From: Nitrospira sp. UW-LDO-01
GTDB taxonomy: Bacteria > Nitrospirota > Nitrospiria > Nitrospirales > Nitrospiraceae
Length of the DNA stretch: 59,458 nt
Assembly (NCBI GenBank): GCA_002254365.1
Contig: NIUT01000074.1
Coordinates: 1 to 59,458 of the forward strand
Direction: 5' to 3'
Part shown: positions 1 through 59,458 of the stretch, in pieces
Layout: every line of letters starts with the position of its first letter
Position numbering within the stretch: position 1 is the stretch's first letter
Program-made: the position numbers and the translations under genes
The notes under the pieces: model-generated
What the model was told of the DNA's origin: nothing
Databases searched by the model: none
The model's input: the letters and a program-made list of their open reading frames with translations, nothing else

Positions 1-404
1 GGGACGATCCTAGCTGACCCACGGCCTGCAACGACCTCGATCTTTGCGATCTGTCCCGCTCCCGTTGTGCCATGATGCAAGACCTCGTTCTATAGATACA
101 AGATCTTGAATCGTGCAGTCTCGACTACCATCGCTTCTGCCGCCGCCTGAAGCTCCGAGCCAGTTCAGAATAACTCCGGTCTCCGCTCACCTCATGGCGT
201 CTGTCTTGGTCGATCATGCCTGGCGAATTCCTGCAGACGTGTTGGCGGCTCACGCGACTTGGCGTACAGTAGCCAGGTGAGGCCTCTGCGCTCTGTGCCA
301 CAGAACGGGCGCTGTTGACGATCATGCACGATTCAAGACATGACCCCACAACTTGGGATGCGAGGGGTAGGGGGAGAGAAGTGCGGAACTGCGGCACGCT
401 GCAA

Positions 405-440
405 CGGAAAAGTATCCTGTCCCCTTTTACCTCTGTCCCC
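405..440. repeat. GGGGACAG-type short repeat abutting a transposase fragment
   Basis: The stretch reads, on the - strand, as two GGGGACAG units separated by an A/G-rich spacer and followed by TACTTTTCC. It begins exactly where similarity of the adjacent fragment to IS3-type OrfA stops. Part of the same motif (GACAGGGGACGGTTTT) recurs at 29488-29503. Such motifs resemble REP-like or IS-end sequences, but no family could be assigned. Confidence 0.35.
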
Positions 441-574
441 CAGCGGTAGAGCAGATGGTCGGCAATGCCCAGATCTCTGGCTACTTGTGCAACCGGTCGT
501 GCCGAGTCTCGGACCAACCGCACTGCTTCTGTCTTAAACTCTTCCGTATACTGCCGTCTGGTCTTGGTGCTCAT
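440..574 (-). pseudogene. IS3-family transposase OrfA, N-terminal fragment
   Basis: About 45 codons are recognisable from the start MSTKTRRQYTEEFKTEAVRL to the helix-turn-helix recognition segment ending in LLYRW, the N-terminal DNA-binding part of IS3-type OrfA. The family is normally about 90-100 aa. Here similarity ends abruptly at a GGGGACAG-type repeat and the frame runs on into unrelated sequence. Just upstream of the start, around 610-640, TGTCTGTGAAATCGGGGG resembles an IS3-type terminal repeat. No OrfB follows, so this is a dead element end. Confidence 0.65.
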
Positions 575-728
575 GCTGCCCTCCAATTTCATCAAACTCC
601 TCCTTATACAGGTGTCTGTGAAATCGGGGGAAGGTCACCCTTGGAATAAAGGAAGATGGTGGACACATTGGAGGCTTTATCCGTAAGGGTTCTGGAATGA
701 ATCCGTTCGAGCTATCAGGATAATCAGA

Positions 729-1037
729 ATGAATAAAGCTCAACAATATCTTAATGACAGAGGTGATGTGCTGTTAACTAGACTCCGTGGGCTTTCTTTT
801 GAGGAGCTAATGAGAGTCAGCCAGCAGCAAGAGGAGTTACGATTTGGTTACCTGTGGAAAGGGTACATCACAACACACGTAGATCCGATTGATGACCACA
901 TGGTCCGGGTCGTTGTACATGGAGTGCTTGAGTTGAGACTGCTTGGGAACTATATCAACTACATCGAAGGATTCAGGCAACGGCGAGACGGATCGCTCGA
1001 AAAACTCACAGATGCAGATTACTGCGAGTTCGATTAG
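729..1037 (+). CDS. Hypothetical protein, 102 aa
   Basis: Open frame starting MNKAQQYLNDRGDV. It is mostly soluble and charged, with no membrane segment and no domain I recognise. The middle is beta-like (ELRFGYLWKGYITTH, then MVRVVVHGVLELRLL). The start has only a weak purine-rich site (AGGATAA). It lies alone between two transposon remnants and its codon use looks more AT-rich than the flagellar genes, so it could be cargo of a mobile element. No function is proposed. Confidence 0.45.
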   Translation: MNKAQQYLNDRGDVLLTRLRGLSFEELMRVSQQQEELRFGYLWKGYITTHVDPIDDHMVRVVVHGVLELRLLGNYINYIEGFRQRRDGSLEKLTDADYCEFD

Positions 1038-1340
1038 GAAAGAAAATAGGGATAGGCAGGTTTTCTGATAGTTGGCACTGCTGAGAAAGAACCGATGAGC
1101 GGTGAACGAACAGGTGTCCCGTCCGCGCGGACAGTGCAGGTTTCAGTGGTGAGGCGCTGCCTCATTCTCTGACGAATCGCGCCTCAGCGTCTCATCGCGA
1201 GCTGATTTCTGCTCGCTTCTAACCGATTTTCTTCGACTTCGACCTCTTCTTTACGCTCATCCCCCTCGTTTTGCGAAGACGAGTCGGTGATCTCCATGGA
1301 CAGCACCTGCTCAACACGTTGCCCCCCGCCGTCGCTCTCG
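1038..1340. other. Intergenic stretch without recognisable gene
   Basis: No frame here shows family similarity or a plausible ribosome binding site. Open frames are antisense-like and of biased composition. It probably consists of decayed element sequence between the small orphan gene and the integrase fragment. Confidence 0.4.
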
Positions 1341-1770
1341 TCAGCCTGTCGGCTGCAGTATGCCCTCGATGGGCTGATCCCGCCCTGACCGTGAGTGTGA
1401 CGCAAACACATCAATTCCCGCCCAGACTTCTGCTGGGGTTCGCCCCTGCAAGTAATCATGCGGACGATCGTGGTTGTACCAGGTGCGACTCTCCCGCAAC
1501 GCCATACTATATTCGTTCCCGTCTGCGATGGATCCTCTCGCCAATTCCCGCTTCACTGTGCCGATGAACCGCTCAACGCGTCCATTCTGCCAGGGGCATC
1601 CGGGCTCGATGCGTTGGTGGCCGATTCCCAACAACCAGAGCTCAAGCCGGAACCACCGCGAGACGAACACGGCTTCATTGTCGGTGCGTAGGAATGTTGG
1701 TCGGCCGTAGGTTGCGAACAGCATGAACGAGTCTCTACTAACTGTGCGTACGATCGTGTCTGATCATCCT
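1341..1770 (-). pseudogene. DDE integrase/transposase C-terminal fragment
   Basis: On the - strand the frame reads FATYGRPTFLRTDNEAVF and then WQNGRVERFIGTVKREL, WYNHDRPHDYLQGRTPAEVW. RTDNE carries the second Asp and GRVERF the Glu of the rve-type DDE catalytic core, followed by the conserved C-terminal tail. Reading further upstream (VRTVSRDSF) continues the family sequence to about 1750, then a stop at about 1764 and loss of similarity. The N-terminal half with the first Asp is missing. Closest in style to IS3/IS481-type integrases. Confidence 0.7.
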
Positions 1771-1973
1771 CGGAAAGCACCAGGACCGACATGAGTATGC
1801 ATGTGGTTGGGTGTCGCTCCAGGAAAAATATGCCGCTCGCTGGGCAGAATCTTTCCTGGTTGGCCGACTGCTTCATTCCGCAGCATGAAATTCGGCATGT
1901 TCCATTGTCGTCATTCTCCTACATTTCATTGGTTTTAGATGGGGAGACCTCGAAATGGGCAGGTTGATGACCT

Positions 1974-1989
1974 TGGCATAAGGGTTGCT
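1974..1989 (+). promoter_or_regulatory. Sigma-54 promoter of the flgF operon
   Basis: TGGCATAAGGGTTGCT fits the -24/-12 consensus TGGCAYR-N4-TTGCW, with the required 12-nt offset between GG and GC. It lies 35 bp before the flgF ATG with nothing else in between, as expected for an RpoN-dependent early/middle flagellar operon. Confidence 0.7.
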
Positions 1990-2023
1990 GTCTTTGTGTC
2001 GGGACCAATAAGGAGTTGCTCAG

Positions 2024-2794
2024 ATGAATCGTGGTATCTATCCAATCCTCTCCGGTGCGTTGGCTCATGAGCGGCGGATGCAAGTCTTCGCCAATAATAT
2101 GGCGAATGTGAATACGGCCGGCTTCAAGCAAGATGAGCAGGCGTTCAAAGCCATTTTCCCCAGGTACCAAGCGGTCATTCCAGCGATCGGCCATAGTGGG
2201 GGATTAGCACAGCAGATCGTGGCCAGACCATTTGGAGCGACCGAACGTGCGTTCGTTGCACCGCACACGATGAAAACCACGTTCGAAGCCGGTCGCATCA
2301 GGCTGACCGGCAATCCGCTGGATCTGGCGATTCAGGGGAGAGGGTTTTTGGAAGTGGAGACGCCTCAAGGGGTTCGATACACCAGGAACGGCATGCTGTC
2401 ATTGGACAGCCAGCGTAGGCTTGTCAATGGACTGGGCTATCCTGTGATGGGAGCGAAAGGGGAGATCAAGATTCCTCCAGGGAAGGTGGAAATCACTCCC
2501 CAAGGCGATATCAGAGTCGATGACAAGCCAGTGGCGACGATTAAAATCATGGATTTTCCTGAAGACGAGATGCCGGTCAAGTCGACCGAGGGGCTGTTCG
2601 CTTCTGAGAAAGGCAAACCCGTCAAGAATCCACAACTCTTGGCTGGGCATATCGAGGAGTCGAACGTCAATTCAATCGGTGAAATGGTGAAGATGATGGA
2701 AGGGATGCGGAGTTACGAGTCGGCACAAAAACTCATTCAAACGCTCGATCGGATGGCTGAAGTGGCGATTCAAGATGTCGGGCGAGTCGCATAA
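2024..2794 (+). CDS. flgF: Flagellar proximal rod protein FlgF
   Basis: 256 aa. FlgF builds part of the periplasmic rod that connects the basal body to the hook. The N-terminal rod motif ANNMANVNTAGFKQ lies near residues 24-37. The family C-terminal helix (SNVNSIGEMVKMMEGMRSYE) is near 214-233, and the middle carries the NPLDLAIQGRGFLEV signature. Length fits the family. GGAG lies 9 bp before the ATG. First gene of the rod/ring operon, directly followed by flgG, its paralogue. Confidence 0.95.
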   Translation: MNRGIYPILSGALAHERRMQVFANNMANVNTAGFKQDEQAFKAIFPRYQAVIPAIGHSGGLAQQIVARPFGATERAFVAPHTMKTTFEAGRIRLTGNPLDLAIQGRGFLEVETPQGVRYTRNGMLSLDSQRRLVNGLGYPVMGAKGEIKIPPGKVEITPQGDIRVDDKPVATIKIMDFPEDEMPVKSTEGLFASEKGKPVKNPQLLAGHIEESNVNSIGEMVKMMEGMRSYESAQKLIQTLDRMAEVAIQDVGRVA

Positions 2795-2857
2795 AGACAG
2801 CACGCACGTCACCGCAGGGAAGGCCTGTATGAATCACCAAGGTAAGGGAGAGTCACA

Positions 2858-3649
2858 ATGATTCGTGCCATGTGGACCGCAGCAACGGGAATGACGGCGC
2901 AGCAGATCAATGTCGATACCATCGCGCACAACCTTGCCAACGTGAATACCAATTCCTTTAAGCGAAGCCGAGCCGAGTTTGCGGACTTGGTCTATCAAAT
3001 CCAGCGACTTCCTGGCACTAACGCGTCGAATGTCGGAGTGTTCCCCGTTGGGATTCAGGTCGGCACCGGGGTTCGGCCGACGACCGTGGCCAAAGAATGG
3101 CTGCAAGGGAATATGCGTCAAACGAACAATGAGACGGATCTGGCGATCGATGGCAACGGGTTTTTTCAAGTGTCTCGCCCGGACGGCACCATCATGTACA
3201 CCAGGAATGGCTCATTCAAGCGAGACAACGTCGGGAACCTCGTCACCGGCGATGGCGATCTTCTGAATCCGGTCATCACTATTCCGTCCGGCGCGCTCAA
3301 AGTGGATATCGGTCAAGATGGTACCGTGTCTGTGCTGCTCCCCGGTGTGACTCAAGCTTCACAAGTGGGGCAGATTCAGTTGACCAGGTTCGACAATCCC
3401 TCAGGTTTGGTGGCGATGGGGAACAACCTGTTCATCGATAGTTTTGCATCGGGTCCTCCCACACAAGGAACCGGGGGGTTCACGACCGGGTTCGGCACGA
3501 TTCAACAGGGATTTCTGGAGAGCTCGAATGTCAATCTCGCGGAGGAGATGGTCAACATGATCATTGCCCAGCGCAGCTATGAAATCAATTCGAAGACGAT
3601 TCAGGCCTCCGATGAGATGATGGCCATTGCCAACAATCTGCGACGATAG
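2858..3649 (+). CDS. flgG: Flagellar distal rod protein FlgG
   Basis: 263 aa, the expected length for FlgG, which forms the distal rod. The N-terminal motif AHNLANVNTNSFKRSRAEF (about 24-42) is the FlgG-type form, with the central TDLAIDGNGFFQV signature and C-terminal SSNVNLAEEMVNMIIAQRSY. It follows flgF by 63 bp and precedes flgA by 9 bp. Start chosen at the ATG after GGGAGAGTCACA. Exported by the type III apparatus, so it has no signal peptide. Confidence 0.96.
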   Translation: MIRAMWTAATGMTAQQINVDTIAHNLANVNTNSFKRSRAEFADLVYQIQRLPGTNASNVGVFPVGIQVGTGVRPTTVAKEWLQGNMRQTNNETDLAIDGNGFFQVSRPDGTIMYTRNGSFKRDNVGNLVTGDGDLLNPVITIPSGALKVDIGQDGTVSVLLPGVTQASQVGQIQLTRFDNPSGLVAMGNNLFIDSFASGPPTQGTGGFTTGFGTIQQGFLESSNVNLAEEMVNMIIAQRSYEINSKTIQASDEMMAIANNLRR

Positions 3650-3658
3650 GGGGGAAGC

Positions 3659-4459
3659 ATGGTAAGGATCGGGATCGTTCTCCTATCGCTCTTGGTGGGG
3701 TGGCTGAGCTGGACTGCAGTGGTCTCTGCAGGGAGCAGAGTCGATACCGGCTCCGTCACGCTGGTCAATCCGAGGCACGAGCCGAGATCTGTCGGGAAAG
3801 AGCGCGAGAAATCTACCACGCAAGAGCTCACTGCCGAACTGTTCCAAGGGGCGATTCATCGATATCTGGAGCAAGCGTGGTCCCAAAAAGTGAAGACGAT
3901 CACCGTGGCGGTGCTGGATCCAGCCGAACCGATTACTGTGCCGTCAGGAATCATCGAGTTCCAAGTATTGCCGACAGGTTCCGACGATGGCCTTGGGAGA
4001 CGTGTCTTCCCGGTTTCAGTCGCGGTGGGCGGAAAAGCCTGGAAAACGATCCAGGTCTTGGCGGATGTCTCGGCAATGATCGAGGCCATCGTCCCCACAC
4101 GTCTGTTGAAGACGGAGGAGCTGATCGATGGCGCAGACCTCAAGAGTACGCGTATTCGAGTCCATCAGTGGAATCACCCGTTTGTGACTGATCGCGATGA
4201 GGTGATCGGCAAGAGCGCCGCCCGCCCACTACCGCCTGATACGCCATTGCGTTCGACCTTTGTGAAGCTTCCACTCATCGTGAAGAAGGGGGACCGAGTC
4301 TTGATTGAGGCGCGTCGAGGAGGTCTGTCGATTCAGACCTATGGCATCACAAAAGCCAGCGGCCAAGTCGGACAGACCATTATGGTTGCGAATCTGGATT
4401 CCGGTCGAGAGTTGAGAGCGAAGGTTGTGGCGCCCAGCCTGGTACAGGTTGATTTCTAG
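3659..4459 (+). CDS. flgA: P-ring assembly chaperone FlgA
   Basis: 266 aa with an N-terminal signal peptide (hydrophobic IGIVLLSLLVGWLSW, cleavage near VSAGS), so periplasmic. The C-terminal half holds the SAF-like domain and closing signature GQVGQTIMVANLDSGRELRA typical of FlgA, which assists polymerisation of FlgI into the P ring. A GGGGGAAGC site precedes the ATG. It sits between flgG and flgH, a usual order. Confidence 0.9.
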   Translation: MVRIGIVLLSLLVGWLSWTAVVSAGSRVDTGSVTLVNPRHEPRSVGKEREKSTTQELTAELFQGAIHRYLEQAWSQKVKTITVAVLDPAEPITVPSGIIEFQVLPTGSDDGLGRRVFPVSVAVGGKAWKTIQVLADVSAMIEAIVPTRLLKTEELIDGADLKSTRIRVHQWNHPFVTDRDEVIGKSAARPLPPDTPLRSTFVKLPLIVKKGDRVLIEARRGGLSIQTYGITKASGQVGQTIMVANLDSGRELRAKVVAPSLVQVDF

Positions 4460-4465
4460 GAGCGT

Positions 4466-5185
4466 ATGGTGAGTGTCGCGGTATTTGCCCATCGAACACA
4501 GTTGAGACGTGCGATTGCGGGACTCGGGATCATGACCGTGATGTTCGTGCACGGATGTTCAAGTCCGCCAAGCCCGTCGAGCAAAGTGACTCTGCCGCTG
4601 ATCCCTCCTCCGAAGACGCTTGGCTCGCTCTGGCAGGAAGAAAACGGACGAGCCTATCTGTACGAGGACATGCGCGCCATGCGGATCGGGGATATTCTGA
4701 CCGTGAAAGTGTCCGAAGTTCATAAAGGGTCCAAGTCCGCCGATACGGCGGTTCAACGAGATTCGACGATTAAGAACGGCATGGTCGGGAGCGGGATGGG
4801 ATATATCGGGCTTCCAGGGATCCGGTTCAGCGATGAAACCAAGCGTGGATTCGGAATCAATGCGAGCGCCAATAACAAGTTCGACGGGAAAGGCTCCACC
4901 AATCGTGAAGGCACATTGACCGGGACCATCTCGGCGATTGTCACGGAGGTGCTGTCCAACGGGGATCTTCGGATCGAGGGGCGACGTGAAGTCACCGTCA
5001 ACAGCGAAAAGCAGCTGATGACCATCGGCGGGATCGTCCGTCGTGTGGACGTGGATACGAAGAATATCGTCGCCTCGAGTGCCATTGCAGATGCCAAAAT
5101 CGAATACTCAGGCCTCGGTGTCTTAGATGATGTTCAGCGTCCTGGTTGGTTGGTTCGAGTCCTCAATTGGATCTATCCGTTCTAA
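4466..5185 (+). CDS. flgH: Flagellar L-ring protein FlgH
   Basis: 239 aa. FlgH is the outer-membrane lipoprotein of the L ring. The N-terminus has a hydrophobic segment followed by VHGCSS, with Cys31 as the likely lipidated residue; His at -2 makes this an imperfect lipobox. Family motifs follow: YEDMRAMRIGDILTV, the GxGxxG-type central region, and near the end NGDLRIEGRREVTVNSEKQ and SSAIADAKIEYSGLGVL. The ATG lies 6 bp after the flgA stop with TAGGAG as ribosome site. Confidence 0.93.
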   Translation: MVSVAVFAHRTQLRRAIAGLGIMTVMFVHGCSSPPSPSSKVTLPLIPPPKTLGSLWQEENGRAYLYEDMRAMRIGDILTVKVSEVHKGSKSADTAVQRDSTIKNGMVGSGMGYIGLPGIRFSDETKRGFGINASANNKFDGKGSTNREGTLTGTISAIVTEVLSNGDLRIEGRREVTVNSEKQLMTIGGIVRRVDVDTKNIVASSAIADAKIEYSGLGVLDDVQRPGWLVRVLNWIYPF

Positions 5186-5199
5186 GGAGTAGTGTTGTC

Positions 5200-5484
5200 A
5201 TGCCGACTCCGATGAAACGCACGGTCACCAGAAAAGTGTCTTCCAAGCGGCGGGTGGTGAATGCGCAATCGTTGCAACTGATGGTCAGAAGCGGAGTGGT
5301 CCGTAGGGCAGATTCCATGCCTCCGCCTCCGATCAGGCGAGGTCGCATGCCACTATCGGCTGAACAGCAACGAGCCGTATGCAAAGAAGTTGTGCAGGAG
5401 CAGGGGTGGTTGTCACGTGTCATTTTTGGTCCGAAGCCGCACGCCGCTCTTACGAAGCGTTCCTCATTCGATGGAGGACAATAG
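5200..5484 (+). CDS. Small basic protein between flgH and flgI
   Basis: 94 aa, start at the ATG after TAAGGAGT. Very basic N-terminus (MKRTVTRKVSSKRR), a Pro/Arg patch (PPPPIRRGRMPLS), then a short helix and a tail ending FGPKPHAALTKRSSFDGG. No signal peptide, membrane segment or family recognised. Its tight position between two ring genes (14 bp after flgH, overlapping none) says it is co-expressed with the P/L ring, and it may be lineage-specific. Function unknown. Confidence 0.65.
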   Translation: MPTPMKRTVTRKVSSKRRVVNAQSLQLMVRSGVVRRADSMPPPPIRRGRMPLSAEQQRAVCKEVVQEQGWLSRVIFGPKPHAALTKRSSFDGGQ

Positions 5485-5488
5485 CTGT

Positions 5489-6622
5489 ATGGTGTTACGG
5501 TGGTTGGTGTTGCTGTTCCTTTTGACTGCTGGCTTCCTCTGGCCTGTGAATGCCGATGCCGTGAGGATCAAGGATATCGGTGCGATTGAGGGGGTGCGTG
5601 AAAACCAACTGCTCGGCTATGGCTTGGTGGTTGGGTTAGACAGCACCGGCGATCGTGTGATCGGTGGACAGTTTACGATTCAAGCGATGATGTCGATGTT
5701 GAACAAGATGGGGGTCCATCTCGTCATTGATCCCATTCAACTGCTGACGAGGAATATTGCGTCGGTGATGGTCACAGCGAAACTTCCTCCATTCTCGAAG
5801 CCCGGCATGACGTTGGATGCTGTGGTCTCCTCAATGGCCAACGCGAAGAGTTTACAAGGAGGAACCTTACTATTGACGCCTCTTAAGGCAGCGAATCAGC
5901 AAGTATTTGCCGTGGCGCAAGGGCCTGTTTCGATAGGAGGATTTCTTGGCGGCACCGGCGGGGCCGGCGGGGCGACGGTGGCCAAAAATCATCAGGCGGC
6001 AGGTGTGGTGCCTAGTGGAGCCATAATCGAAAAGGAACTTCCCGTCGATATCGATTCGTGGGAGACCGTCTCCGTTCTGCTACGTCAGCCAGATTTCACG
6101 ACGGCGATTCGGACGGCCGAGGCCATTGAACATGCTTTTGGGAAGGGGAGTGCGTCAGCCGTCAACGCCGGCTCCATTAAGGCAACGATTCCTCCGGTTT
6201 TTCATGGCCGGGTTGTTGAATATATTGCGTCGATTGAAGGGCTTGATGTGTCCGTCGATGCCATTGCGAAGGTCGTTGTCAATGAGCGAACGGGGACGGT
6301 CGTCCTTGGGGAACACGTTCGGATCTCAACCTGTGCCATTTCTCATGGGAACCTCACAATTTCAGTTAAAAATACGCTGAATGTGTCTCAGCCGGCGGCG
6401 CCGCTTGTGGGGAATGCTGCAGGACAAACCACTGTGACCCCCGATGTCCAGACTGAGGTCAAAGAGCAGGAGTCTCGGCTGATCGTTGTCGATGAAACGG
6501 TCACCTTGGGAGAGGTTGTTCAGGCCCTCAACGCCGTAGGGGTCACGCCTCGGGATCTGGTGGCGATTCTCTCGGCACTCAAGTCGGCCGGGGCTCTTCA
6601 GGCGAATCTGGAGATCATTTGA
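5489..6622 (+). CDS. flgI: Flagellar P-ring protein FlgI
   Basis: 377 aa from the ATG preceded by TGGAGGAC; longer in-frame starts inside the upstream gene are possible but would bury the signal peptide. The hydrophobic leader LRWLVLLFLLTAGFLW ends near NADA. Then come the family motifs RIKDIGAIEGVRENQLLGYG, GLDSTGDR, the Gly-rich GGFLGGTGGAGGATVAKNH loop and C-terminal LNAVGVTPRDLVAILSALK. Periplasmic P-ring subunit. Its TGA overlaps the beginning of the flgJ region, implying coupling. Confidence 0.95.
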   Translation: MVLRWLVLLFLLTAGFLWPVNADAVRIKDIGAIEGVRENQLLGYGLVVGLDSTGDRVIGGQFTIQAMMSMLNKMGVHLVIDPIQLLTRNIASVMVTAKLPPFSKPGMTLDAVVSSMANAKSLQGGTLLLTPLKAANQQVFAVAQGPVSIGGFLGGTGGAGGATVAKNHQAAGVVPSGAIIEKELPVDIDSWETVSVLLRQPDFTTAIRTAEAIEHAFGKGSASAVNAGSIKATIPPVFHGRVVEYIASIEGLDVSVDAIAKVVVNERTGTVVLGEHVRISTCAISHGNLTISVKNTLNVSQPAAPLVGNAAGQTTVTPDVQTEVKEQESRLIVVDETVTLGEVVQALNAVGVTPRDLVAILSALKSAGALQANLEII

Positions 6623-6630
6623 GGGCTTCT

Positions 6631-7038
6631 ATGGATGGGATTACTCAATCAGGCTTGGAGAAGAGTCGGGCGTTGATGTCGTCACCATTATATATGGATC
6701 CTGGGACACTGCTCCACCCAGGTCAACTGCATAATCCTCATAACCCATTGATAGTGCAGGATGTTATGAAGGAGCGTCAGAAGCTTATCGAGGCCGGGAA
6801 ACAGTTTGAGTCCTATTTTGTCTCGCATTTACTGAAGGTTATGAGAGAAACCGTCCCTCAAGGAGCTCTAGCCAATAAACAGGGCGCATATTTCCATTCA
6901 TTCTATGATGAGGAAATCGGACGAAGAGCGGCAGAATCTGGGGGAATTGGCATTGCTCGGATGGTCCAAGAACACGCGGAAAAATATTTTGCAGGTCCCC
7001 CTGCAGAGCACTCAAGTTTTCCGGTAAGGGACCGATAA
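6631..7038 (+). CDS. flgJ: Rod-binding protein FlgJ, short form without muramidase
   Basis: 135 aa from the ATG after TTGAGGGCTTCT; a TTG at 6619 is an alternative start. The central part is the rod-binding domain: AGKQFESYFVSHLLKVMRET, then FHSFYDEEIGRRAAESGGIGIA. The C-terminal glucosaminidase domain of enterobacterial FlgJ is absent, so another enzyme must open the peptidoglycan. The stop codon TAA forms the last three bases of the sigma-28 -10 box that drives flgM. Confidence 0.88.
   Translation: MDGITQSGLEKSRALMSSPLYMDPGTLLHPGQLHNPHNPLIVQDVMKERQKLIEAGKQFESYFVSHLLKVMRETVPQGALANKQGAYFHSFYDEEIGRRAAESGGIGIARMVQEHAEKYFAGPPAEHSSFPVRDR
7012..7038 (+). promoter_or_regulatory. Sigma-28 promoter of flgM
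   Basis: TCAAGTTT, 11 nt, ACCGATAA matches the FliA consensus TAAAGTTT-N11-GCCGATAA at 14 of 16 positions. It lies inside the 3' end of flgJ and ends on its stop codon, 72 bp before the flgM ATG. Confidence 0.75.
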
Positions 7039-7110
7039 GGAGCTCGACAGGGATAAAGGGCACTGATCGTTCAGGACGCGGGTTGGAGGAGTTGGGGAAG
7101 GAGTAGGACG

Positions 7111-7416
7111 ATGCAGATTTCAGGTCATGGGAACGTTGACCATCTAGCAAAAGTATTGCTTGGAGTGCATGAGGCTGAGAATGCAGCTGTTCGGCAACCG
7201 ACGGCCCAGCCCAAGGTTGGCAAGGATGAGGTTCAGATCTCGGCTCAGGCCAAGGAGCTGCAACGGATTCGAGAGTTGGCCAATCAGCCGGATTCTTTGC
7301 GGGCAGAACATGTCGATCGCATCAAGCGTGCACTTGACAGCGGCACCTACGATATCAGCGGTCGTGCAGTTGGGGACGCGCTGATTAAGCAGGTTTTGAC
7401 CGACGCTGTTCTCTAA
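7111..7416 (+). CDS. flgM: Anti-sigma-28 factor FlgM
   Basis: 101 aa. FlgM holds sigma-28 (FliA) inactive until the hook is complete and it is exported. The disordered N-terminal half is followed by the family region DEVQISAQAKELQRIRELA and the sigma-binding helices EHVDRIKRALDSGTYDISG and VGDALIKQVLTD. A sigma-28 site precedes it, giving the usual negative feedback. GGAGTAGGACG serves as ribosome site. Confidence 0.93.
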   Translation: MQISGHGNVDHLAKVLLGVHEAENAAVRQPTAQPKVGKDEVQISAQAKELQRIRELANQPDSLRAEHVDRIKRALDSGTYDISGRAVGDALIKQVLTDAVL

Positions 7417-7472
7417 GCGGTTAGAATCTATCTCCGTCGAGTCGTCACAGCAACGGATCCTCGATCTGGTCC

Positions 7473-8000
7473 ATGGATGGGCAGGTTCCGACCGTGAATG
7501 CTTCAATCTCTCTCTCGCAGTTGCCGCATATTCTCGCCCGTGAGTCAGCTCACTGTGATCTCCTTGCACAGAATATTGTTCAGGAGCGAGATGCCATCAA
7601 ACGGATGGCACTCGGCGAATTTCTTTCCATCAATCAATCCAGGATCTCGATCCTTGAGTCGCTTCATCAGCTGAAAGACGAGCTCGATCTGCTGCTTGAC
7701 GACCTCGCCAACACCTATCAGGTGCCACTTTCCAATCGAACGGTTACGGAAATACTCCACCGAGTTCAAAGCCCACAGGCTGGGGTAATTCTTGAGCAGT
7801 ATGAGCGACTGGCGGAAAAGGTTCGGGCGGTGAAACAGGATATTGCCGCCAACCAGGTGCTAATCCACAGCGTTCAATCGTTTCTCTTTCGAGCGCTGGA
7901 AGCGCACCGCCAGTCATTGCCGGACGGAGATCTGTATTCGGAGTTGGGCGCTCGGCAACAGCACCATGTGCCGGCCGCAGTCATCAGGCGGCAAGGGTGA
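7473..8000 (+). CDS. flgN: FlgN-type export chaperone
   Basis: 175 aa, almost wholly alpha-helical with coiled-coil character (ERDAIKRMALGEFLSINQSR, LHQLKDELDLLLDDLA, KVRAVKQDIAANQVLIHSV). This matches the FlgN fold, the cytoplasmic chaperone for the hook-filament junction proteins FlgK and FlgL. It lies between flgM and flgK, its standard place, with 6 bp to flgK. Sequence identity in this family is low, so the call rests on fold, length and context. Confidence 0.82.
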   Translation: MDGQVPTVNASISLSQLPHILARESAHCDLLAQNIVQERDAIKRMALGEFLSINQSRISILESLHQLKDELDLLLDDLANTYQVPLSNRTVTEILHRVQSPQAGVILEQYERLAEKVRAVKQDIAANQVLIHSVQSFLFRALEAHRQSLPDGDLYSELGARQQHHVPAAVIRRQG

Positions 8001-8006
8001 GGATTT

Positions 8007-10031
8007 ATGGGACTTAGTGCATTAATGGACATCGCCAAGACGGCTCTGTTTACGGCGCAACAGGGACTGACCGTCACGGGCCACAATATTGGCAATGTCA
8101 ATACTCCGGGTTTCTCCAGACAGCAAGTCGTCCTGACCGAAGAACGGCCGGTCGATGGAAGCCCGGGGCAAGTCGGAACCGGCGTAAGAATTGCCGAGAT
8201 TCGACGAGCGGTGGACGTCTTTCTGAACCGCGAGGTGACGGAGTCTCATGAAGATCTCGGGCAATTCACGGTCCTTCGAGATGAGTTAAATCGACTCGAG
8301 AGCCTCTTCGGGGATGCTCGAGGGCAGGGGCTCTCAGGAAAGCTCAACGAGTTATTCAAGGCTTTCCAGGATGCGACGACCACACCATCACAAGTCTCTT
8401 CACGCTCCGTAGTGCTGGGAAGAGCTTCGACCTTGGCTGGAGCGTTTCACCAGATCAATACGGACTTGGTTGAAACTCGTCGAGCGATCAATGTCCAAGT
8501 GGGGGTGACGATTGACGAGGTCAATACGCTGACCGCCAAAATTGCAGAGTTCAATACCCAAATAAAGTCGGCCGAGGTGAGCGGGCAGAATGCCAACGAT
8601 CTTCGCGATCAACGAGATCTTGCCGTCAATGAGTTGGCGACGAGAGTTGAAGTGTTCACGCTCGATCGATCAGATGGCACCATCTCGGTCTTTACAGCTC
8701 GTGGTCTTGTGCTCGTTGATCAGGAGACGACCCGTCACTTGGTGGGGGTTGAATCGACGGACAACCAGGGTCTTCTGGAAATCGGGTACGATATTGGGGG
8801 AACTCAACCGGCTATCATTAGCGACTTGATTTCAACCGGACGCCTTCGTGGGCTGTTAGATGTTCGAGACCAATCCATTCCGTCGATTCAACGTGGGGTG
8901 GATGCGCTGGCCGGATCGCTGATCAATGAGGTGAACCAACTTCACCGTGTGGGATACGGCCTTGACGGTTCCACCGGAAATGATGTCTTCTCGGGCTTGT
9001 CGGTCACGACGAACGCACCGACGGCAAATACGGGGTCCAGCTCGATCGGCAGCGGAGCCATCACGGCGCCAAGCTCTCTGACATTCCATGACTACGAAGT
9101 GCGGTTCAGCGGCACGAACAGCTATACCATTGTCGATGCGACAACGGGGGCTGGAATTCATGGGAATTACACCGGAACAGCCATTACCCCTCCAACAGTA
9201 GATACTCCGTTCAACATCGTCTCCGGGGTAAACGACACGTTGGTCGTGTCTGTCGACGGGACAACGTCAGGGACTATTACACTTAACGGAGCCGCATCAC
9301 CAGGTCAGCCCTATACGTCAGGCAGCGCATTGGCTACTGAACTGCAGAACAAAATCAACGCAGATGCGACACTGACTGCAGCAGGCCGACGAGTCACGGT
9401 AAATTTTGATCGTACAACAAACCGCTTGCTGGTGCGATCCAATTTGACTGGTGGGGCGAGTGCCGTCGACGTCACCGGCGGGACGGCACGAGCAGGTCTC
9501 GGCTTATCTGGGGGAACGGCTACCGCAGCTTCCGGGACCTACAGTAGTCCTCAAACGTTTCATGTCGACGGTGTTGCTGTGACGGTATCGGGAGCGCCGG
9601 CGGCCAACGATGTTTTAGCGTTCAACTCTCGGGAGAATGCCGCGAGAGACATTCTTGTCGCGCTGTCCGATCCGTCACAGCTTGCACTCTCGTCGACACG
9701 AGCGGGTGTCCCAGGGAACAATCAGAACGGCCTCAATCTTGTTGCGCTGCAATCGAAAACCATCACGAGCCTCGATAATGCAACACTGCTTGATTCCTAT
9801 CGCAAGACAACGGCGGATTTAGGGGTGGCCTCTCAGGTTGCCACACAGCGGCTTGATACGGAGGAAGTTCGCCAAGAACAGCTCCAAAGTTTTCACGCCC
9901 AGGTGTCTGGTGTCTCGCTTGACGAGGAGCTGGTCAATTTACTCAAGTTTCAACGAGCGTTTGAAGCTGCTTCGCGTATGATCGTCGCGGCCGATGAAAT
10001 GATGTCGACCTTGATTTCGCTCAAGCGATAG
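8007..10031 (+). CDS. flgK: Hook-filament junction protein FlgK (HAP1)
   Basis: 674 aa. The N-terminal GHNIGNVNTPGFSRQQV (about 25-41) and C-terminal VSLDEELVNLLKFQRAFEAA are the FlgK D0 signatures. The middle is enlarged. Residues about 408-500 form a Flagellin_IN-like module (DTLVVSVDGTTSGTI, INADATLTAAG, SAVDVTGG) that also occurs in FlgL downstream. A short HDYEVRFSGTNSYTIVD unit precedes it. Exported through the flagellar apparatus with help of FlgN. GAGGATTT precedes the ATG. Confidence 0.95.
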   Translation: MGLSALMDIAKTALFTAQQGLTVTGHNIGNVNTPGFSRQQVVLTEERPVDGSPGQVGTGVRIAEIRRAVDVFLNREVTESHEDLGQFTVLRDELNRLESLFGDARGQGLSGKLNELFKAFQDATTTPSQVSSRSVVLGRASTLAGAFHQINTDLVETRRAINVQVGVTIDEVNTLTAKIAEFNTQIKSAEVSGQNANDLRDQRDLAVNELATRVEVFTLDRSDGTISVFTARGLVLVDQETTRHLVGVESTDNQGLLEIGYDIGGTQPAIISDLISTGRLRGLLDVRDQSIPSIQRGVDALAGSLINEVNQLHRVGYGLDGSTGNDVFSGLSVTTNAPTANTGSSSIGSGAITAPSSLTFHDYEVRFSGTNSYTIVDATTGAGIHGNYTGTAITPPTVDTPFNIVSGVNDTLVVSVDGTTSGTITLNGAASPGQPYTSGSALATELQNKINADATLTAAGRRVTVNFDRTTNRLLVRSNLTGGASAVDVTGGTARAGLGLSGGTATAASGTYSSPQTFHVDGVAVTVSGAPAANDVLAFNSRENAARDILVALSDPSQLALSSTRAGVPGNNQNGLNLVALQSKTITSLDNATLLDSYRKTTADLGVASQVATQRLDTEEVRQEQLQSFHAQVSGVSLDEELVNLLKFQRAFEAASRMIVAADEMMSTLISLKR

Positions 10032-10046
10032 ACCAAGGAGTGCGCC

Positions 10047-11816
10047 ATGCGCGTGACGGAACAGCAGGTCTTTGGATTCCTCGTCAACAGCTATCAACGG
10101 TCTCGATCTCGAGCGCTGCAATTGCAGGAACATCTTGCAACCGGCAAGCAGGTGTTGCAGCCGTCTGACGATCCCGGGCGATTCCATCGGATCGTCGGAG
10201 AAAAAACCACCTTAGCGAAACTGGAACAGCATCTTCGAAATATTTCTTCGGCAACGGTCCGACTGGATCTGGCCGATACGGCATTGCAGGGTACGACATC
10301 GACCCTCTCTCGAGTGCGACAATTGGCGGTTCAGTATGCCTCTGATACCAATGGTGCGGCGGAGCGAGCCGCAGGCGGTCAAGAAGTCAAGGCCCTCCTC
10401 CAACACCTTCTTCAACTTGGGAATGCCGAATACGATGAGAATCAACCGGTGTTTGGCGGTACAAGCCGCCACGGATTTGCCGCGGGATTGACGCTGTCCT
10501 CGCCTGTGACGCTGACGAATGCGGTTACAGATACGCTGACGGTCACCGTGGATGGCGTGACTTCCGGCACGATTGATTTGACCGGAGGGACAGAAACGTT
10601 GACCGGTTCTGAGCTAGCTGCGCGTGTGCAGAGCCGAATCAATGCCGATACGACGTTAGCCGTTGCGGGTAAGAGCGTGTCCGTCAGATATGAGGATGGG
10701 CGTCTTGTCATACTGTCCGATTCTGAGGGAGCAAGCTCCACAGTGGACGTGTCCGGGGGGTCGGCCCGTACGCTGCTCGGATTCAACGGAGGGAGTTCAG
10801 GCAACGGTGGTGCGACGTTTGCGACGACCGTGGCGACTCATGTCGCGTCGACAAACAGCGGAGGAGCCTTGATCTCTCAAGGACAAGTGCTGAATCCTAG
10901 TACGACCTCCTACGACAACTACGTCGTTCGATTTAGTGGGGCGACAACGTTTGATGTCCTCAATGTCTCGGCTCCTCTCTCGGTCTCGCCGAATTCTGCC
11001 AATGTCGGCCGGGTAGGCGTCGCTGATGCTGGGGTCGTTGATCCACAACAGATTACACTCGACACGTACGAAATACAGTTTACGTCGTCGTCCCAGTATT
11101 CCGTGCGAAACACCACCACGGGTGCAACGCTTTCATCCGGGAATACCTACGTGTCCGGTGGCGCCATCGAATTTGATGGCGTTCGCGTCGTGCTTTCCCA
11201 TGCACAGGGGACCGGGCCTGTCACCGGAGATCGATTTACCCTCGCACTGGCTTCACAAACAGTCCTCGCTAATCAAGCCTATACAGCTGGTGCTCCGATT
11301 ACATTCGATGGAATTCAATTTCGAATCACTCACAGCGCGTCTGCACCGGCTGCGGGAGATCTGTTTCACGTGAGCGCGCATACTCGGTATGCTGGAGATG
11401 CCGACAACCAACAGATTGAAGTAGCTGATGGAGAGGTTGTCAGCACCGGTGTGCGCGGGGATGAGGTTTTTAGCGGTTCCGACGTGAATCTGTTTGATAC
11501 GGTACAACAACTTCTGGCAGCCCTTCGAGGAAATTTCAAGGCAGGGATTGTTGAGAGCTTGGATAGTTTGGACCGCGCGATCAGTCAAGTCGCGGCAGCG
11601 CAGGGAGACGTGGGTGCGTTGACGAACCGCTTGGAGTCTACGTCGTTAGCCTTGGACGATGCCAAGGAGCTTGCAACTAATACGTTGTCGTCGTTCGAGG
11701 ATATTGATTTGGCACGGACCATCTCTGATTTGACCCTGCAAGAGTATGCGATTCAAGCCGCAGGGGCATCGCTTGGTCGGATCTTCGACAATACTCTCCT
11801 CAAGTACCTGCGTTAG
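10047..11816 (+). CDS. flgL: Hook-filament junction protein FlgL (HAP3), enlarged
   Basis: 589 aa, roughly twice the size of enterobacterial FlgL (about 317 aa). The terminal D0/D1 parts are conserved: N-terminal MRVTEQQVFGFLVNSYQRS, QPSDDPGRFHRI, and C-terminal EDIDLARTISDLTLQEYAIQ. The extra mass is a Flagellin_IN-like module (about 160-250) shared with FlgK, then tandem units of the type YDNYVVRFSGATTFDVL and LDTYEIQFTSSSQYSVRN. These probably form exposed domains of the junction. 15 bp after flgK. Confidence 0.93.
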   Translation: MRVTEQQVFGFLVNSYQRSRSRALQLQEHLATGKQVLQPSDDPGRFHRIVGEKTTLAKLEQHLRNISSATVRLDLADTALQGTTSTLSRVRQLAVQYASDTNGAAERAAGGQEVKALLQHLLQLGNAEYDENQPVFGGTSRHGFAAGLTLSSPVTLTNAVTDTLTVTVDGVTSGTIDLTGGTETLTGSELAARVQSRINADTTLAVAGKSVSVRYEDGRLVILSDSEGASSTVDVSGGSARTLLGFNGGSSGNGGATFATTVATHVASTNSGGALISQGQVLNPSTTSYDNYVVRFSGATTFDVLNVSAPLSVSPNSANVGRVGVADAGVVDPQQITLDTYEIQFTSSSQYSVRNTTTGATLSSGNTYVSGGAIEFDGVRVVLSHAQGTGPVTGDRFTLALASQTVLANQAYTAGAPITFDGIQFRITHSASAPAAGDLFHVSAHTRYAGDADNQQIEVADGEVVSTGVRGDEVFSGSDVNLFDTVQQLLAALRGNFKAGIVESLDSLDRAISQVAAAQGDVGALTNRLESTSLALDDAKELATNTLSSFEDIDLARTISDLTLQEYAIQAAGASLGRIFDNTLLKYLR

Positions 11817-11825
11817 GACGGCTTC

Positions 11826-11853
11826 TCAAGTTTATTGCAGTCACGGCCGATAG
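11826..11853 (+). promoter_or_regulatory. Sigma-28 promoter of csrA-fliW
   Basis: TCAAGTTT, 12 nt, GCCGATAG. The -10 box differs from consensus at one base and the spacer is one longer than usual. It lies in the flgL-csrA gap, 35 bp before the csrA ATG, so csrA-fliW can be transcribed late, with flagellin. Confidence 0.65.
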
Positions 11854-11888
11854 TGCTCTGAAGGACTATTCGGCCAAGGAAGGCAGGT

Positions 11889-12134
11889 ATGCTGGTACTG
11901 ACCCGTCGATGTGGAGAAAGCGTCACGATTGGCCCTGATATCAGGGTCGTCGTACTTGGCCTGAAAAGCGGGCAAGTTCGTTTGGGGATTGAGGCTCCTC
12001 CGGCGGTCGCTGTGCATCGGGAGGAAGTTTACACACGGATTCAAGAAGAAAATCGCTTGGCGGCCAAAACCCAAGCCGTCCCTCTCGATGCGTTTCGCCG
12101 ACTGATCCCTGGAAAACGTGGAATGGTCTCATAA
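11889..12134 (+). CDS. csrA: Carbon storage/translation regulator CsrA
   Basis: 81 aa RNA-binding dimer subunit. It begins [18 protein letters not shown] and contains [19 protein letters not shown], the strands carrying the RNA-contacting Leu4/Arg and the VAVHREEV core. The C-terminal tail is about 15 residues longer than E. coli CsrA (61 aa), as in FliW-containing bacteria. CsrA blocks translation of flagellin mRNA by binding GGA motifs at the ribosome site. It sits next to its protein antagonist fliW. Confidence 0.95.
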
Positions 12135-12144
12135 GGATGTCGAG

Positions 12145-12627
12145 ATGAAATGCAGATCGACCCGATTTGGGTCATTCGAAGTCTCAGACGACAGCATTGT
12201 ACGGTTTCCCGTCGGTCTGTTGGGATTTCCGGAGTCCCAACAGTATGTCATTCTGGACCATGACACGGAGGCTCCGTTTAAATGGCTCCAGTCGATCGAT
12301 GAGCCTGGGTTGGCATTCGTGATTCTTGATCCTGCCATATTCCACACCGACTATCGAGTCAGCGTGCCCGTCGACATTTTAGCCGAGATGAACGGCGGGA
12401 AAGAGGAAGATCTGGCACTGGCCGTCATCTTGACCATTCCCTCTGACGATCCGGCTCACATTACGGCAAATCTACGCGGTCCGTTGGTGATGAGTCACAA
12501 GACGAGATTAGGTACACAGTTGGTGCTCTCTGAAGAATATCCAACTCGGTTTCCGCTCTTCCCTGCATCGTCCTCCCAGCCATCAATCTCCGTAGAGCCA
12601 CGGTCTGCTGCAAAGTGTCCTGCATAA
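12145..12627 (+). CDS. fliW: Flagellar assembly factor FliW
   Basis: 160 aa. FliW binds either flagellin or CsrA; when flagellin is exported, freed FliW sequesters CsrA and lifts repression of flagellin translation. Family motifs: FGSFEVSDDSIVRFPVGLLG, PFKWLQSIDEPGLAFVILDP and ITANLRGPLVM. Start chosen at the ATG after AAGGATGTCGAG; an ATG 27 bp upstream overlaps csrA. The 17-residue Ser/Pro-rich tail is not part of the fold. Confidence 0.93.
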   Translation: MKCRSTRFGSFEVSDDSIVRFPVGLLGFPESQQYVILDHDTEAPFKWLQSIDEPGLAFVILDPAIFHTDYRVSVPVDILAEMNGGKEEDLALAVILTIPSDDPAHITANLRGPLVMSHKTRLGTQLVLSEEYPTRFPLFPASSSQPSISVEPRSAAKCPA

Positions 12628-12774
12628 GAGCGAGGGACTATGCCGGCCCTTGTCACCTGCGTTGTTCATGACGGTTTGTGACGAAGTGTGAGCAGCTCGC
12701 GCGCTTCACAGCCGACGAATCGTCTTCAGTAGCAGAGGGGTAGTTGGAGTAGGAGCGCTCGTGAATATTGCGAG

Positions 12775-15696
12775 TCAGGCGGCTGCTTGTGTCAGGGCAG
12801 GGTACCCATTGCGATAGGATTCCAGTACTTGGACCAGTCGCCCGACTTCGATTTCAAGTTGTGCGTACACGGGGGGAGCGTCGTGAAGCGCTTGAAGGCG
12901 ACCGACTGCCTCAAGACGACTGGCGATCAATCCGACCTCCGAGGCGCATAGATTTCCTGCAGTTCCTTTAAATGTGTGTGCTGAGCGTTCGACGGCAGAC
13001 GAATTGCCATCAGCCAGAGCCGTTCGAATGTCGGCCAGCATCGTTTGATAACGATCCAAAAAGAGACGGATGAGTTGGCCAAACAGCTCATTGTCGCTCC
13101 CAATGTTCTGATACATCTGCGTGTGGTCGAAAATGCCTTGGGCAGGATCGGTAGTGCCGGGAGGCAGCATCGGCTTGGTCGCCTGGGCCTTCTGAGATGG
13201 AGCTGGTGTCCAGCGCGCGAGTGCGGCCCGTAGTTCGTCGAGCTTGATCGGCTTTGAGAGGTAGTCATCCATACCCGCAGCTAAGCAACGCTCACGATCG
13301 CCCTGCATGGCATTGGCGGTGACGGCGATAATTGGTATATGTCGGTGAGTTTCAAGCGGCGAGTGGCAGGTGTCATCAGGACCTGGCGATATAGGCGGCC
13401 CTGAATCTGAACCTGGTAACGCCGAACTCAAACCAGTGTCGGACGCTTCGCGTTCGCGAATGATTCGGGTTGTCTCAAAGCCATCCATGAGGGGCATCTG
13501 ACAATCCATCAGGATGGCGGCATATCGTCCTTTCGCCAGCGCCACCAAGGCTTCCTGCCCATTGTCGACGACATCCGGTCGATACCCCAGCTTCTCGACC
13601 ATCCGAACGGCAAGCTTCTGGTTGACAATATTGTCTTCTACGACCAACACATGTTGGTGCTCAACGTTCTCGGCAATGGTATGTCTCGTAACCAGTTGCG
13701 GGACAATGGAACCGATCTGCTCAGTTGTCCGTTCTTGATCATCCTGCATCCCTAGAACGGTTCTGAGGCACCCCCGTAACTCGTCATGGCGAACAGGTTT
13801 GGGGAGGTAGCCCATGGCGCCTGACGATCGGGCCTGTTCGGCGTGTCCGCGCTGAAGAATGGACGTCATGACCACAAGGCGTGTATGAGACCTCTCGGGA
13901 TGACTGTTGAGCTCGCGCGCGAGCTGCAAGCCGTCCTTTCCCGGCATGATGACATCCAAAATGGCGAGATCGTACGGTGTCCCTCTCTGATTGGCCTCTG
14001 TAATACGTTGCCAAGCCGACTCGGCATCTTCGGCCAGGTCGTCCACCATTCCCCATCCGGACACGAGATGATGGAGAATCATTCGGTTTGATTCATTGTC
14101 GTCAACAATCAGGACCCGCTTTCCCGCGAGCTCACCGGATGGAAGAATGGCACGCAGAGAGCCAGCCTGCTTCTGGAAGCGTGCCGTGCACCAGAAGGTA
14201 CTTCCTTGACCTTCGATACTACGGACTCCAATCTGACCTCCCATCAGTTCCACCAACTGCTTTGAAATCGACAGGCCGAGGCCGGTCCCTCCGTATTTTC
14301 GTGTCGTCGAGCTGTCTGCTTGAACGAAGGGGCGAAAGAGCTTGTCAATAGTGGTGGAACTCATGCCCATTCCACTGTCCGTGACTTCGAATCGGATCTC
14401 CACGGTATCCGTAGAGTCGCTCTCAAGATACGCTTGGAGGGCCACATCTCCTTTGTCCGTAAATTTCACGGCATTGGCAACCAGATTGGTAAGCACCTGC
14501 CGGAGGCGTCCTGGATCCCCTTTAAGCCCTGTCGGAACGGACGCGTGTACCAGCCCTGTGAGTTCGATTCCTTTCGTCTCTGCCCGTTCGGCAAACTGGG
14601 CTAATACCTGTTCCACGGTGGTTCTCAGATTAAAATCCAGGCATTCTAACTCCAGTTTCCCGGCTTCGATTTTGCTGCATTCCAGTACGTCATTGATCAA
14701 CTGCAATAGTGCTTCACCGCACTGACGAATGGTCTCCGCATAGGAGTGCTGTTCAGGTGTCAACGGAGTCTCCAACAGCAGGCTCGTCATGCCGATCACG
14801 CCGTTCATGGGTGTGCGCAATTCATGGCTGACCGTGGCCAAGAATGCAGACTTCACACGTGCGGATTCCGTCGCCTTCTCAAGCGCCTGATCGAGGCGTT
14901 GGTTGCTCTCACCAAGTTGGGTGGCGGTTTCTTGGAGTGCCTGTTGTGTCGTGTAGACGGTGGTCATATCCGTTGCGTACCCGCGGACGACTCCGTGGGG
15001 GAGGACCGGACAAAAGGTCCATGAAAAACTGGCTTTGGGAAGCATGACTTCTTGCCCGTGCAGGATCTGGCCGGTTGAGAGACATTGTTGAATGATCGTC
15101 ATGAGCTGAGCGGGTGCCACGCTGGGAAATCCTTCAAGGCTATAGCCGAATCGAGAGAGCAACGAAATCATGGCGGGGTTGGCATACAGGAGGCTGCCAT
15201 GTCGGTCCAACTCGATCATGGGTGAAGGACTTTCATGCGCAATGGCGGCAAGGCGGTCGCGCTCGTGCTTGGCCTCCATTTCTTGGGACAAGTCCCGGAT
15301 GCAGATCATCAGCACAGTGACGTCGCCGAATGTGCTCGGAGTACATGTCCATTCGACAGGAACGAGGGTGCCCGTCCGTTTCATCTGGAGCTGTTGTCTC
15401 GAGGCAATTGGGTGGCCGCTTCGTAATACTCTGGTGAGTTGTGCCGTGATCAGGTCCGCATCAGATGCCGTCAGTGTCGACCAGAAGGCGGGAAAGGATT
15501 GTTTCATCGGGAGCCGTGATCGTGGTCCCAGGAACCGGCGTCCTTCCCGGTTGACGGCGAGGATCGTGAGGTCGGGATTAAGGATAAGGGCTCCGATCGG
15601 CAAGCCCTCAAGCAGGTCGGCCATGTTGGGAATGCGCCACGAGTTGACTGCCGGCCGGCGGCGAGATGCTCCTTGCTTTCTCCGGGATTGCGGCAT
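12775..15696 (-). CDS. Hybrid sensor histidine kinase (PAS-PAS-HisKA-HATPase-REC-REC-HPt)
   Basis: 973 aa, no membrane segment, so a cytoplasmic sensor. Domains in order: PAS about 25-145, PAS about 150-255, HisKA with FLATVSHELRTPMNG (phospho-His291), HATPase to about 510, REC1 525-650 (Asp581 in LAILDVIMPGKDG), REC2 682-825 (Asp731 in ILMDCQMPLMDG), HPt about 860-960 (His907 in AHTFKGTAGN). This is a full multistep phosphorelay in one chain. Its ATG overlaps the TAA of the upstream HD-GYP gene (TAATG), so the two are coupled. Confidence 0.93.
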   Translation of the reverse strand: MPQSRRKQGASRRRPAVNSWRIPNMADLLEGLPIGALILNPDLTILAVNREGRRFLGPRSRLPMKQSFPAFWSTLTASDADLITAQLTRVLRSGHPIASRQQLQMKRTGTLVPVEWTCTPSTFGDVTVLMICIRDLSQEMEAKHERDRLAAIAHESPSPMIELDRHGSLLYANPAMISLLSRFGYSLEGFPSVAPAQLMTIIQQCLSTGQILHGQEVMLPKASFSWTFCPVLPHGVVRGYATDMTTVYTTQQALQETATQLGESNQRLDQALEKATESARVKSAFLATVSHELRTPMNGVIGMTSLLLETPLTPEQHSYAETIRQCGEALLQLINDVLECSKIEAGKLELECLDFNLRTTVEQVLAQFAERAETKGIELTGLVHASVPTGLKGDPGRLRQVLTNLVANAVKFTDKGDVALQAYLESDSTDTVEIRFEVTDSGMGMSSTTIDKLFRPFVQADSSTTRKYGGTGLGLSISKQLVELMGGQIGVRSIEGQGSTFWCTARFQKQAGSLRAILPSGELAGKRVLIVDDNESNRMILHHLVSGWGMVDDLAEDAESAWQRITEANQRGTPYDLAILDVIMPGKDGLQLARELNSHPERSHTRLVVMTSILQRGHAEQARSSGAMGYLPKPVRHDELRGCLRTVLGMQDDQERTTEQIGSIVPQLVTRHTIAENVEHQHVLVVEDNIVNQKLAVRMVEKLGYRPDVVDNGQEALVALAKGRYAAILMDCQMPLMDGFETTRIIREREASDTGLSSALPGSDSGPPISPGPDDTCHSPLETHRHIPIIAVTANAMQGDRERCLAAGMDDYLSKPIKLDELRAALARWTPAPSQKAQATKPMLPPGTTDPAQGIFDHTQMYQNIGSDNELFGQLIRLFLDRYQTMLADIRTALADGNSSAVERSAHTFKGTAGNLCASEVGLIASRLEAVGRLQALHDAPPVYAQLEIEVGRLVQVLESYRNGYPALTQAAA

Positions 15697-16967
15697 TACG
15701 CGGCTCGCAAGTCAGAATTGTCCAGGTGAATCCCGATGTTGACTCGTTCACGAATTGGGTCGAGCACACGAAGGACCGAGCGTACCGTATGGTCCGCAGA
15801 TGGTGTGGCGAGATCCACCTCGATCGGAGTGGGATAGGAGCCTCCCTGTGGGTCGGTCGTGATCTTGACGCGTGGTTTGAGTCGCTGCTGAGGGTTGACT
15901 CCAACGACCACAGCTTGTTCTCCAGTATTGAGTTTGACCAAACTTCCCACTGGGTAGACGCCGATGCTTCGGATCATCAGCTCCACGAGAGACTTCTCGA
16001 ATTGGCCGCGCTCTCCGGCCAGGAACAGTTGTCGAACGGCGTCGTGAGGCATCATGGAGGGACGTGTACCACGTCGGCTCACCATGCCGTCATAAAAGTC
16101 GACGATGCCGACGATTTGTGCGAGCTGGGAAGTCTGATCGTGGTGGAGGGCCGCAGGAAATCCGCTCCCATCGCTCCGCTCATGATGCTCTTTTACGACG
16201 CGCAAGACATCCTCGGGCATCCCTGGTTGTTCAGCGAGCACCGCGACACCTAGTTTGCAGTGCTGCTCCAGAAGGGTCTTGTCCTGTCCGGTGCATTCAT
16301 CTCGCTTGCGCACTAAATTGCGAGGCAATCGCACATAGCCGGTATCGTGTAGCAACGCCCCCATTCCAATGAGTTCCTGGGTTGGCTGATCCAGTCCGAT
16401 CTCAAGGGCCACGATGAGCGACAGAATGCAGGTATCCAGTGCATGAGTCGTCAGGGATCGGTCAAACTGTTTGATTTTTTGAATGGCAAGTTGAGTAGCC
16501 ATCGCAGCATGATCGCTGAGCACGTGCGCCAGGACAGTCGACACGATCGCTTTGGTTGCTTCGGGCGAGGGAGGAATACCACGTTCAAGATCAGAGAAGA
16601 TGCGCTCTACAGCTTCCTGAGCTTGGGCATAGATGACCGAGGGCAGCTGATGAGCATCACAGGTTGCTATTCCAGCAGGTGCGATCGTGTTCCCAGATGA
16701 GGGTGATTCAAGATGGGGCGGTTCTGGCTGTGCGCTGTGCTCGAGGCTTTCCGGACCGGTCGAGGAAGGGATCGATGGCACATCAAGCCCCTTACTAGTG
16801 TCGATCGTGACCATCCTGATCCCATGGCGCTTCATGACGTGAATGGTGTCCAGGTCTTTAATAGCAAATTTATGGGAAAGAAACGGCGTGCGGTACCATG
16901 GGACGTCCATGTCAACGAGGTACATCCCGAGGATCAGTTGGTCGATTGAAATACGTTTTGTGGCCAT
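15696..16967 (-). CDS. HD-GYP domain protein with DUF3391 N-terminus
   Basis: 423 aa from the ATG preceded by GGAGCC. Residues about 4-60 (RISIDQLILGMYLVDMDVPW) match the DUF3391 module common in front of HD-GYP domains. The HD-GYP domain spans about 180-350: LLHDTGYVRLP, LLEQHCKLG, VVKEHHERSDGSGFP, VDFYDGMVSRR. The metal-binding His/Asp residues are present, but HDxGK reads HDTGY and GYP reads GFP, so c-di-GMP phosphodiesterase activity is likely but not certain. Encoded first in a two-gene unit with the hybrid kinase. Confidence 0.88.
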   Translation of the reverse strand: MATKRISIDQLILGMYLVDMDVPWYRTPFLSHKFAIKDLDTIHVMKRHGIRMVTIDTSKGLDVPSIPSSTGPESLEHSAQPEPPHLESPSSGNTIAPAGIATCDAHQLPSVIYAQAQEAVERIFSDLERGIPPSPEATKAIVSTVLAHVLSDHAAMATQLAIQKIKQFDRSLTTHALDTCILSLIVALEIGLDQPTQELIGMGALLHDTGYVRLPRNLVRKRDECTGQDKTLLEQHCKLGVAVLAEQPGMPEDVLRVVKEHHERSDGSGFPAALHHDQTSQLAQIVGIVDFYDGMVSRRGTRPSMMPHDAVRQLFLAGERGQFEKSLVELMIRSIGVYPVGSLVKLNTGEQAVVVGVNPQQRLKPRVKITTDPQGGSYPTPIEVDLATPSADHTVRSVLRVLDPIRERVNIGIHLDNSDLRAA

Positions 16968-17131
16968 GGTCGCAGGCTCCAGATCAAAGACACCCTCGAA
17001 CGGGCTTTCAGACTGCAGGTGGTTCGCGTGCGTTATCGGCGAAAGAAACGTCGTACTTGATCGGTGGATGCCAGACGATGTGCGTTGTAATTCATTGGGA
17101 ATCAATGCGTTCCGTCTCGCACCCTTAATGC

Positions 17132-17159
17132 TCAAGAATAGCCTCTGATGGGCCGATAG
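17132..17159 (+). promoter_or_regulatory. Sigma-28 promoter of the YcgR-like gene
   Basis: TCAAGAAT, 12 nt, GCCGATAG, ending 49 bp before the PilZ gene start, in the divergent gap with the HD-GYP gene. It matches the other late promoters of this window in both boxes. Confidence 0.6.
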
Positions 17160-17208
17160 AGCTCATCAGCAAGTGTTTGTAGTGAGTGCGCAACGAGGAA
17201 GAATCACG

Positions 17209-17931
17209 ATGAACGAAGTAGTCGAAGCGACTCCCTCTCCAGCAGCGTTCTTATCAGTGGGATTGGCCGTCAAACTTTCTCTGACTCTCGATGGGCAAAA
17301 GGTGATGTATGGCTCAACGCTGCTGGGTTGGAAGGATCACGCCTGGCTTGTCTGTGCATGGCCTCTGCCCCTGAGCCCTGACCAGCGGGTGGAGAGGGGG
17401 ACTCCGTGCACCGTAAGCTATCTTCACGAGGGCAAACTGGTTGGGTATCGCACTGAAATTCGCGATCTGATTACGTTGCCGGTGCCGTTACTCTTTGTCG
17501 CCTATCCGAAGGCCGTGGAAGAAATGCATCTACGCAAACATCTTCGGGCATCCGCTAACGAACCTATCCTATTGATGCAAGTGGACCGGACAACTCCATC
17601 AACCTCTGTGTTGCCTACCAGCAGCTATTTTGGTGGTTTATTGAAAGATCTCAGTGGGGGAGGATGCAGTGTCACCATGGTTCGAAGACCAGCGTGGTTG
17701 CGCGCCGGATCGACTGTTCGTCTGGAATTCGAGCTTCCTGGACTAGGGCACATTACCAATCTGACCGGTGTTGTGAAGAGCGTCGATGTGCGGCATGGCA
17801 GTGAATCGATTGGGCTTGAGTTTCGGTTCAACGAAATGGAGTACATCGAATATCGAGGCTGGGGTGGGTCTGTTCGGCAAGCGATCGAGCAATGGACGAT
17901 TCAGAAGTCTGGAGGGCCCGCGCTCCTCTGA
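17209..17931 (+). CDS. YcgR-like PilZ-domain c-di-GMP receptor
   Basis: 240 aa, start at the ATG after CGAGGAAGAATC. An N-terminal split-barrel region (about 20-110, YcgR/PilZN-like) is followed by a PilZ domain. LRKHLRASANEPI supplies the RxxxR c-di-GMP motif and DLSGGGCSV the DxSxxG motif. Proteins of this plan slow the flagellar motor when c-di-GMP is high. The sigma-28 promoter and the adjacent HD-GYP gene support a motor-brake role; direct evidence is lacking. Confidence 0.85.
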   Translation: MNEVVEATPSPAAFLSVGLAVKLSLTLDGQKVMYGSTLLGWKDHAWLVCAWPLPLSPDQRVERGTPCTVSYLHEGKLVGYRTEIRDLITLPVPLLFVAYPKAVEEMHLRKHLRASANEPILLMQVDRTTPSTSVLPTSSYFGGLLKDLSGGGCSVTMVRRPAWLRAGSTVRLEFELPGLGHITNLTGVVKSVDVRHGSESIGLEFRFNEMEYIEYRGWGGSVRQAIEQWTIQKSGGPALL

Positions 17932-18045
17932 CGCATTTTCTCCTCTCCTGGACAATTCTTCCACCCCAGTCGGCACAATCTGCCGAGCATCCCACCCATA
18001 GCTCTCAGACAATTGGTTCTGCGCAGGGAAACTGCTCACTTTCGG

Positions 18046-18061
18046 TGGCATGCAGTTTGAA
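18046..18061 (+). promoter_or_regulatory. Sigma-54-like promoter of the sugar cassette
   Basis: TGGCATGCAGTTTGAA has the -24 element and correct 12-nt offset, but the -12 element is TTGAA rather than TTGCA. With the following TTC it matches the element at 29763-29781 at 18 of 19 bases. It lies 30 bp before the cytidylyltransferase ATG. Confidence 0.5.
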
Positions 18062-18090
18062 TTCTGCTATTGGGGGAAGAGGGGGTGGCT

Positions 18091-18861
18091 ATGAAAGCTG
18101 TCATTTTAGCAGGGGGCTTGGGTTCACGACTCAGCGAAGAAACTGTGGGACGCCCCAAGCCGATGGTCGAGATTGGAGGAAAACCGATCATCTGGCACAT
18201 CATGAAGATCTATTCCGCACAAGGAATCAACGAGTTCATCATCTGCCTTGGCTACAAAGGCTCGATGGTGAAGGACTATTTTGTCAACTACTCGATGTAT
18301 CGGTCGGATGTCACCATCGACATCGCTCACGACAAGGTTGAGGTTCATCAGAATCATGCGGAACCTTGGCGCGTGACGTTGGTGGATACCGGGGAGCATA
18401 CGTTAACCGGTGGGCGACTCAAACGCGTATCAGAGTATCTGCGAGGGGAGGAATCATTCTGCTGCACGTACGGAGACGGTGTCACGGATCTCGATATTCG
18501 CGCTGAAATCGCCTTTCATCAATCACATGGAAAGCTCGCGACAGTGTGTGCGGTCGTGCCGCCTGGTCGCTACGGAGCGCTCATCTTGGACAAACGGCAT
18601 GTGACGGGATTCAAAGAAAAACCGCCAGGAGACGGGGGACTCATCAATGGAGGCTTCTTTGTGCTTTCACCCAAAGTCATTGACCTGATTGATGGCGATC
18701 GGACCTCGTGGGAGGGGGAACCTCTGGATCGGCTTGCAAGCATGGGAGAATTGATGGCATTTGAACATCGTGGGTTTTGGCGCCCGATGGATACCCTTCG
18801 AGATAAAACTCAACTGGAAGAATTGTGGCAGTCCGGGTCCGCACCCTGGAAGGTGTGGTAA
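18091..18861 (+). CDS. rfbF: Glucose-1-phosphate cytidylyltransferase (RfbF-like)
   Basis: 256 aa. It would join CTP and glucose-1-phosphate to CDP-glucose, entry to CDP-deoxysugars. The nucleotide-binding loop ILAGGLGSRLSEETVGRPKP (from residue 5) and the RfbF-typical MVEIGGKPIIWHIMKIYS, YGDGVTDLDI and NGGFFVLSP are all present. Start chosen after GAGGGGGTGGCT. First gene of the cassette, under a sigma-54-like site. The usual partner CDP-glucose 4,6-dehydratase (RfbG) is not in the window, so the sugar's next step must be encoded elsewhere or differ. Confidence 0.9.
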   Translation: MKAVILAGGLGSRLSEETVGRPKPMVEIGGKPIIWHIMKIYSAQGINEFIICLGYKGSMVKDYFVNYSMYRSDVTIDIAHDKVEVHQNHAEPWRVTLVDTGEHTLTGGRLKRVSEYLRGEESFCCTYGDGVTDLDIRAEIAFHQSHGKLATVCAVVPPGRYGALILDKRHVTGFKEKPPGDGGLINGGFFVLSPKVIDLIDGDRTSWEGEPLDRLASMGELMAFEHRGFWRPMDTLRDKTQLEELWQSGSAPWKVW

Positions 18862-19022
18862 TGCCCACAAGAAGTTGCTCGGAATCAGCAATCCAGCTCG
18901 TGCATAGATTGGTGGTTCCTCACGCCAGGCGAGAAGAGGCTGGGGATGAGATACAGGAGCGTCATGCTGGCAGGGAGGAGAGGGTGTTTATGACAGCTGG
19001 TCACAAGGAGGTGGGTTCATGA
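18861..19022 (+). other. Possible 53-codon ORF bridging rfbF and the aminotransferase
   Basis: The frame opens at TAATG on the rfbF stop and closes by overlapping the aminotransferase ATG, so it is perfectly nested for coupled translation. Its last residues, RVFMTAGHKEVGS, faintly recall the Rossmann start of RfbG (RVFVTGHTGFKGS). It may be a remnant of a deleted dehydratase gene, or chance. Not claimed as a protein. Confidence 0.3.
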
Positions 19023-20287
19023 CGACGCGCGTTCGTGCCAGCAAGCCGTTCATCACCAACGCAGACTCTACGAAGTCCGCGGGTCTGAACAGACAAGGGA
19101 GTGGAGAGGTTTCGTTACCTCAAAAAATGCTGGAAAATGCGTATGACAGCAGTCCCCGAGGAAATGGTCTCAGAACGGCGCGCATCCGATATACCAAACC
19201 ATCCATCACGAGTGCTGAGGTGAATTACGTCATGGATGCAGCACGACATGGATGGGGAGAGCGGTGTTACGAGTACATCGATCTCTTCGAACAATTATTT
19301 CGTGCACATCTTGGAGTCAAGCACGCGATTGCCACGTCCAGCTGTACTGGCGCATTACACATGGGCTTGGCGGCACTTGGAGTCGGTCCAGGAGATGAGG
19401 TTATTCTTGCAGACATCAATTGGATCGCGTCTGCTGCGCCGATCACCTACCTCGGTGCTACGCCGGTGTTGGTGGATATCCTGCCGGATACATGGTGTCT
19501 CGATCCTGAAAAGGCCGATGCGGCCATTACTCCACGGACTAAGGCCATTATCGCAACACATCTCTATGGGAATCTCTGTGACATGGATCGTCTCCGTGCG
19601 CTTGGCCACCAATATGGCATTCCAATCATCGAGGACGCCGCGGAAGCCATCGGCTCCCTCTGGCGAGGGAAGCGGGCCGGATCGATGGGAACATTTGGAA
19701 CCTTCTCATTCCACGGGACAAAGACGCTCACCACCGGCGAGGGGGGAATGTTCGTGACGAACGATGATGCCCTCTACGAAAAAGTGGTGACCTTTTCAAA
19801 CCACGGGCGGGCACGGGGTGAAGCGCGACAGTTTTGGCCTGCCGAGATTGGATTTAAGTACAAACTATCCAATCTGCAGGCAGCGATTGGTTGCGCCCAG
19901 ATCGAGCGTGCGGAAGAACTCATCGCACGGAAGCGAGAAATATTTTTCTCCTACAAGCAGCGATTGAGTGGCTTGCCCTTGATCATGAATGATGAGCGGC
20001 CGGAGACGGTGAATGGGTGCTGGATGCCAACGGTCGTCATCGAGAAAGGGGTTCCATTTAACCGTGCTCTCTTACTGGAGTCTTTCAAGAGGGCTGGCAT
20101 AGATAGTCGCGTATTCTTTTGGCCGCTTTCCCAGACAGGACTGTTCAGGAAGATACACCACACTCCGGTGAGCTGCGATATTTCCCCCAGGGGAATCAAT
20201 CTTCCCTCATATCATGATCTGACGGGTGAGGAGATAAACCGTGTCGTCAACCCCATTGTCCGGTGCTTAGTGAGAGCTGCTGCCTGA
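19019..20287 (+). CDS. DegT/DnrJ/EryC1-type PLP aminotransferase
   Basis: 422 aa. The PLP lysine is Lys235 in SFHGTKTLTTGEGG, the perosamine-synthase-like form. It is Lys and not His, so this is a true sugar aminotransferase and not the RfbH-type 3-dehydrase. Other motifs: SSCTGALHMGLAALGVGPGD, HLYGNLCDMD, IEDAAEAIGS, KLSNLQAAIGCAQIE. A 50-residue N-terminal extension precedes the fold. AAGGAGGTGGGTTC is a strong ribosome site. Likely makes a 4-amino-4-deoxy sugar nucleotide from a 4-keto precursor. Confidence 0.88.
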   Translation: MTTRVRASKPFITNADSTKSAGLNRQGSGEVSLPQKMLENAYDSSPRGNGLRTARIRYTKPSITSAEVNYVMDAARHGWGERCYEYIDLFEQLFRAHLGVKHAIATSSCTGALHMGLAALGVGPGDEVILADINWIASAAPITYLGATPVLVDILPDTWCLDPEKADAAITPRTKAIIATHLYGNLCDMDRLRALGHQYGIPIIEDAAEAIGSLWRGKRAGSMGTFGTFSFHGTKTLTTGEGGMFVTNDDALYEKVVTFSNHGRARGEARQFWPAEIGFKYKLSNLQAAIGCAQIERAEELIARKREIFFSYKQRLSGLPLIMNDERPETVNGCWMPTVVIEKGVPFNRALLLESFKRAGIDSRVFFWPLSQTGLFRKIHHTPVSCDISPRGINLPSYHDLTGEEINRVVNPIVRCLVRAAA

Positions 20288-20444
20288 GGTGCGTCGTCTT
20301 TGCTTATGGACCTGTCGGAGAGCAGGTTGTGTGACACGTCACCGGTGAGTGGCGTGATGATAGTGGAGTTGTTGCCACTGTGGGTGAGAATGATGATTGA
20401 GACACATAAGCGGCATGAACGCACTCACCTTAGTGTCCAAGAAA

Positions 20445-20463
20445 GCCGGTGTGGTACACCGGC
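20445..20463 (+). promoter_or_regulatory. Perfect hairpin before the AMP-ligase gene
   Basis: GCCGGTGT-GGT-ACACCGGC, stem 8, loop 3, ending 19 bp before the ATG, directly before the AACGGA ribosome site. There is no U tract, so it is more likely an mRNA processing or stability element, or an operator, than a terminator. The 195-bp gap 20288-20482 holds nothing else recognisable. Confidence 0.4.
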
Positions 20464-20482
20464 ACAATGACGGGAACGGACC

Positions 20483-21925
20483 ATGAGCGGCGCGCAAGCC
20501 AAGCTGTTGCACTATTTATCCATCCATCGCTCCCGAGTGCTATTCCGGAATAGCGAAGGCCAGTGTCTGTTGTATGCGAAGGTGGCGGAATTAGCTGAGA
20601 CGCGAGCCTTTACGCGCATGCAGCGGCGTGTAGTGTTGTGTCTGGTCGAGAACGATCTTGCCGGTCTTGCGGGATATCTGGGGTTACTGGCTGCAGATGC
20701 CATTCCGTTAATGCTCAGTGTTGGGACGCCGTTCAAGCGGTTGCAGAGTCTTACGGTCTCTTATTCCCCTGGATGTGTATGGTTGCCGGAATCTAGAAGA
20801 AAGGAATTCGGTGAGGCGGCATGCCTGTTTGCCTTTGGCGGTTATTGTTTGATTGATCTCGACTCGCCGAGCTATGAGATTCACGAATCACTTGCATTAT
20901 TGCTCGGCACGTCTGGTAGCACCGGTAGCCCTCAGTTTGTCCGGCTGTCCCATGCGAATGTGTGGAGTAATGCGGAGTCTATTGCGCAGTATATGGGGTT
21001 GGATGAGGAGGAAGTCCCGATCACGACGCTGCCGCCCAGTTACACCTACGGACTCTCGATTCTTCATAGTCATGTAGTAACAGGCGCCACTATTGCTGTG
21101 ACGAAGACCACATTGTTCGACCGGCCATTTTGGGAGTTTGTTCGCGAGGTGGGAGCGACCAGCTTGGGGGGGGTACCGTACCACTATGAAATACTTGAGC
21201 GGTTGCGCTTCACAACAATGGATCTTCCTCGCTTGAGGACCCTGACACAGGCAGGTGGGCGCATGGAACCAGCAATGACCAGAAAGTATGCGCTTCATTG
21301 TGCCAGCCGCCGCATGCGGTATTTCACAATGTATGGACAAGCGGAAGCAACGGCCCGAATATCCTATTTACCCCCAATGAAAGCTGTCACCAAAGCCGGC
21401 AGCATTGGCGTGGCGATACCCGGTGGCAAGCTCTGGCTTGAGGATCAGGATGGGACTGTAATTGATGAATCTGGTGTGACCGGGGAACTTGTGTATCAGG
21501 GGGCGAATGTCTCGATGGGCTATGCCAACGGGCACCAAGACCTCGGCAAGGGAGATGAGCGACATGGAGTCTTGCGGACCGGCGATATGGCCCGGCGTGA
21601 TGAGGACGGTGATTATTACATCGTTGGTCGCTTGAAGCGGTTTATTAAGCTGTTTGGACATCGCGTGAACCTCGCTGATGTAGAGACATTTCTCTATGAG
21701 GAGGGTCATGTGGTGGCCTGTGCAGGTTGCGACGACGTTTTGGAAGTCTATGTACCTTACGAGGCCTCGGAGCAGGCTCCGCGGGTTAAGGCGTTGGTCG
21801 TCCAATACCTGAACGTGGCGTTGAAGGGGGTTGTCATTTATGGGGTTGAGGTCTTGCCACGTAATGACGCTGGCAAGGTGCAATATGCTGAATTAAGACC
21901 CCAGAACGGAACATGCTTGGCATGA
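20483..21925 (+). CDS. Acyl-AMP ligase (ANL superfamily)
   Basis: 480 aa. Activates a carboxylic acid as acyl-adenylate. The ATP-binding loop LLGTSGSTGSP is at 140-150. MYGQAEATARI is the A5-type motif, RTGDMARRDEDGDYYIVGR the hinge region, and NDAGKVQYAEL holds the C-terminal catalytic Lys. The chain is short for the family, with a reduced N-terminal region. It overlaps LuxE by the final codons. With the ACP downstream it plausibly loads an acyl group onto that carrier; the acid is unknown. Confidence 0.85.
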   Translation: MSGAQAKLLHYLSIHRSRVLFRNSEGQCLLYAKVAELAETRAFTRMQRRVVLCLVENDLAGLAGYLGLLAADAIPLMLSVGTPFKRLQSLTVSYSPGCVWLPESRRKEFGEAACLFAFGGYCLIDLDSPSYEIHESLALLLGTSGSTGSPQFVRLSHANVWSNAESIAQYMGLDEEEVPITTLPPSYTYGLSILHSHVVTGATIAVTKTTLFDRPFWEFVREVGATSLGGVPYHYEILERLRFTTMDLPRLRTLTQAGGRMEPAMTRKYALHCASRRMRYFTMYGQAEATARISYLPPMKAVTKAGSIGVAIPGGKLWLEDQDGTVIDESGVTGELVYQGANVSMGYANGHQDLGKGDERHGVLRTGDMARRDEDGDYYIVGRLKRFIKLFGHRVNLADVETFLYEEGHVVACAGCDDVLEVYVPYEASEQAPRVKALVVQYLNVALKGVVIYGVEVLPRNDAGKVQYAELRPQNGTCLA

Positions 21926-23010
21926 GGGCCCCGGACTTTTCCCAATGGCTTAATCTGGAGCCCTACGGGATGGAGGCAAGCAAGAAGTCGGCGTTGTTAG
22001 CCGGTGCGCTTCGTGAACTGACACGGTGGCATGCTGCAAAGTGCCAAGCGTATCAGCGGATACTGGCGCTACAAGGGGCTGACAGCGAGGCCATGACGAC
22101 ATTAGAGCAGGTGCCGTACCTCCCTGCCAGGCTGTTCAAGGAATTCGATCTGCTGAGCATTGATCGGTCTGAAGTATTTAAGACGATGACATCTTCTGGA
22201 ACGACTGAAAGTCAAGTTTCCAAGATCTATCTGGATCGTGCCACGGCGTCCTTTCAGACCAAGGTGTTGTCACGCCTGATGAGCCGACAGTTAGGGAAGC
22301 AACGGCTTCCTATGCTGGTGGTGGACTCTCCCGGCACGGTGAAGGAGCGATGGGCCTTCTCAGCCAGAGGTGCAGCCATATTGGGATTTTCGCTATATGG
22401 ACAGGATGTGACCTACGCGCTGAGTACCTCAATGAAATTGGATGTGCCTGCAGTCGAAGCCTTTCTCGATCGCCACAGAGACACACCGATCTTCATCTTT
22501 GGGTTTACGTTCATGCTGTGGCTGCATTGGGCGCTGCCACTGCAGCAGTTGGGCAAGGTCTTGCCGATTCATTCCGGTATCATTCTGCATGGTGGGGGGT
22601 GGAAAAAGTTAGAAGATCAGGGAGTGGACAACGAGACATTCCGAGTGGCCTTGCAGTCTTGCGTGGGGGGCATGAAGGTTGTCAACTACTATGGGATGGT
22701 CGAGCAAACCGGAGCGCTCTTCATGGAGTGTGAGGAAGGCTGGTTGCATGCTCCGGTCTATGCCGATGTTATTATCCGGGATCCGTACACATTTGGCGTG
22801 GCAGGGATCGGCCAAGAGGGGATCATTGAAGTTCTTTCTGTTGTCCCGCTCAGCTATCCAGGGCATGCATTGCTCACCGAAGACGTCGGTGTCCTTCTCG
22901 GTGAGGATGATTGTGCCTGTGGGCGACTGGGAAAGTACTTTCGAGTGATCGGGCGCGTTCCGAAAGCCGAAGCTCGTGGGTGTAGTGATACCTATGAAGC
23001 GCGTACCTGA
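21913..23010 (+). CDS. LuxE-like acyl-protein synthetase
   Basis: 365 aa from the first ATG; an ATG at 21922 overlapping the ligase stop is an alternative. LuxE adenylates a fatty acid and passes it as thioester to the reductase LuxC in the fatty-acid reductase complex. The family signature TMTSSGTTESQVSKIYLDR, IILHGGGWKK, VVNYYGMVEQTG and the C-terminal DDCACGRLGKYFRVIGR are present. It overlaps luxC at its 3' end, as in a complex-forming pair. No luciferase genes are present, so bioluminescence is not implied. Confidence 0.88.
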   Translation: MLGMRAPDFSQWLNLEPYGMEASKKSALLAGALRELTRWHAAKCQAYQRILALQGADSEAMTTLEQVPYLPARLFKEFDLLSIDRSEVFKTMTSSGTTESQVSKIYLDRATASFQTKVLSRLMSRQLGKQRLPMLVVDSPGTVKERWAFSARGAAILGFSLYGQDVTYALSTSMKLDVPAVEAFLDRHRDTPIFIFGFTFMLWLHWALPLQQLGKVLPIHSGIILHGGGWKKLEDQGVDNETFRVALQSCVGGMKVVNYYGMVEQTGALFMECEEGWLHAPVYADVIIRDPYTFGVAGIGQEGIIEVLSVVPLSYPGHALLTEDVGVLLGEDDCACGRLGKYFRVIGRVPKAEARGCSDTYEART

Positions 23011-24202
23011 CCTACCGGTAGAGATCCTCGTAGGAGGACGATTAAGTGACATCGTGGGACAGCCCCTGCGGCCGTACTCACATGAGGCCATCGCATTTCT
23101 TGCGGAACTCTCCAGTCGGCTGTTGGCCAATCCTGCAATCAGAATCTATCCAGATCTCGCAGGGTTTGCCTATTGGTGTCGAAAAGCAAATCTTCAGCGT
23201 CTGGCAAGAGGCAGGCATGGCCAAGAGCGAAGAATCGGTCGGGGCATCGCGTTTCATATTGCCCCTGCTAACGTGCCAGTCAATTTTGCATTCTCTCTGG
23301 GTATCGGCCTCCTCGCCGGAAATGCCAATATTGTCAGAGTGTCAGGCCAGAGGTATCCGCAAGTTGAGATCTTGTGCGCCGAACTGGAGCGAATCGCTAA
23401 ACAGCCTGATCATGAGCGAGTGGCGTCTATGCTGCGCGTCATCCTGTACCCTCATGATGATGCGATTACCGCTGCTCTGTCGGAGTCCTGCCATGCTCGT
23501 GTTCTCTGGGGTGGCGATAAGACGATTGCCCATCTGCGATCCATGCCAGTGTCGTCACGGTGTGTGGATGTGGTGTTTGCTGATCGGTACTCACTATGCG
23601 TGATGGATGCGAACGCCATACTGGCTGCAGACGACAAAGCGGTGGAGAGCCTTGCACAAGGATTTTACAACGATGTGTTCGTGCTGGATCAGAACGCTTG
23701 TTCATCTCCGCATCTGGTGTTGTGGCGCGGGGATGAGGCTGACGTGAATCAGGCGATGGTGAGGTTTTGGGAGGCAGTTGAACAGCGGTTGCGATCAAAG
23801 CCGCCCTTTCCCGTGATGCAAGCGCTAGATAAATACACCCACCTTTGCCGCGTAGCCATCCTGTTGGACTCATGCATGTCCGTTACGCGTCATCAGAATC
23901 TGATTTATCGTGTGCGGCTGAAGGAACTCTCATCGGGAATTGAACAGTATAAGGGGCAATATGGATTCTTTTTTGAGGCGGTTATCAAGGGCGTGGAATC
24001 TTTGAAAACTATCGTGGGTGAACGGTATCAGACTGTAACATGTTTTGGTGTTGATCCAGAGGAAGTCATTTCGCTCGTTGTGGAGAGGGGATGGACCGGT
24101 ATCGATCGGGTGGTGCCGGTTGGCAAGGCCCTTGATCTTGGTGTGGTATGGGATGGCTATCATCTGATCGAAAGTTTATCGAGGGTGGTGGCCGATTGTT
24201 AA
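22994..24202 (+). CDS. LuxC-like acyl-CoA/acyl-protein reductase
   Basis: 402 aa (a GTG at 22976 would add six residues). LuxC reduces an activated acyl group to an aldehyde with NADPH. The catalytic Cys is Cys236 in LDQNACSSPHL. The nucleotide-binding region has HIAPANVPVNFAFSLGIGLLAGN, and RVVWGG-type VLWGGDKTI follows. The C-terminal QTVTCFGVDPEEV block is family-typical. The start lies inside luxE, so the pair is coupled. In this setting the aldehyde is probably an intermediate for a sugar modification and not a light substrate. Confidence 0.88.
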   Translation: MKRVPDLPVEILVGGRLSDIVGQPLRPYSHEAIAFLAELSSRLLANPAIRIYPDLAGFAYWCRKANLQRLARGRHGQERRIGRGIAFHIAPANVPVNFAFSLGIGLLAGNANIVRVSGQRYPQVEILCAELERIAKQPDHERVASMLRVILYPHDDAITAALSESCHARVLWGGDKTIAHLRSMPVSSRCVDVVFADRYSLCVMDANAILAADDKAVESLAQGFYNDVFVLDQNACSSPHLVLWRGDEADVNQAMVRFWEAVEQRLRSKPPFPVMQALDKYTHLCRVAILLDSCMSVTRHQNLIYRVRLKELSSGIEQYKGQYGFFFEAVIKGVESLKTIVGERYQTVTCFGVDPEEVISLVVERGWTGIDRVVPVGKALDLGVVWDGYHLIESLSRVVADC

Positions 24203-24343
24203 TGCCATGTTGGTCAACAGCTACGGTTATCCAGCGAATAAAGAGAGAGGCACGTCCGCGAACCGTGAGAGCGCCATGCACATACCGCTGGTGGCATCAG
24301 GCTGTATCTGTTGGAGCGGGTTCTTGCGCAGAAAGGAAGTCAT

Positions 24344-24586
24344 ATGACAAATCGTGATAAATACGTGGCCGCTTTTCAGAGTACTCTCATGGTGGAAGAA
24401 GCGAAGTTGTCGGACTTAAAGTATCAAGATGTGGCGACATGGGATAGCGTAGGGCACATGGCGTTAATTGCCGCATTGGAAGCGGCGTTTGGGATAGAGT
24501 TGCATATCGACGACATTATTGACTTTTCAAGTTATACGGCAGGCCAAGACATTCTCGCTAAGTATAATATTCGGATGGAGGATTAG
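24344..24586 (+). CDS. Acyl carrier protein
   Basis: 80 aa. The phosphopantetheine attachment Ser is Ser35 in ATWDSVGHMALIAALE, with a short acidic C-terminal helix (HIDDIIDFSSYTAGQDI). Start chosen at the ATG after GAAAGGAAGTC. It lies 141 bp after luxC and 2 bp before the hot-dog gene. It is a dedicated carrier, distinct from a housekeeping AcpP, whose site reads DSLD. Likely partners are the AMP ligase, LuxE/LuxC and the FabZ-like protein. Confidence 0.9.
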   Translation: MTNRDKYVAAFQSTLMVEEAKLSDLKYQDVATWDSVGHMALIAALEAAFGIELHIDDIIDFSSYTAGQDILAKYNIRMED

Positions 24587-24588
24587 TT

Positions 24589-25065
24589 GTGGCGAGTCCA
24601 ATCCCTATGACGACGCTCGATATCACGCAGATCCTGGCATGTCAGCGTAATCGTTACCCCGTCTTGTTTCTTGACAAGGTTGTTGACCTCGTTCCAGGCG
24701 TCCGGGCTACCGGGCTGAAGTGTTATACGTACAATGAGTGGTTTTTCCCTGGACATTTTGACGACGAGCCCAATGTGCCAGGATTTGTCCAAATCGAGAG
24801 CTTGGTACAGACCTTCATTCTGACGTTTCTCTGCCAGGAAGAGTATGCCGGGATGAAGACGAATTTTGTGTCGATGAATAATGTGACATTTAAACGCAAG
24901 ATTGTTCCCGGTGATGTTATGCGCATTGATGCCGAGCTGAAGTCCTTTAAGCGGGGCATAGCGACGGGCTGTGCAGAGAGTAAGGTGGATGGAGAGCCTG
25001 CGTGCCGTGCCGAGTTTGTCGTGGCCGTTCCAGCAATTCTGAACCAGTACAAACCCAAGGCATAG
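24589..25065 (+). CDS. FabZ-like hot-dog dehydratase
   Basis: 158 aa from a GTG with GGAG 8 bp upstream; ATG at 24607 is possible. FabZ signatures: NRYPVLFLDKV, NEWFFPGHFDDEPNVPGFVQIE, with the catalytic pair His56 and Glu70 intact. The usual His of the HRYP motif is Asn21. FabZ dehydrates 3-hydroxyacyl-ACP. No ketosynthase or ketoreductase is nearby, so the substrate may be a hydroxyacyl-ACP taken from elsewhere, or the fold may serve as thioesterase or hydratase. Confidence 0.85.
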   Translation: MASPIPMTTLDITQILACQRNRYPVLFLDKVVDLVPGVRATGLKCYTYNEWFFPGHFDDEPNVPGFVQIESLVQTFILTFLCQEEYAGMKTNFVSMNNVTFKRKIVPGDVMRIDAELKSFKRGIATGCAESKVDGEPACRAEFVVAVPAILNQYKPKA

Positions 25066-25079
25066 TTGGAGCCAAGCGC

Positions 25080-26864
25080 ATGCGGGTGGCCGACTACATT
25101 ATGCAGAGGTTGGTATGTGCAGGTGTGCGGCACGTGTTTCAGGTTACTGGGCGAGGCGCGTTGTTTTTAAACGATGCGGTGGCAAAGCACGCGGATCTAA
25201 CGCCCGTGTCCCTTCATCATGAGCAAGCCTGTGCATTCGCCGCGATTGGGTATGCCGAGCAGACAGAGCGCATAGGCGTGTGCCTGGTCTCGACCGGTTG
25301 CGCCGCGACGAATACCCTCACCGGGGTTCTATCGGCATGGCAAGATGCCGTGCCATGCATCTTCATCTCCGGGCAACATATCTTGCGTGAGACCAGCCGG
25401 TTTACAGGAATACCGTTGCGAACGTATGGACAGCAAGAGGCCGATATTGTCAGCCTCGTGTCACCGATGACGAAGTATGCCACGATGCTGACGGCTCCAG
25501 AGGATATTGAAGAGGTCATGGAGAAGGCCTTGTGGCATGCACAGACCGGACGCAAGGGGCCGGTCTGGCTAGATATTCCGCTTGATTTGCAAAGTGCCCT
25601 GATGCCATTAGGGCGGGCTGTTGTTTCACCTCACGGACTCGATGACCGTCCGTTGCCGAAGGAGGAAGACGTTCAAAATGTGGTAGTGGCGTTGCGCACT
25701 GCCCAACGACCTGTGGCCCTCATCGGTAGCGGTGTGCGAGCCGCACGAGCTCACACACAACTTAAGGAGTTCGTCGAACGGTGGAAGATTCCTGTGACCT
25801 ACACGGCAGCCGCGCCAGACAGCTATGGCACGGCTCATCCACTCTCGATAGGGTCAGTTGGAGCCATGGGCTGTTCACGTGCAGGTAACTTTGCAGTTCA
25901 AAACGCTGATTTTGTTCTTGTGCTCGGCTCTCGACTAACCGCGTTGACGACAGGACCTGACTTTGACAAGTTTGCTCGAGCTGCACGTGTCGCCGTAGTG
26001 GACATCGATCCTGTGGAACATAGCAAGAAGTCGATCCGTATTGATCAGTTGATCCATAGCGACCTCGGTCTCTTCCTGACGCGGCTCAATCAGATAGAGG
26101 CGCATTCTGTAGCCGCTTCCTGGATCAGCAAATGCCAACACTGGAAGCAACTGTTTCGCCCGGTCGAGCCAGAATTTTCATGCAGTCATGCAGTGGACTT
26201 GTATGAGCTGGCGGAGTGTCTGAGTGAGGTTCTTCCGAACCCCTCTACGTTCGTGACCGATTCTGGTCTAGCGGAGGTCATTCTTCCCACCAATATCCGC
26301 TTTGCGGATGGGATGAAGTGCATACATCCCACTTCACAGGGGGCGATGGGATTTGCGTTGCCCGCGGCAATCGGTGCTCAACATGCCAATGCACAGCCGG
26401 TCGTCGTCGTCGTAGGGGACGGCTCTATCATGATGAATCTACAAGAACTGGAAACTATCCGTTATCAAAAGTTGCCGATCAAGATCATTGTGGTAAACAA
26501 CAATGGCTATGCCATTATCCGCCGACGACAGCGGGAGTTGTTTCGCCATCGTACGATTGGCACTGATCCTGACAACGGGGTCAGTTGCACGGATTTCTCA
26601 CGTGTGGCGGACTGTTTTGGATTGCAGTATAGCCGCGTCGAACATCCACGTCAGATGACTTCGGCGCTTACCGCAATGCTGGCCCATGATGGGCCTGTCT
26701 TGTGTGAAGTCATGGGGCGTGTGGATCAAGGCTATATTGAACTGGGACAGGCTCGTAGCGCACGGGACCATCGCTTTATACGCCGGCCCTTGGAAGACCA
26801 AGAGCCATACCTTTCTCGCGATCTCTTCCTGAATGAGATGGTTGTGAGTCCTATTGATCAGTAG
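25080..26864 (+). CDS. ThDP-dependent enzyme, acetolactate-synthase-like
   Basis: 594 aa from the ATG after TTGGAGCC. It has the three-domain architecture of the acetohydroxyacid synthase group: an N-terminal PYR domain with catalytic Glu48 (VSLHHEQACAFAAIGYAE), a central domain (about 190-330), and a C-terminal PP domain with the Mg-ThDP motif VVGDGSIMMNLQELETIRYQ...NNNGY. In sugar pathways such an enzyme (YerE) adds a two-carbon acetyl unit to a CDP-ketosugar. With RfbF and an acyl/aldehyde module in the same cassette, a carboligation making a branched or ketol side chain is a reasonable inference. Confidence 0.85.
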   Translation: MRVADYIMQRLVCAGVRHVFQVTGRGALFLNDAVAKHADLTPVSLHHEQACAFAAIGYAEQTERIGVCLVSTGCAATNTLTGVLSAWQDAVPCIFISGQHILRETSRFTGIPLRTYGQQEADIVSLVSPMTKYATMLTAPEDIEEVMEKALWHAQTGRKGPVWLDIPLDLQSALMPLGRAVVSPHGLDDRPLPKEEDVQNVVVALRTAQRPVALIGSGVRAARAHTQLKEFVERWKIPVTYTAAAPDSYGTAHPLSIGSVGAMGCSRAGNFAVQNADFVLVLGSRLTALTTGPDFDKFARAARVAVVDIDPVEHSKKSIRIDQLIHSDLGLFLTRLNQIEAHSVAASWISKCQHWKQLFRPVEPEFSCSHAVDLYELAECLSEVLPNPSTFVTDSGLAEVILPTNIRFADGMKCIHPTSQGAMGFALPAAIGAQHANAQPVVVVVGDGSIMMNLQELETIRYQKLPIKIIVVNNNGYAIIRRRQRELFRHRTIGTDPDNGVSCTDFSRVADCFGLQYSRVEHPRQMTSALTAMLAHDGPVLCEVMGRVDQGYIELGQARSARDHRFIRRPLEDQEPYLSRDLFLNEMVVSPIDQ

Positions 26865-26872
26865 AAGTAATC

Positions 26873-27907
26873 ATGGCGACACGAGTGTTGCAAAATGGGC
26901 GGTCTGTTGGCGATTACCTGGCACCCTATATCGTCGCCGAGTTGAATACCAGTCACTTTGGCGATATGGATGTAGCCCGTGCCATGATCGACCAGGCTCA
27001 ACTCGCCGGATGTGACTGTGTGAAATTCCAGTCCTGGAGTGCGGAGACGCTCTATGGCAGAAAGTATTATGCAGTCAACAAGATTGCAAAGCGTCTTGTT
27101 TCTAAGTTGGCGTTGGACAGCGCGCAACTCAAACATCTGGCACAGTATGCCGCATCGAGACGTATCGATTTTGCTTCGACCCCATATTCAATCGAAGAGG
27201 CTGAGTTTTTGGTAGTTGAGTGCAGTGTTCCCTTTCTAAAGATCGCCTCCATGGAACTGAATAATCTTCCGTACTTGTCCCAGCTAGCCAGGTTGGGAGT
27301 GCCGCTTGTGTTGTCTACAGGCATGGGGACGATTGAAGAGATTCGAGAAGCGGTGCATACGATTGAGGCGGCAGGGAACGACCGGTTAATTATTCTTCAT
27401 TGCACATCGGTCTATCCGGCGACGCCAGCGATCATTCAACTGAACAATATTGTGGGACTGAGAAGCGAATTTCCTCAATATCCGATTGGATATTCAGACC
27501 ATAGCATCGGGAGCGAGATCCCTGCAGCCTCTATCGCGTTAGGTGCCTGTCTTATTGAGAAACACTTCACACTGGATCGTGCTCGAATCGGGATGGATAA
27601 TCAAATGGCAACAGAGCCAAAAGAAATGCACGCTATGGTCCGTGCATGCCACAGCGTCCATGAGGCGTTGGGTGGAACTAAGCGCGTGGTGAGCCCTGAA
27701 GAGGCTGTCCAAATTCCCAAGATGAGGCGAAGCCTCATCAATAAGTTACCATTGAAAGCCGGGCATATCCTGACGCTGGACGATCTCGATGCGAAGCGAC
27801 CAGGTACAGGGCTGGCTCCGATGCTGCTGCCATCTCTTGTGGGACGAAAGCTCAGACGTGATCTTGATGCAGAGACGGTGCTTGCCTGGCAGGATCTTGA
27901 AGGCTAA
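26873..27907 (+). CDS. neuB: NeuB/SpsE-type nonulosonic-acid synthase family
   Basis: 344 aa. NeuB enzymes condense phosphoenolpyruvate with an N-acylhexosamine to a nine-carbon sugar. The TIM-barrel motifs are present: VAELNTSHFGDMDVARAMID, CVKFQSW, FASTPYSIEEAEFL, KIASMELNN, STGMGTIEEI, HCTSVYPA, IGYSDHSIGSEIP and EKHFTLD. A C-terminal SAF domain (about 285-340) starts MRRSLINKLPLKAGHIL. The first Asn-His pair common in NeuB reads NTSH. No CMP-transferase (NeuA) or epimerase is in the window. Confidence 0.88.
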   Translation: MATRVLQNGRSVGDYLAPYIVAELNTSHFGDMDVARAMIDQAQLAGCDCVKFQSWSAETLYGRKYYAVNKIAKRLVSKLALDSAQLKHLAQYAASRRIDFASTPYSIEEAEFLVVECSVPFLKIASMELNNLPYLSQLARLGVPLVLSTGMGTIEEIREAVHTIEAAGNDRLIILHCTSVYPATPAIIQLNNIVGLRSEFPQYPIGYSDHSIGSEIPAASIALGACLIEKHFTLDRARIGMDNQMATEPKEMHAMVRACHSVHEALGGTKRVVSPEEAVQIPKMRRSLINKLPLKAGHILTLDDLDAKRPGTGLAPMLLPSLVGRKLRRDLDAETVLAWQDLEG

Positions 27908-27947
27908 CTATAAGGCGGTCTGTGGGGCTAGGGGCAGGGGAGATACT

Positions 27948-28598
27948 GTGCTGAACTCCTCCATTCAGATGCTGCTTAATGAGGTTGTGGCGGGGACCCG
28001 GCCGTTCTCGCTTGAGATTTCTAGTGAAGCGGGGGTTCTTGAGGGGGTCTTGCGTCCAGTGACGGTTGCGCACCTTGACGATCACGAGATCATACGGAGG
28101 CTCACGGACTGGAGGAATCAGAGCATGGAGAAGTTCTTGAGCCAGTTTGTGGCTACGCCAGAACGGACGAGGAATTGGATGCGGAATGTACTCTTGAAGA
28201 CGCAAGGACAGATGCTCTTCTTAGTGTGCGTGAAGGATCAAGTGGTGGGGCATTACGGTTTTAAGAATCTCACTTCGTCTGAGGTGTTGCTCGACAATGC
28301 GTTGCGTGGGGAACGCGGCGGTCATCCCAAGCTGTTCGTGTGGGCTGGACAAACACTGGTGCAGTGGTTGTTCCGTGAAGCCGTGGTGCAACGGGTGTAT
28401 GCCTATGTGCTGGCGGACAATGCAGTTTCGATCATGATGAACAAACAAATCGGTTTTGGCGGATGGCAGCGTCATCCGCTGACGAAATGCGTGAGAGAGG
28501 GCGAGGTTGTCTGGGAGATGGGATCTGAAGGTGGTACGAGCGCCGAGGGGCGTTATTGCTTCAAGCTGCTGATCGAGCGGTCCTTAGGCATCATCTGA
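27948..28598 (+). CDS. GNAT-family N-acyltransferase
   Basis: 216 aa from a GTG after GGGGCAGGGGA. The N-terminal half carries RPVTVAHLDDHEIIRRLTDW. The acetyl-CoA fold follows with GHYGFKNLTSS, LFVWAGQTLVQWLFREA, VYAYVLADNAVSIMMNKQIGF and GGWQRHPL, the PseH-like order of GNAT motifs. A sugar N-acylation role is likely from the position after neuB. The acyl donor might be the cassette's own ACP rather than acetyl-CoA. Confidence 0.75.
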   Translation: MLNSSIQMLLNEVVAGTRPFSLEISSEAGVLEGVLRPVTVAHLDDHEIIRRLTDWRNQSMEKFLSQFVATPERTRNWMRNVLLKTQGQMLFLVCVKDQVVGHYGFKNLTSSEVLLDNALRGERGGHPKLFVWAGQTLVQWLFREAVVQRVYAYVLADNAVSIMMNKQIGFGGWQRHPLTKCVREGEVVWEMGSEGGTSAEGRYCFKLLIERSLGII

Positions 28599-28650
28599 TG
28601 CGCCAGTGTGACTTGGCGTTAGCAGGAAGAGCCACAACGGGAGAGGATGT

Positions 28651-29457
28651 ATGGAACCGATTCGTCAGTTTTTCCAAGAAGTCCAAGAGAATATTAAGGG
28701 GCAGGCAGCGGACCATGACCTTCAGGCGCTTTCGAGAACGTGGACGCGCGATGTGGCTCGCCACAAGTGGGCCTACAACTTTCAATGGATGGGCCGGCCC
28801 GCAATACAGTTTCCCAATGATGCCTGGGCTATGCAAGAACTCATCTGGAAAGTGAGACCAGATCTCATCATTGAATCGGGTATTGCCCATGGAGGGTCGC
28901 TCATTTATTACGCCTCGCTTCTTGCGATGCTCGACATGTGTGACGCGGTGGAGTCCGGGGCTCCCTGCCATCCCAAGCAAACCCGCCGTAAGGTCATCGG
29001 ATTGGATATCGATATTCGGGCGCACAATCGGCAGGCCATCGAGCAGCACCCCATGAGCAATTGGATTCACATGATCGAGGGATCCAGTATTGAGCCGGAG
29101 ACCATGGAGCAAGTGCACAACATCGCAAAACACGCGACATCAATATTGGTCAGCCTGGATTCTAACCATACCCATGATCATGTGCTTGCCGAACTGAAAG
29201 CCTATGCACCGTTGGTCACGCCAGGAAGCTATTGTGTCGTGTTTGATACGATTGTCGAAGACATGCCTGCAGCCTTATCGGCGAATCGTCCCTGGGGGCC
29301 TGGTAACAGTCCCAAGACCGCAGTCTGGGAGTACCTCAAGACACACCCTGAGTTTACAATCGATACCAGCATTCATCATAAACTGCTGATTACCGTGGCT
29401 CCTGATGGGTATCTTAAACGTGTTGAAGAAAAGATAGATCGGGCTGGCCGTCGGTAG
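28651..29457 (+). CDS. CmcI-like (cephalosporin hydroxylase family) protein
   Basis: 268 aa. Family motifs: RHKWAYNFQWMGRPAIQFP, the SAM-binding glycine loop IIESGIAHGGSLIYYASLL, GLDIDIRAHN, and the metal/substrate site SLDSNHTHDHVLAEL. The family, also labelled rhamnosyl O-methyltransferase, contains SAM-dependent methyltransferases of sugars and antibiotics. A sugar O-methylation here is an inference. AGGAGGAAG-like GGGAGAGGATGT precedes the ATG. Last gene of the cassette. Confidence 0.82.
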   Translation: MEPIRQFFQEVQENIKGQAADHDLQALSRTWTRDVARHKWAYNFQWMGRPAIQFPNDAWAMQELIWKVRPDLIIESGIAHGGSLIYYASLLAMLDMCDAVESGAPCHPKQTRRKVIGLDIDIRAHNRQAIEQHPMSNWIHMIEGSSIEPETMEQVHNIAKHATSILVSLDSNHTHDHVLAELKAYAPLVTPGSYCVVFDTIVEDMPAALSANRPWGPGNSPKTAVWEYLKTHPEFTIDTSIHHKLLITVAPDGYLKRVEEKIDRAGRR

Positions 29458-30049
29458 AATAGAATACGCATGTAGTAAGGGATCGGAGACAGGGGACGGT
29501 TTTATGCCATCAACCTCGTCAGCCAGAAGCTGCATATTAGTTCCCTCTGCAACAGTCGATGACTCGCATTGCCGTGAAGCTCTCCAACTGAGAATGCCGT
29601 AGTAAGATTTGGTCGGTCGACGAAGTTGTACCGGGGATATGTCTTTGACGCGCCCTATCCTTTGGTGGATGATTCTTCCGCTTTGACCGGAAAAATCTGC
29701 CGGTCACTCGCCTGAAAGTTCTCGAATACCTCATTTTGCTGGGTATAAAACCTTTCCTCCATTGGCACGCAGTTTGAATTCCACCTTTGAGGGAGGCGGG
29801 GTTGTGATGACCGCAGTTGTGATTGTCGGGCGAATCAGGATTGAGAGTCAGTTGTGGTGAGAAGGTGTGACAGAGTCTTGTCCCTGTGATCTTGTGGAGC
29901 TGCAGTAGCGCAAGACCGGTGGTGCCGGGTTCTCTGCGGCGCGATCAAGAATGTGAGAGCGAAATGCGAACTCAGTACGGACGGCTACCGATGGTGGCGC
30001 CGAATGGACATTTGTAGCGCATCATGTCGGAGTGATTGAAGGAGGGGGT
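29458..30049. other. Long intergenic region before the giant glycosyltransferase
   Basis: About 590 bp without a credible gene. It holds a GACAGGGGACGG repeat core (29488-29503), a sigma-54-like site (29763-29778) and a 270-nt untranslated stretch after it, which would be a long mRNA leader. No riboswitch class was recognised. Confidence 0.5.
29763..29778 (+). promoter_or_regulatory. Sigma-54-like promoter of the glycosyltransferase block
   Basis: TGGCACGCAGTTTGAA: perfect -24 element, 12-nt offset, -12 element TTGAA. With its flank TTC it is the twin of the element at 18046-18064. It lies about 270 bp before the GT start. Confidence 0.5.
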
Positions 30050-33000
30050 ATGGCCCGATTCATCGTTCTCATTCCAACACTCAATGGCGCTCGGACTCTG
30101 GACGATACGCTGGCGACATGCTGTGCGCAAAGCCATGAAGATGTCCGAATCGTTGTCAGCGACAATTGGAGCGAGGACACGACTGCCGATCTTGTACGGA
30201 TGTGGCAGGCTCGAGACCGACGGATCGAGTATCTGCGGCCTGATCGGCGACTGAGTATGACATCACATTGGGAATTTGCCTTGCGTTCGCTCATACAGGA
30301 CGACGCATACGTGGTCGTGCTCGGATGTGACGATGTGCTGATGCCGGGCGCATTGCGGTACGCGAATGAATTGCTGGGCATGTTCCCGGAGTCGCAGTGT
30401 TTGGCGTGGAATACCAATTATTATCACACGCATGATCTGCAGGATCCCTCTGCCGCAGGTCGACTTCTGTTGCATCTCGGGGGGGACATCGAGGTGCGTG
30501 AGGCTCGAGTCAGTCTCCGACACGTCGCGTCGGGGCGCACGCACTACTTGGGGCTGCCAAACGTATACCACGGATTGATCCATACGGCGCTTCTACGGGA
30601 ATTGGCGCACATGCCAGGGCCCATGATTCGATCAATGAATCCGGACATCTATTTGTCGCTCGCTGTCTGTTGTCTTCTGCAACGGTACATCTTTGTCCGC
30701 GAACCGCTGTCGCTCAACGTGATTTCAAGACAAAGCAATGGGTTCTCTCATTCGAACGACCATGCCGATAAGGAGGTTGGCCGTCGGGTCATGCAGGACA
30801 ACGATCGTCCGTACCATCCTGATCTTCCGTTTAGCGACGATCTCCATATTGCGCATGTCGAGTGCCTGCTGCAGGTTCAGGATGCAGGGCTGCTTCCGCA
30901 TGAGATCCCGATTGAATTCAAGCATATGTTCGGACAGGCCATAAGGCACACCTACGTGTGCTATCAATCCCAGACACGCGAGAAGCGCCTCGGGCAACTG
31001 CAGAGGATTGCCGATAGACACGCGCTGTTGCCCTTCATGGAGGACGTGGAGGCTGCCTGTCAGAATAAGGACATTGTACGGCTCACGGCATTGGTGCCAA
31101 CAACCTGGGTGCATCCCCCCTATGACTATGATGCGCAGATTGGGCGCGATCTGGTCTTGAGCCCCCAGGGAGCGGCTCGTCTGGCTGGCGAGCTGATCCG
31201 TACGGATCGACTCGCACGCAGCCGGTGCCTGAACCAGGCAGGGCGCTTCTTGGACAAGGCCAGGGCTGAACATGACCAATCCAAGCTGGCGACATTGGCG
31301 GAACAGTATCGACACATGATTTCCTCCACGGTTGGTGAATTGTGGAGCCGCCACGATTTCATCAGCTGTTACATCAGCAACGTTAAGAGTCGTTCTCTGG
31401 CTTTCAACCCGGCTTCCTATTTGTGGTTGTTGAGCAGTACGCAAGAGGAAGCAAAAGCACCGGCCAAGTCTCCAGAGTCGATAATCACGCAACGAGGAGG
31501 AGGTGCCGGTATCGCTCCTTCAACCAAAGTGAGCTCGTCGAATAAACCTGCCGAGGTACGGAGCGTGGATGGACGCCAATATAAAGCGCCCCTACGCCTC
31601 TCTATTTTCGTCGCTGATGCGAACAGTGGGGAGGCGCGACTCGGAATTCCACACTATTGCGGACAAGGTCGTTATGGATGGAAGGGGACGTACATCTCGG
31701 CAAGAAACGAATCGGTCGAAGCAGGGCCTGAATATGTATGGCTGATCCAGCGGGCCCCATGGGTAGCAGATGAAGTTCTTGAGCGGGCACAGAGAAGCGG
31801 TACCCGAGTTGTCCATGATCTCGATGACTTGCTCTGGGAAATTCCGGAGGATAATCCGAACAAGGCGGTCTTTACAGACTCACGAATTGAGGTGCTCTTT
31901 CGGCAGCTGAACAGAGCTGATCAAGTTACGGTATCGACCGAGCCGCTTGCGCACGAATTGTCACAGAAAGGGATTCGCGCCCTGGTACTGCCGAATTGCG
32001 TGGCACCGGAGCGATGGGCACAGTTACGTCCTGTGAGGCGTGCAGGGAAGCGTCCGAGGGTCGGTTGGGCAGGGCAGCGCAGCGTTCATGCTTCTGATTT
32101 GAAACTATTGCGTCAAGTGATGGATGACCTTGGCGATGAGGTGGAGTGGGTGTTTCTTGGGGATACTCCGGTGTTTGCCCGAGCGCCCGGACGACTGGTT
32201 GAAAGCTTTCCCATGGTGCCAATACAGAACTATCCGGCCCAATTGGCTGCGATGAATTTAGATCTGGCGTTGGCTCCATTAGCCATGAACCGATTCAACG
32301 AGGCTAAAAGCGATATCCGGCTGTTGCATTACGGGGCACTGGGATATCCGGTGGTCGCGACCGATATCGCTCCGCATCGACAGGCTCCGGTCAAATTGGT
32401 ACCGAACCATGTGGCTGCCTGGGTTGAGGCGATCCGTGAACGGATCGCTGACCCTGATGCGGCAGCACGAGAAGGTGAGCGACTGCGCGAATGGGTGTTC
32501 GCCAGTCGGTCGATCGAGGTGTGGATCGCCAAGTATGCGGAGGCCTGGTTTGGGTGTAGTCGTGACGATAAAGAGATGGTTGCGGCGGCAGGCAGTCGTG
32601 CCACGGTGTCGCAGGTGCCGACGTTCTCATGCTCGATCATCATGCCGGTTCTCAATAACGTGGAATTGACCAAGCAATCCCTGACCGCGCTCGCAGAGGT
32701 GACGGACGGGTGTGAGTATGAGGTGATCGTCGTCGATAATCACTCCACCGACGGTACTCAAGAGTTTCTGTCTTCCCTAGGAGGTGACGTCCAGATCATT
32801 CGCAATAATGAGAATCGCGGCTTTGCCAAAGCCTGTAATCAAGGGGCGCAAGCCGCACGTGGAAAGTATCTGGTCTTTTTAAACAACGACACGATTCCCA
32901 TCAAAGGCTGGTTGAATGCGCTCGTACAAGAGGTCGAAGCCCACCAGGACGTTGGTGCGGTGGGCAGTAAGTTACTCTATGCCGATGGAACCGTTCAGCA

Positions 33001-34234
33001 TGCGGGCGTCGTATTTTCTCGAAAGTGGCTTACGCCCTATCATCACCATCGGACTACGGCTGCCGACGCGCCCATCGTCAATCGGCGCCGTGAATTCCAG
33101 TCCGTGACCGCTGCCTGTATGTTGGTGCGGCGTGATCTGTTTTTCGAGGTCGGTGGGTTCGACGAAGCCTATCGCAACGGATTTGAGGATGTGGATCTGT
33201 GTCTGAAGATTAAGCAGCAGGGTTGGCGGGTAATTTATCAACCGAGCAGTGTTCTCTATCATCTTGAGAGCCAGACACCAGGGCGAAAGGATCATGATGT
33301 GGAGAATCATCGTCTATTTACTGCCCGTTGGGGGGCCTGTTGGTGGTTGACGGATGAAGACTTGGTGGCATTTCAGGACGGGTTCCGCATGGAATATCTC
33401 ACTGCAAATTCGGCGCAATGGCGCCCGTTCGAAAATGCTGAGGAGCGCCGTTGCTGGCAACTCGTCGCGGAAACACAACAGGCGGCCGGTCAGCGGGATA
33501 ATGGCACGGTTCTCAAGAAATTGGAGCGATGCACTGAGTGGCCTGCTGATCCTTCAGTCTTAAAATGGGCAGCTTCTGTAGCCGAAGCCATGAAGCAACC
33601 GGCGCTCGCATCGGCCTTTATGCGGCGGGTCATGGCGTTGGACGATCCTGCGGCAGAAGAGCTCGGAGTTATTCGTGAGGCTCTGGCCAGCGGGCAAGTC
33701 ACGAGTGCCTCCTCACGGCTTGACGCATTGCTGAAATGCTATCCCTTGCATGCTGAGGGGCAGCTGCTCAAAGCCATTCTGCATATGCAGCGAGAACAGT
33801 ACGAGCAGGCCGAAACTGCGTTTGAGTTGGCCATGCAACAAGGGGCAGATCGCAAGAAGTGTCTGATGGGGATGGGCATGGCGGCGATGGGAAGGGCTTA
33901 TACCCAAGGGGCATGGGAGCGCTTTCTACAAGTACTGACCGATCACCCCGATGATGCTGAAGCGATCCATTGGTTGCTCCGAGCCGGGACCGCACAAAAC
34001 CGTTGGCAGGAGTTGAGTGAGCACCTGCATCTGTATACGGCTAGAAATCCAGCGGACCTGGCAGCACGATTCGCCTTCACCAGCATTCTGTTTCGCGGTG
34101 AGCAGATCGAGGGTGCTCGCCGGGAATATGATGCCCTGTGCAAGGTTGACCCAAGTTATGACGGACTCGCTCAACTTGGCCAGGCAATTGCCGGAAGGGA
34201 AGCGGCCCTTGCCATGGAAGCCGCCTCGACCTAG
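30050..34234 (+). CDS. Giant glycosyltransferase, GT2-GT4-GT2-TPR
   Basis: 1394 aa from the ATG preceded by GGAGGGGGT. Residues 1-230 are a GT2 domain (FIVLIPTLNGARTLDDTLAT, VVSDNWSEDTT, LGCDDVLMPGALRYANELLG). A mixed region with helices follows. About 513-835 is GT4/GT-B-like (VVHDLDDLLWEIP, VGWAGQRSVHASDLKLL, FNEAKSDIRLLHYGALGYPV). About 859-1110 is a second GT2 (IIMPVLNNVELT, VVDNHSTDGT, VFLNNDTIPIKGW, GGFDEAYRNGFEDVDL). The C-terminal 270 residues are TPR-like helices. It may build and/or attach a multi-sugar glycan on flagellin. Confidence 0.88.
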   Translation: MARFIVLIPTLNGARTLDDTLATCCAQSHEDVRIVVSDNWSEDTTADLVRMWQARDRRIEYLRPDRRLSMTSHWEFALRSLIQDDAYVVVLGCDDVLMPGALRYANELLGMFPESQCLAWNTNYYHTHDLQDPSAAGRLLLHLGGDIEVREARVSLRHVASGRTHYLGLPNVYHGLIHTALLRELAHMPGPMIRSMNPDIYLSLAVCCLLQRYIFVREPLSLNVISRQSNGFSHSNDHADKEVGRRVMQDNDRPYHPDLPFSDDLHIAHVECLLQVQDAGLLPHEIPIEFKHMFGQAIRHTYVCYQSQTREKRLGQLQRIADRHALLPFMEDVEAACQNKDIVRLTALVPTTWVHPPYDYDAQIGRDLVLSPQGAARLAGELIRTDRLARSRCLNQAGRFLDKARAEHDQSKLATLAEQYRHMISSTVGELWSRHDFISCYISNVKSRSLAFNPASYLWLLSSTQEEAKAPAKSPESIITQRGGGAGIAPSTKVSSSNKPAEVRSVDGRQYKAPLRLSIFVADANSGEARLGIPHYCGQGRYGWKGTYISARNESVEAGPEYVWLIQRAPWVADEVLERAQRSGTRVVHDLDDLLWEIPEDNPNKAVFTDSRIEVLFRQLNRADQVTVSTEPLAHELSQKGIRALVLPNCVAPERWAQLRPVRRAGKRPRVGWAGQRSVHASDLKLLRQVMDDLGDEVEWVFLGDTPVFARAPGRLVESFPMVPIQNYPAQLAAMNLDLALAPLAMNRFNEAKSDIRLLHYGALGYPVVATDIAPHRQAPVKLVPNHVAAWVEAIRERIADPDAAAREGERLREWVFASRSIEVWIAKYAEAWFGCSRDDKEMVAAAGSRATVSQVPTFSCSIIMPVLNNVELTKQSLTALAEVTDGCEYEVIVVDNHSTDGTQEFLSSLGGDVQIIRNNENRGFAKACNQGAQAARGKYLVFLNNDTIPIKGWLNALVQEVEAHQDVGAVGSKLLYADGTVQHAGVVFSRKWLTPYHHHRTTAADAPIVNRRREFQSVTAACMLVRRDLFFEVGGFDEAYRNGFEDVDLCLKIKQQGWRVIYQPSSVLYHLESQTPGRKDHDVENHRLFTARWGACWWLTDEDLVAFQDGFRMEYLTANSAQWRPFENAEERRCWQLVAETQQAAGQRDNGTVLKKLERCTEWPADPSVLKWAASVAEAMKQPALASAFMRRVMALDDPAAEELGVIREALASGQVTSASSRLDALLKCYPLHAEGQLLKAILHMQREQYEQAETAFELAMQQGADRKKCLMGMGMAAMGRAYTQGAWERFLQVLTDHPDDAEAIHWLLRAGTAQNRWQELSEHLHLYTARNPADLAARFAFTSILFRGEQIEGARREYDALCKVDPSYDGLAQLGQAIAGREAALAMEAAST

Positions 34235-34238
34235 TTCG

Positions 34239-35423
34239 ATGACACAGCGCGTACTCGTGATCCAATTGGCCAGACTCGGGGATCTCGTTCAAACGAGTCC
34301 CGCTGTCACGGCCTTGAAGGACGCTCACGCGAATTGGACGGTTGATCTTCTGTGCCCTGCACACTTGGAGGACATCGGGCGGGCACTTCCTGGAATTTCT
34401 ACAGTGGTGACATGGGATGGAGCTGGGTGGAAGCAACGTGCGCTCCAGGCTGAGAAAGAATTCCGACCGGAATATCTCGTTGAGGCCGACACCGATATTC
34501 GCGCGATCGTGAAAGAGCCTTATGACTGTGCGTTCGTCCTCAACCAACATCCGCGAGCGATCCTGGCCGGTGCACTCCTGGCACGGGATAGCATGGGAGC
34601 AATTTCAGGAGGTCCGCTCGATCACAAATTATCACCGTGGGCGACCTATGTGCGAAGTGTTGCCAGCGACAAAGGAGACAACCGCGTTCATTTGGCCGAC
34701 GCGTTCTGCGGGATGTGCGGGGTAGCTCCACCGAAAGAGAAGATGCCCCTGCAAGTTCTCTCCGCACCACTTCCCCCCGATCTTGATGCGATCAGGCAAT
34801 CTGATGAAGCGTGGATCGGACTACTTGTGGGTGCGGGAGATTCGGAGCGAGTCATTCCAGCCTCGGTTTTGGTGCAGCTGATCACCGCCTGTCTGAATAG
34901 ACTCCCACACGGTCGAGTCGTGCTCCTTGGGAGTCGGCACGAACAAGAACGGGCTCACTGGATTCAGACGAGGCTTTCTCCGTCCCTGTTAGGCCGTGTG
35001 TGGGACACCATCGGTCGACTATCCTTGTCCGAACTCGCGCTTGTGCTTACCCGCTGTCAGGTTGTCATCGGGGCAGATACCGGGCCGCTTCATCTGGCAG
35101 CCGCTGTAGGGACAAAGGTGATTGGCTGGTACTTTGCTAGAGCGAGACTTCACGAAACGGGGCCCTATGGGCCACACCATTGGGTCTGGCAAGCAACCGG
35201 AGGTGCGGGGCACGCTCAGCCGGTGATCATCCCACATCGTTGGCCGATCGATGAGACGATCGCACTTCTGTCGAGCGACCAGGTCGATTCGGTTCCAGGC
35301 TGGTCACTCTGGGAAAGTCATCGAGATCAGTGGGGGGCCTACTATGTTCAGGCCGGTCAGGAAGCGATCGCTCCACTTCAACGAGAACACGTGTGGACGG
35401 ACTTACATCTCGCTGTGGGGTGA
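34239..35423 (+). CDS. Glycosyltransferase family 9 (heptosyltransferase-like)
   Basis: 394 aa from the ATG 4 bp after the giant GT stop; longer in-frame starts lie inside that gene. GT9 motifs: VLVIQLARLGDLVQTSPAV at the N-terminus, and CQVVIGADTGPLHLAAAVGTKVIG near residue 275, then ETGPYGPHHW. GT9 enzymes add heptose or related sugars from ADP-sugars. Close packing with the GT block argues for flagellin glycan assembly rather than LPS core. Confidence 0.88.
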   Translation: MTQRVLVIQLARLGDLVQTSPAVTALKDAHANWTVDLLCPAHLEDIGRALPGISTVVTWDGAGWKQRALQAEKEFRPEYLVEADTDIRAIVKEPYDCAFVLNQHPRAILAGALLARDSMGAISGGPLDHKLSPWATYVRSVASDKGDNRVHLADAFCGMCGVAPPKEKMPLQVLSAPLPPDLDAIRQSDEAWIGLLVGAGDSERVIPASVLVQLITACLNRLPHGRVVLLGSRHEQERAHWIQTRLSPSLLGRVWDTIGRLSLSELALVLTRCQVVIGADTGPLHLAAAVGTKVIGWYFARARLHETGPYGPHHWVWQATGGAGHAQPVIIPHRWPIDETIALLSSDQVDSVPGWSLWESHRDQWGAYYVQAGQEAIAPLQREHVWTDLHLAVG

Positions 35424-35435
35424 GGGAGGAATGCG

Positions 35436-37253
35436 GTGCAGTATCTGAATTACAACATAGAGAGACTTCGCCAGAACGCTCCGGAACTTGCGGAAGCCGT
35501 GCGGCACAGCGTCGGTGGAGTCTTGACGATCGTTCCTTCGCGAGAGGGTTCTCCTTCTGCTACTCATGAAGGGCAATGGGTCCACAGCGCCTATGATCCA
35601 AAGAAAGAGGCTGGGTCATGGGCGGAGCAGCAGCGCAAGGAATGGAAAACTGAAGAGGTGGCTGTAATTCTTGGGGTTGGCCTCCTCTATCACGTGGAGG
35701 CGCTCGCCCTTGCTCACTCTCCGGATGCCCGAATCGTCGTCGTGGTACCGGATGTGTCCGTGTTGAAAGATGCAATGGGTGCGAGGCCTCTCGGACCGTG
35801 GGTCGATAGGATTCACTGGGTGAACGGGACACCGGAGGAAATGGCCACGCAGTTGACCGCGCAATCCTCCCCGTTGCGGTTCTTAACCTATGGGCCGGCG
35901 GCACGGTTGCATGCGGATGTGCATGAGCGACTGCAGACGAGCCTCAGTCGGCTGATGGCTAGAAAGGCGGGAGGCCAGCTGCATGTGGCGGTGGTCGGCC
36001 CAATCTATGGAGGGTCATTGCCGATTGCTCGCTATGTCGTATCGGCGTTGAATCAGTTGGGACATCGAGTCAGTTGGCTTGATCACCATGTTCATCAAGG
36101 TAGCCATGAGGCGTTCGGATCCTATCGCGAAGCGCGCCATCGCCAGATGCTTCAGAGTCGATTTGCCGATGTGCTCAGCTTGAGCACGATGGCGCATCTG
36201 GCTGAAGATCCACCCGATCTGGTTTTGGCCATTGCCCAAGCTCCGTTGGGTTTGGCGGTGTTGCAACACTTGCGTAAGAAGAAGTTTCTGACCGCCATGT
36301 GGTTTGTGGAGAACTATCGTCATCTGACCTACTGGCAACAGTTGGCGGCGGGATATGACTACTGGTTTGTTATTCAGCAAGGGGGCTGTCTCGATGCGTT
36401 GAAGCGGGCCGGGGCGGCTCACGTGCACTACCTGCCTATGGCGGCAGATCCCACGGTGCATCGACCAATGACTCTGACAGCGGCTGAGCACCGGGAGTTT
36501 GGATCCGACGTCTCGTTTGTCGGGGCTGGTTATGCCAACCGAAGGACACTCTTGCCACAGTGGCTCTCTCACGAGTGGACGATGAAACTGTGGGGGAATG
36601 AATGGGACGGTGCCGCCCCGCTTTCAGGAGTGCTTCAACGCGGCGGTGCCAGGATCGATACAGATACCTGTATGAAGGTGTTCAACGCCACCGCCGTGAA
36701 TTTGAATCTGCATTCATGCTCAGGGACGGGCATGGATCCTCAACCGGACTTTGTGAACCCTCGTACGTTTGAATTGGCGGCCTGCGGCGCGTTTCAGCTC
36801 GTGGATGACAGGACACTTCTTCCCGCTCTGTTTACGTCGGATGAAGTGGAGTCCTTTCGTCGCACCGAAGATGTCCCACCGCTGATCCGGAGATGGCTCA
36901 CGGATGCGGACGGTCGCCGTCGCTATGCTGAAGCGTCGCGTCAACGGGTGTTGCGCGATCATACCTATGGCCACCGTCTACAAGAGCTCCTTGCCACAGT
37001 GGGCCTTTCTCAACCCGATCGCATTGGCTCGATCTTGCGGGGAGACCGGCTCACAGTTGGTCTCAAGGAACGAGCCGTTTCCGTGCCGGAACTGCTTCCC
37101 TTGCTCGATCGTTTTCCAGCTGCGCAACGAGTTGAGTTGAAGGACCTTGCGGCGGATATTCGAGCGCGAGCTTCTGGACGACAACTGGCTCGAGAGGAGT
37201 TGTTGATCCTTATGATGGATAGTTACCGAGCCGAAACGAAAGATCTGGTATGA
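35436..37253 (+). CDS. CgeB-like glycosyltransferase
   Basis: 605 aa from a GTG following GAGGGAGGA; the nearer ATG is out of frame and hits a stop. The C-terminal half contains the CgeB/GT-B pattern: AMWFVENYRHLTYWQQLA, DYWFVIQQGG, SFVGAGYANRRTLLPQWL, KLWGNEW, FNATAVNLNLHS and VNPRTFELAACGAFQLVDDR. The N-terminal 200 residues are a second Rossmann-like unit (VAVILGVGLLYHVEALALA). Such proteins occur beside flagellin genes in many bacteria. Acceptor unknown. Confidence 0.82.
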   Translation: MQYLNYNIERLRQNAPELAEAVRHSVGGVLTIVPSREGSPSATHEGQWVHSAYDPKKEAGSWAEQQRKEWKTEEVAVILGVGLLYHVEALALAHSPDARIVVVVPDVSVLKDAMGARPLGPWVDRIHWVNGTPEEMATQLTAQSSPLRFLTYGPAARLHADVHERLQTSLSRLMARKAGGQLHVAVVGPIYGGSLPIARYVVSALNQLGHRVSWLDHHVHQGSHEAFGSYREARHRQMLQSRFADVLSLSTMAHLAEDPPDLVLAIAQAPLGLAVLQHLRKKKFLTAMWFVENYRHLTYWQQLAAGYDYWFVIQQGGCLDALKRAGAAHVHYLPMAADPTVHRPMTLTAAEHREFGSDVSFVGAGYANRRTLLPQWLSHEWTMKLWGNEWDGAAPLSGVLQRGGARIDTDTCMKVFNATAVNLNLHSCSGTGMDPQPDFVNPRTFELAACGAFQLVDDRTLLPALFTSDEVESFRRTEDVPPLIRRWLTDADGRRRYAEASRQRVLRDHTYGHRLQELLATVGLSQPDRIGSILRGDRLTVGLKERAVSVPELLPLLDRFPAAQRVELKDLAADIRARASGRQLAREELLILMMDSYRAETKDLV

Positions 37254-37264
37254 CCAAGAGTTTG

Positions 37265-37320
37265 AAGGTGCTCATTTTCGTTTCACATTGAACCTAAAAC
37301 TTAAAACTTGAAACAGCGCC
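37265..37320. repeat. TTTCAC/AACTTGAAAC-type degenerate repeat
   Basis: The gap between the CgeB-like and GT9 genes contains GTTTCAC, then AAAACTTAAAACTTGAAAC. The same vocabulary fills the gaps at 43195-43258, 48424-48480, 50838-50920 and 53112-53150. Confidence 0.5.
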
Positions 37321-37339
37321 ATACTGTTGGAGTGCAAGC

Positions 37340-39013
37340 GTGAAGCAGGTATTGATTTTGAATATTACCCGGATGGGCGATCTCGTTCAGATGGGCGCAT
37401 TGTTGAATCGACTCCATGAAGAATGGCCTGGAGTTGCCGTTGATCTTGTGGTGGATCGCCGGTTCGCACCCGTCGCATCATTGCTGATGGGCTTACGCGA
37501 GGTGATTGCCTTAGATTTTCACGCGCTCATCAATGAGAGCCGTGCGCTCGTGAAGGATGTGGTGGCGCTGTACGAAGACGTGGCGGGCTGGGCGAAGCCA
37601 TTGGTGGAGCGGCGGTATGATCGCGTGATCAATCTCACTTTTAGTAAGCCGAGCGCGCTCTTGGCTGGCTTCATGGGAGCGCCTGATATTCGAGGAGTGC
37701 AAAGCGCCTGGGATGGGGGGCTTGTGATTGAGAATCCTTGGATGGCGTATTTCTCCGATTTTCACCAGTTTCGCCGACTGAATCGCTTCAACCTTGTCGA
37801 TATCTATGCACTTGGAGGAAGCCGCCCAGGGACATTTTGCCCGCTCCGACTCTCTCTTTCTCGTGAGGATCACACGTGGGCGCGAGAAGCCCTGACAGGG
37901 GTGACGGGGTGGATTGCCGTACAGGCCGGGGCGAGCGACAGTATGAAGGCCTGGCGCCCACATCTGTTTGGTCTCGCCTTGGCGAAGGTGAGTAAACAAT
38001 GGCGAGGCGGCATGCTCTTTATCGGAGGCCGAGAAGAGGAAGCAACTATCGCAGAAGTCGTACAGGTCTATCGAGAAGCCGGAGGGAAGAGCCCGGTCAA
38101 GAATTTTGCTGGCCGCACGACATTGAACCAACTCGCTGGTTTGCTGGCGGAATGTCGATTATTGCTGACCAACGATACGGGACCGATGCATATCGGGGTG
38201 GCGGTCGGCACATCGGTGATCGATCTTTCGGTGGGACATGTCGATTTTCAGGAAACTGGTCCCTATGGGTCTGGTCATTGGGTAGTTCAACCGGAGTTGG
38301 ACTGTGCTCCCTGCGGGTTCGACCAAGTCTGTGGCCATCATGCGTGCAAGGATCGCATCTCACCGGATCTTGTGGCTGATCTCATGTGCCATATGTTGGA
38401 TATTGGATCGTGTCCATCACAGGGATTCGGGGCACGTCTCTACGAGTCCGGAGTGGATGAGGATGGGCTGGGTACCTTTCGCTTAAAGGTAGGAACAGAG
38501 TCTCCTATCACGGCGTGGTATGCAGCATTCTGGCGTCACTACTGGTATGAAGCCCATACTGGATCGCGGAGCCGAGTTTCTCTTCCCGAGGGCCCGCCTC
38601 CCGATGCATCGGAAGTGAATGTCCAGCTGCGGGCCCTGCGCCCTCTTCTGGAGCTAGCCTGTAAAAGAGCTGATGAGATTGCGCGCCTGGCTCGTCGAGC
38701 ATCGGTAGATATTCCGCAGCTGAAACGGCTTCAGCAAGAGCAACGAGCTGATCAGGAGCGGTTGCTTTGCATGGGCATGACCGCCGAGGCGCTGGCTCCC
38801 CTTGCGGCTGCCTTCGGGCGTCAAGTGCGGAACGACAACCTCATCGGGTTGGACCGACTTGCGAGGCATCAGGCTGCTGCCTATCACACATGGCTGAGAC
38901 GTCTGGTAGAGGTTGAGCGATGTTTGATTGGCACATCCTCCAGTGATCGGTCTATCACACCTGGTCATAGGAGAAAGCTAACCGTGGTTGGGTCGGAACG
39001 GCACGCGGCATGA
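37340..39013 (+). CDS. Glycosyltransferase family 9 with helical C-terminal extension
   Basis: 557 aa from a GTG; the gap upstream is repeat-filled and its ribosome site (GGAGTGCAAGC) modest. N-terminal VLILNITRMGDLVQMGALL, NLTFSKPSALLAGFMG, then LLLTNDTGPMHIGVAVGTSV and the Cys-rich DCAPCGFDQVCGHHACKD are GT9 features. The last 170 residues are helical and not part of the GT9 fold; they may bind the flagellin or a partner. Third sugar transferase in the row upstream of fliC. Confidence 0.85.
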   Translation: MKQVLILNITRMGDLVQMGALLNRLHEEWPGVAVDLVVDRRFAPVASLLMGLREVIALDFHALINESRALVKDVVALYEDVAGWAKPLVERRYDRVINLTFSKPSALLAGFMGAPDIRGVQSAWDGGLVIENPWMAYFSDFHQFRRLNRFNLVDIYALGGSRPGTFCPLRLSLSREDHTWAREALTGVTGWIAVQAGASDSMKAWRPHLFGLALAKVSKQWRGGMLFIGGREEEATIAEVVQVYREAGGKSPVKNFAGRTTLNQLAGLLAECRLLLTNDTGPMHIGVAVGTSVIDLSVGHVDFQETGPYGSGHWVVQPELDCAPCGFDQVCGHHACKDRISPDLVADLMCHMLDIGSCPSQGFGARLYESGVDEDGLGTFRLKVGTESPITAWYAAFWRHYWYEAHTGSRSRVSLPEGPPPDASEVNVQLRALRPLLELACKRADEIARLARRASVDIPQLKRLQQEQRADQERLLCMGMTAEALAPLAAAFGRQVRNDNLIGLDRLARHQAAAYHTWLRRLVEVERCLIGTSSSDRSITPGHRRKLTVVGSERHAA

Positions 39014-39041
39014 ACCGGATGATTGATGGGGGAGAGAAGAC

Positions 39042-39569
39042 ATGAACATTCAATTGGATGGGGAGCAATGGCAAGCTGGAAGTGCTGCGACGCTCGGTGA
39101 CATTCTTGTCGATCTGAGTGAACGGGCGCATGCTCGGTCTCGAATCGTGACGACTGTCACGCTGGACAGTCGTCGGATTACGGATCGGGATCTCGATCCA
39201 CAGCTACTCCAGCAACCTTCTGCTCACTACCGCGAGTTGGTCGCGACCTCAGCGACGCAGCAGGAGATTATTGAGTCTGCACGCGGTGCGATAGAGCGGT
39301 ATCGTAGTTTGGTCGTGGCCGAAGGCACCTCGCTGGCTAATCAGTTCCGGATGGGTGGACAAGATCTGTCCTCATTCGACGTGTGGCTTGGGAAAGTAGC
39401 GGATGCGGTCGAGATCATCGAGAATGGGCAGAAACAGCTTGGAAGAGAGTCTCCTGGGCAGGTCATCGCGGGATGGATTGAAGAGCTTCTGGCTGCAAGG
39501 CGTATTCACGATACGGTGAGGATGGCGGATCTCTTGGAATACGAGATCCTTCCAAGGATTGCCGCCTGA
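39042..39569 (+). CDS. Unknown protein upstream of flagellin
   Basis: 175 aa, starting MNIQLDGEQWQAGSAATLGD. The first 50 residues look like a small beta-grasp (ubiquitin/ThiS-type) strand pattern, and the rest is helical (QQEIIESARGAIERYRSLVV, GQVIAGWIEELLAARR). No signal peptide or recognised family. GGGGGAGAGAAGAC precedes the ATG. It ends the glycosyltransferase row and lies 190 bp before fliC, so it may help flagellin modification or export. That is context only. Confidence 0.7.
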   Translation: MNIQLDGEQWQAGSAATLGDILVDLSERAHARSRIVTTVTLDSRRITDRDLDPQLLQQPSAHYRELVATSATQQEIIESARGAIERYRSLVVAEGTSLANQFRMGGQDLSSFDVWLGKVADAVEIIENGQKQLGRESPGQVIAGWIEELLAARRIHDTVRMADLLEYEILPRIAA

Positions 39570-39636
39570 CTCTGTGATGTTCATTCGTTCCCATTCTAGC
39601 GAAGTAGCCTTCATCTCTGCGATTTCCTTTAGAAGC

Positions 39637-39663
39637 TCAAGTCCCAGGTGGATCGGCCGATAA
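39637..39663 (+). promoter_or_regulatory. Sigma-28 promoter of fliC
   Basis: TCAAGTCC, 11 nt, GCCGATAA; the -10 box is perfect. It leaves a leader of about 90 nt before the fliC ATG. Confidence 0.75.
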
Positions 39664-39670
39664 GACAGGC

Positions 39671-39761
39671 ACGCCACGTACGAGGCGTGATGAACCTAAG
39701 CCTCTACACGGATGTCGGAGGCAAACAAGCGGTCTTGTCTTAGTTTCAAGGAGGAAGGGCA
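39671..39761 (+). promoter_or_regulatory. fliC leader with hairpin and GGA motifs (candidate CsrA target)
   Basis: A CACGCC/GGCGTG hairpin (about 39670-39686) is followed by ACGGATGTCGGAGG with two GGA motifs (39710, 39717). The small stem ACAAG-CGGT-CTTGT comes next, then the ribosome site AAGGAGGAAGGG with two more GGA. CsrA binds GGA motifs overlapping ribosome sites, and csrA-fliW are in this window. Confidence 0.45.
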
Positions 39762-40589
39762 ATGGCTCTTATCGTTAACAACAATCCTGCATCCATTGCG
39801 GCTCAGCGGAACCTCTCGATTAACACGCTCAGCTTGAACCGTTCGGTTGAGCATTTATCATCCGGTCTTCGAATCACACGCGCTGCGGATGATGCCGCTG
39901 GTCTTGGACTGTCGGAGTCCTTGAGGGCGCAGATCCGTAGTATCAACCAGGCGACGCGTAATGCCAATGATGGCATTAGTTTGACGCAGATCGCCGACGG
40001 GGCGGCTGCGACCATTGGTTCGCTGTTGGCACGGCTTCGCGAGCTGTCGTCCCAGTCCGCGAGCGGCACGGTGGGTAATACTGAGCGCTCCTACATTGAC
40101 CAGGAGTTTCTCGCGCTGCGTTCAGAAATTGATCGTATCGCTCAGGTGACCGAATTCAACGGTCAGGCACTGACAAGTGGTTCATCGATCAGCTTCTCCA
40201 TCGCGATCGGGTTCCGGAGCGGAGCGGGGAACACGCTGAGCTTGGACCTCAATGATATCCAGGTCAGCTCGCTGGGCCTGAACTCGGTGAATGTGTCCAC
40301 CGCAGCCAATGCTACAAGCGCATTGGCCAATATCGATAATGCGATCAGCGCCATTGCAACGGCACGAGCCGAATACGGTTCGATTCAGAACCGGTTCGAG
40401 GCGACAATTGCCAATCTGCAGGTGACGAGTGAGAATCTTACCTCTGCAGAATCACGGATCCGCGATGCGGACATCGCGCTTGAGACGTCCATCTTCACCA
40501 AGAATCAGATCTTGGTGCAGGCCGGTATCGCAACGTTGGCGCAGGCCAACACGCTACCGCAACAAGCGCTGGCGTTACTCAGAGGATAA
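39762..40589 (+). CDS. fliC: Flagellin FliC, short form
   Basis: 275 aa. It consists almost only of the conserved D0/D1 ends: N-terminal MALIVNNNPASIAAQRNLSI, LSSGLRITRAADDAAGLGLS, C-terminal SRIRDADIALETSIFTKNQI and QANTLPQQALALLRG. The variable D2/D3 region is nearly absent. Ser/Thr-rich surface stretches (SSQSASGTVGNTERS and TSGSSISFS) are possible glycan sites. Strong ribosome site AAGGAGGAAGGG. Its sigma-28 promoter and likely CsrA/FliW control fit a late gene. Confidence 0.96.
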   Translation: MALIVNNNPASIAAQRNLSINTLSLNRSVEHLSSGLRITRAADDAAGLGLSESLRAQIRSINQATRNANDGISLTQIADGAAATIGSLLARLRELSSQSASGTVGNTERSYIDQEFLALRSEIDRIAQVTEFNGQALTSGSSISFSIAIGFRSGAGNTLSLDLNDIQVSSLGLNSVNVSTAANATSALANIDNAISAIATARAEYGSIQNRFEATIANLQVTSENLTSAESRIRDADIALETSIFTKNQILVQAGIATLAQANTLPQQALALLRG

Positions 40590-40599
40590 TGGCGGCACA

Positions 40600-40645
40600 C
40601 CGTTCACCGCCCCTCTCCTAAACCGGAGAGGGGCCCGGTGAACGG
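40600..40645 (+). terminator. Long hairpin between fliC and flaG
   Basis: CCGTTCACC-G-CCCCTCTCC, loop TAAACC, GGAGAGGGG-CCC-GGTGAACGG: two 9-bp stems separated by a small internal loop. It starts 11 bp after the fliC stop. There is no U tract, so it probably stabilises the fliC mRNA 3' end or attenuates read-through to flaG-fliD rather than fully terminating. Confidence 0.65.
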
Positions 40646-40663
40646 AATGAGATAGGGGGCATT

Positions 40664-41014
40664 ATGATCACCAATGTAACATCGAAGGTGGATCTCCCGG
40701 CCGCTGCCAATAACAAGAGTCAGCCCGCTGTTCCTCCCAGGGCGAATCCTGTGGAAGAGCATGCTGACTTTTCGTTCGCCTCTCCCACGGATCGGGTAGC
40801 GCTTGAGCAAGCCGTGAGTAAAGTGAAGGAAGCGTTCCAGCAATCGGGCTCACAACTACAGATCGAAGTCGATCCTGACCTCGAACGAGTCATCGTCAAA
40901 ATTCTCAACGGGGATTCCGGGGAAGTGATTCGACAGATTCCCCCTAAAGAAGTGATCGACTTGGCCAAGAATCTTCCGGGGGCAAAGGGGCTGCTGTTCG
41001 AAGAACATGTCTAA
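40664..41014 (+). CDS. flaG: FlaG-family protein
   Basis: 116 aa. The disordered Pro/Ala-rich first half is followed by the FlaG fold: ALEQAVSKVKEAFQQSGSQL, IEVDPDLERVIVKILNGDSG and EVIRQIPPKEVIDLAKNL. FlaG influences filament length and sits between fliC and fliD in many genomes, as here. GATAGGGGGCATT precedes the ATG. Confidence 0.9.
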   Translation: MITNVTSKVDLPAAANNKSQPAVPPRANPVEEHADFSFASPTDRVALEQAVSKVKEAFQQSGSQLQIEVDPDLERVIVKILNGDSGEVIRQIPPKEVIDLAKNLPGAKGLLFEEHV

Positions 41015-41035
41015 CGTGGCACACAAGGATGTGGC

Positions 41036-42436
41036 ATGCCGACGATAAGTTTCGGTGGACTCGGAAACGGACTGGACTTCGGACAGGTCGTCGATCAACT
41101 GGTCAAGGTTGCGAATCTGCCGGTTGATCGACTGACCAAAAAGAAAGCCGATCTCAACAGCAAGTTCACGGACCTCACCACCGTGAGCACGAAAGTGGCA
41201 GCGTTGCAGGGCGCCGCTCAGGCGCTACGGCTTTCAACCTCTTTTGATCGTACGACGGCATCCGTGACTGACACCTCGGTCCTGTCCGTATCGGCCTCGT
41301 CTTCCTCAACTTCGGGAACCTATAGCGTCCGAGTCCTTCAGCTGGCCCAAGCCCATCAAGTTGTCAGTAAGGCTGCCAAGGCCGTCTCGTCAGAAACTTC
41401 GGATATCGTGAGTGGTGGGTCGGCCACCTTCACGTTCAAGGTGGGAACCGGTGCGAATCAGACAGTGACGCTCGGCGAGACGGGGACATTGACCGACTTG
41501 CGGGATCAAATTAATAACTTGGGAGCCGGTGTCACGGCTTCTCTCATCAATACGGGTACAGAGGTAGCACCATCCTATCGATTGGCCCTGTCCTCGAGCA
41601 ATACCGGCAGTGCGAATGCGATCACCCTTGTGGCGGATGGAACAGATTTGGATCTCCTGAACGGAACTGGGACCGGCGGCATCGATACCCTTGCGGCAGC
41701 GCAAAATTCCCAAATTCAGATCGGTGATCAGGCATTGAATCCGTTGACGGTTGAACGGAGTTCCAACACCGTGTCTGATGCGATCTCCGGTGTGACGCTG
41801 ACGCTGACGAAGACCACGGGAACTGGGACCGTCCAAGTCAGCCTCTCGCAAGATGTGGAGGCTGTAAAGACGAACATTAAGGCGGTGGCGACTGCGTACA
41901 ACGAAGTCGTGAAGTTCATTAACGAGCGAAATACCTATGACGTGACGACGAAGCAGGGAGGCGTCTTCTTTAACGAAGCCGCAGCGAAAGCGACCCTATC
42001 ACAGCTTCGAACCGCATTCTCGTCCTCGGTGAGCGGGGCTACGGTATTTTCAAGCGTCGGGCAAATCGGGTTCAAGACCGAACGTGACGGCACGATTACG
42101 GTTGACGAGGGACAACTGTCCACGGCATTGAATACGAACTATAGCGGAGTCAAAGCGTTGTTTAGTAACCAGGGCGCGGTGACCGGTCTGGCGCAGACTA
42201 TTGTGACCGCGGTGGATACGCTCAATGACATCACCGGAGGTGCCCTGACGCTCCGCAAGAAGGGTCTTACGAATGAGATCGATCGAGTTGGTAACGATAT
42301 TACCAGACAAGAGGATTCGGTGAGTCGGTATGAGGAGCGGCTTCGTCGGCAGTTTGCCGCTCTCGACGGACTGTTACGTCAACTTGAAGGACAAAGTGGA
42401 TTTCTCCAGGCCCAGTCGACGCAGAGGCAACAATAA
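41036..42436 (+). CDS. fliD: Filament cap protein FliD
   Basis: 466 aa. The N-terminal ISFGGLGNGLDFGQVVDQLV and C-terminal EDSVSRYEERLRRQFAALDG coiled coil are the FliD ends. Between them lie the domains ASSSSTSGTYSVRVLQLAQA and SQDVEAVKTNIKAVATAYNEV. FliD caps the growing filament and lets flagellin polymerise. 21 bp after flaG, 18 bp before fliS. Confidence 0.95.
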   Translation: MPTISFGGLGNGLDFGQVVDQLVKVANLPVDRLTKKKADLNSKFTDLTTVSTKVAALQGAAQALRLSTSFDRTTASVTDTSVLSVSASSSSTSGTYSVRVLQLAQAHQVVSKAAKAVSSETSDIVSGGSATFTFKVGTGANQTVTLGETGTLTDLRDQINNLGAGVTASLINTGTEVAPSYRLALSSSNTGSANAITLVADGTDLDLLNGTGTGGIDTLAAAQNSQIQIGDQALNPLTVERSSNTVSDAISGVTLTLTKTTGTGTVQVSLSQDVEAVKTNIKAVATAYNEVVKFINERNTYDVTTKQGGVFFNEAAAKATLSQLRTAFSSSVSGATVFSSVGQIGFKTERDGTITVDEGQLSTALNTNYSGVKALFSNQGAVTGLAQTIVTAVDTLNDITGGALTLRKKGLTNEIDRVGNDITRQEDSVSRYEERLRRQFAALDGLLRQLEGQSGFLQAQSTQRQQ

Positions 42437-42454
42437 GGACGAGGGACAGAGCCC

Positions 42455-42850
42455 ATGATGATGCAGTATGCCCGTCAATATGAACAGACTCAGGTGGTGA
42501 CATCGTCCGGTGTTCAGCTGGTCGTCCTGCTCTACGATGCGGCGATTCAGTCCATGGAGATGGCACGACGAGAAATCCAAGAGAAGAATGTCCGGGAGAA
42601 AGCGCGACATCTGGGGCGTGCTATTGCCATCATCGGTGAACTCAATAGCGTACTCGACCTTGAACAGGGAGGAGAAATTGCGCGGTCACTGCGACGGCTG
42701 TACGATTACATGCTGATCGAATTGGTCGAGGCCAATGCACGCAATAATGAGCAAAAATTAGAGAGCCCACTGCGTTGCCTGAGCACGCTCCGGGAAGCAT
42801 GGCGCGAGGTGGCCAGCCAGCAACAGCCTCGTTTGGTCGGTACTCGATGA
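42455..42850 (+). CDS. fliS: Flagellin export chaperone FliS
   Basis: 131 aa, helical. QVVTSSGVQLVVLLYDAAIQ near the N-terminus is the FliS signature, followed by KARHLGRAIAIIGELNSVLD and GGEIARSLRRLYDYMLIELV. FliS binds flagellin in the cytoplasm and prevents premature polymerisation. Its TGA overlaps the ATG of the FliT-like gene. Confidence 0.94.
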   Translation: MMMQYARQYEQTQVVTSSGVQLVVLLYDAAIQSMEMARREIQEKNVREKARHLGRAIAIIGELNSVLDLEQGGEIARSLRRLYDYMLIELVEANARNNEQKLESPLRCLSTLREAWREVASQQQPRLVGTR

Positions 42851-43173
42851 GTACGCCAGTGAGCGGACGCCAAGCCGAGATCGTGCGATTGACCAAGGCG
42901 GCAGGTGAGGCGGCTCAGCAGGGGCGATGGGATCAGGTCATTCAGTGCTACAGCGAACGAGGCCTACTCCTAGCCACGATCTCTGATTCGGGGCTCCCTA
43001 CCGATGAGCTGCTGAGGATGGATGACGAACTGCGTGACCGCATCCATACTGCTCAAACCCTGTTGGAACATCTATTAGCCGAGGCGCAAACGACAAAACG
43101 GCAGCTGCAAGGATTACGTCGGCGTCTCGCTGTCCAGTCATCACAACCCGAAGCTGTGTCCATCGAAGCGTAA
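42847..43173 (+). CDS. fliT: FliT-like flagellar chaperone
   Basis: 108 aa from the ATG that overlaps the fliS stop (ATGA). All helical, with a conserved-looking core WDQVIQCYSERGLLLATISD and ELRDRIHTAQTLLEHLLAEA. FliT proteins chaperone FliD. Sequence similarity in the family is weak, so the call depends on size, helicity and the fliD-fliS-fliT order. Confidence 0.7.
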   Translation: MSTPVSGRQAEIVRLTKAAGEAAQQGRWDQVIQCYSERGLLLATISDSGLPTDELLRMDDELRDRIHTAQTLLEHLLAEAQTTKRQLQGLRRRLAVQSSQPEAVSIEA

Positions 43174-43194
43174 TTCGTATTTTGTAAAGCGTAT

Positions 43195-43258
43195 CACGTT
43201 CCGGATTCAGCCATGTCACCCTTCACGTTTCACATACAACGTTTCACGCTTCCCAAAC
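43195..43258. repeat. TTTCAC-type degenerate repeat
   Basis: CCTTCACGTTTCACATACAA followed by CGTTTCACGCTTCCC in the fliT-PilZ gap. The rest of this 176-bp gap shows no promoter that fits the sigma-28 set. Confidence 0.5.
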
Positions 43259-43349
43259 GACGCGTAGTGGGACAGTGGCCCAGTGACGGTCGTCGGAGAA
43301 GGGCCTGGAAATAATACGGGTCAGCATGAGGACGAGGGGTATTTGAATC

Positions 43350-43958
43350 ATGGCGTCATCGATGATAGGTGCGTCGTCCAGGACTCACAGTGCGGAGCCG
43401 GACGAACGCCGGGAATGGATCAGGATTGAGGATCGGGTCCTGATGGAATATCGACTGGTGACCGAGGGGGAAACCAGTGTGCCGGTCGAACTGAGCCCTG
43501 CAACTCCAGAATCGATTGCCGCAGCCGTGGGAAAACCAACCTTGGATCTTCTGGCTCGCTCCAGTGAGATCATCGTCGATTCAGCGGTTCTCCCTTGGAT
43601 CCGGAAGGTCGACTACCTGCTCGAAGTGATTCTGAATGCTCTTGCCACCAGTCAGCCGGCCAGCGTCACAATGGCACAGCCTATGGCGGTTAGTTTGAGT
43701 GGGGGGGGGATCGGGTTCGTCTCCATGCGGGAATTCGCCGCCGATGATCAACTGGCGGTCAAGCTCATTCTTCCACCGTTCACAATGATCCGGGCGCATG
43801 TGAAAGTCATTCGTGCGGCGCGAGAAGCCGATGGCCAAGGGTTCACGATAGCCACTGAGTTCGTCGATCTGACGCCTGATGATCAGGAGCACTTAATTCG
43901 CCACATCTTGCATGTGCAAGCCCAACGATTGCGCGCAGGTCGAGGTCAACCCAACTAG
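43350..43958 (+). CDS. PilZ-like domain protein
   Basis: 202 aa. [17 protein letters not shown] resembles the start of a PilZ domain and [13 protein letters not shown] the (D/N)xSxxG motif, with the first Asp/Asn replaced by Ser. An insertion of about 80 helical residues lies between the two motifs. EWIRIEDR lacks a clean RxxxR, so c-di-GMP binding is uncertain. It sits at the end of the filament genes, GAGGGGT upstream. Confidence 0.7.
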
Positions 43959-43998
43959 ACGCCCCTCATACGAAGACTCGGTTCTTGAGCATGTACTC

Positions 43999-44869
43999 AT
44001 GAGTCGATCCAGCATCAAAGAATTCATCACGAAAGTCGAGACGCGGATCGATGCCTGCCGAAATGAAAACGCGAGAATCAGCAGCCCAATCACGATTCTC
44101 TCACTGATCGCTACCATCGAAGCGGCAAGAGCCGGTGAGGCGGGACGCGGGTTTGGCGTCGTCGCAAACAAGGTGCGGACGCTGGCATCCCAGGCGGCTA
44201 CGGCATCGGAAGACCTCGGAGGCTTGCGGAATGAGTTGCTGCAACAGTTCACGGGGCGAGAATAGGACCGACTCTCCGATACCGCGCAGACGCTTGTGCA
44301 GTTGGTCGTTCGCTATCTCTATGAACGGACGGCCGACGTCCGATGATGGGCTGCGGATGAAGCATTGGTGCATGGGTTAGAATATCTGGAGAGTGCCTCC
44401 CTCAAGCATCCGGAAGAGCGGCTCAGTCTTATCAACCGATTGTATTCGGGCTATTTAAATTTGGTGGTGCTAGGGATGAACGGAGAGGTTCTTGCCTGCT
44501 CACGCCCGACACAATTCTCCAAGGTCGTGGGCTCGAATCTCTCGCGATCTTTCTGGTTCAAGAAGGCCGTGGCCATGACGGCAGGTGATCAGTGTGCCGT
44601 CGATGATATTATGCATGATGTCGCGCAGGACGGTCGATTGGCCGCAGTGTTTGTGGCAGCCGTACGGCAGGCCACGAAGGTGGACGGAGAGAGTATTGGT
44701 GTGCTGGGGTGGTGTTCGACTGGAAACCTCAAGCCAGAACCATCGTTAGGGACAGTCGAAGGGCTATTAGATGAATATCGATCGGGAGGCCATTGCGCTT
44801 GCGAAGACGATCGGAAACCTGGAGTATGACGGGTTGGGATGGTATGCCGTGAGCGTCCAGAAGCAGTGA
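43999..44869 (+). pseudogene. Broken chemoreceptor-like gene
   Basis: One reading frame is interrupted by TAG at 44263 and TGA at 44344, then shifts near 44780-44800 into a frame ending DGLGWYAVSVQKQ. The N-terminal part carries a chemoreceptor signalling-tip-like sequence ([33 protein letters not shown]). After it come LVQLVVRYLYERTADVRW and a sensory-type domain (YLNLVVLGMNGEVLACSRP, NLSRSFWFKKAV). Three lesions in 870 bp make a functional protein unlikely. Confidence 0.75.
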
Positions 44870-44906
44870 TGAGGGTTGTTGAGAGAATATGCACAACCCG
44901 CGCCAC

Positions 44907-45806
44907 TCAGGCGGCCGAAGGAGTGGCTGTCGCCAGGGTTGCCAACAAGGCATCAGCGATTCGTCCCAGGGCCAGTGCAGCAGGAGAATTTGGGTTATGC
45001 TGGATCACCGGGACATAGGCCCGCACGGATTGTTCCATTGCAGCATCCTCAGGAATTTCCCCAAGCAAGGTTAAATCCCCTCCGACATATTCCTTGAGGA
45101 GCTTCTTGAGCTGCGGCACGTTCACGCGGGCACGTCCTGAGGTGCGGTTAAGGATGAGCGCCGGGTGAAACGCCTGCAACGTGTTTTCTGCAATCCTGCG
45201 ACCGGATTCATCCGTCTTGCCTGCGACGTCCAGCACCTCTTCCACGCTGCTGTAGTCTCGGTTCGCAAGACCTTCTGCCGTCACGTCTCGCATCAGGAAC
45301 ATCGAAAGGACGCGGCGAATAGCCGCAAGCTTAATGAATCGATAGAGGTCTAAGACCGATGTTGGGTCCGGAGTTGCGACGGCAATATGACGGTCAGCCA
45401 TCAGGAAAAAGTCGAGCGCATGATAGCTCGTTCCGGCTCCGATATCGACGAGAATAACGTCCGCGTGGATGTCTTGGAAATGGCGGATCAAACGCCTTTT
45501 CTGTGAATAGGGCATATTGGCGGTCGCCAAGGTATCACCGGTTCCTGGGATGATTCTCAAGTTGGGATGAAGCGGGAGTCGTTGAGCCAGCGCATCCAAC
45601 TGTTCGACTTGATGGGTGAGAAAGTCGGTCAAGGTCATAGGAGGGTTGAGCAGGCCGAGCAAGATATGAGCATCAGCCCCTCCGACGTCCAAATCTGCGA
45701 GCACCACTTGCTTTCCCTTCCTGGCAAGGAGCAAGGCCAGATTCGTTGCCACTACACTCTTTCCAACCCCACCTTTTCCTGACGCCACGGAGATGATCTG
45801 TGCCAT
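44907..45806 (-). CDS. MinD/ParA-like P-loop ATPase
   Basis: 299 aa from the ATG after GGAGCTCA. The deviant Walker A SVASGKGGVGKSVVATNLAL, LADLDVGGADAHILLG and VILVDIGAGTSYHALDFFL define the MinD/FlhG/Mrp group. The C-terminal part has PQLKKLLKEYVGGDLTLLGEIPED. FlhG limits flagellar number and position with FlhF; a motility-locus MinD is a candidate FlhG, but flhF is not beside it. It may also be a Mrp-like ATPase of other function. Confidence 0.8.
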   Translation of the reverse strand: MAQIISVASGKGGVGKSVVATNLALLLARKGKQVVLADLDVGGADAHILLGLLNPPMTLTDFLTHQVEQLDALAQRLPLHPNLRIIPGTGDTLATANMPYSQKRRLIRHFQDIHADVILVDIGAGTSYHALDFFLMADRHIAVATPDPTSVLDLYRFIKLAAIRRVLSMFLMRDVTAEGLANRDYSSVEEVLDVAGKTDESGRRIAENTLQAFHPALILNRTSGRARVNVPQLKKLLKEYVGGDLTLLGEIPEDAAMEQSVRAYVPVIQHNPNSPAALALGRIADALLATLATATPSAA

Positions 45807-45947
45807 TGAGCTCCGTTCCTGTTGATTTGGGACCCCTGTCACAGTCCTCTTCGGTTGCCGCCCGTGAAATCTGAATAGACCGGCCTCTATCTGTACAGAG
45901 TGGAGAGAAATGACCACTGACGACGGTGAGGTGGTCTGAATCGCAAC

Positions 45948-45975
45948 TTAAGTTTCCCAGCGGATACGCCGATAC
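45948..45975 (+). promoter_or_regulatory. Sigma-28 promoter of the HTH gene
   Basis: TTAAGTTT, 12 nt, GCCGATAC. It ends 10 bp before the ATG at 45986, so the transcript would begin almost at the start codon (leaderless) or the true start is internal. Confidence 0.45.
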
Positions 45976-45985
45976 GTCACTCGTT

Positions 45986-46219
45986 ATGAACAGTGATGTA
46001 ACAGCTGAAACGGGCACACAGTCTGAAACGGATGCCACTCGGGACGGAGAAATTCTCACCGTCATGGAGGTGGCGCGGTTTCTGCGCGTGCCTAAATCTA
46101 CAGTCTATAAGCTGGCACGAGGCGGTGAACTACCGGCGTCCAAAATCGGAAAGCATTGGCGCTTTCTCCGACGTGATATTCATGAGTGGATGCACAGCCG
46201 GTCCAAGCAAGCCGCATGA
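45986..46219 (+). CDS. Excisionase-type (MerR-like) HTH DNA-binding protein
   Basis: 77 aa from ATG 45986; GTG at 45926 or ATG at 46064 are alternatives and no start has a good ribosome site. The domain EILTVMEVARFLRVPKSTVY, KLARGGELPASKIGKHWRF, RRDIHEWM is the helix-turn-helix_17 type used by excisionases and by small regulators such as BldC. Divergent from the MinD-like gene with 180 bp between. Likely a local regulator rather than a phage excisionase, as no integrase is nearby. Confidence 0.78.
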   Translation: MNSDVTAETGTQSETDATRDGEILTVMEVARFLRVPKSTVYKLARGGELPASKIGKHWRFLRRDIHEWMHSRSKQAA

Positions 46220-46512
46220 GGAGCCGACCATCGCGAGATCTGTCGGAGCATGGCCATTCGCGATTACGGTGCATGCCAGATGAGGTTGCGGGATGATCGG
46301 TGTGTGGCTGGCGGCTTCTGATTTGGTCATGCGAGTGAGCCGTTTTCCACAGACACAGATGAGCTCCCTGCGTGGTGCACGTCAAGAGCAGTCGTCCCTC
46401 AGGATCAGGTCGTTCAATAAATATTCCGAGCGATGGTGAAAGATTAGGCCATTCTCAACCGAACATTCACGGCGGTTGGAGCGTCGGCCATGAGCTGAAA
46501 ACAGGAGGCAAT
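46220..46512. other. Gap before the chemotaxis block
   Basis: About 290 bp without a credible gene. TTCAATAAATATT at 46413-46425 is AT-rich and could belong to a promoter, but no clear sigma-28 or sigma-54 pair fits. Confidence 0.35.
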
Positions 46513-46893
46513 ATGCCAGCCGATCCAAGCATGAAAATTCTCATCGTGGATGACATGGTCACGATGCGAAGAATTGTCAAGAACGTTCTGAAGCAACTCG
46601 GCTTCTCAAATATCGACGAAGCCGAGAATGGCCAGGATGGTCTGCAAAAACTCAAATCCAGCAAGTATGACTTCGTTGTCTCAGACTGGAACATGCCCGT
46701 GATGACGGGAATCGACATGCTCCGGGCCATCCGGGCGGACGAACAATTAAAAGCCATACCGGTTCTTATGGTGACGGCTGAGGCGCAACAGAAAAATTTA
46801 GTGGAGGCGGTACAGGCGGGAGTCAGCAATTACATCGTAAAGCCGTTCACAGCCGAGACGATGCAAGAAAAACTCGCAAAGATATTCAAATAG
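46513..46893 (+). CDS. cheY: Response regulator CheY
   Basis: 126 aa single receiver domain from the ATG after GGAGGCAAT. Acidic pair in [18 protein letters not shown], phospho-acceptor Asp58 in [12 protein letters not shown], conserved Thr in VTAEA, and Lys in [11 protein letters not shown]. The [12 protein letters not shown] helix and DWNMP loop are the form found in motor-binding CheY. It is followed by cheZ 49 bp later, so both tune the switch. Confidence 0.94.
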
Positions 46894-46942
46894 TGTGGAG
46901 TGCACGGGACATTGAGCACGAGGGGATTCGAGGGAGGCAAGC

Positions 46943-47530
46943 GTGAAAAAAGGCGGACATAAACTCTATAAAGAACTCGGTGACTTGGCACGGTTCGTCG
47001 AAAACGCGATGAAGGCCATTTCCAACGCCGGTCCACAGCTCATCTCCAGCAGCCAACAATTGCCGACGGCATCCTCGCATCTGAGTGACCTCAATAAGAT
47101 GACAGAAGAAGGGACGCTTGAGGTGATGCGATTGACAGAGTTGATCCAGGATGAGCACAGCCATGTCGGGAAGGAGCTGAGGGCGGTCATTGAGGTCTTA
47201 CAGACCATGGACTGTAGCAAGCTTGCGGAACGACTGGAGAGCATCAATACTCTCGTGGGCCAAGAAGGAAAATATTTGACCGAAATCATGACGGCGTTGT
47301 CCTTCCAGGACTTGGTGGCACAACGGGTGAAGAAGCTCGTTTCGATTCTTGACGAAGTACAACATAAGTTAATGGAGCTCGTGGTGGTGTTTGGTTTGCA
47401 AGAGAACGGAGAGAAGGTGGTGATCGAAGGCACGGCGGGGCATCTATTGAAACAACTCGAGGAGTCCAAGACCACCGCCATGAAGCAGAAAGTGGCCGAC
47501 GATATCCTGGCGCAATTTGGGTTCAAATAG
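46943..47530 (+). CDS. cheZ: CheY-phosphate phosphatase CheZ
   Basis: 195 aa from a GTG preceded by GAGGGAGGCAAGC. A long helical hairpin with the active-site motif LSFQDLVAQRVKKLV: Asp123 and Gln127 fit the CheZ D-x3-Q pair. The C-terminus VADDILAQFGFK is the CheY-docking peptide. Immediately downstream of cheY, its substrate. Confidence 0.9.
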   Translation: MKKGGHKLYKELGDLARFVENAMKAISNAGPQLISSSQQLPTASSHLSDLNKMTEEGTLEVMRLTELIQDEHSHVGKELRAVIEVLQTMDCSKLAERLESINTLVGQEGKYLTEIMTALSFQDLVAQRVKKLVSILDEVQHKLMELVVVFGLQENGEKVVIEGTAGHLLKQLEESKTTAMKQKVADDILAQFGFK

Positions 47531-47653
47531 GAATCCAGGGGCAAGTTTCCAGTGCTGATTTTGAGGTCCAGGTTGTCCCAAAGCTCGAAACCAAACACGT
47601 TCAAGCAGAAACCGGCAACGCCTCATCGGTTGCATGCATGAGGGCGATGGCGA

Positions 47654-48424
47654 ATGGATATCGCAACAATCCTTGGGATCGTGATCGCGTTGGGCTCCAT
47701 TATCGGAGGCCAGGTGCTCGAAGGTGGGCACCTGGGCTCGATCATGCAGCTGACGGCTTTCATTATCGTGATCGGCGGCACGTTTGGTGCTATTTGCATA
47801 CAGAACCCATTGCCGGTCGTGCTCAGGGCATTCGGCGCGCTGACCATCGCAATTGCAGGACCTCATATCGACAACAAGGGTACGATTAAACTCATCCTGG
47901 AGCTTGCCAATATCTCGCGAAAACAAGGGCTGCTGGCGTTGGAGGGAAAGCTCAAAACCATCACGGATCCGTTCATGAAAAAGGGTGTCCAGCTCATTGT
48001 CGACGGGACGGAGCCCAAAGCGGTGATCGAGATCCTTGAAATTGAGGTGGAGCATCACGAGGAACAAGGCGTGATCGCAGCGAAGGTCTGGGAAGCAGCC
48101 GGCGGCTATGCCCCAACCGTCGGCATTATCGGAGCCGTGCTTGGTCTCATTCACGTGATGGAAAATCTGGCCGATCCGTCAAAGTTGGGCGGCGGAATCG
48201 CTGTGGCGTTCGTGGCGACCGTCTATGGAGTGGGGGCGGCAAACCTCTTTTTTTTGCCCTTGGCCAATAAGATCAAATTGAAGCTGAAAGAGGAAGCTGG
48301 TTCCAGAAACTTGATGATTATGGGGCTGGCGGGGCTTGCTCAGGGAGAAAACCCCCGACTCTTGCAGGAGAAGTTGGAAAGCGTACTGCCGCACAGCGAG
48401 CGGACGAAAGAGGGGAAAAAGTAA
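47654..48424 (+). CDS. motA: Flagellar motor stator protein MotA
   Basis: 256 aa with four membrane helices: about 1-20, 30-50, 150-175 and 180-205. Motifs: LGIVIALGSIIGGQVLEGG, the cytoplasmic loop GTEPKAVIEILEIEVEHHEE with charged residues that touch FliG, and the proton-path helices GGYAPTVGIIGAVLGLIHVM and AVAFVATVYGVGAANLFFLP. Pairs with motB downstream. The 123-bp gap after cheZ holds no clear promoter. Confidence 0.94.
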   Translation: MDIATILGIVIALGSIIGGQVLEGGHLGSIMQLTAFIIVIGGTFGAICIQNPLPVVLRAFGALTIAIAGPHIDNKGTIKLILELANISRKQGLLALEGKLKTITDPFMKKGVQLIVDGTEPKAVIEILEIEVEHHEEQGVIAAKVWEAAGGYAPTVGIIGAVLGLIHVMENLADPSKLGGGIAVAFVATVYGVGAANLFFLPLANKIKLKLKEEAGSRNLMIMGLAGLAQGENPRLLQEKLESVLPHSERTKEGKK

Positions 48425-48480
48425 CACGTGAAACCCAAGGCATCACAAACAGTTCACGCTTCTCACGCTTCACGGTGACG
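48424..48480. repeat. TTTCAC/TTCACG-type degenerate repeat
   Basis: CACGTGAAACCC then AGTTCACGCTTCTCACGCTTC fill the motA-motB gap almost completely. Confidence 0.5.
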
Positions 48481-48481
48481 A

Positions 48482-49279
48482 ATGGCGAAACACAAGCATG
48501 AGGAGCATGAAAATCACGAGCGATGGCTCGTCTCCTATGCCGACTTTATTACCTTGCTGTTTGCTTTTTTCGTCGTGATGTACTCAATTTCCTCCGTCAA
48601 TGTCGGAAAGTACCGAACCGTCAGCGAGTCGATCAAAGCCGCGCTGAATCCCATCGTCAGCCCGCCATCTTCCCCGACCCCGTTGGCATTGAGTGCCAGC
48701 AAACAGGCAGTGACGGCACCCGATGCTCCAGGGAGCAAGGATGTGGCGATCCGCAAATTACGAAATCTCGTGAAAGGAATTAAAGCCTCGCCGCAGCTAT
48801 CGCTGGTACGGATCACGGAACGGGTCAACGGAGATATCGTGATTACGATTCCTGATCAGTTGCTGTTCAATAGCGGCGAAGCAGCCGTGCGCAGCGAAGC
48901 GCTGCCGTTTCTGGAAGGCCTGAGCGCGGCCATCGTGGAACTCAACCGATATACCAGGGTCGAGGGGCACACAGACAACGTTCCCATACGCACGGCACAA
49001 TTTCCGTCAAATTGGGAACTTTCTGCCGCCCGTGCGGTAATGGTCGTCAGGGTCTTGTCAGAGTTGTTTGCCGTGCCGTCGGAGCGGTTGGCGGCGGTGG
49101 GGCACGCCGATACGAGGCCTGTGACCCTCAACCTGGACGTGGAGCAGCGGGCCAAGAATCGGCGAGTCGAGGTCGTCATTCTCGAACAGGCGCCACCAGC
49201 TCCTCAGTATGAGACCGCGAACACTGCTGGTTCAGGGGAGCCATCGGTGGAGGAGGGGGCATCAAGTCCGTTGCCCTAG
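48482..49279 (+). CDS. motB: Flagellar motor stator protein MotB
   Basis: 265 aa. A single membrane helix (about 22-42) with the proton-binding Asp21 in WLVSYADFITLLFAFFVVMY. Then a Pro/Ser/Ala linker and an OmpA-type peptidoglycan-binding domain (about 120-235): LFNSGEAAVRSEALPFL, VEGHTDNVPI, NWELSAARAVMVVRVL, NRRVEVVI. MotB anchors the stator to the cell wall. A Pro-rich acidic tail ends the protein. Confidence 0.94.
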   Translation: MAKHKHEEHENHERWLVSYADFITLLFAFFVVMYSISSVNVGKYRTVSESIKAALNPIVSPPSSPTPLALSASKQAVTAPDAPGSKDVAIRKLRNLVKGIKASPQLSLVRITERVNGDIVITIPDQLLFNSGEAAVRSEALPFLEGLSAAIVELNRYTRVEGHTDNVPIRTAQFPSNWELSAARAVMVVRVLSELFAVPSERLAAVGHADTRPVTLNLDVEQRAKNRRVEVVILEQAPPAPQYETANTAGSGEPSVEEGASSPLP

Positions 49280-49347
49280 GGTTGCGCGATTTACAGGTGG
49301 GCATGTCAGACCCATCAGAAAGAATGAGCAAAGTTGATGGCAGGCAC

Positions 49348-49375
49348 TCAAGTCATAAAAGACAATTGCCGACAT
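49348..49375 (+). promoter_or_regulatory. Sigma-28 promoter of the STAS gene
   Basis: TCAAGTCA, 12 nt, GCCGACAT, ending 38 bp before the STAS gene ATG. The -10 box has two deviations from GCCGATAA. Confidence 0.5.
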
Positions 49376-49413
49376 AATACGTTAGTGCGTCAATCTAAGA
49401 GGTCCTACAAGCA

Positions 49414-49716
49414 ATGATGACGGAACCGTCTGGAACGAATACGCCTCAGGCACAGGCAGAGAACCCAAGACATCTTGCCCCTATAGGAGACCTCTCCATT
49501 TTTGAAGCAGGAGAATTCAAGGAGGCATTGGTGAAGTTGATGGCCAACGAAGGGTTGGTTTCCTTGGATCTCAGCAACGTCGATCGGGTGGATACAGCCG
49601 CAATCCAGCTGATGCTAGCGGCTCGCAAGCAGGCGCGCATGCTGGTGATGGGGATCCCAGAAGATTTGCAGGACAAACTCAAACAACTCGGCTTCACAGG
49701 CCAGTTGAGTGAATAA
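49414..49716 (+). CDS. STAS-domain protein
   Basis: 100 aa. One STAS domain: LAPIGDLSIFEAGEFKEALV, then SLDLSNVDRVDTAAIQLMLA, where DTAAIQ replaces the DSSG site of anti-anti-sigma factors. The phosphorylatable Ser is therefore replaced (DT). The position before a CheZ-like and a cheY gene suggests a scaffold or switch in chemotaxis. TAAGAGGTCC upstream. Confidence 0.85.
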   Translation: MMTEPSGTNTPQAQAENPRHLAPIGDLSIFEAGEFKEALVKLMANEGLVSLDLSNVDRVDTAAIQLMLAARKQARMLVMGIPEDLQDKLKQLGFTGQLSE

Positions 49717-49825
49717 GGCGTACTGGCTGTATGACGAACAGTCTGGTGTTTCATCGTGCGGCAAGTTGTCAGCCCAGGGTCTGCGTCGTCCTCGGACAGC
49801 CGACCATAACCAATAGACTCGAACA

Positions 49826-50368
49826 ATGAGGACTGTGAGCGCTCAAGAAGGAGACTCTCAGAGGTCCTCTGTTGGGGAGAAGACCTCGGTCACGGAGCTG
49901 CTCGCCCATCACCGAGCCTGGAATACGTTTGCCGACGGGGTCGTCCGCCTGATCCCAGCATTAAAGGCGCAGATGAGCGCAGTAACAGCCGAAACTGAGC
50001 GTGCTGCGGTCGAGCTACTGGTGCAGTTGCAAGCGCTCGCGTCGGGTGCCGAGACCATGACATCCGCCGCACGGGCCGAAGTGATCTCCAAGGTCGTCAT
50101 GGCGATGCAGTTTCAGGACATTACTCGGCAAAAGTTGGAGCATGTGGGGCAAGCGTTAGATCAATTCAATCGGCATCTCCAGATTCTGCAACAAGGCCCG
50201 CTCACAGAGGAGATGGCCCAAGAGCTGGCTGGACTTGAACGGATCGAGGAAAATTACACCATGGAGGCAGAGCGCCGTCTGCATCAGGCTGCGCTCCAAC
50301 CCCAATATCAAGAGCCTGTGCCGGTGGAGGACTGCGAGAATGGCGAGGATTCAGTGACGCTGTTTTAG
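49826..50368 (+). CDS. CheZ-like protein, second copy
   Basis: 180 aa, helical. AEVISKVVMAMQFQDITRQK carries FQDITRQ with Asp98 and Gln102 in the D-x3-Q spacing of CheZ phosphatases. Paralogue of the CheZ at 46943 in the active helix only; it lacks that protein's C-terminal CheY-docking peptide and ends in an acidic tail (EDCENGEDSVTLF). It precedes cheY2 by 91 bp, so cheY2 is the likely substrate. Confidence 0.7.
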   Translation: MRTVSAQEGDSQRSSVGEKTSVTELLAHHRAWNTFADGVVRLIPALKAQMSAVTAETERAAVELLVQLQALASGAETMTSAARAEVISKVVMAMQFQDITRQKLEHVGQALDQFNRHLQILQQGPLTEEMAQELAGLERIEENYTMEAERRLHQAALQPQYQEPVPVEDCENGEDSVTLF

Positions 50369-50459
50369 TCATGCGGAAGGGTTTCGCTTAGAAAGGCGGG
50401 AAGTCTAGTGATGGTCATGAATAACCGACACGCGCAAGAGATTGGCTCTGGAGGGGAAT

Positions 50460-50831
50460 ATGAGTAAGACCGCGCTGATCGTGGATGATTCGCCGACGAT
50501 GCGCCAGATGGTCGCCTTCACGCTGACCAATGCCGGCTTTACTGTCGTCGAAGCCGAGCATGGGAAAGACGCCGTGAACAAGGTTACGGCGGCGGGTAAG
50601 ATGGATATTGTGGTGACCGATCTCAATATGCCTGAGATGGATGGGATTACCCTCATCAAGGAATTGCGCAAATTGAGCGCGTTCAAATATACGCCGATTC
50701 TAATGCTCACGACCGAATCGGCGATCGAGAAGAAGCAAGCGGGGAAGGAAGCCGGAGCCACGGGATGGCTCGTCAAGCCGTTCAACCCTGAAACACTTCT
50801 GAAGACCATCGCGAAGGTCCTGCCGGCATAA
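50460..50831 (+). CDS. cheY: Response regulator CheY, second copy
   Basis: 123 aa from the ATG after GAGGGGAAT. LIVDDSPTMRQMVAFTLTNA, phospho-acceptor Asp54 in VVTDLNMPEMDGITLIKEL, Thr in LTTESA, Lys in WLVKPFNPETLLKTI. The form matches CheY paired with cheA in the same operon. It differs from the CheY at 46513 in the surface helix that meets the motor, so it may be a phosphate sink or act on another target. Confidence 0.93.
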   Translation: MSKTALIVDDSPTMRQMVAFTLTNAGFTVVEAEHGKDAVNKVTAAGKMDIVVTDLNMPEMDGITLIKELRKLSAFKYTPILMLTTESAIEKKQAGKEAGATGWLVKPFNPETLLKTIAKVLPA

Positions 50832-50837
50832 ATGCCG

Positions 50838-50920
50838 TAAAAGTGAAACAGAAGATGCATAAAGTGAGAGGCATGGGAAGTTCCTTGGCGTTTCACATCT
50901 CAGGTTTCACATCTCACGAG
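50838..50920. repeat. TTTCAC-type degenerate repeat
   Basis: AGTGAAACAGAAG, later GGCGTTTCACATCTCAGGTT and TTCACATCTCACG, filling the cheY2-cheA gap. Confidence 0.5.
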
Positions 50921-50925
50921 GCCCT

Positions 50926-53103
50926 ATGAGTGATGAATTCGCACAATTTCAGGAAGCCTTTTTCGAAGAAGCAGCCGAGCATTTAGCGATCGTTGAGGAA
51001 GGCTTACTGGCGCTGGAACAACATCCACAGGATCTTGAGTTGCTCGCCAAGATCTTCCGTTCGGCCCATTCGATCAAGGGGGCGAGCGGGATGTTCGGAT
51101 TCAATGCTGTGACGCAATTTACCCATAAGATGGAGACCTTGCTCGATTTGCTGAGAACCGGGGAGAAAGCGGTATCCCCGCCGATCGCCGACTTGTTGCT
51201 CAAGTCCACCGATTGCTTGAAGACGTTAATTGAAGCGGTGAAGTCCGGAGTGGCGGTGGACGATGAAGTGGTCCAGCGCCTGACGACAGAGCTGGCGACT
51301 GCATCGGGTGCGCAGCCACCTGCCGTGCCACAGAAGCAGTCCGTCGCTGCTCCGACGCAGTCCGACAGCCAAGAACGCAGCTATCTCATCAAGTGGACAC
51401 CCCCGGAGTGGTTGTTCCAACGCGGACTTGACCCGCTACAGGTTTTAAAGGAGTTGAACGGTCTTGGAGATCTGAGTTCGGTGACACTCGATATGACTCG
51501 AGTCCCGGATTTGGCCGAGATCGACCCGGAAAAGTGCTATCTCTCCTGGGAGTTACAACTCCTCACCGGCAAGGATCAAAAGACCATTGAGTCTGCCTTC
51601 GAGTTTGTCCGTGAGGACAGCAAGCTCGTCATCGAGGCGCAGCCCGTTGCGAGTTCCGAGTGTCAAGTTGCGAGCCAGAACCCTCAACACGAAATTCGAA
51701 ACCAGCAACCAGAAACTGTCGAAGGTGGCCTTAAGCCTCTCGGCGCGATTCTGGTTGAAAGCGGCGTCGTTTCACCGGCCGTCCTTGAACAGGCCTTGTC
51801 CCAGCAGAAGCGAGTCGGCGAGATTCTGGTTGAGCAGAAGGCCGTCACTCCACATCAGTTGGAACAAGCGCTCAATACCCAACGGCAACAGGAGGCGGCG
51901 TCCCACACGAAGAAAACGGACACGACCTCCATTCGTGTCGATACGGCAAAGATCGACAAACTGATCAATCTGGTGGGAGAGCTGGTGATCACCCAATCCA
52001 TGTTGAGCGATTTGGGGTCGCGTTTCGAGATCAAGCAGTTGCCGGTCTTGCTTGAGCGGGTCGCACAGTTGGAGCGCAATACCAGAGAAATTCAAGAACG
52101 GGTCATGGGCATCCGCATGCTTCCGATCGGGACGGCATTCAGCCGGTTTCCGAGATTGGTCCGCGATTTGTCGACGAAAGCGGGAAAGAAGATTCAGTTG
52201 GTGCTCTCCGGAGAAGAAACCGAATTGGATAAGACAGTCATCGAATCCATCGGCGATCCGTTGACGCATCTGGTCAGGAATTCGGCCGATCATGGGCTGG
52301 AGCCACCGGAAGAACGGCTCGACAACAATAAGTCGGAAGTGGGAACGATCCGGCTCAATGCATTTCACGAAGGTGGCAACATTTGCATCACGGTGGAAGA
52401 CGACGGACGGGGCCTGAACCGCGACAAAATTGTCGCGAAGGCCGTCAAACAGGGGTTGATCGGGGAAAACGAAAAACTCTCCGACGACCAGATTTGGCCG
52501 TTGATTTTCCGTCCTGGATTTTCCACGGCCGAAAAGGTGACAGATGTTTCCGGTCGCGGCGTCGGCATGGATGTCGTCAAGCGGAACATTGAAGCCCTCG
52601 GAGGGACAGTCAGTATCAAGACCGTCACAGGAAAGGGGACGACGTTCACGCTGAAGTTGCCGCTCACACTTGCCATCATCGAAGGGATGACGGTTCGGGT
52701 CGGCAAGGAAACCTACATTGTCCCGTTGCTCTCGATTCTGGAGTCGATTCAACCTAAAGCCGGAACCATCAAGACGGTGGTGGGCAAGGGCGAACTGATC
52801 AATGTCCGAGGCACCTACCTGCCGATGATTCGAATGTACGAGGTGTTTGTCCTGGAACCCGAATATACCAACCCCATGAAATCGATCTTATTGATTCTCG
52901 AAACCGAAGGGGAGCGGGTGGCGGTCATGGTGGACGAAATTCTCGGGCAGCAGCAGGTCGTGATCAAGAGCATGGAGCAAAACTTCAGGAAGGTCGAAGG
53001 GATCGCCGGGGCCACGATCCTGGGAGACGGCACAGTCGGATTTATTCTCGACGTGCGAGGGCTGCTGGAGATCGCGCGGCATAACACGCCGGTCGCGGCG
53101 TAG
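50926..53103 (+). CDS. cheA: Chemotaxis histidine kinase CheA
   Basis: 725 aa. P1 HPt with phospho-His48 in FRSAHSIKGASGMFGF. A P2-like region (about 148-245, SYLIKWTPPEWLFQRGLDPL). A linker of repeat-derived sequence. Two MshEN-like units at about 270-322 (LGAILVESGVVSPAVLEQAL and VGEILVEQKAVTPHQLEQAL). P3 dimerisation from about 335, P4 kinase (LTHLVRNSADHGLEPPEERL, DVSGRGVGMDVVKRNIEALG), and P5 CheW-like from about 590. The inserted units are absent from enterobacterial CheA. Confidence 0.95.
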   Translation: MSDEFAQFQEAFFEEAAEHLAIVEEGLLALEQHPQDLELLAKIFRSAHSIKGASGMFGFNAVTQFTHKMETLLDLLRTGEKAVSPPIADLLLKSTDCLKTLIEAVKSGVAVDDEVVQRLTTELATASGAQPPAVPQKQSVAAPTQSDSQERSYLIKWTPPEWLFQRGLDPLQVLKELNGLGDLSSVTLDMTRVPDLAEIDPEKCYLSWELQLLTGKDQKTIESAFEFVREDSKLVIEAQPVASSECQVASQNPQHEIRNQQPETVEGGLKPLGAILVESGVVSPAVLEQALSQQKRVGEILVEQKAVTPHQLEQALNTQRQQEAASHTKKTDTTSIRVDTAKIDKLINLVGELVITQSMLSDLGSRFEIKQLPVLLERVAQLERNTREIQERVMGIRMLPIGTAFSRFPRLVRDLSTKAGKKIQLVLSGEETELDKTVIESIGDPLTHLVRNSADHGLEPPEERLDNNKSEVGTIRLNAFHEGGNICITVEDDGRGLNRDKIVAKAVKQGLIGENEKLSDDQIWPLIFRPGFSTAEKVTDVSGRGVGMDVVKRNIEALGGTVSIKTVTGKGTTFTLKLPLTLAIIEGMTVRVGKETYIVPLLSILESIQPKAGTIKTVVGKGELINVRGTYLPMIRMYEVFVLEPEYTNPMKSILLILETEGERVAVMVDEILGQQQVVIKSMEQNFRKVEGIAGATILGDGTVGFILDVRGLLEIARHNTPVAA

Positions 53104-53111
53104 GGGAAACC

Positions 53112-53217
53112 CCGGTCCAAGTTATGAGTTGTAAGTTCTAGGTTTTGGATTGGGAGTGTGAGAATCGGAACGTGTCCTTCGATACCCGCAAGACGAAATT
53201 CCTAACCGGGAAGTGAA
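53112..53217. repeat. Degenerate AAGTTxxxAGTT repeat before ribBA
   Basis: CCAAGTTATGAGTTGTAAGT and TCTAGGTTTTGG lie between cheA and ribBA. They share the style of the other gap repeats. No FMN riboswitch elements were seen. Confidence 0.4.
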
Positions 53218-54429
53218 ATGAAACCGAAGACATTTGACAGCATCGAAGGCGCACTCCGTGACATCAAACAAGGCAAGTTCATCATCTTGGTCGATGACGA
53301 AGACCGGGAGAATGAGGGTGATCTCGTCATTGCCGCTCAATTCACGACTTCCCGCGCGATCAATTTTATGGCTCAACATGCACGTGGGTTGATCTGTCTG
53401 GCCTTGACGCCTGAACGGGTTGAAGAACTGCACCTTCCCCAGCAAGCAGCAGACAATACCGCAACATTCGGGACGGCCTTCACCGTGTCAGTCGACGCAA
53501 AACAGAGCATCACAACGGGGATTTCATCCGCCGATAGGGCCAAAACGATTCAGGTCGCCATCAATCCCAAGAGCAAGCCTGCCGACCTTGCCAGACCGGG
53601 TCATGTCTTTCCGCTCAAGGCGCAGCACGGAGGAGTCTTGAAGCGTGCCGGGCAGACGGAGGGATCCGTCGATCTGGCACGGTTGGCCGGACTGTATCCG
53701 GCGGGCGTGATCTGCGAGATCATGAATGAGGACGGCACGATGGCCCGGGTTCCGGCCTTGTCGCGCTTTGCGGCCAAGCACAAACTCAAGATGATCACCA
53801 TCAAATCGCTCATTGAATACCGAATGAAACGAGAGCCCTTCGTGACGCGAGTGGCGAGCACGCAGTTGCCCACCAAGTTCGGAGCGTTCGAGGCGATCGC
53901 CTATCAGAATACGATCGACGGCAGTACGCATCTGGCGCTGGTGAAAGGCTCCATTGAGGCATGCCGCTCCACGCTGGTTCGTGTGCACTCCGGCTGTCTG
54001 ACGGCCGATGTCCTCGGATCATTGCGTTGTGATTGCGGCGATCAGCTGCATCGGGCGATGGAATTGATCGAGCGGGAAGGCTGCGGGGTGCTGTTGTATC
54101 TCAATCAGGAAGGGCGGGGGATCGGTCTCCTCAACAAGATCAAAGCCTACGGACTCCAAGATCGAGGCAGCGACACGGTCGAAGCCAATTTACAGCTGGG
54201 GTTTCAGGCTGATCTGCGGGACTACGGCGTTGGCGCGCAGATTCTGGCCGACCTCGGTCTTCGGTCCATCCGGCTCATGACGAATAACCCGAGAAAAATC
54301 ATTGGCATCGAAGGGTATGGCTTGAAAGTCGTGGAGCGAGTGCCGTTAGAGATCCATCCGGGCCGGATGAATCTCAAATACTTGCGGACCAAGAAGGAGA
54401 AGATGGGGCATCTCCTGTTGGCGGTGTGA
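53218..54429 (+). CDS. ribBA: Bifunctional riboflavin biosynthesis protein RibBA
   Basis: 403 aa. The N-terminal half (about 1-200) is 3,4-dihydroxy-2-butanone-4-phosphate synthase: [49 protein letters not shown]. The C-terminal half (about 205-403) is GTP cyclohydrolase II with the zinc site [39 protein letters not shown] and [15 protein letters not shown]. Housekeeping gene set inside the chemotaxis block; its operon relation to cheA is unclear because of the repeat-filled gap. Confidence 0.97.
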
Positions 54430-54468
54430 ACGTGTCACCTTCACATGTGAACGATGAGAGGTACCATC

Positions 54469-54816
54469 ATGGCGTTGCTCATCAATAACAATTGCATCTC
54501 TTGTGACGCCTGTCTGGCTGCCTGCCCCAATCAGGCGATTTTTGAGAAACGTGGCGATGCCGAATCCAATGGCTATCGCGTGAGTGCCGGACAGGGGCTC
54601 GACGGGACCACCTATGTCATTTCTCACGATCGGTGTACGGAATGTGTCGGCCATTTTGCCGAGCCCCAATGTGTGTCCGCCTGTCCGATCGGGGACTGTT
54701 GTGTGCCGGATCCGCAGGTCCCTGAATCCACGGGTGTGTTACTGGAGCGTGCACGACGACTCCATCCACACAAGGAAATCCGGCATGACATGGTCTGGCC
54801 GGGAGTACGAGGGTAG
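54469..54816 (+). CDS. 4Fe-4S ferredoxin (YfhL-like)
   Basis: 115 aa. Two cluster motifs: CISCDACLAACPNQAI (Cx2Cx2Cx3CP) and CTECVGHFAEPQCVSACPI (Cx2Cx8Cx3CP), the larger spacing of the second being typical of YfhL-type ferredoxins. Start after AGAGGTACCATC. It lies 39 bp after ribBA, and an electron-transfer role is known only at family level. Confidence 0.92.
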   Translation: MALLINNNCISCDACLAACPNQAIFEKRGDAESNGYRVSAGQGLDGTTYVISHDRCTECVGHFAEPQCVSACPIGDCCVPDPQVPESTGVLLERARRLHPHKEIRHDMVWPGVRG

Positions 54817-54830
54817 AAGGAGTGCAGGAG

Positions 54831-54857
54831 TAAAGTTTTTTGTTTGAGGACCGATAG
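54831..54857 (+). promoter_or_regulatory. Sigma-28 promoter of cheW and the chemoreceptor
   Basis: TAAAGTTT, 11 nt, ACCGATAG. The -35 box is perfect and the spacing ideal. It starts 14 bp after the ferredoxin stop and ends 77 bp before the cheW ATG. Confidence 0.75.
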
Positions 54858-54934
54858 AGCCCTGTCGAGCCCGACATACGGTCGAGGGCAATGGATGTCG
54901 TACGAGGGGCGGCAGGCCCAATGAAGGAGGCGCT

Positions 54935-55456
54935 ATGGCGGCAGCAGCACTCGAAACCGCGACCAAGGAGTTGCATCAGCAGATCGGGCTGACCACGGAT
55001 GGGAGCCAGTTTCTCACGTTTAATTTGGGGGAGGAGCTCTACGGCGTGGATATTCTCCGCGTCCAGGAGATCAAGGGTTATACCGCCGTCACGAAGATCC
55101 CCAATACGCCCTCGCATATCAAGGGGGTGTTGAATCTGCGCGGCACCATCGTGCCGATCATCGAGCTTCGCACCAAATTCAATATGCAGACCATCGATTA
55201 CACGGCTTTTACCGTGATCATTGTCGTTGTCGTGCGTGACAAGGTCATGGGGTTGGTGGTGGATGCGGTTTCGGACGTATTGAATATCGACAAGAAAGAC
55301 ATTCAACCGCCGCCGCAGTTCGGAGCCAAGGTGGACGTGAGCTTCTTGAATGGGATCGGGAAATCAAACGACAAGCTGGTGGCGCTCCTGGATATGGATC
55401 GTCTGTTGCTCGATGACGAGATGCAGGATGGCACGAAAGCACCGAAAGCGGCGTAA
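54935..55456 (+). CDS. cheW: Chemotaxis coupling protein CheW
   Basis: 173 aa. CheW links receptors to Che[60 protein letters not shown] and [13 protein letters not shown] are the family motifs. The 30-residue N-terminal extension is unusual and Ala-rich. GAAGGAGGCGCT precedes the ATG. 133 bp before the receptor start used here. Confidence 0.95.
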
Positions 55457-55589
55457 TTGTGAGGAAAGAGGGGAGCGCAGTATGGACCCTGAACTGACTC
55501 AGAACGAAGATGAGGCGTCTGTCGAGGCATCCGATGATTCTGCGATGCGGCTTCGCATCCAGCACACTAATAAGGAGGGAGGACCATCC

Positions 55590-57836
55590 ATGGACAATGT
55601 GAATGTTGAAGAGCTGGTTGCGAAACTGAAAGCGATCGATCAAACGCAGGCCGTCATCGAGTTCAATATGGACGGCACGGTCATCACCGCCAACGAGAAT
55701 TTTCTGAAGACGCTGAGCTATACCCTCGACGAGATCAAGGGGCAGCACCATCGGATGTTCTGCGATCCAATCTATGTCAGTTCACCAGACTATGCGGCGT
55801 TTTGGCAGAAGCTGAATCGGGGCGAGTATGATGCCGGGACCTATCAGCGTGTCGGCAAGGGGGGGAAGGAGGTCTGGATTCAGGCCGCCTACTACCCGTT
55901 GATGGATGCCAAGGGCAAACCCTACAAGGTCGTGAAGTTCGCTTCCGATGTGACAGCCAAGCAAACGGAAATCATGCACATGCGGGATGAGCTTGAGGTC
56001 CGTGAGAGCATCATGAACACGACCAGCATCGTGTCGGAAGCCAACCTCAAGGGCGACATTATGTCGGTGAACGAGAAGTTCCTTCAAGTGTCCAAATACC
56101 CGAAGAACGAGTTGGTCGGGTTCGGGCATAATACGACCAGACACCCGGACATGCCCAAAGAGGTGTTTAAGCAGATGTGGGCGACCATCGGTCGCGGGCA
56201 GATCTTCCGGGGCGTCGTGAAGAATCGCGCGAAGGACGGAAATCCGTACTATGTCGATGCGGTGATTGCGCCGTTCGTCGATAAGAAGACCGGTAAGCCG
56301 CGTAAATATCTTGGGGTTCGATACGACATTACGGAACAGGAACTTCAGCGCCAGAATATGCAGGGCATTATGGATGCCATCAACAAGTCCTATGCCTCGA
56401 TCGAGTTCAAACTCGACGGCACGATTGTGACTGCGAATGAGAACTTCTTGAAAACGGTGGGATACAGCCTCGATGAGGTCAAGGGGCAGCACCATCGGAT
56501 GTTCTGCGACAGTGCCTGGGCAAACTCAGCCGAATACTCTGCGTTTTGGCAGAAGTTGAACCGGGGGGAATTTGATACCGGGGTCTATCGGCGCATCGGC
56601 AAGGGTGGAAAAGAGGTGTGGATCCAAGCGTCCTACAACCCGATTAAAGATGAGATGGGCAGAGCATTCAAAGTGGTGAAGTTTGCCATCGATATTACTG
56701 CGCAGAAACATGCGCAGACTCAGTTGGAAGCCTGTATGGCTGAAGCGCAACAGTCGCTCGGAGCCTTAGCACAGGGCGACTTGACGCTGTCGATGAGCGG
56801 AGCCTACGAGGGTGAGCTCGAGAAGATCAAGGCGAGCGTCAATGCCGCATTGACCAACTTGACCAATACCATGTCGACGGTGCGTGATGCCGTGGAGTCG
56901 GTGACGGCCGGCGCCGAGCAGATCACGAAGGGTAACGAAGATCTGTCGCAACGCACGAGCGAACAGGCCTCGGCGCTCGAAGAGACCTCCGCGTCGATGG
57001 AGGAGATGACTTCAACGGTGAAGCAGAACGCTGACAATGCCAAGCAGGCCAATCAGCTGGCCATTGCGGCACGTGATACGGCCGACAAGGGAGGCGCCGT
57101 CACGAAGAAGGCCGTTGATGCGATGGGCGAGATCAACAAGAGCAGCAAGAAGATCGCCGACATCATCACGGTGATCGACGAGATCGCGTTCCAAACCAAC
57201 CTCTTGGCCTTGAACGCCGCCGTGGAAGCGGCCAGAGCCGGGGAACATGGCCGTGGATTTGCCGTCGTCGCGGCGGAGGTCCGCAACCTGGCACAACGGT
57301 CGGCTACTGCAGCAAAAGAGATCAAGGGATTGATCAATGAGTCGATCCAACGAGTGACCGACGGCAGCGAGCTGGTGAACCAGTCCGGCAAGACGCTGGA
57401 GGAGATCGTCAGCTCCGTCAAGCGGGTGACCGATATCATCGCGGAGATCACCGCTGCCTCACAGGAACAGGCAAGTGGTATTGACCAGGTGAATAAGGCC
57501 ATCATGTCGATGGACGAAACGACACAGCAGAATGCGGCGCTCGTCGAGGAAACGACGTCCGCAGCTCAATCCATGAAGGACCAAGCCCAGGAGCTCATGC
57601 GGCAAGTGGAGGTCTTCAAGATTGCACAGTCTGAAGGCTCTCACGCCGCACGGGCTTCGGTGAGCCAGGCGAGCTCCAGACCGGCGGTCAAGCCGGTGAC
57701 CAAGCCTGCGGTCGGCAAGGTTGCGGTGAAAAAGCCGGTCGCTGGCAAGTCGGCGGAACACAAGCAACCGGCAGGCGTGGCGGCAGGCAATGGGAAAGAT
57801 CGCCATAGCTCAGGGGATGACTTTGAGGAATTCTAA
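55590..57836 (+). CDS. Soluble chemoreceptor with three PAS domains
   Basis: 748 aa from the ATG with AAGGAGGGAGG 7 bp upstream; ATG at 55482 would add 36 residues. No membrane helix, so it is cytoplasmic. PAS1 about 5-115, PAS2 about 125-240 and PAS3 about 250-365 come first. PAS1 and PAS3 share [19 protein letters not shown] and [11 protein letters not shown]. The coiled signalling domain has the tip [20 protein letters not shown] and [20 protein letters not shown]. The Lys/Pro/Ala-rich tail lacks the CheR-docking pentapeptide. PAS domains suggest redox, oxygen or small-ligand sensing. Confidence 0.93.
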
Positions 57837-57863
57837 CCTGCCGCACATGTGACCCCATCAGAT

Positions 57864-57890
57864 GCGGCGGCTGGATCCTCCAGCCGCCGC
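57864..57890 (+). terminator. GC-rich hairpin after the chemoreceptor gene
   Basis: GCGGCGGCTGGA-TCC-TCCAGCCGCCGC, 12-bp perfect stem, loop 3, starting 28 bp after the receptor stop. It is followed by only a few T, so a terminator or mRNA 3' stabiliser. Confidence 0.65.
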
Positions 57891-58124
57891 TCCTGTCATC
57901 GCCAATCCGCCTCGGCGACTAGCTCGCACCCGTTCCTTCGATTCTGGGTTTCAGGTCTCTAGCTGGTTAGTCCCATTGTGTGATGGTGTAGATTATTCTG
58001 CGCTACCACCGAACCTGCTTCGGGTTTCACTTGAAGAGGCTTCACACCCATCGTCGTCGCATTTGGTTCTTGGCTGTTTGACAGGCTGCTTGACTGAACT
58101 TACAAGCTAGTTTAATATGTGACC

Positions 58125-58370
58125 ATGATGAAGCTAAATATTCATGAGGCGAAAACCCACCTATCTAAGTATCTCACAAAATTGAAAACCGGGGAGTGTA
58201 TTGTACTGTGCAAGCGCAACCAGCCTATAGCGCAAATCACCCCTTTGCCTGAAGTTTCGACACGTCCTCGTCCCATTGGTTTGGCCAAGCAGATGTTCTC
58301 CGTCCCCACGTCATTTTTTGAACCACTCCCGGATGAAGTACTTGATGGGTTTCAGGGCGGGAAGATGTGA
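58125..58370 (+). CDS. Phd/YefM-family antitoxin
   Basis: 81 aa. The N-terminal MKLNIHEAKTHLSKYLTKLK, then IVLCKRNQPIAQITPL, is the Phd/YefM fold that binds the operator and forms the dimer. The C-terminal part (FFEPLPDEVLDGFQGGKM) is the region that wraps the toxin. It overlaps the toxin by 4 bp (GTGA). Start at the first ATG of an ATGATG pair. Confidence 0.9.
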   Translation: MMKLNIHEAKTHLSKYLTKLKTGECIVLCKRNQPIAQITPLPEVSTRPRPIGLAKQMFSVPTSFFEPLPDEVLDGFQGGKM

Positions 58371-58753
58371 GGTGCCTGCTCGATACGTGCACCTTTTTGT
58401 GGATTATTGCAGGCTCGCGAGAACTCTCTCCTACCGCTGCGAACCTGTTTGTCGATCCCACCCATGAGATGTTGCTTAGTGTGGTGTCGGTGTGGGAGAT
58501 CTCGGTGAAACATTCACTGGGAAAACTGGCTCTCCCCACACCCCTTGATCGGTTTATATCGACCCAACGAGAACTGCATGGGATTTCGGTACTGCCGCTT
58601 GACGAACGGGCGGTGTTTCACCTGCACAAACTTCCCTCATTACATCGCGATCCGTTTGATCGGATGCTAATCTGTCAGGCCATCGAGCATGATTGTGTGC
58701 TTCTGACACCAGATCCGCTCATTGTTGAATATCCTGTAAGAACGCAGTGGTAA
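58367..58753 (+). CDS. vapC: VapC-type PIN-domain toxin
   Basis: 128 aa from a GTG overlapping the antitoxin TGA. The PIN acidic residues are seen in MRCLLDTCTFLWIIAGS (Asp6), SVVSVWEISVKHSLGKL (Glu), HRDPFDRMLICQA (Asp) and LLTPDPLIVEY (Asp). VapC toxins cleave RNA, often tRNA. The HRDPFDRML form is the one usually paired with Phd-type antitoxins. Likely an independent accessory module. Confidence 0.9.
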   Translation: MRCLLDTCTFLWIIAGSRELSPTAANLFVDPTHEMLLSVVSVWEISVKHSLGKLALPTPLDRFISTQRELHGISVLPLDERAVFHLHKLPSLHRDPFDRMLICQAIEHDCVLLTPDPLIVEYPVRTQW

Positions 58754-59283
58754 GCGGAGTGGTGATGGGCAACGATCCCGACGCACAATTTCCTTCGCTG
58801 AGCCGACAGAGTCAGGGCGCTGCGAGGCCTGCTGCCTTTCCTCGGTTATTGTTCTAAGGCCATCCGTGTTGACAAAAGACTCTATGGACAACAGCCTGCA
58901 AAGGGCGTAGATCCTACCGCCATCTTGTTAACCGCGCTGGAGGCTGGATGGATAAGGCTGTATTATTAGGCCTGTGTAAAGTTCATCCAACATCCGTTCC
59001 ATTGTCTCTTGCCAGAGTCCGTCTAGCGATCCACTCACGAGCGCAGCGGCCCATGATCTCTTGGCGATGGGTTTGTCATGACGCCAAGCCGATGGCGCTT
59101 CACGGCTGGAGGCGTGTGGGTTGTCCCGGACTGTATGCATTGAGGAGTCTTTTGAGTGATTGATCACGGTCCAAAGGGCAAGCAGGTTAGTTGCCGCCAG
59201 GAAGAAGATGACGAGAGGGCATGGTCCACGGTGCCATGTATCGTCAATTCAGTCGTGGGAAGAAAGCGGGGGAAGGGTAATCC
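58754..59283. other. Intergenic region without recognised gene
   Basis: About 530 bp. Several short open frames exist on both strands, none with a credible ribosome site or family motif. TTGACA at 58869 has no matching -10. Nothing else was identified. Confidence 0.4.
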
Positions 59284-59458
59284 GTGGAGCTGAGAGAAGA
59301 GTCAGCTCAACAGCTGTTACTCGCAATCAGCCGGATACAGTCTCTCTTCATCGAGGAAGTAGAACCGGAGTCAGTCTGCCGCATGATGCTCCAAGAGCTC
59401 TTGAATCTCACTGGGAGTGAACATGGAATTGTCGGTGAGGTTCTTCAAGATACGGGAC
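59284..59458 (+). CDS. GAF-domain protein, 5' part only
   Basis: 58 codons to the window edge, starting at a GTG after GGGGGAAGGG, with an in-frame TAA just upstream. The sequence starts MELREESAQQLLLAISRIQ and runs on to VCRMMLQELLNLTGSEHGIV, the beginning of a GAF sensory domain as found in two-component kinases and cyclases. The downstream domains are outside the window, so the output function is unknown. Confidence 0.7.
   Translation, partial: MELREESAQQLLLAISRIQSLFIEEVEPESVCRMMLQELLNLTGSEHGIVGEVLQDTG

Follow-up and report, generated by a model that had tools for sequence, protein, structure and literature searches.

The window, i.e., the whole stretch of 59,458 nucleotides that was analysed, is contig C74 of the Nitrospira sp. 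UW-LDO-01 genome (3.9 Mb in 230 contigs, 99.4% complete), whose content was assessed by family-by-family profile searches of the contigs. It contains a co-directional run of genes from rfbF to a cmcI-like gene, referred to here as the cassette, which is embedded among flagellar genes. The features are as follows.

18070..18861, + strand: RfbF, glucose-1-phosphate cytidylyltransferase (TIGR02623, 448.7 bits, cut-off 300)
19019..20287, + strand: DegT-family PLP aminotransferase, 422 aa (Pfam 1.9e-120; Schiff-base Lys kept, GTKTLT)
20483..21925, + strand: AMP-forming acyl ligase, 480 aa, with a TSGSTG motif (Pfam 2.4e-31)
21913..23010, + strand: LuxE-family acyl-protein synthetase, 365 aa (Pfam 5.4e-47)
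22976..24202, + strand: LuxC-family acyl-thioester reductase, 408 aa, with the NACSSP cysteine motif; would supply the acceptor aldehyde (Pfam 1.8e-29)
24311..24586, + strand: acyl carrier protein (ACP)-like protein, 91 aa (phosphopantetheine-site WDSV motif; no Pfam or NCBIfam match)
24589..25065, + strand: FabZ-like hotdog dehydratase, 158 aa (His of GHF and Glu of IES kept, as read from the sequence)
25080..26864, + strand: YerE-like ThDP-dependent carboligase, 594 aa (domains, residues, tree and structure)
26873..27907, + strand: NeuB-family PEP-condensing synthase with SAF domain, 344 aa; would supply the donor (Pfam NeuB 4.8e-72)
27870..28598, + strand: GNAT-type acetyltransferase (Pfam 4.1e-08; start uncertain, the ORF opening at 27789)
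28651..29457, + strand: CmcI/rhamnosyl O-methyltransferase-like protein (Pfam 6.5e-93)
39762..40589, + strand: flagellin, 3' of the cassette and its glycosyltransferases, the probable target of the pathway (ORF listing)

In agreement with the first-pass annotation, the cassette is opened by rfbF, contains luxC (together with luxE), and holds the ThDP enzyme gene between the FabZ-like gene, 14 bp upstream, and the neuB gene, 8 bp downstream, with neither ilvN nor ilvC in the cassette. The NACSSP motif of LuxC was present in 20 of 24 cases. A scan for promoters and terminators gave no more sites than were found in shuffled sequences. A 1400-aa multi-domain glycosyltransferase is encoded after the cassette (30032-34234), and transferase-like ORFs follow as far as the flagellin gene (by reading); these are likely the transfer machinery. 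At the left edge of the window, ORFs resembling pieces of an IS3-type transposase (125-595 and 1341-1724) lie beside flgF/flgG-like genes.

The ThDP ORF occupies exactly positions 25080-26864 of the forward strand and codes for 594 amino acids plus a stop, without internal stops. An in-frame GTG upstream, at 25002, overlaps the FabZ-like gene, and relatives match over their full length when aligned from the ATG at 25080. The acetohydroxyacid synthase (AHAS) fold ascribed to the protein earlier was corroborated by all three Pfam domains of ThDP enzymes, far over cut-off (N 4e-31, M 1e-30, C 9e-38), and by the presence of Glu48 (HHEQ) and the GDGS...NNNGY motif. Residues Glu48, Asp447 and Asn474 were invariant among 27 aligned relatives.

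The earlier proposal that this protein does not make acetolactate as a biosynthetic enzyme was upheld. With the AHAS model TIGR00118 it scored 326.2 bits versus a cut-off of 538.35, while the genome's own IlvB, found on contig C10 and followed by the only IlvN of the genome, scored 840.8 bits; the genome thus possesses another acetolactate synthase with an adjoining IlvN. In AHAS, Arg276 binds the acceptor and Trp464 is the gate residue. In the window protein Leu289 replaces the former (Arg276 of E. coli AHAS II) and Arg483 the latter. In the tree with IlvB and YerE suggested in the first-pass annotation, which comprised 79 rows and was built by a quick method with SH-aLRT support only, its reference rows being aligned stretches from a PDB sequence search and not full chains, the protein did not cluster with IlvB. 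It was found in a 31-row clade of Lux-cassette enzymes (SH-aLRT 100) distinct from AHAS, to which the genome's own IlvB belonged, and this clade was on the side of the YerE-like enzyme JanthE (SH-aLRT 99). Both the AHAS and the YerE-side groups were strongly supported; the placement of PpYerE was unsure owing to its long branch. Identity as IlvB was therefore rejected on model score, acceptor residues, tree position and ilvN linkage: the fold, the ThDP motif and the catalytic Glu are common to the window enzyme and biosynthetic IlvB/IlvG, but the former fails all four of these. The window enzyme is a YerE-like ThDP carboligase and not a housekeeping acetolactate synthase.

YerE had been named as the relevant relative, and the closest proteins were indeed YerE-like carboligases by sequence, tree and structure. 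The best PDB sequence match was JanthE (2e-106). With an AlphaFold model of the enzyme (pLDDT 84.6, pTM 0.88) as query, the top three matches of a structure search were all JanthE (Z 42.1, rmsd 3.1, 574 aligned); AHAS structures ranked next at Z 39.9, so close that the structural ranking alone would not settle YerE-like versus AHAS. JanthE (PDB 8rph/8rpi/8rpj) is a YerE-like lyase from Janthinobacterium sp. HH01 which joins 2-oxo acids to aldehyde or ketone acceptors (PMC12188165). The two proteins are also alike in a C-terminal tail with a PLED motif and differ in that JanthE has CDG where the window enzyme has the canonical GDG, and in the replacement of V121 and P293 of JanthE (PDB numbering) by Gln118 and Leu289, respectively.

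Seventy-nine loci were collected by a scan of public genomes. Close relatives of the ThDP enzyme (42-87% identity) were encoded in Nitrospirota, Pseudomonadota, Bacillota, Bdellovibrionota, Fidelibacterota and the SAR324 cluster, yet at E < 1e-100 the gene was present in only four of the 147 Nitrospiraceae genomes sampled, two of the four being more distant types; this wide phylum range together with rarity in Nitrospiraceae suggests horizontal spread. The nearest relatives of the cassette were from Nitrospira. In a plasmid collection only distant ThDP matches were found (30-32%), called ilvG where annotated. Two other Nitrospiraceae, L121 (G057) and L097 (G139), carry a more distant YerE-like gene, which in L121 sits with RfbF-RfbG-RfbH in a conventional YerE-type cluster.

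Among the 31 clade loci, several of which end at contig ends so that gene counts are affected, the constant set consisted of the AMP ligase (28 loci), LuxE (27), LuxC (27), ACP (26), NeuB (26) and FabZ (23). With the DegT proteins of the two related Nitrospira cassettes (L004 and L022), which are 86% identical to each other, the DegT protein of the window shared only 58-60% identity, whereas most neighbouring genes showed 80-93%; it looks as if another homologue has taken the place of the original one. In distantly related bacteria, pairs of genes for a split transketolase are repeatedly met in the vicinity of the cassette (L016, L019, L116 and L117, the last two by reading), and these could possibly provide a further C2-transfer step.

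The main clue to the function of the enzyme, which was not taken up in the first-pass annotation, is its paired, co-inherited NeuB. In 23 of the 26 well-flanked clade relatives, for which 4 kb or more of sequence was present to either side, neuB lies directly 3' of the ThDP gene. Pairwise distances of the ThDP and NeuB proteins were correlated with a Mantel r of 0.93 (26 loci), which no other cassette gene reached; the values with ThDP were 0.91 for GNAT (n = 15), 0.83 for LuxC, 0.81 for RfbF, and lower for the others. ThDP-linked NeuB proteins formed a clade of their own (100/99) apart from canonical NeuB, and canonical neuB beside PseF-like genes occurs as a separate gene in L018 and L073.

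The window NeuB, the only one in the genome, keeps the equivalents of the PEP, metal and catalytic residues of N. meningitidis NeuB (Glu25, Lys53, Lys129, Ser132, Ser154, His215, His236 and Arg314), and the equivalent of Asp247 as well. Asp247 and Arg314 contact the ManNAc-type sugar substrates. Since both equivalents are kept, the aldehyde used by the window NeuB may be sugar-like, and the residue pattern leaves room for a protein that may make a true nonulosonic acid. No CMP-nonulosonate cytidylyltransferase was found in the genome, in which both CTP_transf_3 matches were KdsB and IspD, and no PF01973 match that would reveal a Maf transferase was found in the 99.4% complete assembly, from which a contig may be missing. 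With neither enzyme in the genome, it is improbable that the NeuB product follows the customary CMP-sugar route, and an ordinary CMP-nonulosonate pathway was disfavoured. Diverged NeuB proteins encoded beside YerE-like genes in L037 (8482-9570), L076 and L082 (8888-9997) have no equivalents of Arg314 and Asp247, the loss of which suggests a non-sialic substrate.

The exceptions to the NeuB pairing pointed to the donor. In all 26 well-flanked loci a synthase or aldolase forming a 2-oxo acid was encoded within 3.5 kb of the ThDP gene (23 NeuB, two DmpG, one HMGL-like). L023 and L025 have no NeuB, and an acetylating acetaldehyde dehydrogenase and a 4-hydroxy-2-oxovalerate aldolase, both over the NCBIfam equivalog cut-offs, are encoded nearby. 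L117 has an HMGL-like aldolase in the place of NeuB, the assignment of which is based on 30% identity to an HMGL protein confirmed with Pfam, no NCBIfam match being obtained at E 1e-30. Outside the clade, L048, L070, L119 and L120 show a similar replacement, and 27 of the 36 YerE-like loci with room have an HpaI-like, HMGL-like, DmpG or diverged NeuB gene, a figure that is softer since the queries came partly from the same loci and the commonest type, HpaI-like, is a weak Pfam match. The L070 protein is the nearest neighbour of JanthE in the tree, and its gene adjoins that of an acetaldehyde dehydrogenase; unlike the window enzyme, it sits with this dehydrogenase and an aldolase and not with NeuB and Lux genes. 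In L069 (9368-13693) a single HMGL-like aldolase is encoded between two ThDP enzymes that differ from each other (ThDP-aldolase-ThDP). Literature searches on the pairing of aldolases with YerE-like enzymes, and on flagellin glycosylation in Nitrospira, gave nothing on point.

4-Hydroxy-2-oxo acids are the products of NeuB, DmpG and HpaI alike, and the exchange of NeuB for aldolases fits this donor chemistry. JanthE accepts 4-hydroxy-2-oxovalerate as well as pyruvate (PMC12188165). ErwE, the YerE-like erwiniose synthase of Pectobacterium atrosepticum, uses 4-hydroxy-2-oxobutanoate to -hexanoate, i.e., the NeuB/DmpG product class, and not pyruvate, as donors (PMC12247030); it differs in its acceptor, CDP-4-keto-3,6-dideoxyglucose, the pathway to which is missing in the window genome. 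The donor of the window ThDP enzyme is thus likely a 4-hydroxy-2-oxo acid rather than pyruvate, a point missed in the first-pass annotation. The residues separating NeuB-linked from aldolase-linked enzymes include R25, E104, T115, Q118 and R483, of which Q118 corresponds to V121 of JanthE, an engineered substrate-contact position, and R483 to the gate Trp of AHAS. The Q118 and R483 changes would be in line with an altered substrate; the differences at R25, E104, Q118 and R483 follow the tree and are thus weak, non-independent evidence.

Two acceptors had been put forward, a CDP-ketosugar and an aldehyde from LuxC. Formation of a CDP-4-ketohexose needs RfbG, the CDP-glucose 4,6-dehydratase. In the window genome no RfbG was found over cut-off (best 79 bits versus 278), nor in those of the two related Nitrospira with the cassette (L004, 61 bits at best; L022, 181 bits) or in eight of 15 non-Nitrospira cassette genomes (L015, L017-L021, L023 and L073); the L013 genome has an RfbG fragment at a contig end. 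The RfbH model gave the DegT protein 163 of the required 423 bits, and the kept Schiff-base Lys marks it as an aminotransferase and not an RfbH/E1-type dehydrase. Of the CDP-ketosugar set the genome therefore has RfbF, lacks RfbG, and has a DegT that is not RfbH-like; the missing RfbG weakens the proposal of a CDP-ketosugar acceptor in this organism. RfbF itself (18070-18861) is retained in all three Nitrospira cassettes, none of which comes with a CDP-glucose 4,6-dehydratase over cut-off.

The aldehyde proposal was strengthened in that LuxC, LuxE, ACP and the AMP ligase accompany the enzyme across phyla; the part of acceptor source is ascribed to LuxC from gene content. LuxC and LuxE are kept in L023 and L025, where acetaldehyde dehydrogenase already provides the aldehyde of the aldolase, which suggests that the LuxC aldehyde more probably serves the ThDP enzyme as acceptor than the aldolase as substrate. 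A LuxC-made aldehyde is thus the favoured acceptor.

We tentatively propose, at somewhat less than even confidence, that the ThDP carboligase and the adjacent NeuB are a two-enzyme unit in which an oxo-acid donor is joined to the LuxC aldehyde for the modification of flagellin. NeuB would condense PEP with an aldehyde to a 4-hydroxy-2-oxo acid, which the ThDP enzyme would decarboxylate to an acyl anion and join to a carbonyl acceptor, most likely an aldehyde derived from an ACP-bound acyl group by way of the AMP ligase, ACP, FabZ, LuxE and LuxC. The product would be an alpha-hydroxyketone chain, which DegT could aminate, GNAT acylate and the CmcI-like enzyme methylate before its placement on the flagellin glycan. 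Against this proposal are the sugar-contact residues kept in NeuB, and the role of FabZ is not accounted for. A bolder form, possible though doubtful, makes NeuB a dedicated donor factory: three carbons would be added from PEP, CO2 lost, and the C2-extended unit coupled to an aldehyde that the bioluminescence-type LuxE/LuxC supply from ACP, so that the cassette would be a mobile chain-building module, spread across several phyla, whose product would represent a flagellar glycan constituent of a new class.

The kept sugar-binding residues of NeuB, the acceptance of pyruvate by JanthE and the common occurrence of nonulosonic acids on flagellin could also be explained by two separate branches, NeuB making an ordinary nonulosonic acid for flagellin while an acyloin is formed from pyruvate and the LuxC aldehyde by the ThDP enzyme. 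We consider this unlikely, since the genome has neither a NeuA-type cytidylyltransferase nor Maf, NeuB and ThDP are the most tightly co-inherited pair of the cassette, NeuB is replaced by aldolases, and in L018 and L073 canonical NeuB-PseF pairs are encoded by genes of their own. Even less probable is the reaction of YerE proper, in which acetyl from pyruvate would be transferred to a CDP-4-keto-6-deoxyhexose at C4, RfbF having started the route to this hexose, and a branched sugar of the yersiniose type would result. The enzyme is on the YerE-like side of the tree, rfbF opens the cassette, and in Chromobacterium, Burkholderiales and rhizobial relatives RfbF-RfbG-RmlC-C-methyltransferase genes adjoin it, so that a ketosugar acceptor is possible in those lineages; however, RfbG is wanting in the genomes named above, DegT is a Lys-bearing aminotransferase and not RfbH, and no role would be left for NeuB and the Lux genes.

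A PigD-like Stetter reaction, with the acyl anion 1,4-added to an enoyl-ACP made by FabZ, the thioester reduced by LuxC to an aldehyde and this aminated by DegT, would employ FabZ, ACP, LuxC and DegT, all of which are present and in identical order in relatives. It is improbable given that the closest relatives are YerE-like 1,2-carboligases and that FabZ is absent from L019, L023, L025, L116 and L117, which keep ThDP, LuxC and LuxE. A housekeeping or catabolic acetolactate synthase has in its favour the same fold and the NCBIfam AHAS models, the best family matches of the protein though under cut-off, and is hardly conceivable in view of its score, its acceptor residues, its separate clade and the linkage of IlvN to the other IlvB.

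The proposed unit of carboligase and NeuB resembles parts of known flagellin systems. Chromobacterium (L106) and a Burkholderiales genome (L114) likewise have flagellin genes in the neighbourhood of the cassette. In the sfmABCDE operon of Shewanella oneidensis, sfmA (NeuB) adjoins sfmB (ThDP), as in the cassette, and their deletion abolishes flagellin modification, in which a sugar resembling pseudaminic acid bears a C9H16O7 unit free of nitrogen (PMC3765264); the operon differs in that no Lux, ACP or AMP-ligase genes are reported and its NeuB has 290 aa. In 394 genomes of the order expected to contain Shewanella, the scores of the ThDP matches at E < 1e-68 marked them as cassette-type, YerE-like or AHAS-like, and no sfm architecture was recognised among them, a minority of the loci being inspected. 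The flagellin glycosylation islands of Aeromonas group II and enterobacteria carry ACP, AMP ligase, LuxE and LuxC (PMC7874193, PMC4875605) in common with the cassette, but a ThDP gene is unmentioned and a liposugar is proposed by the authors. A description of the cassette was not found in the literature searched, outside which lay most subscription journals, including the survey of YerE-like clusters by Krug et al. (2024).

The YerE-like family is pursued for the preparation of chiral tertiary alcohols, and the natural donors and acceptors of most members are unknown; genome context points to the donor, by way of an adjoining aldolase or synthase making 4-hydroxy-2-oxo acids. The cassette in addition offers a role for the unexplained LuxC, LuxE and ACP genes of flagellin islands and for the NeuB-ThDP pair of Shewanella. 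If the proposal is true, NeuB enzymes would not always be part of sialic-acid-type pathways, and automatic 'ilvB' and 'neuB' calls in such islands would mislead pathway predictions.
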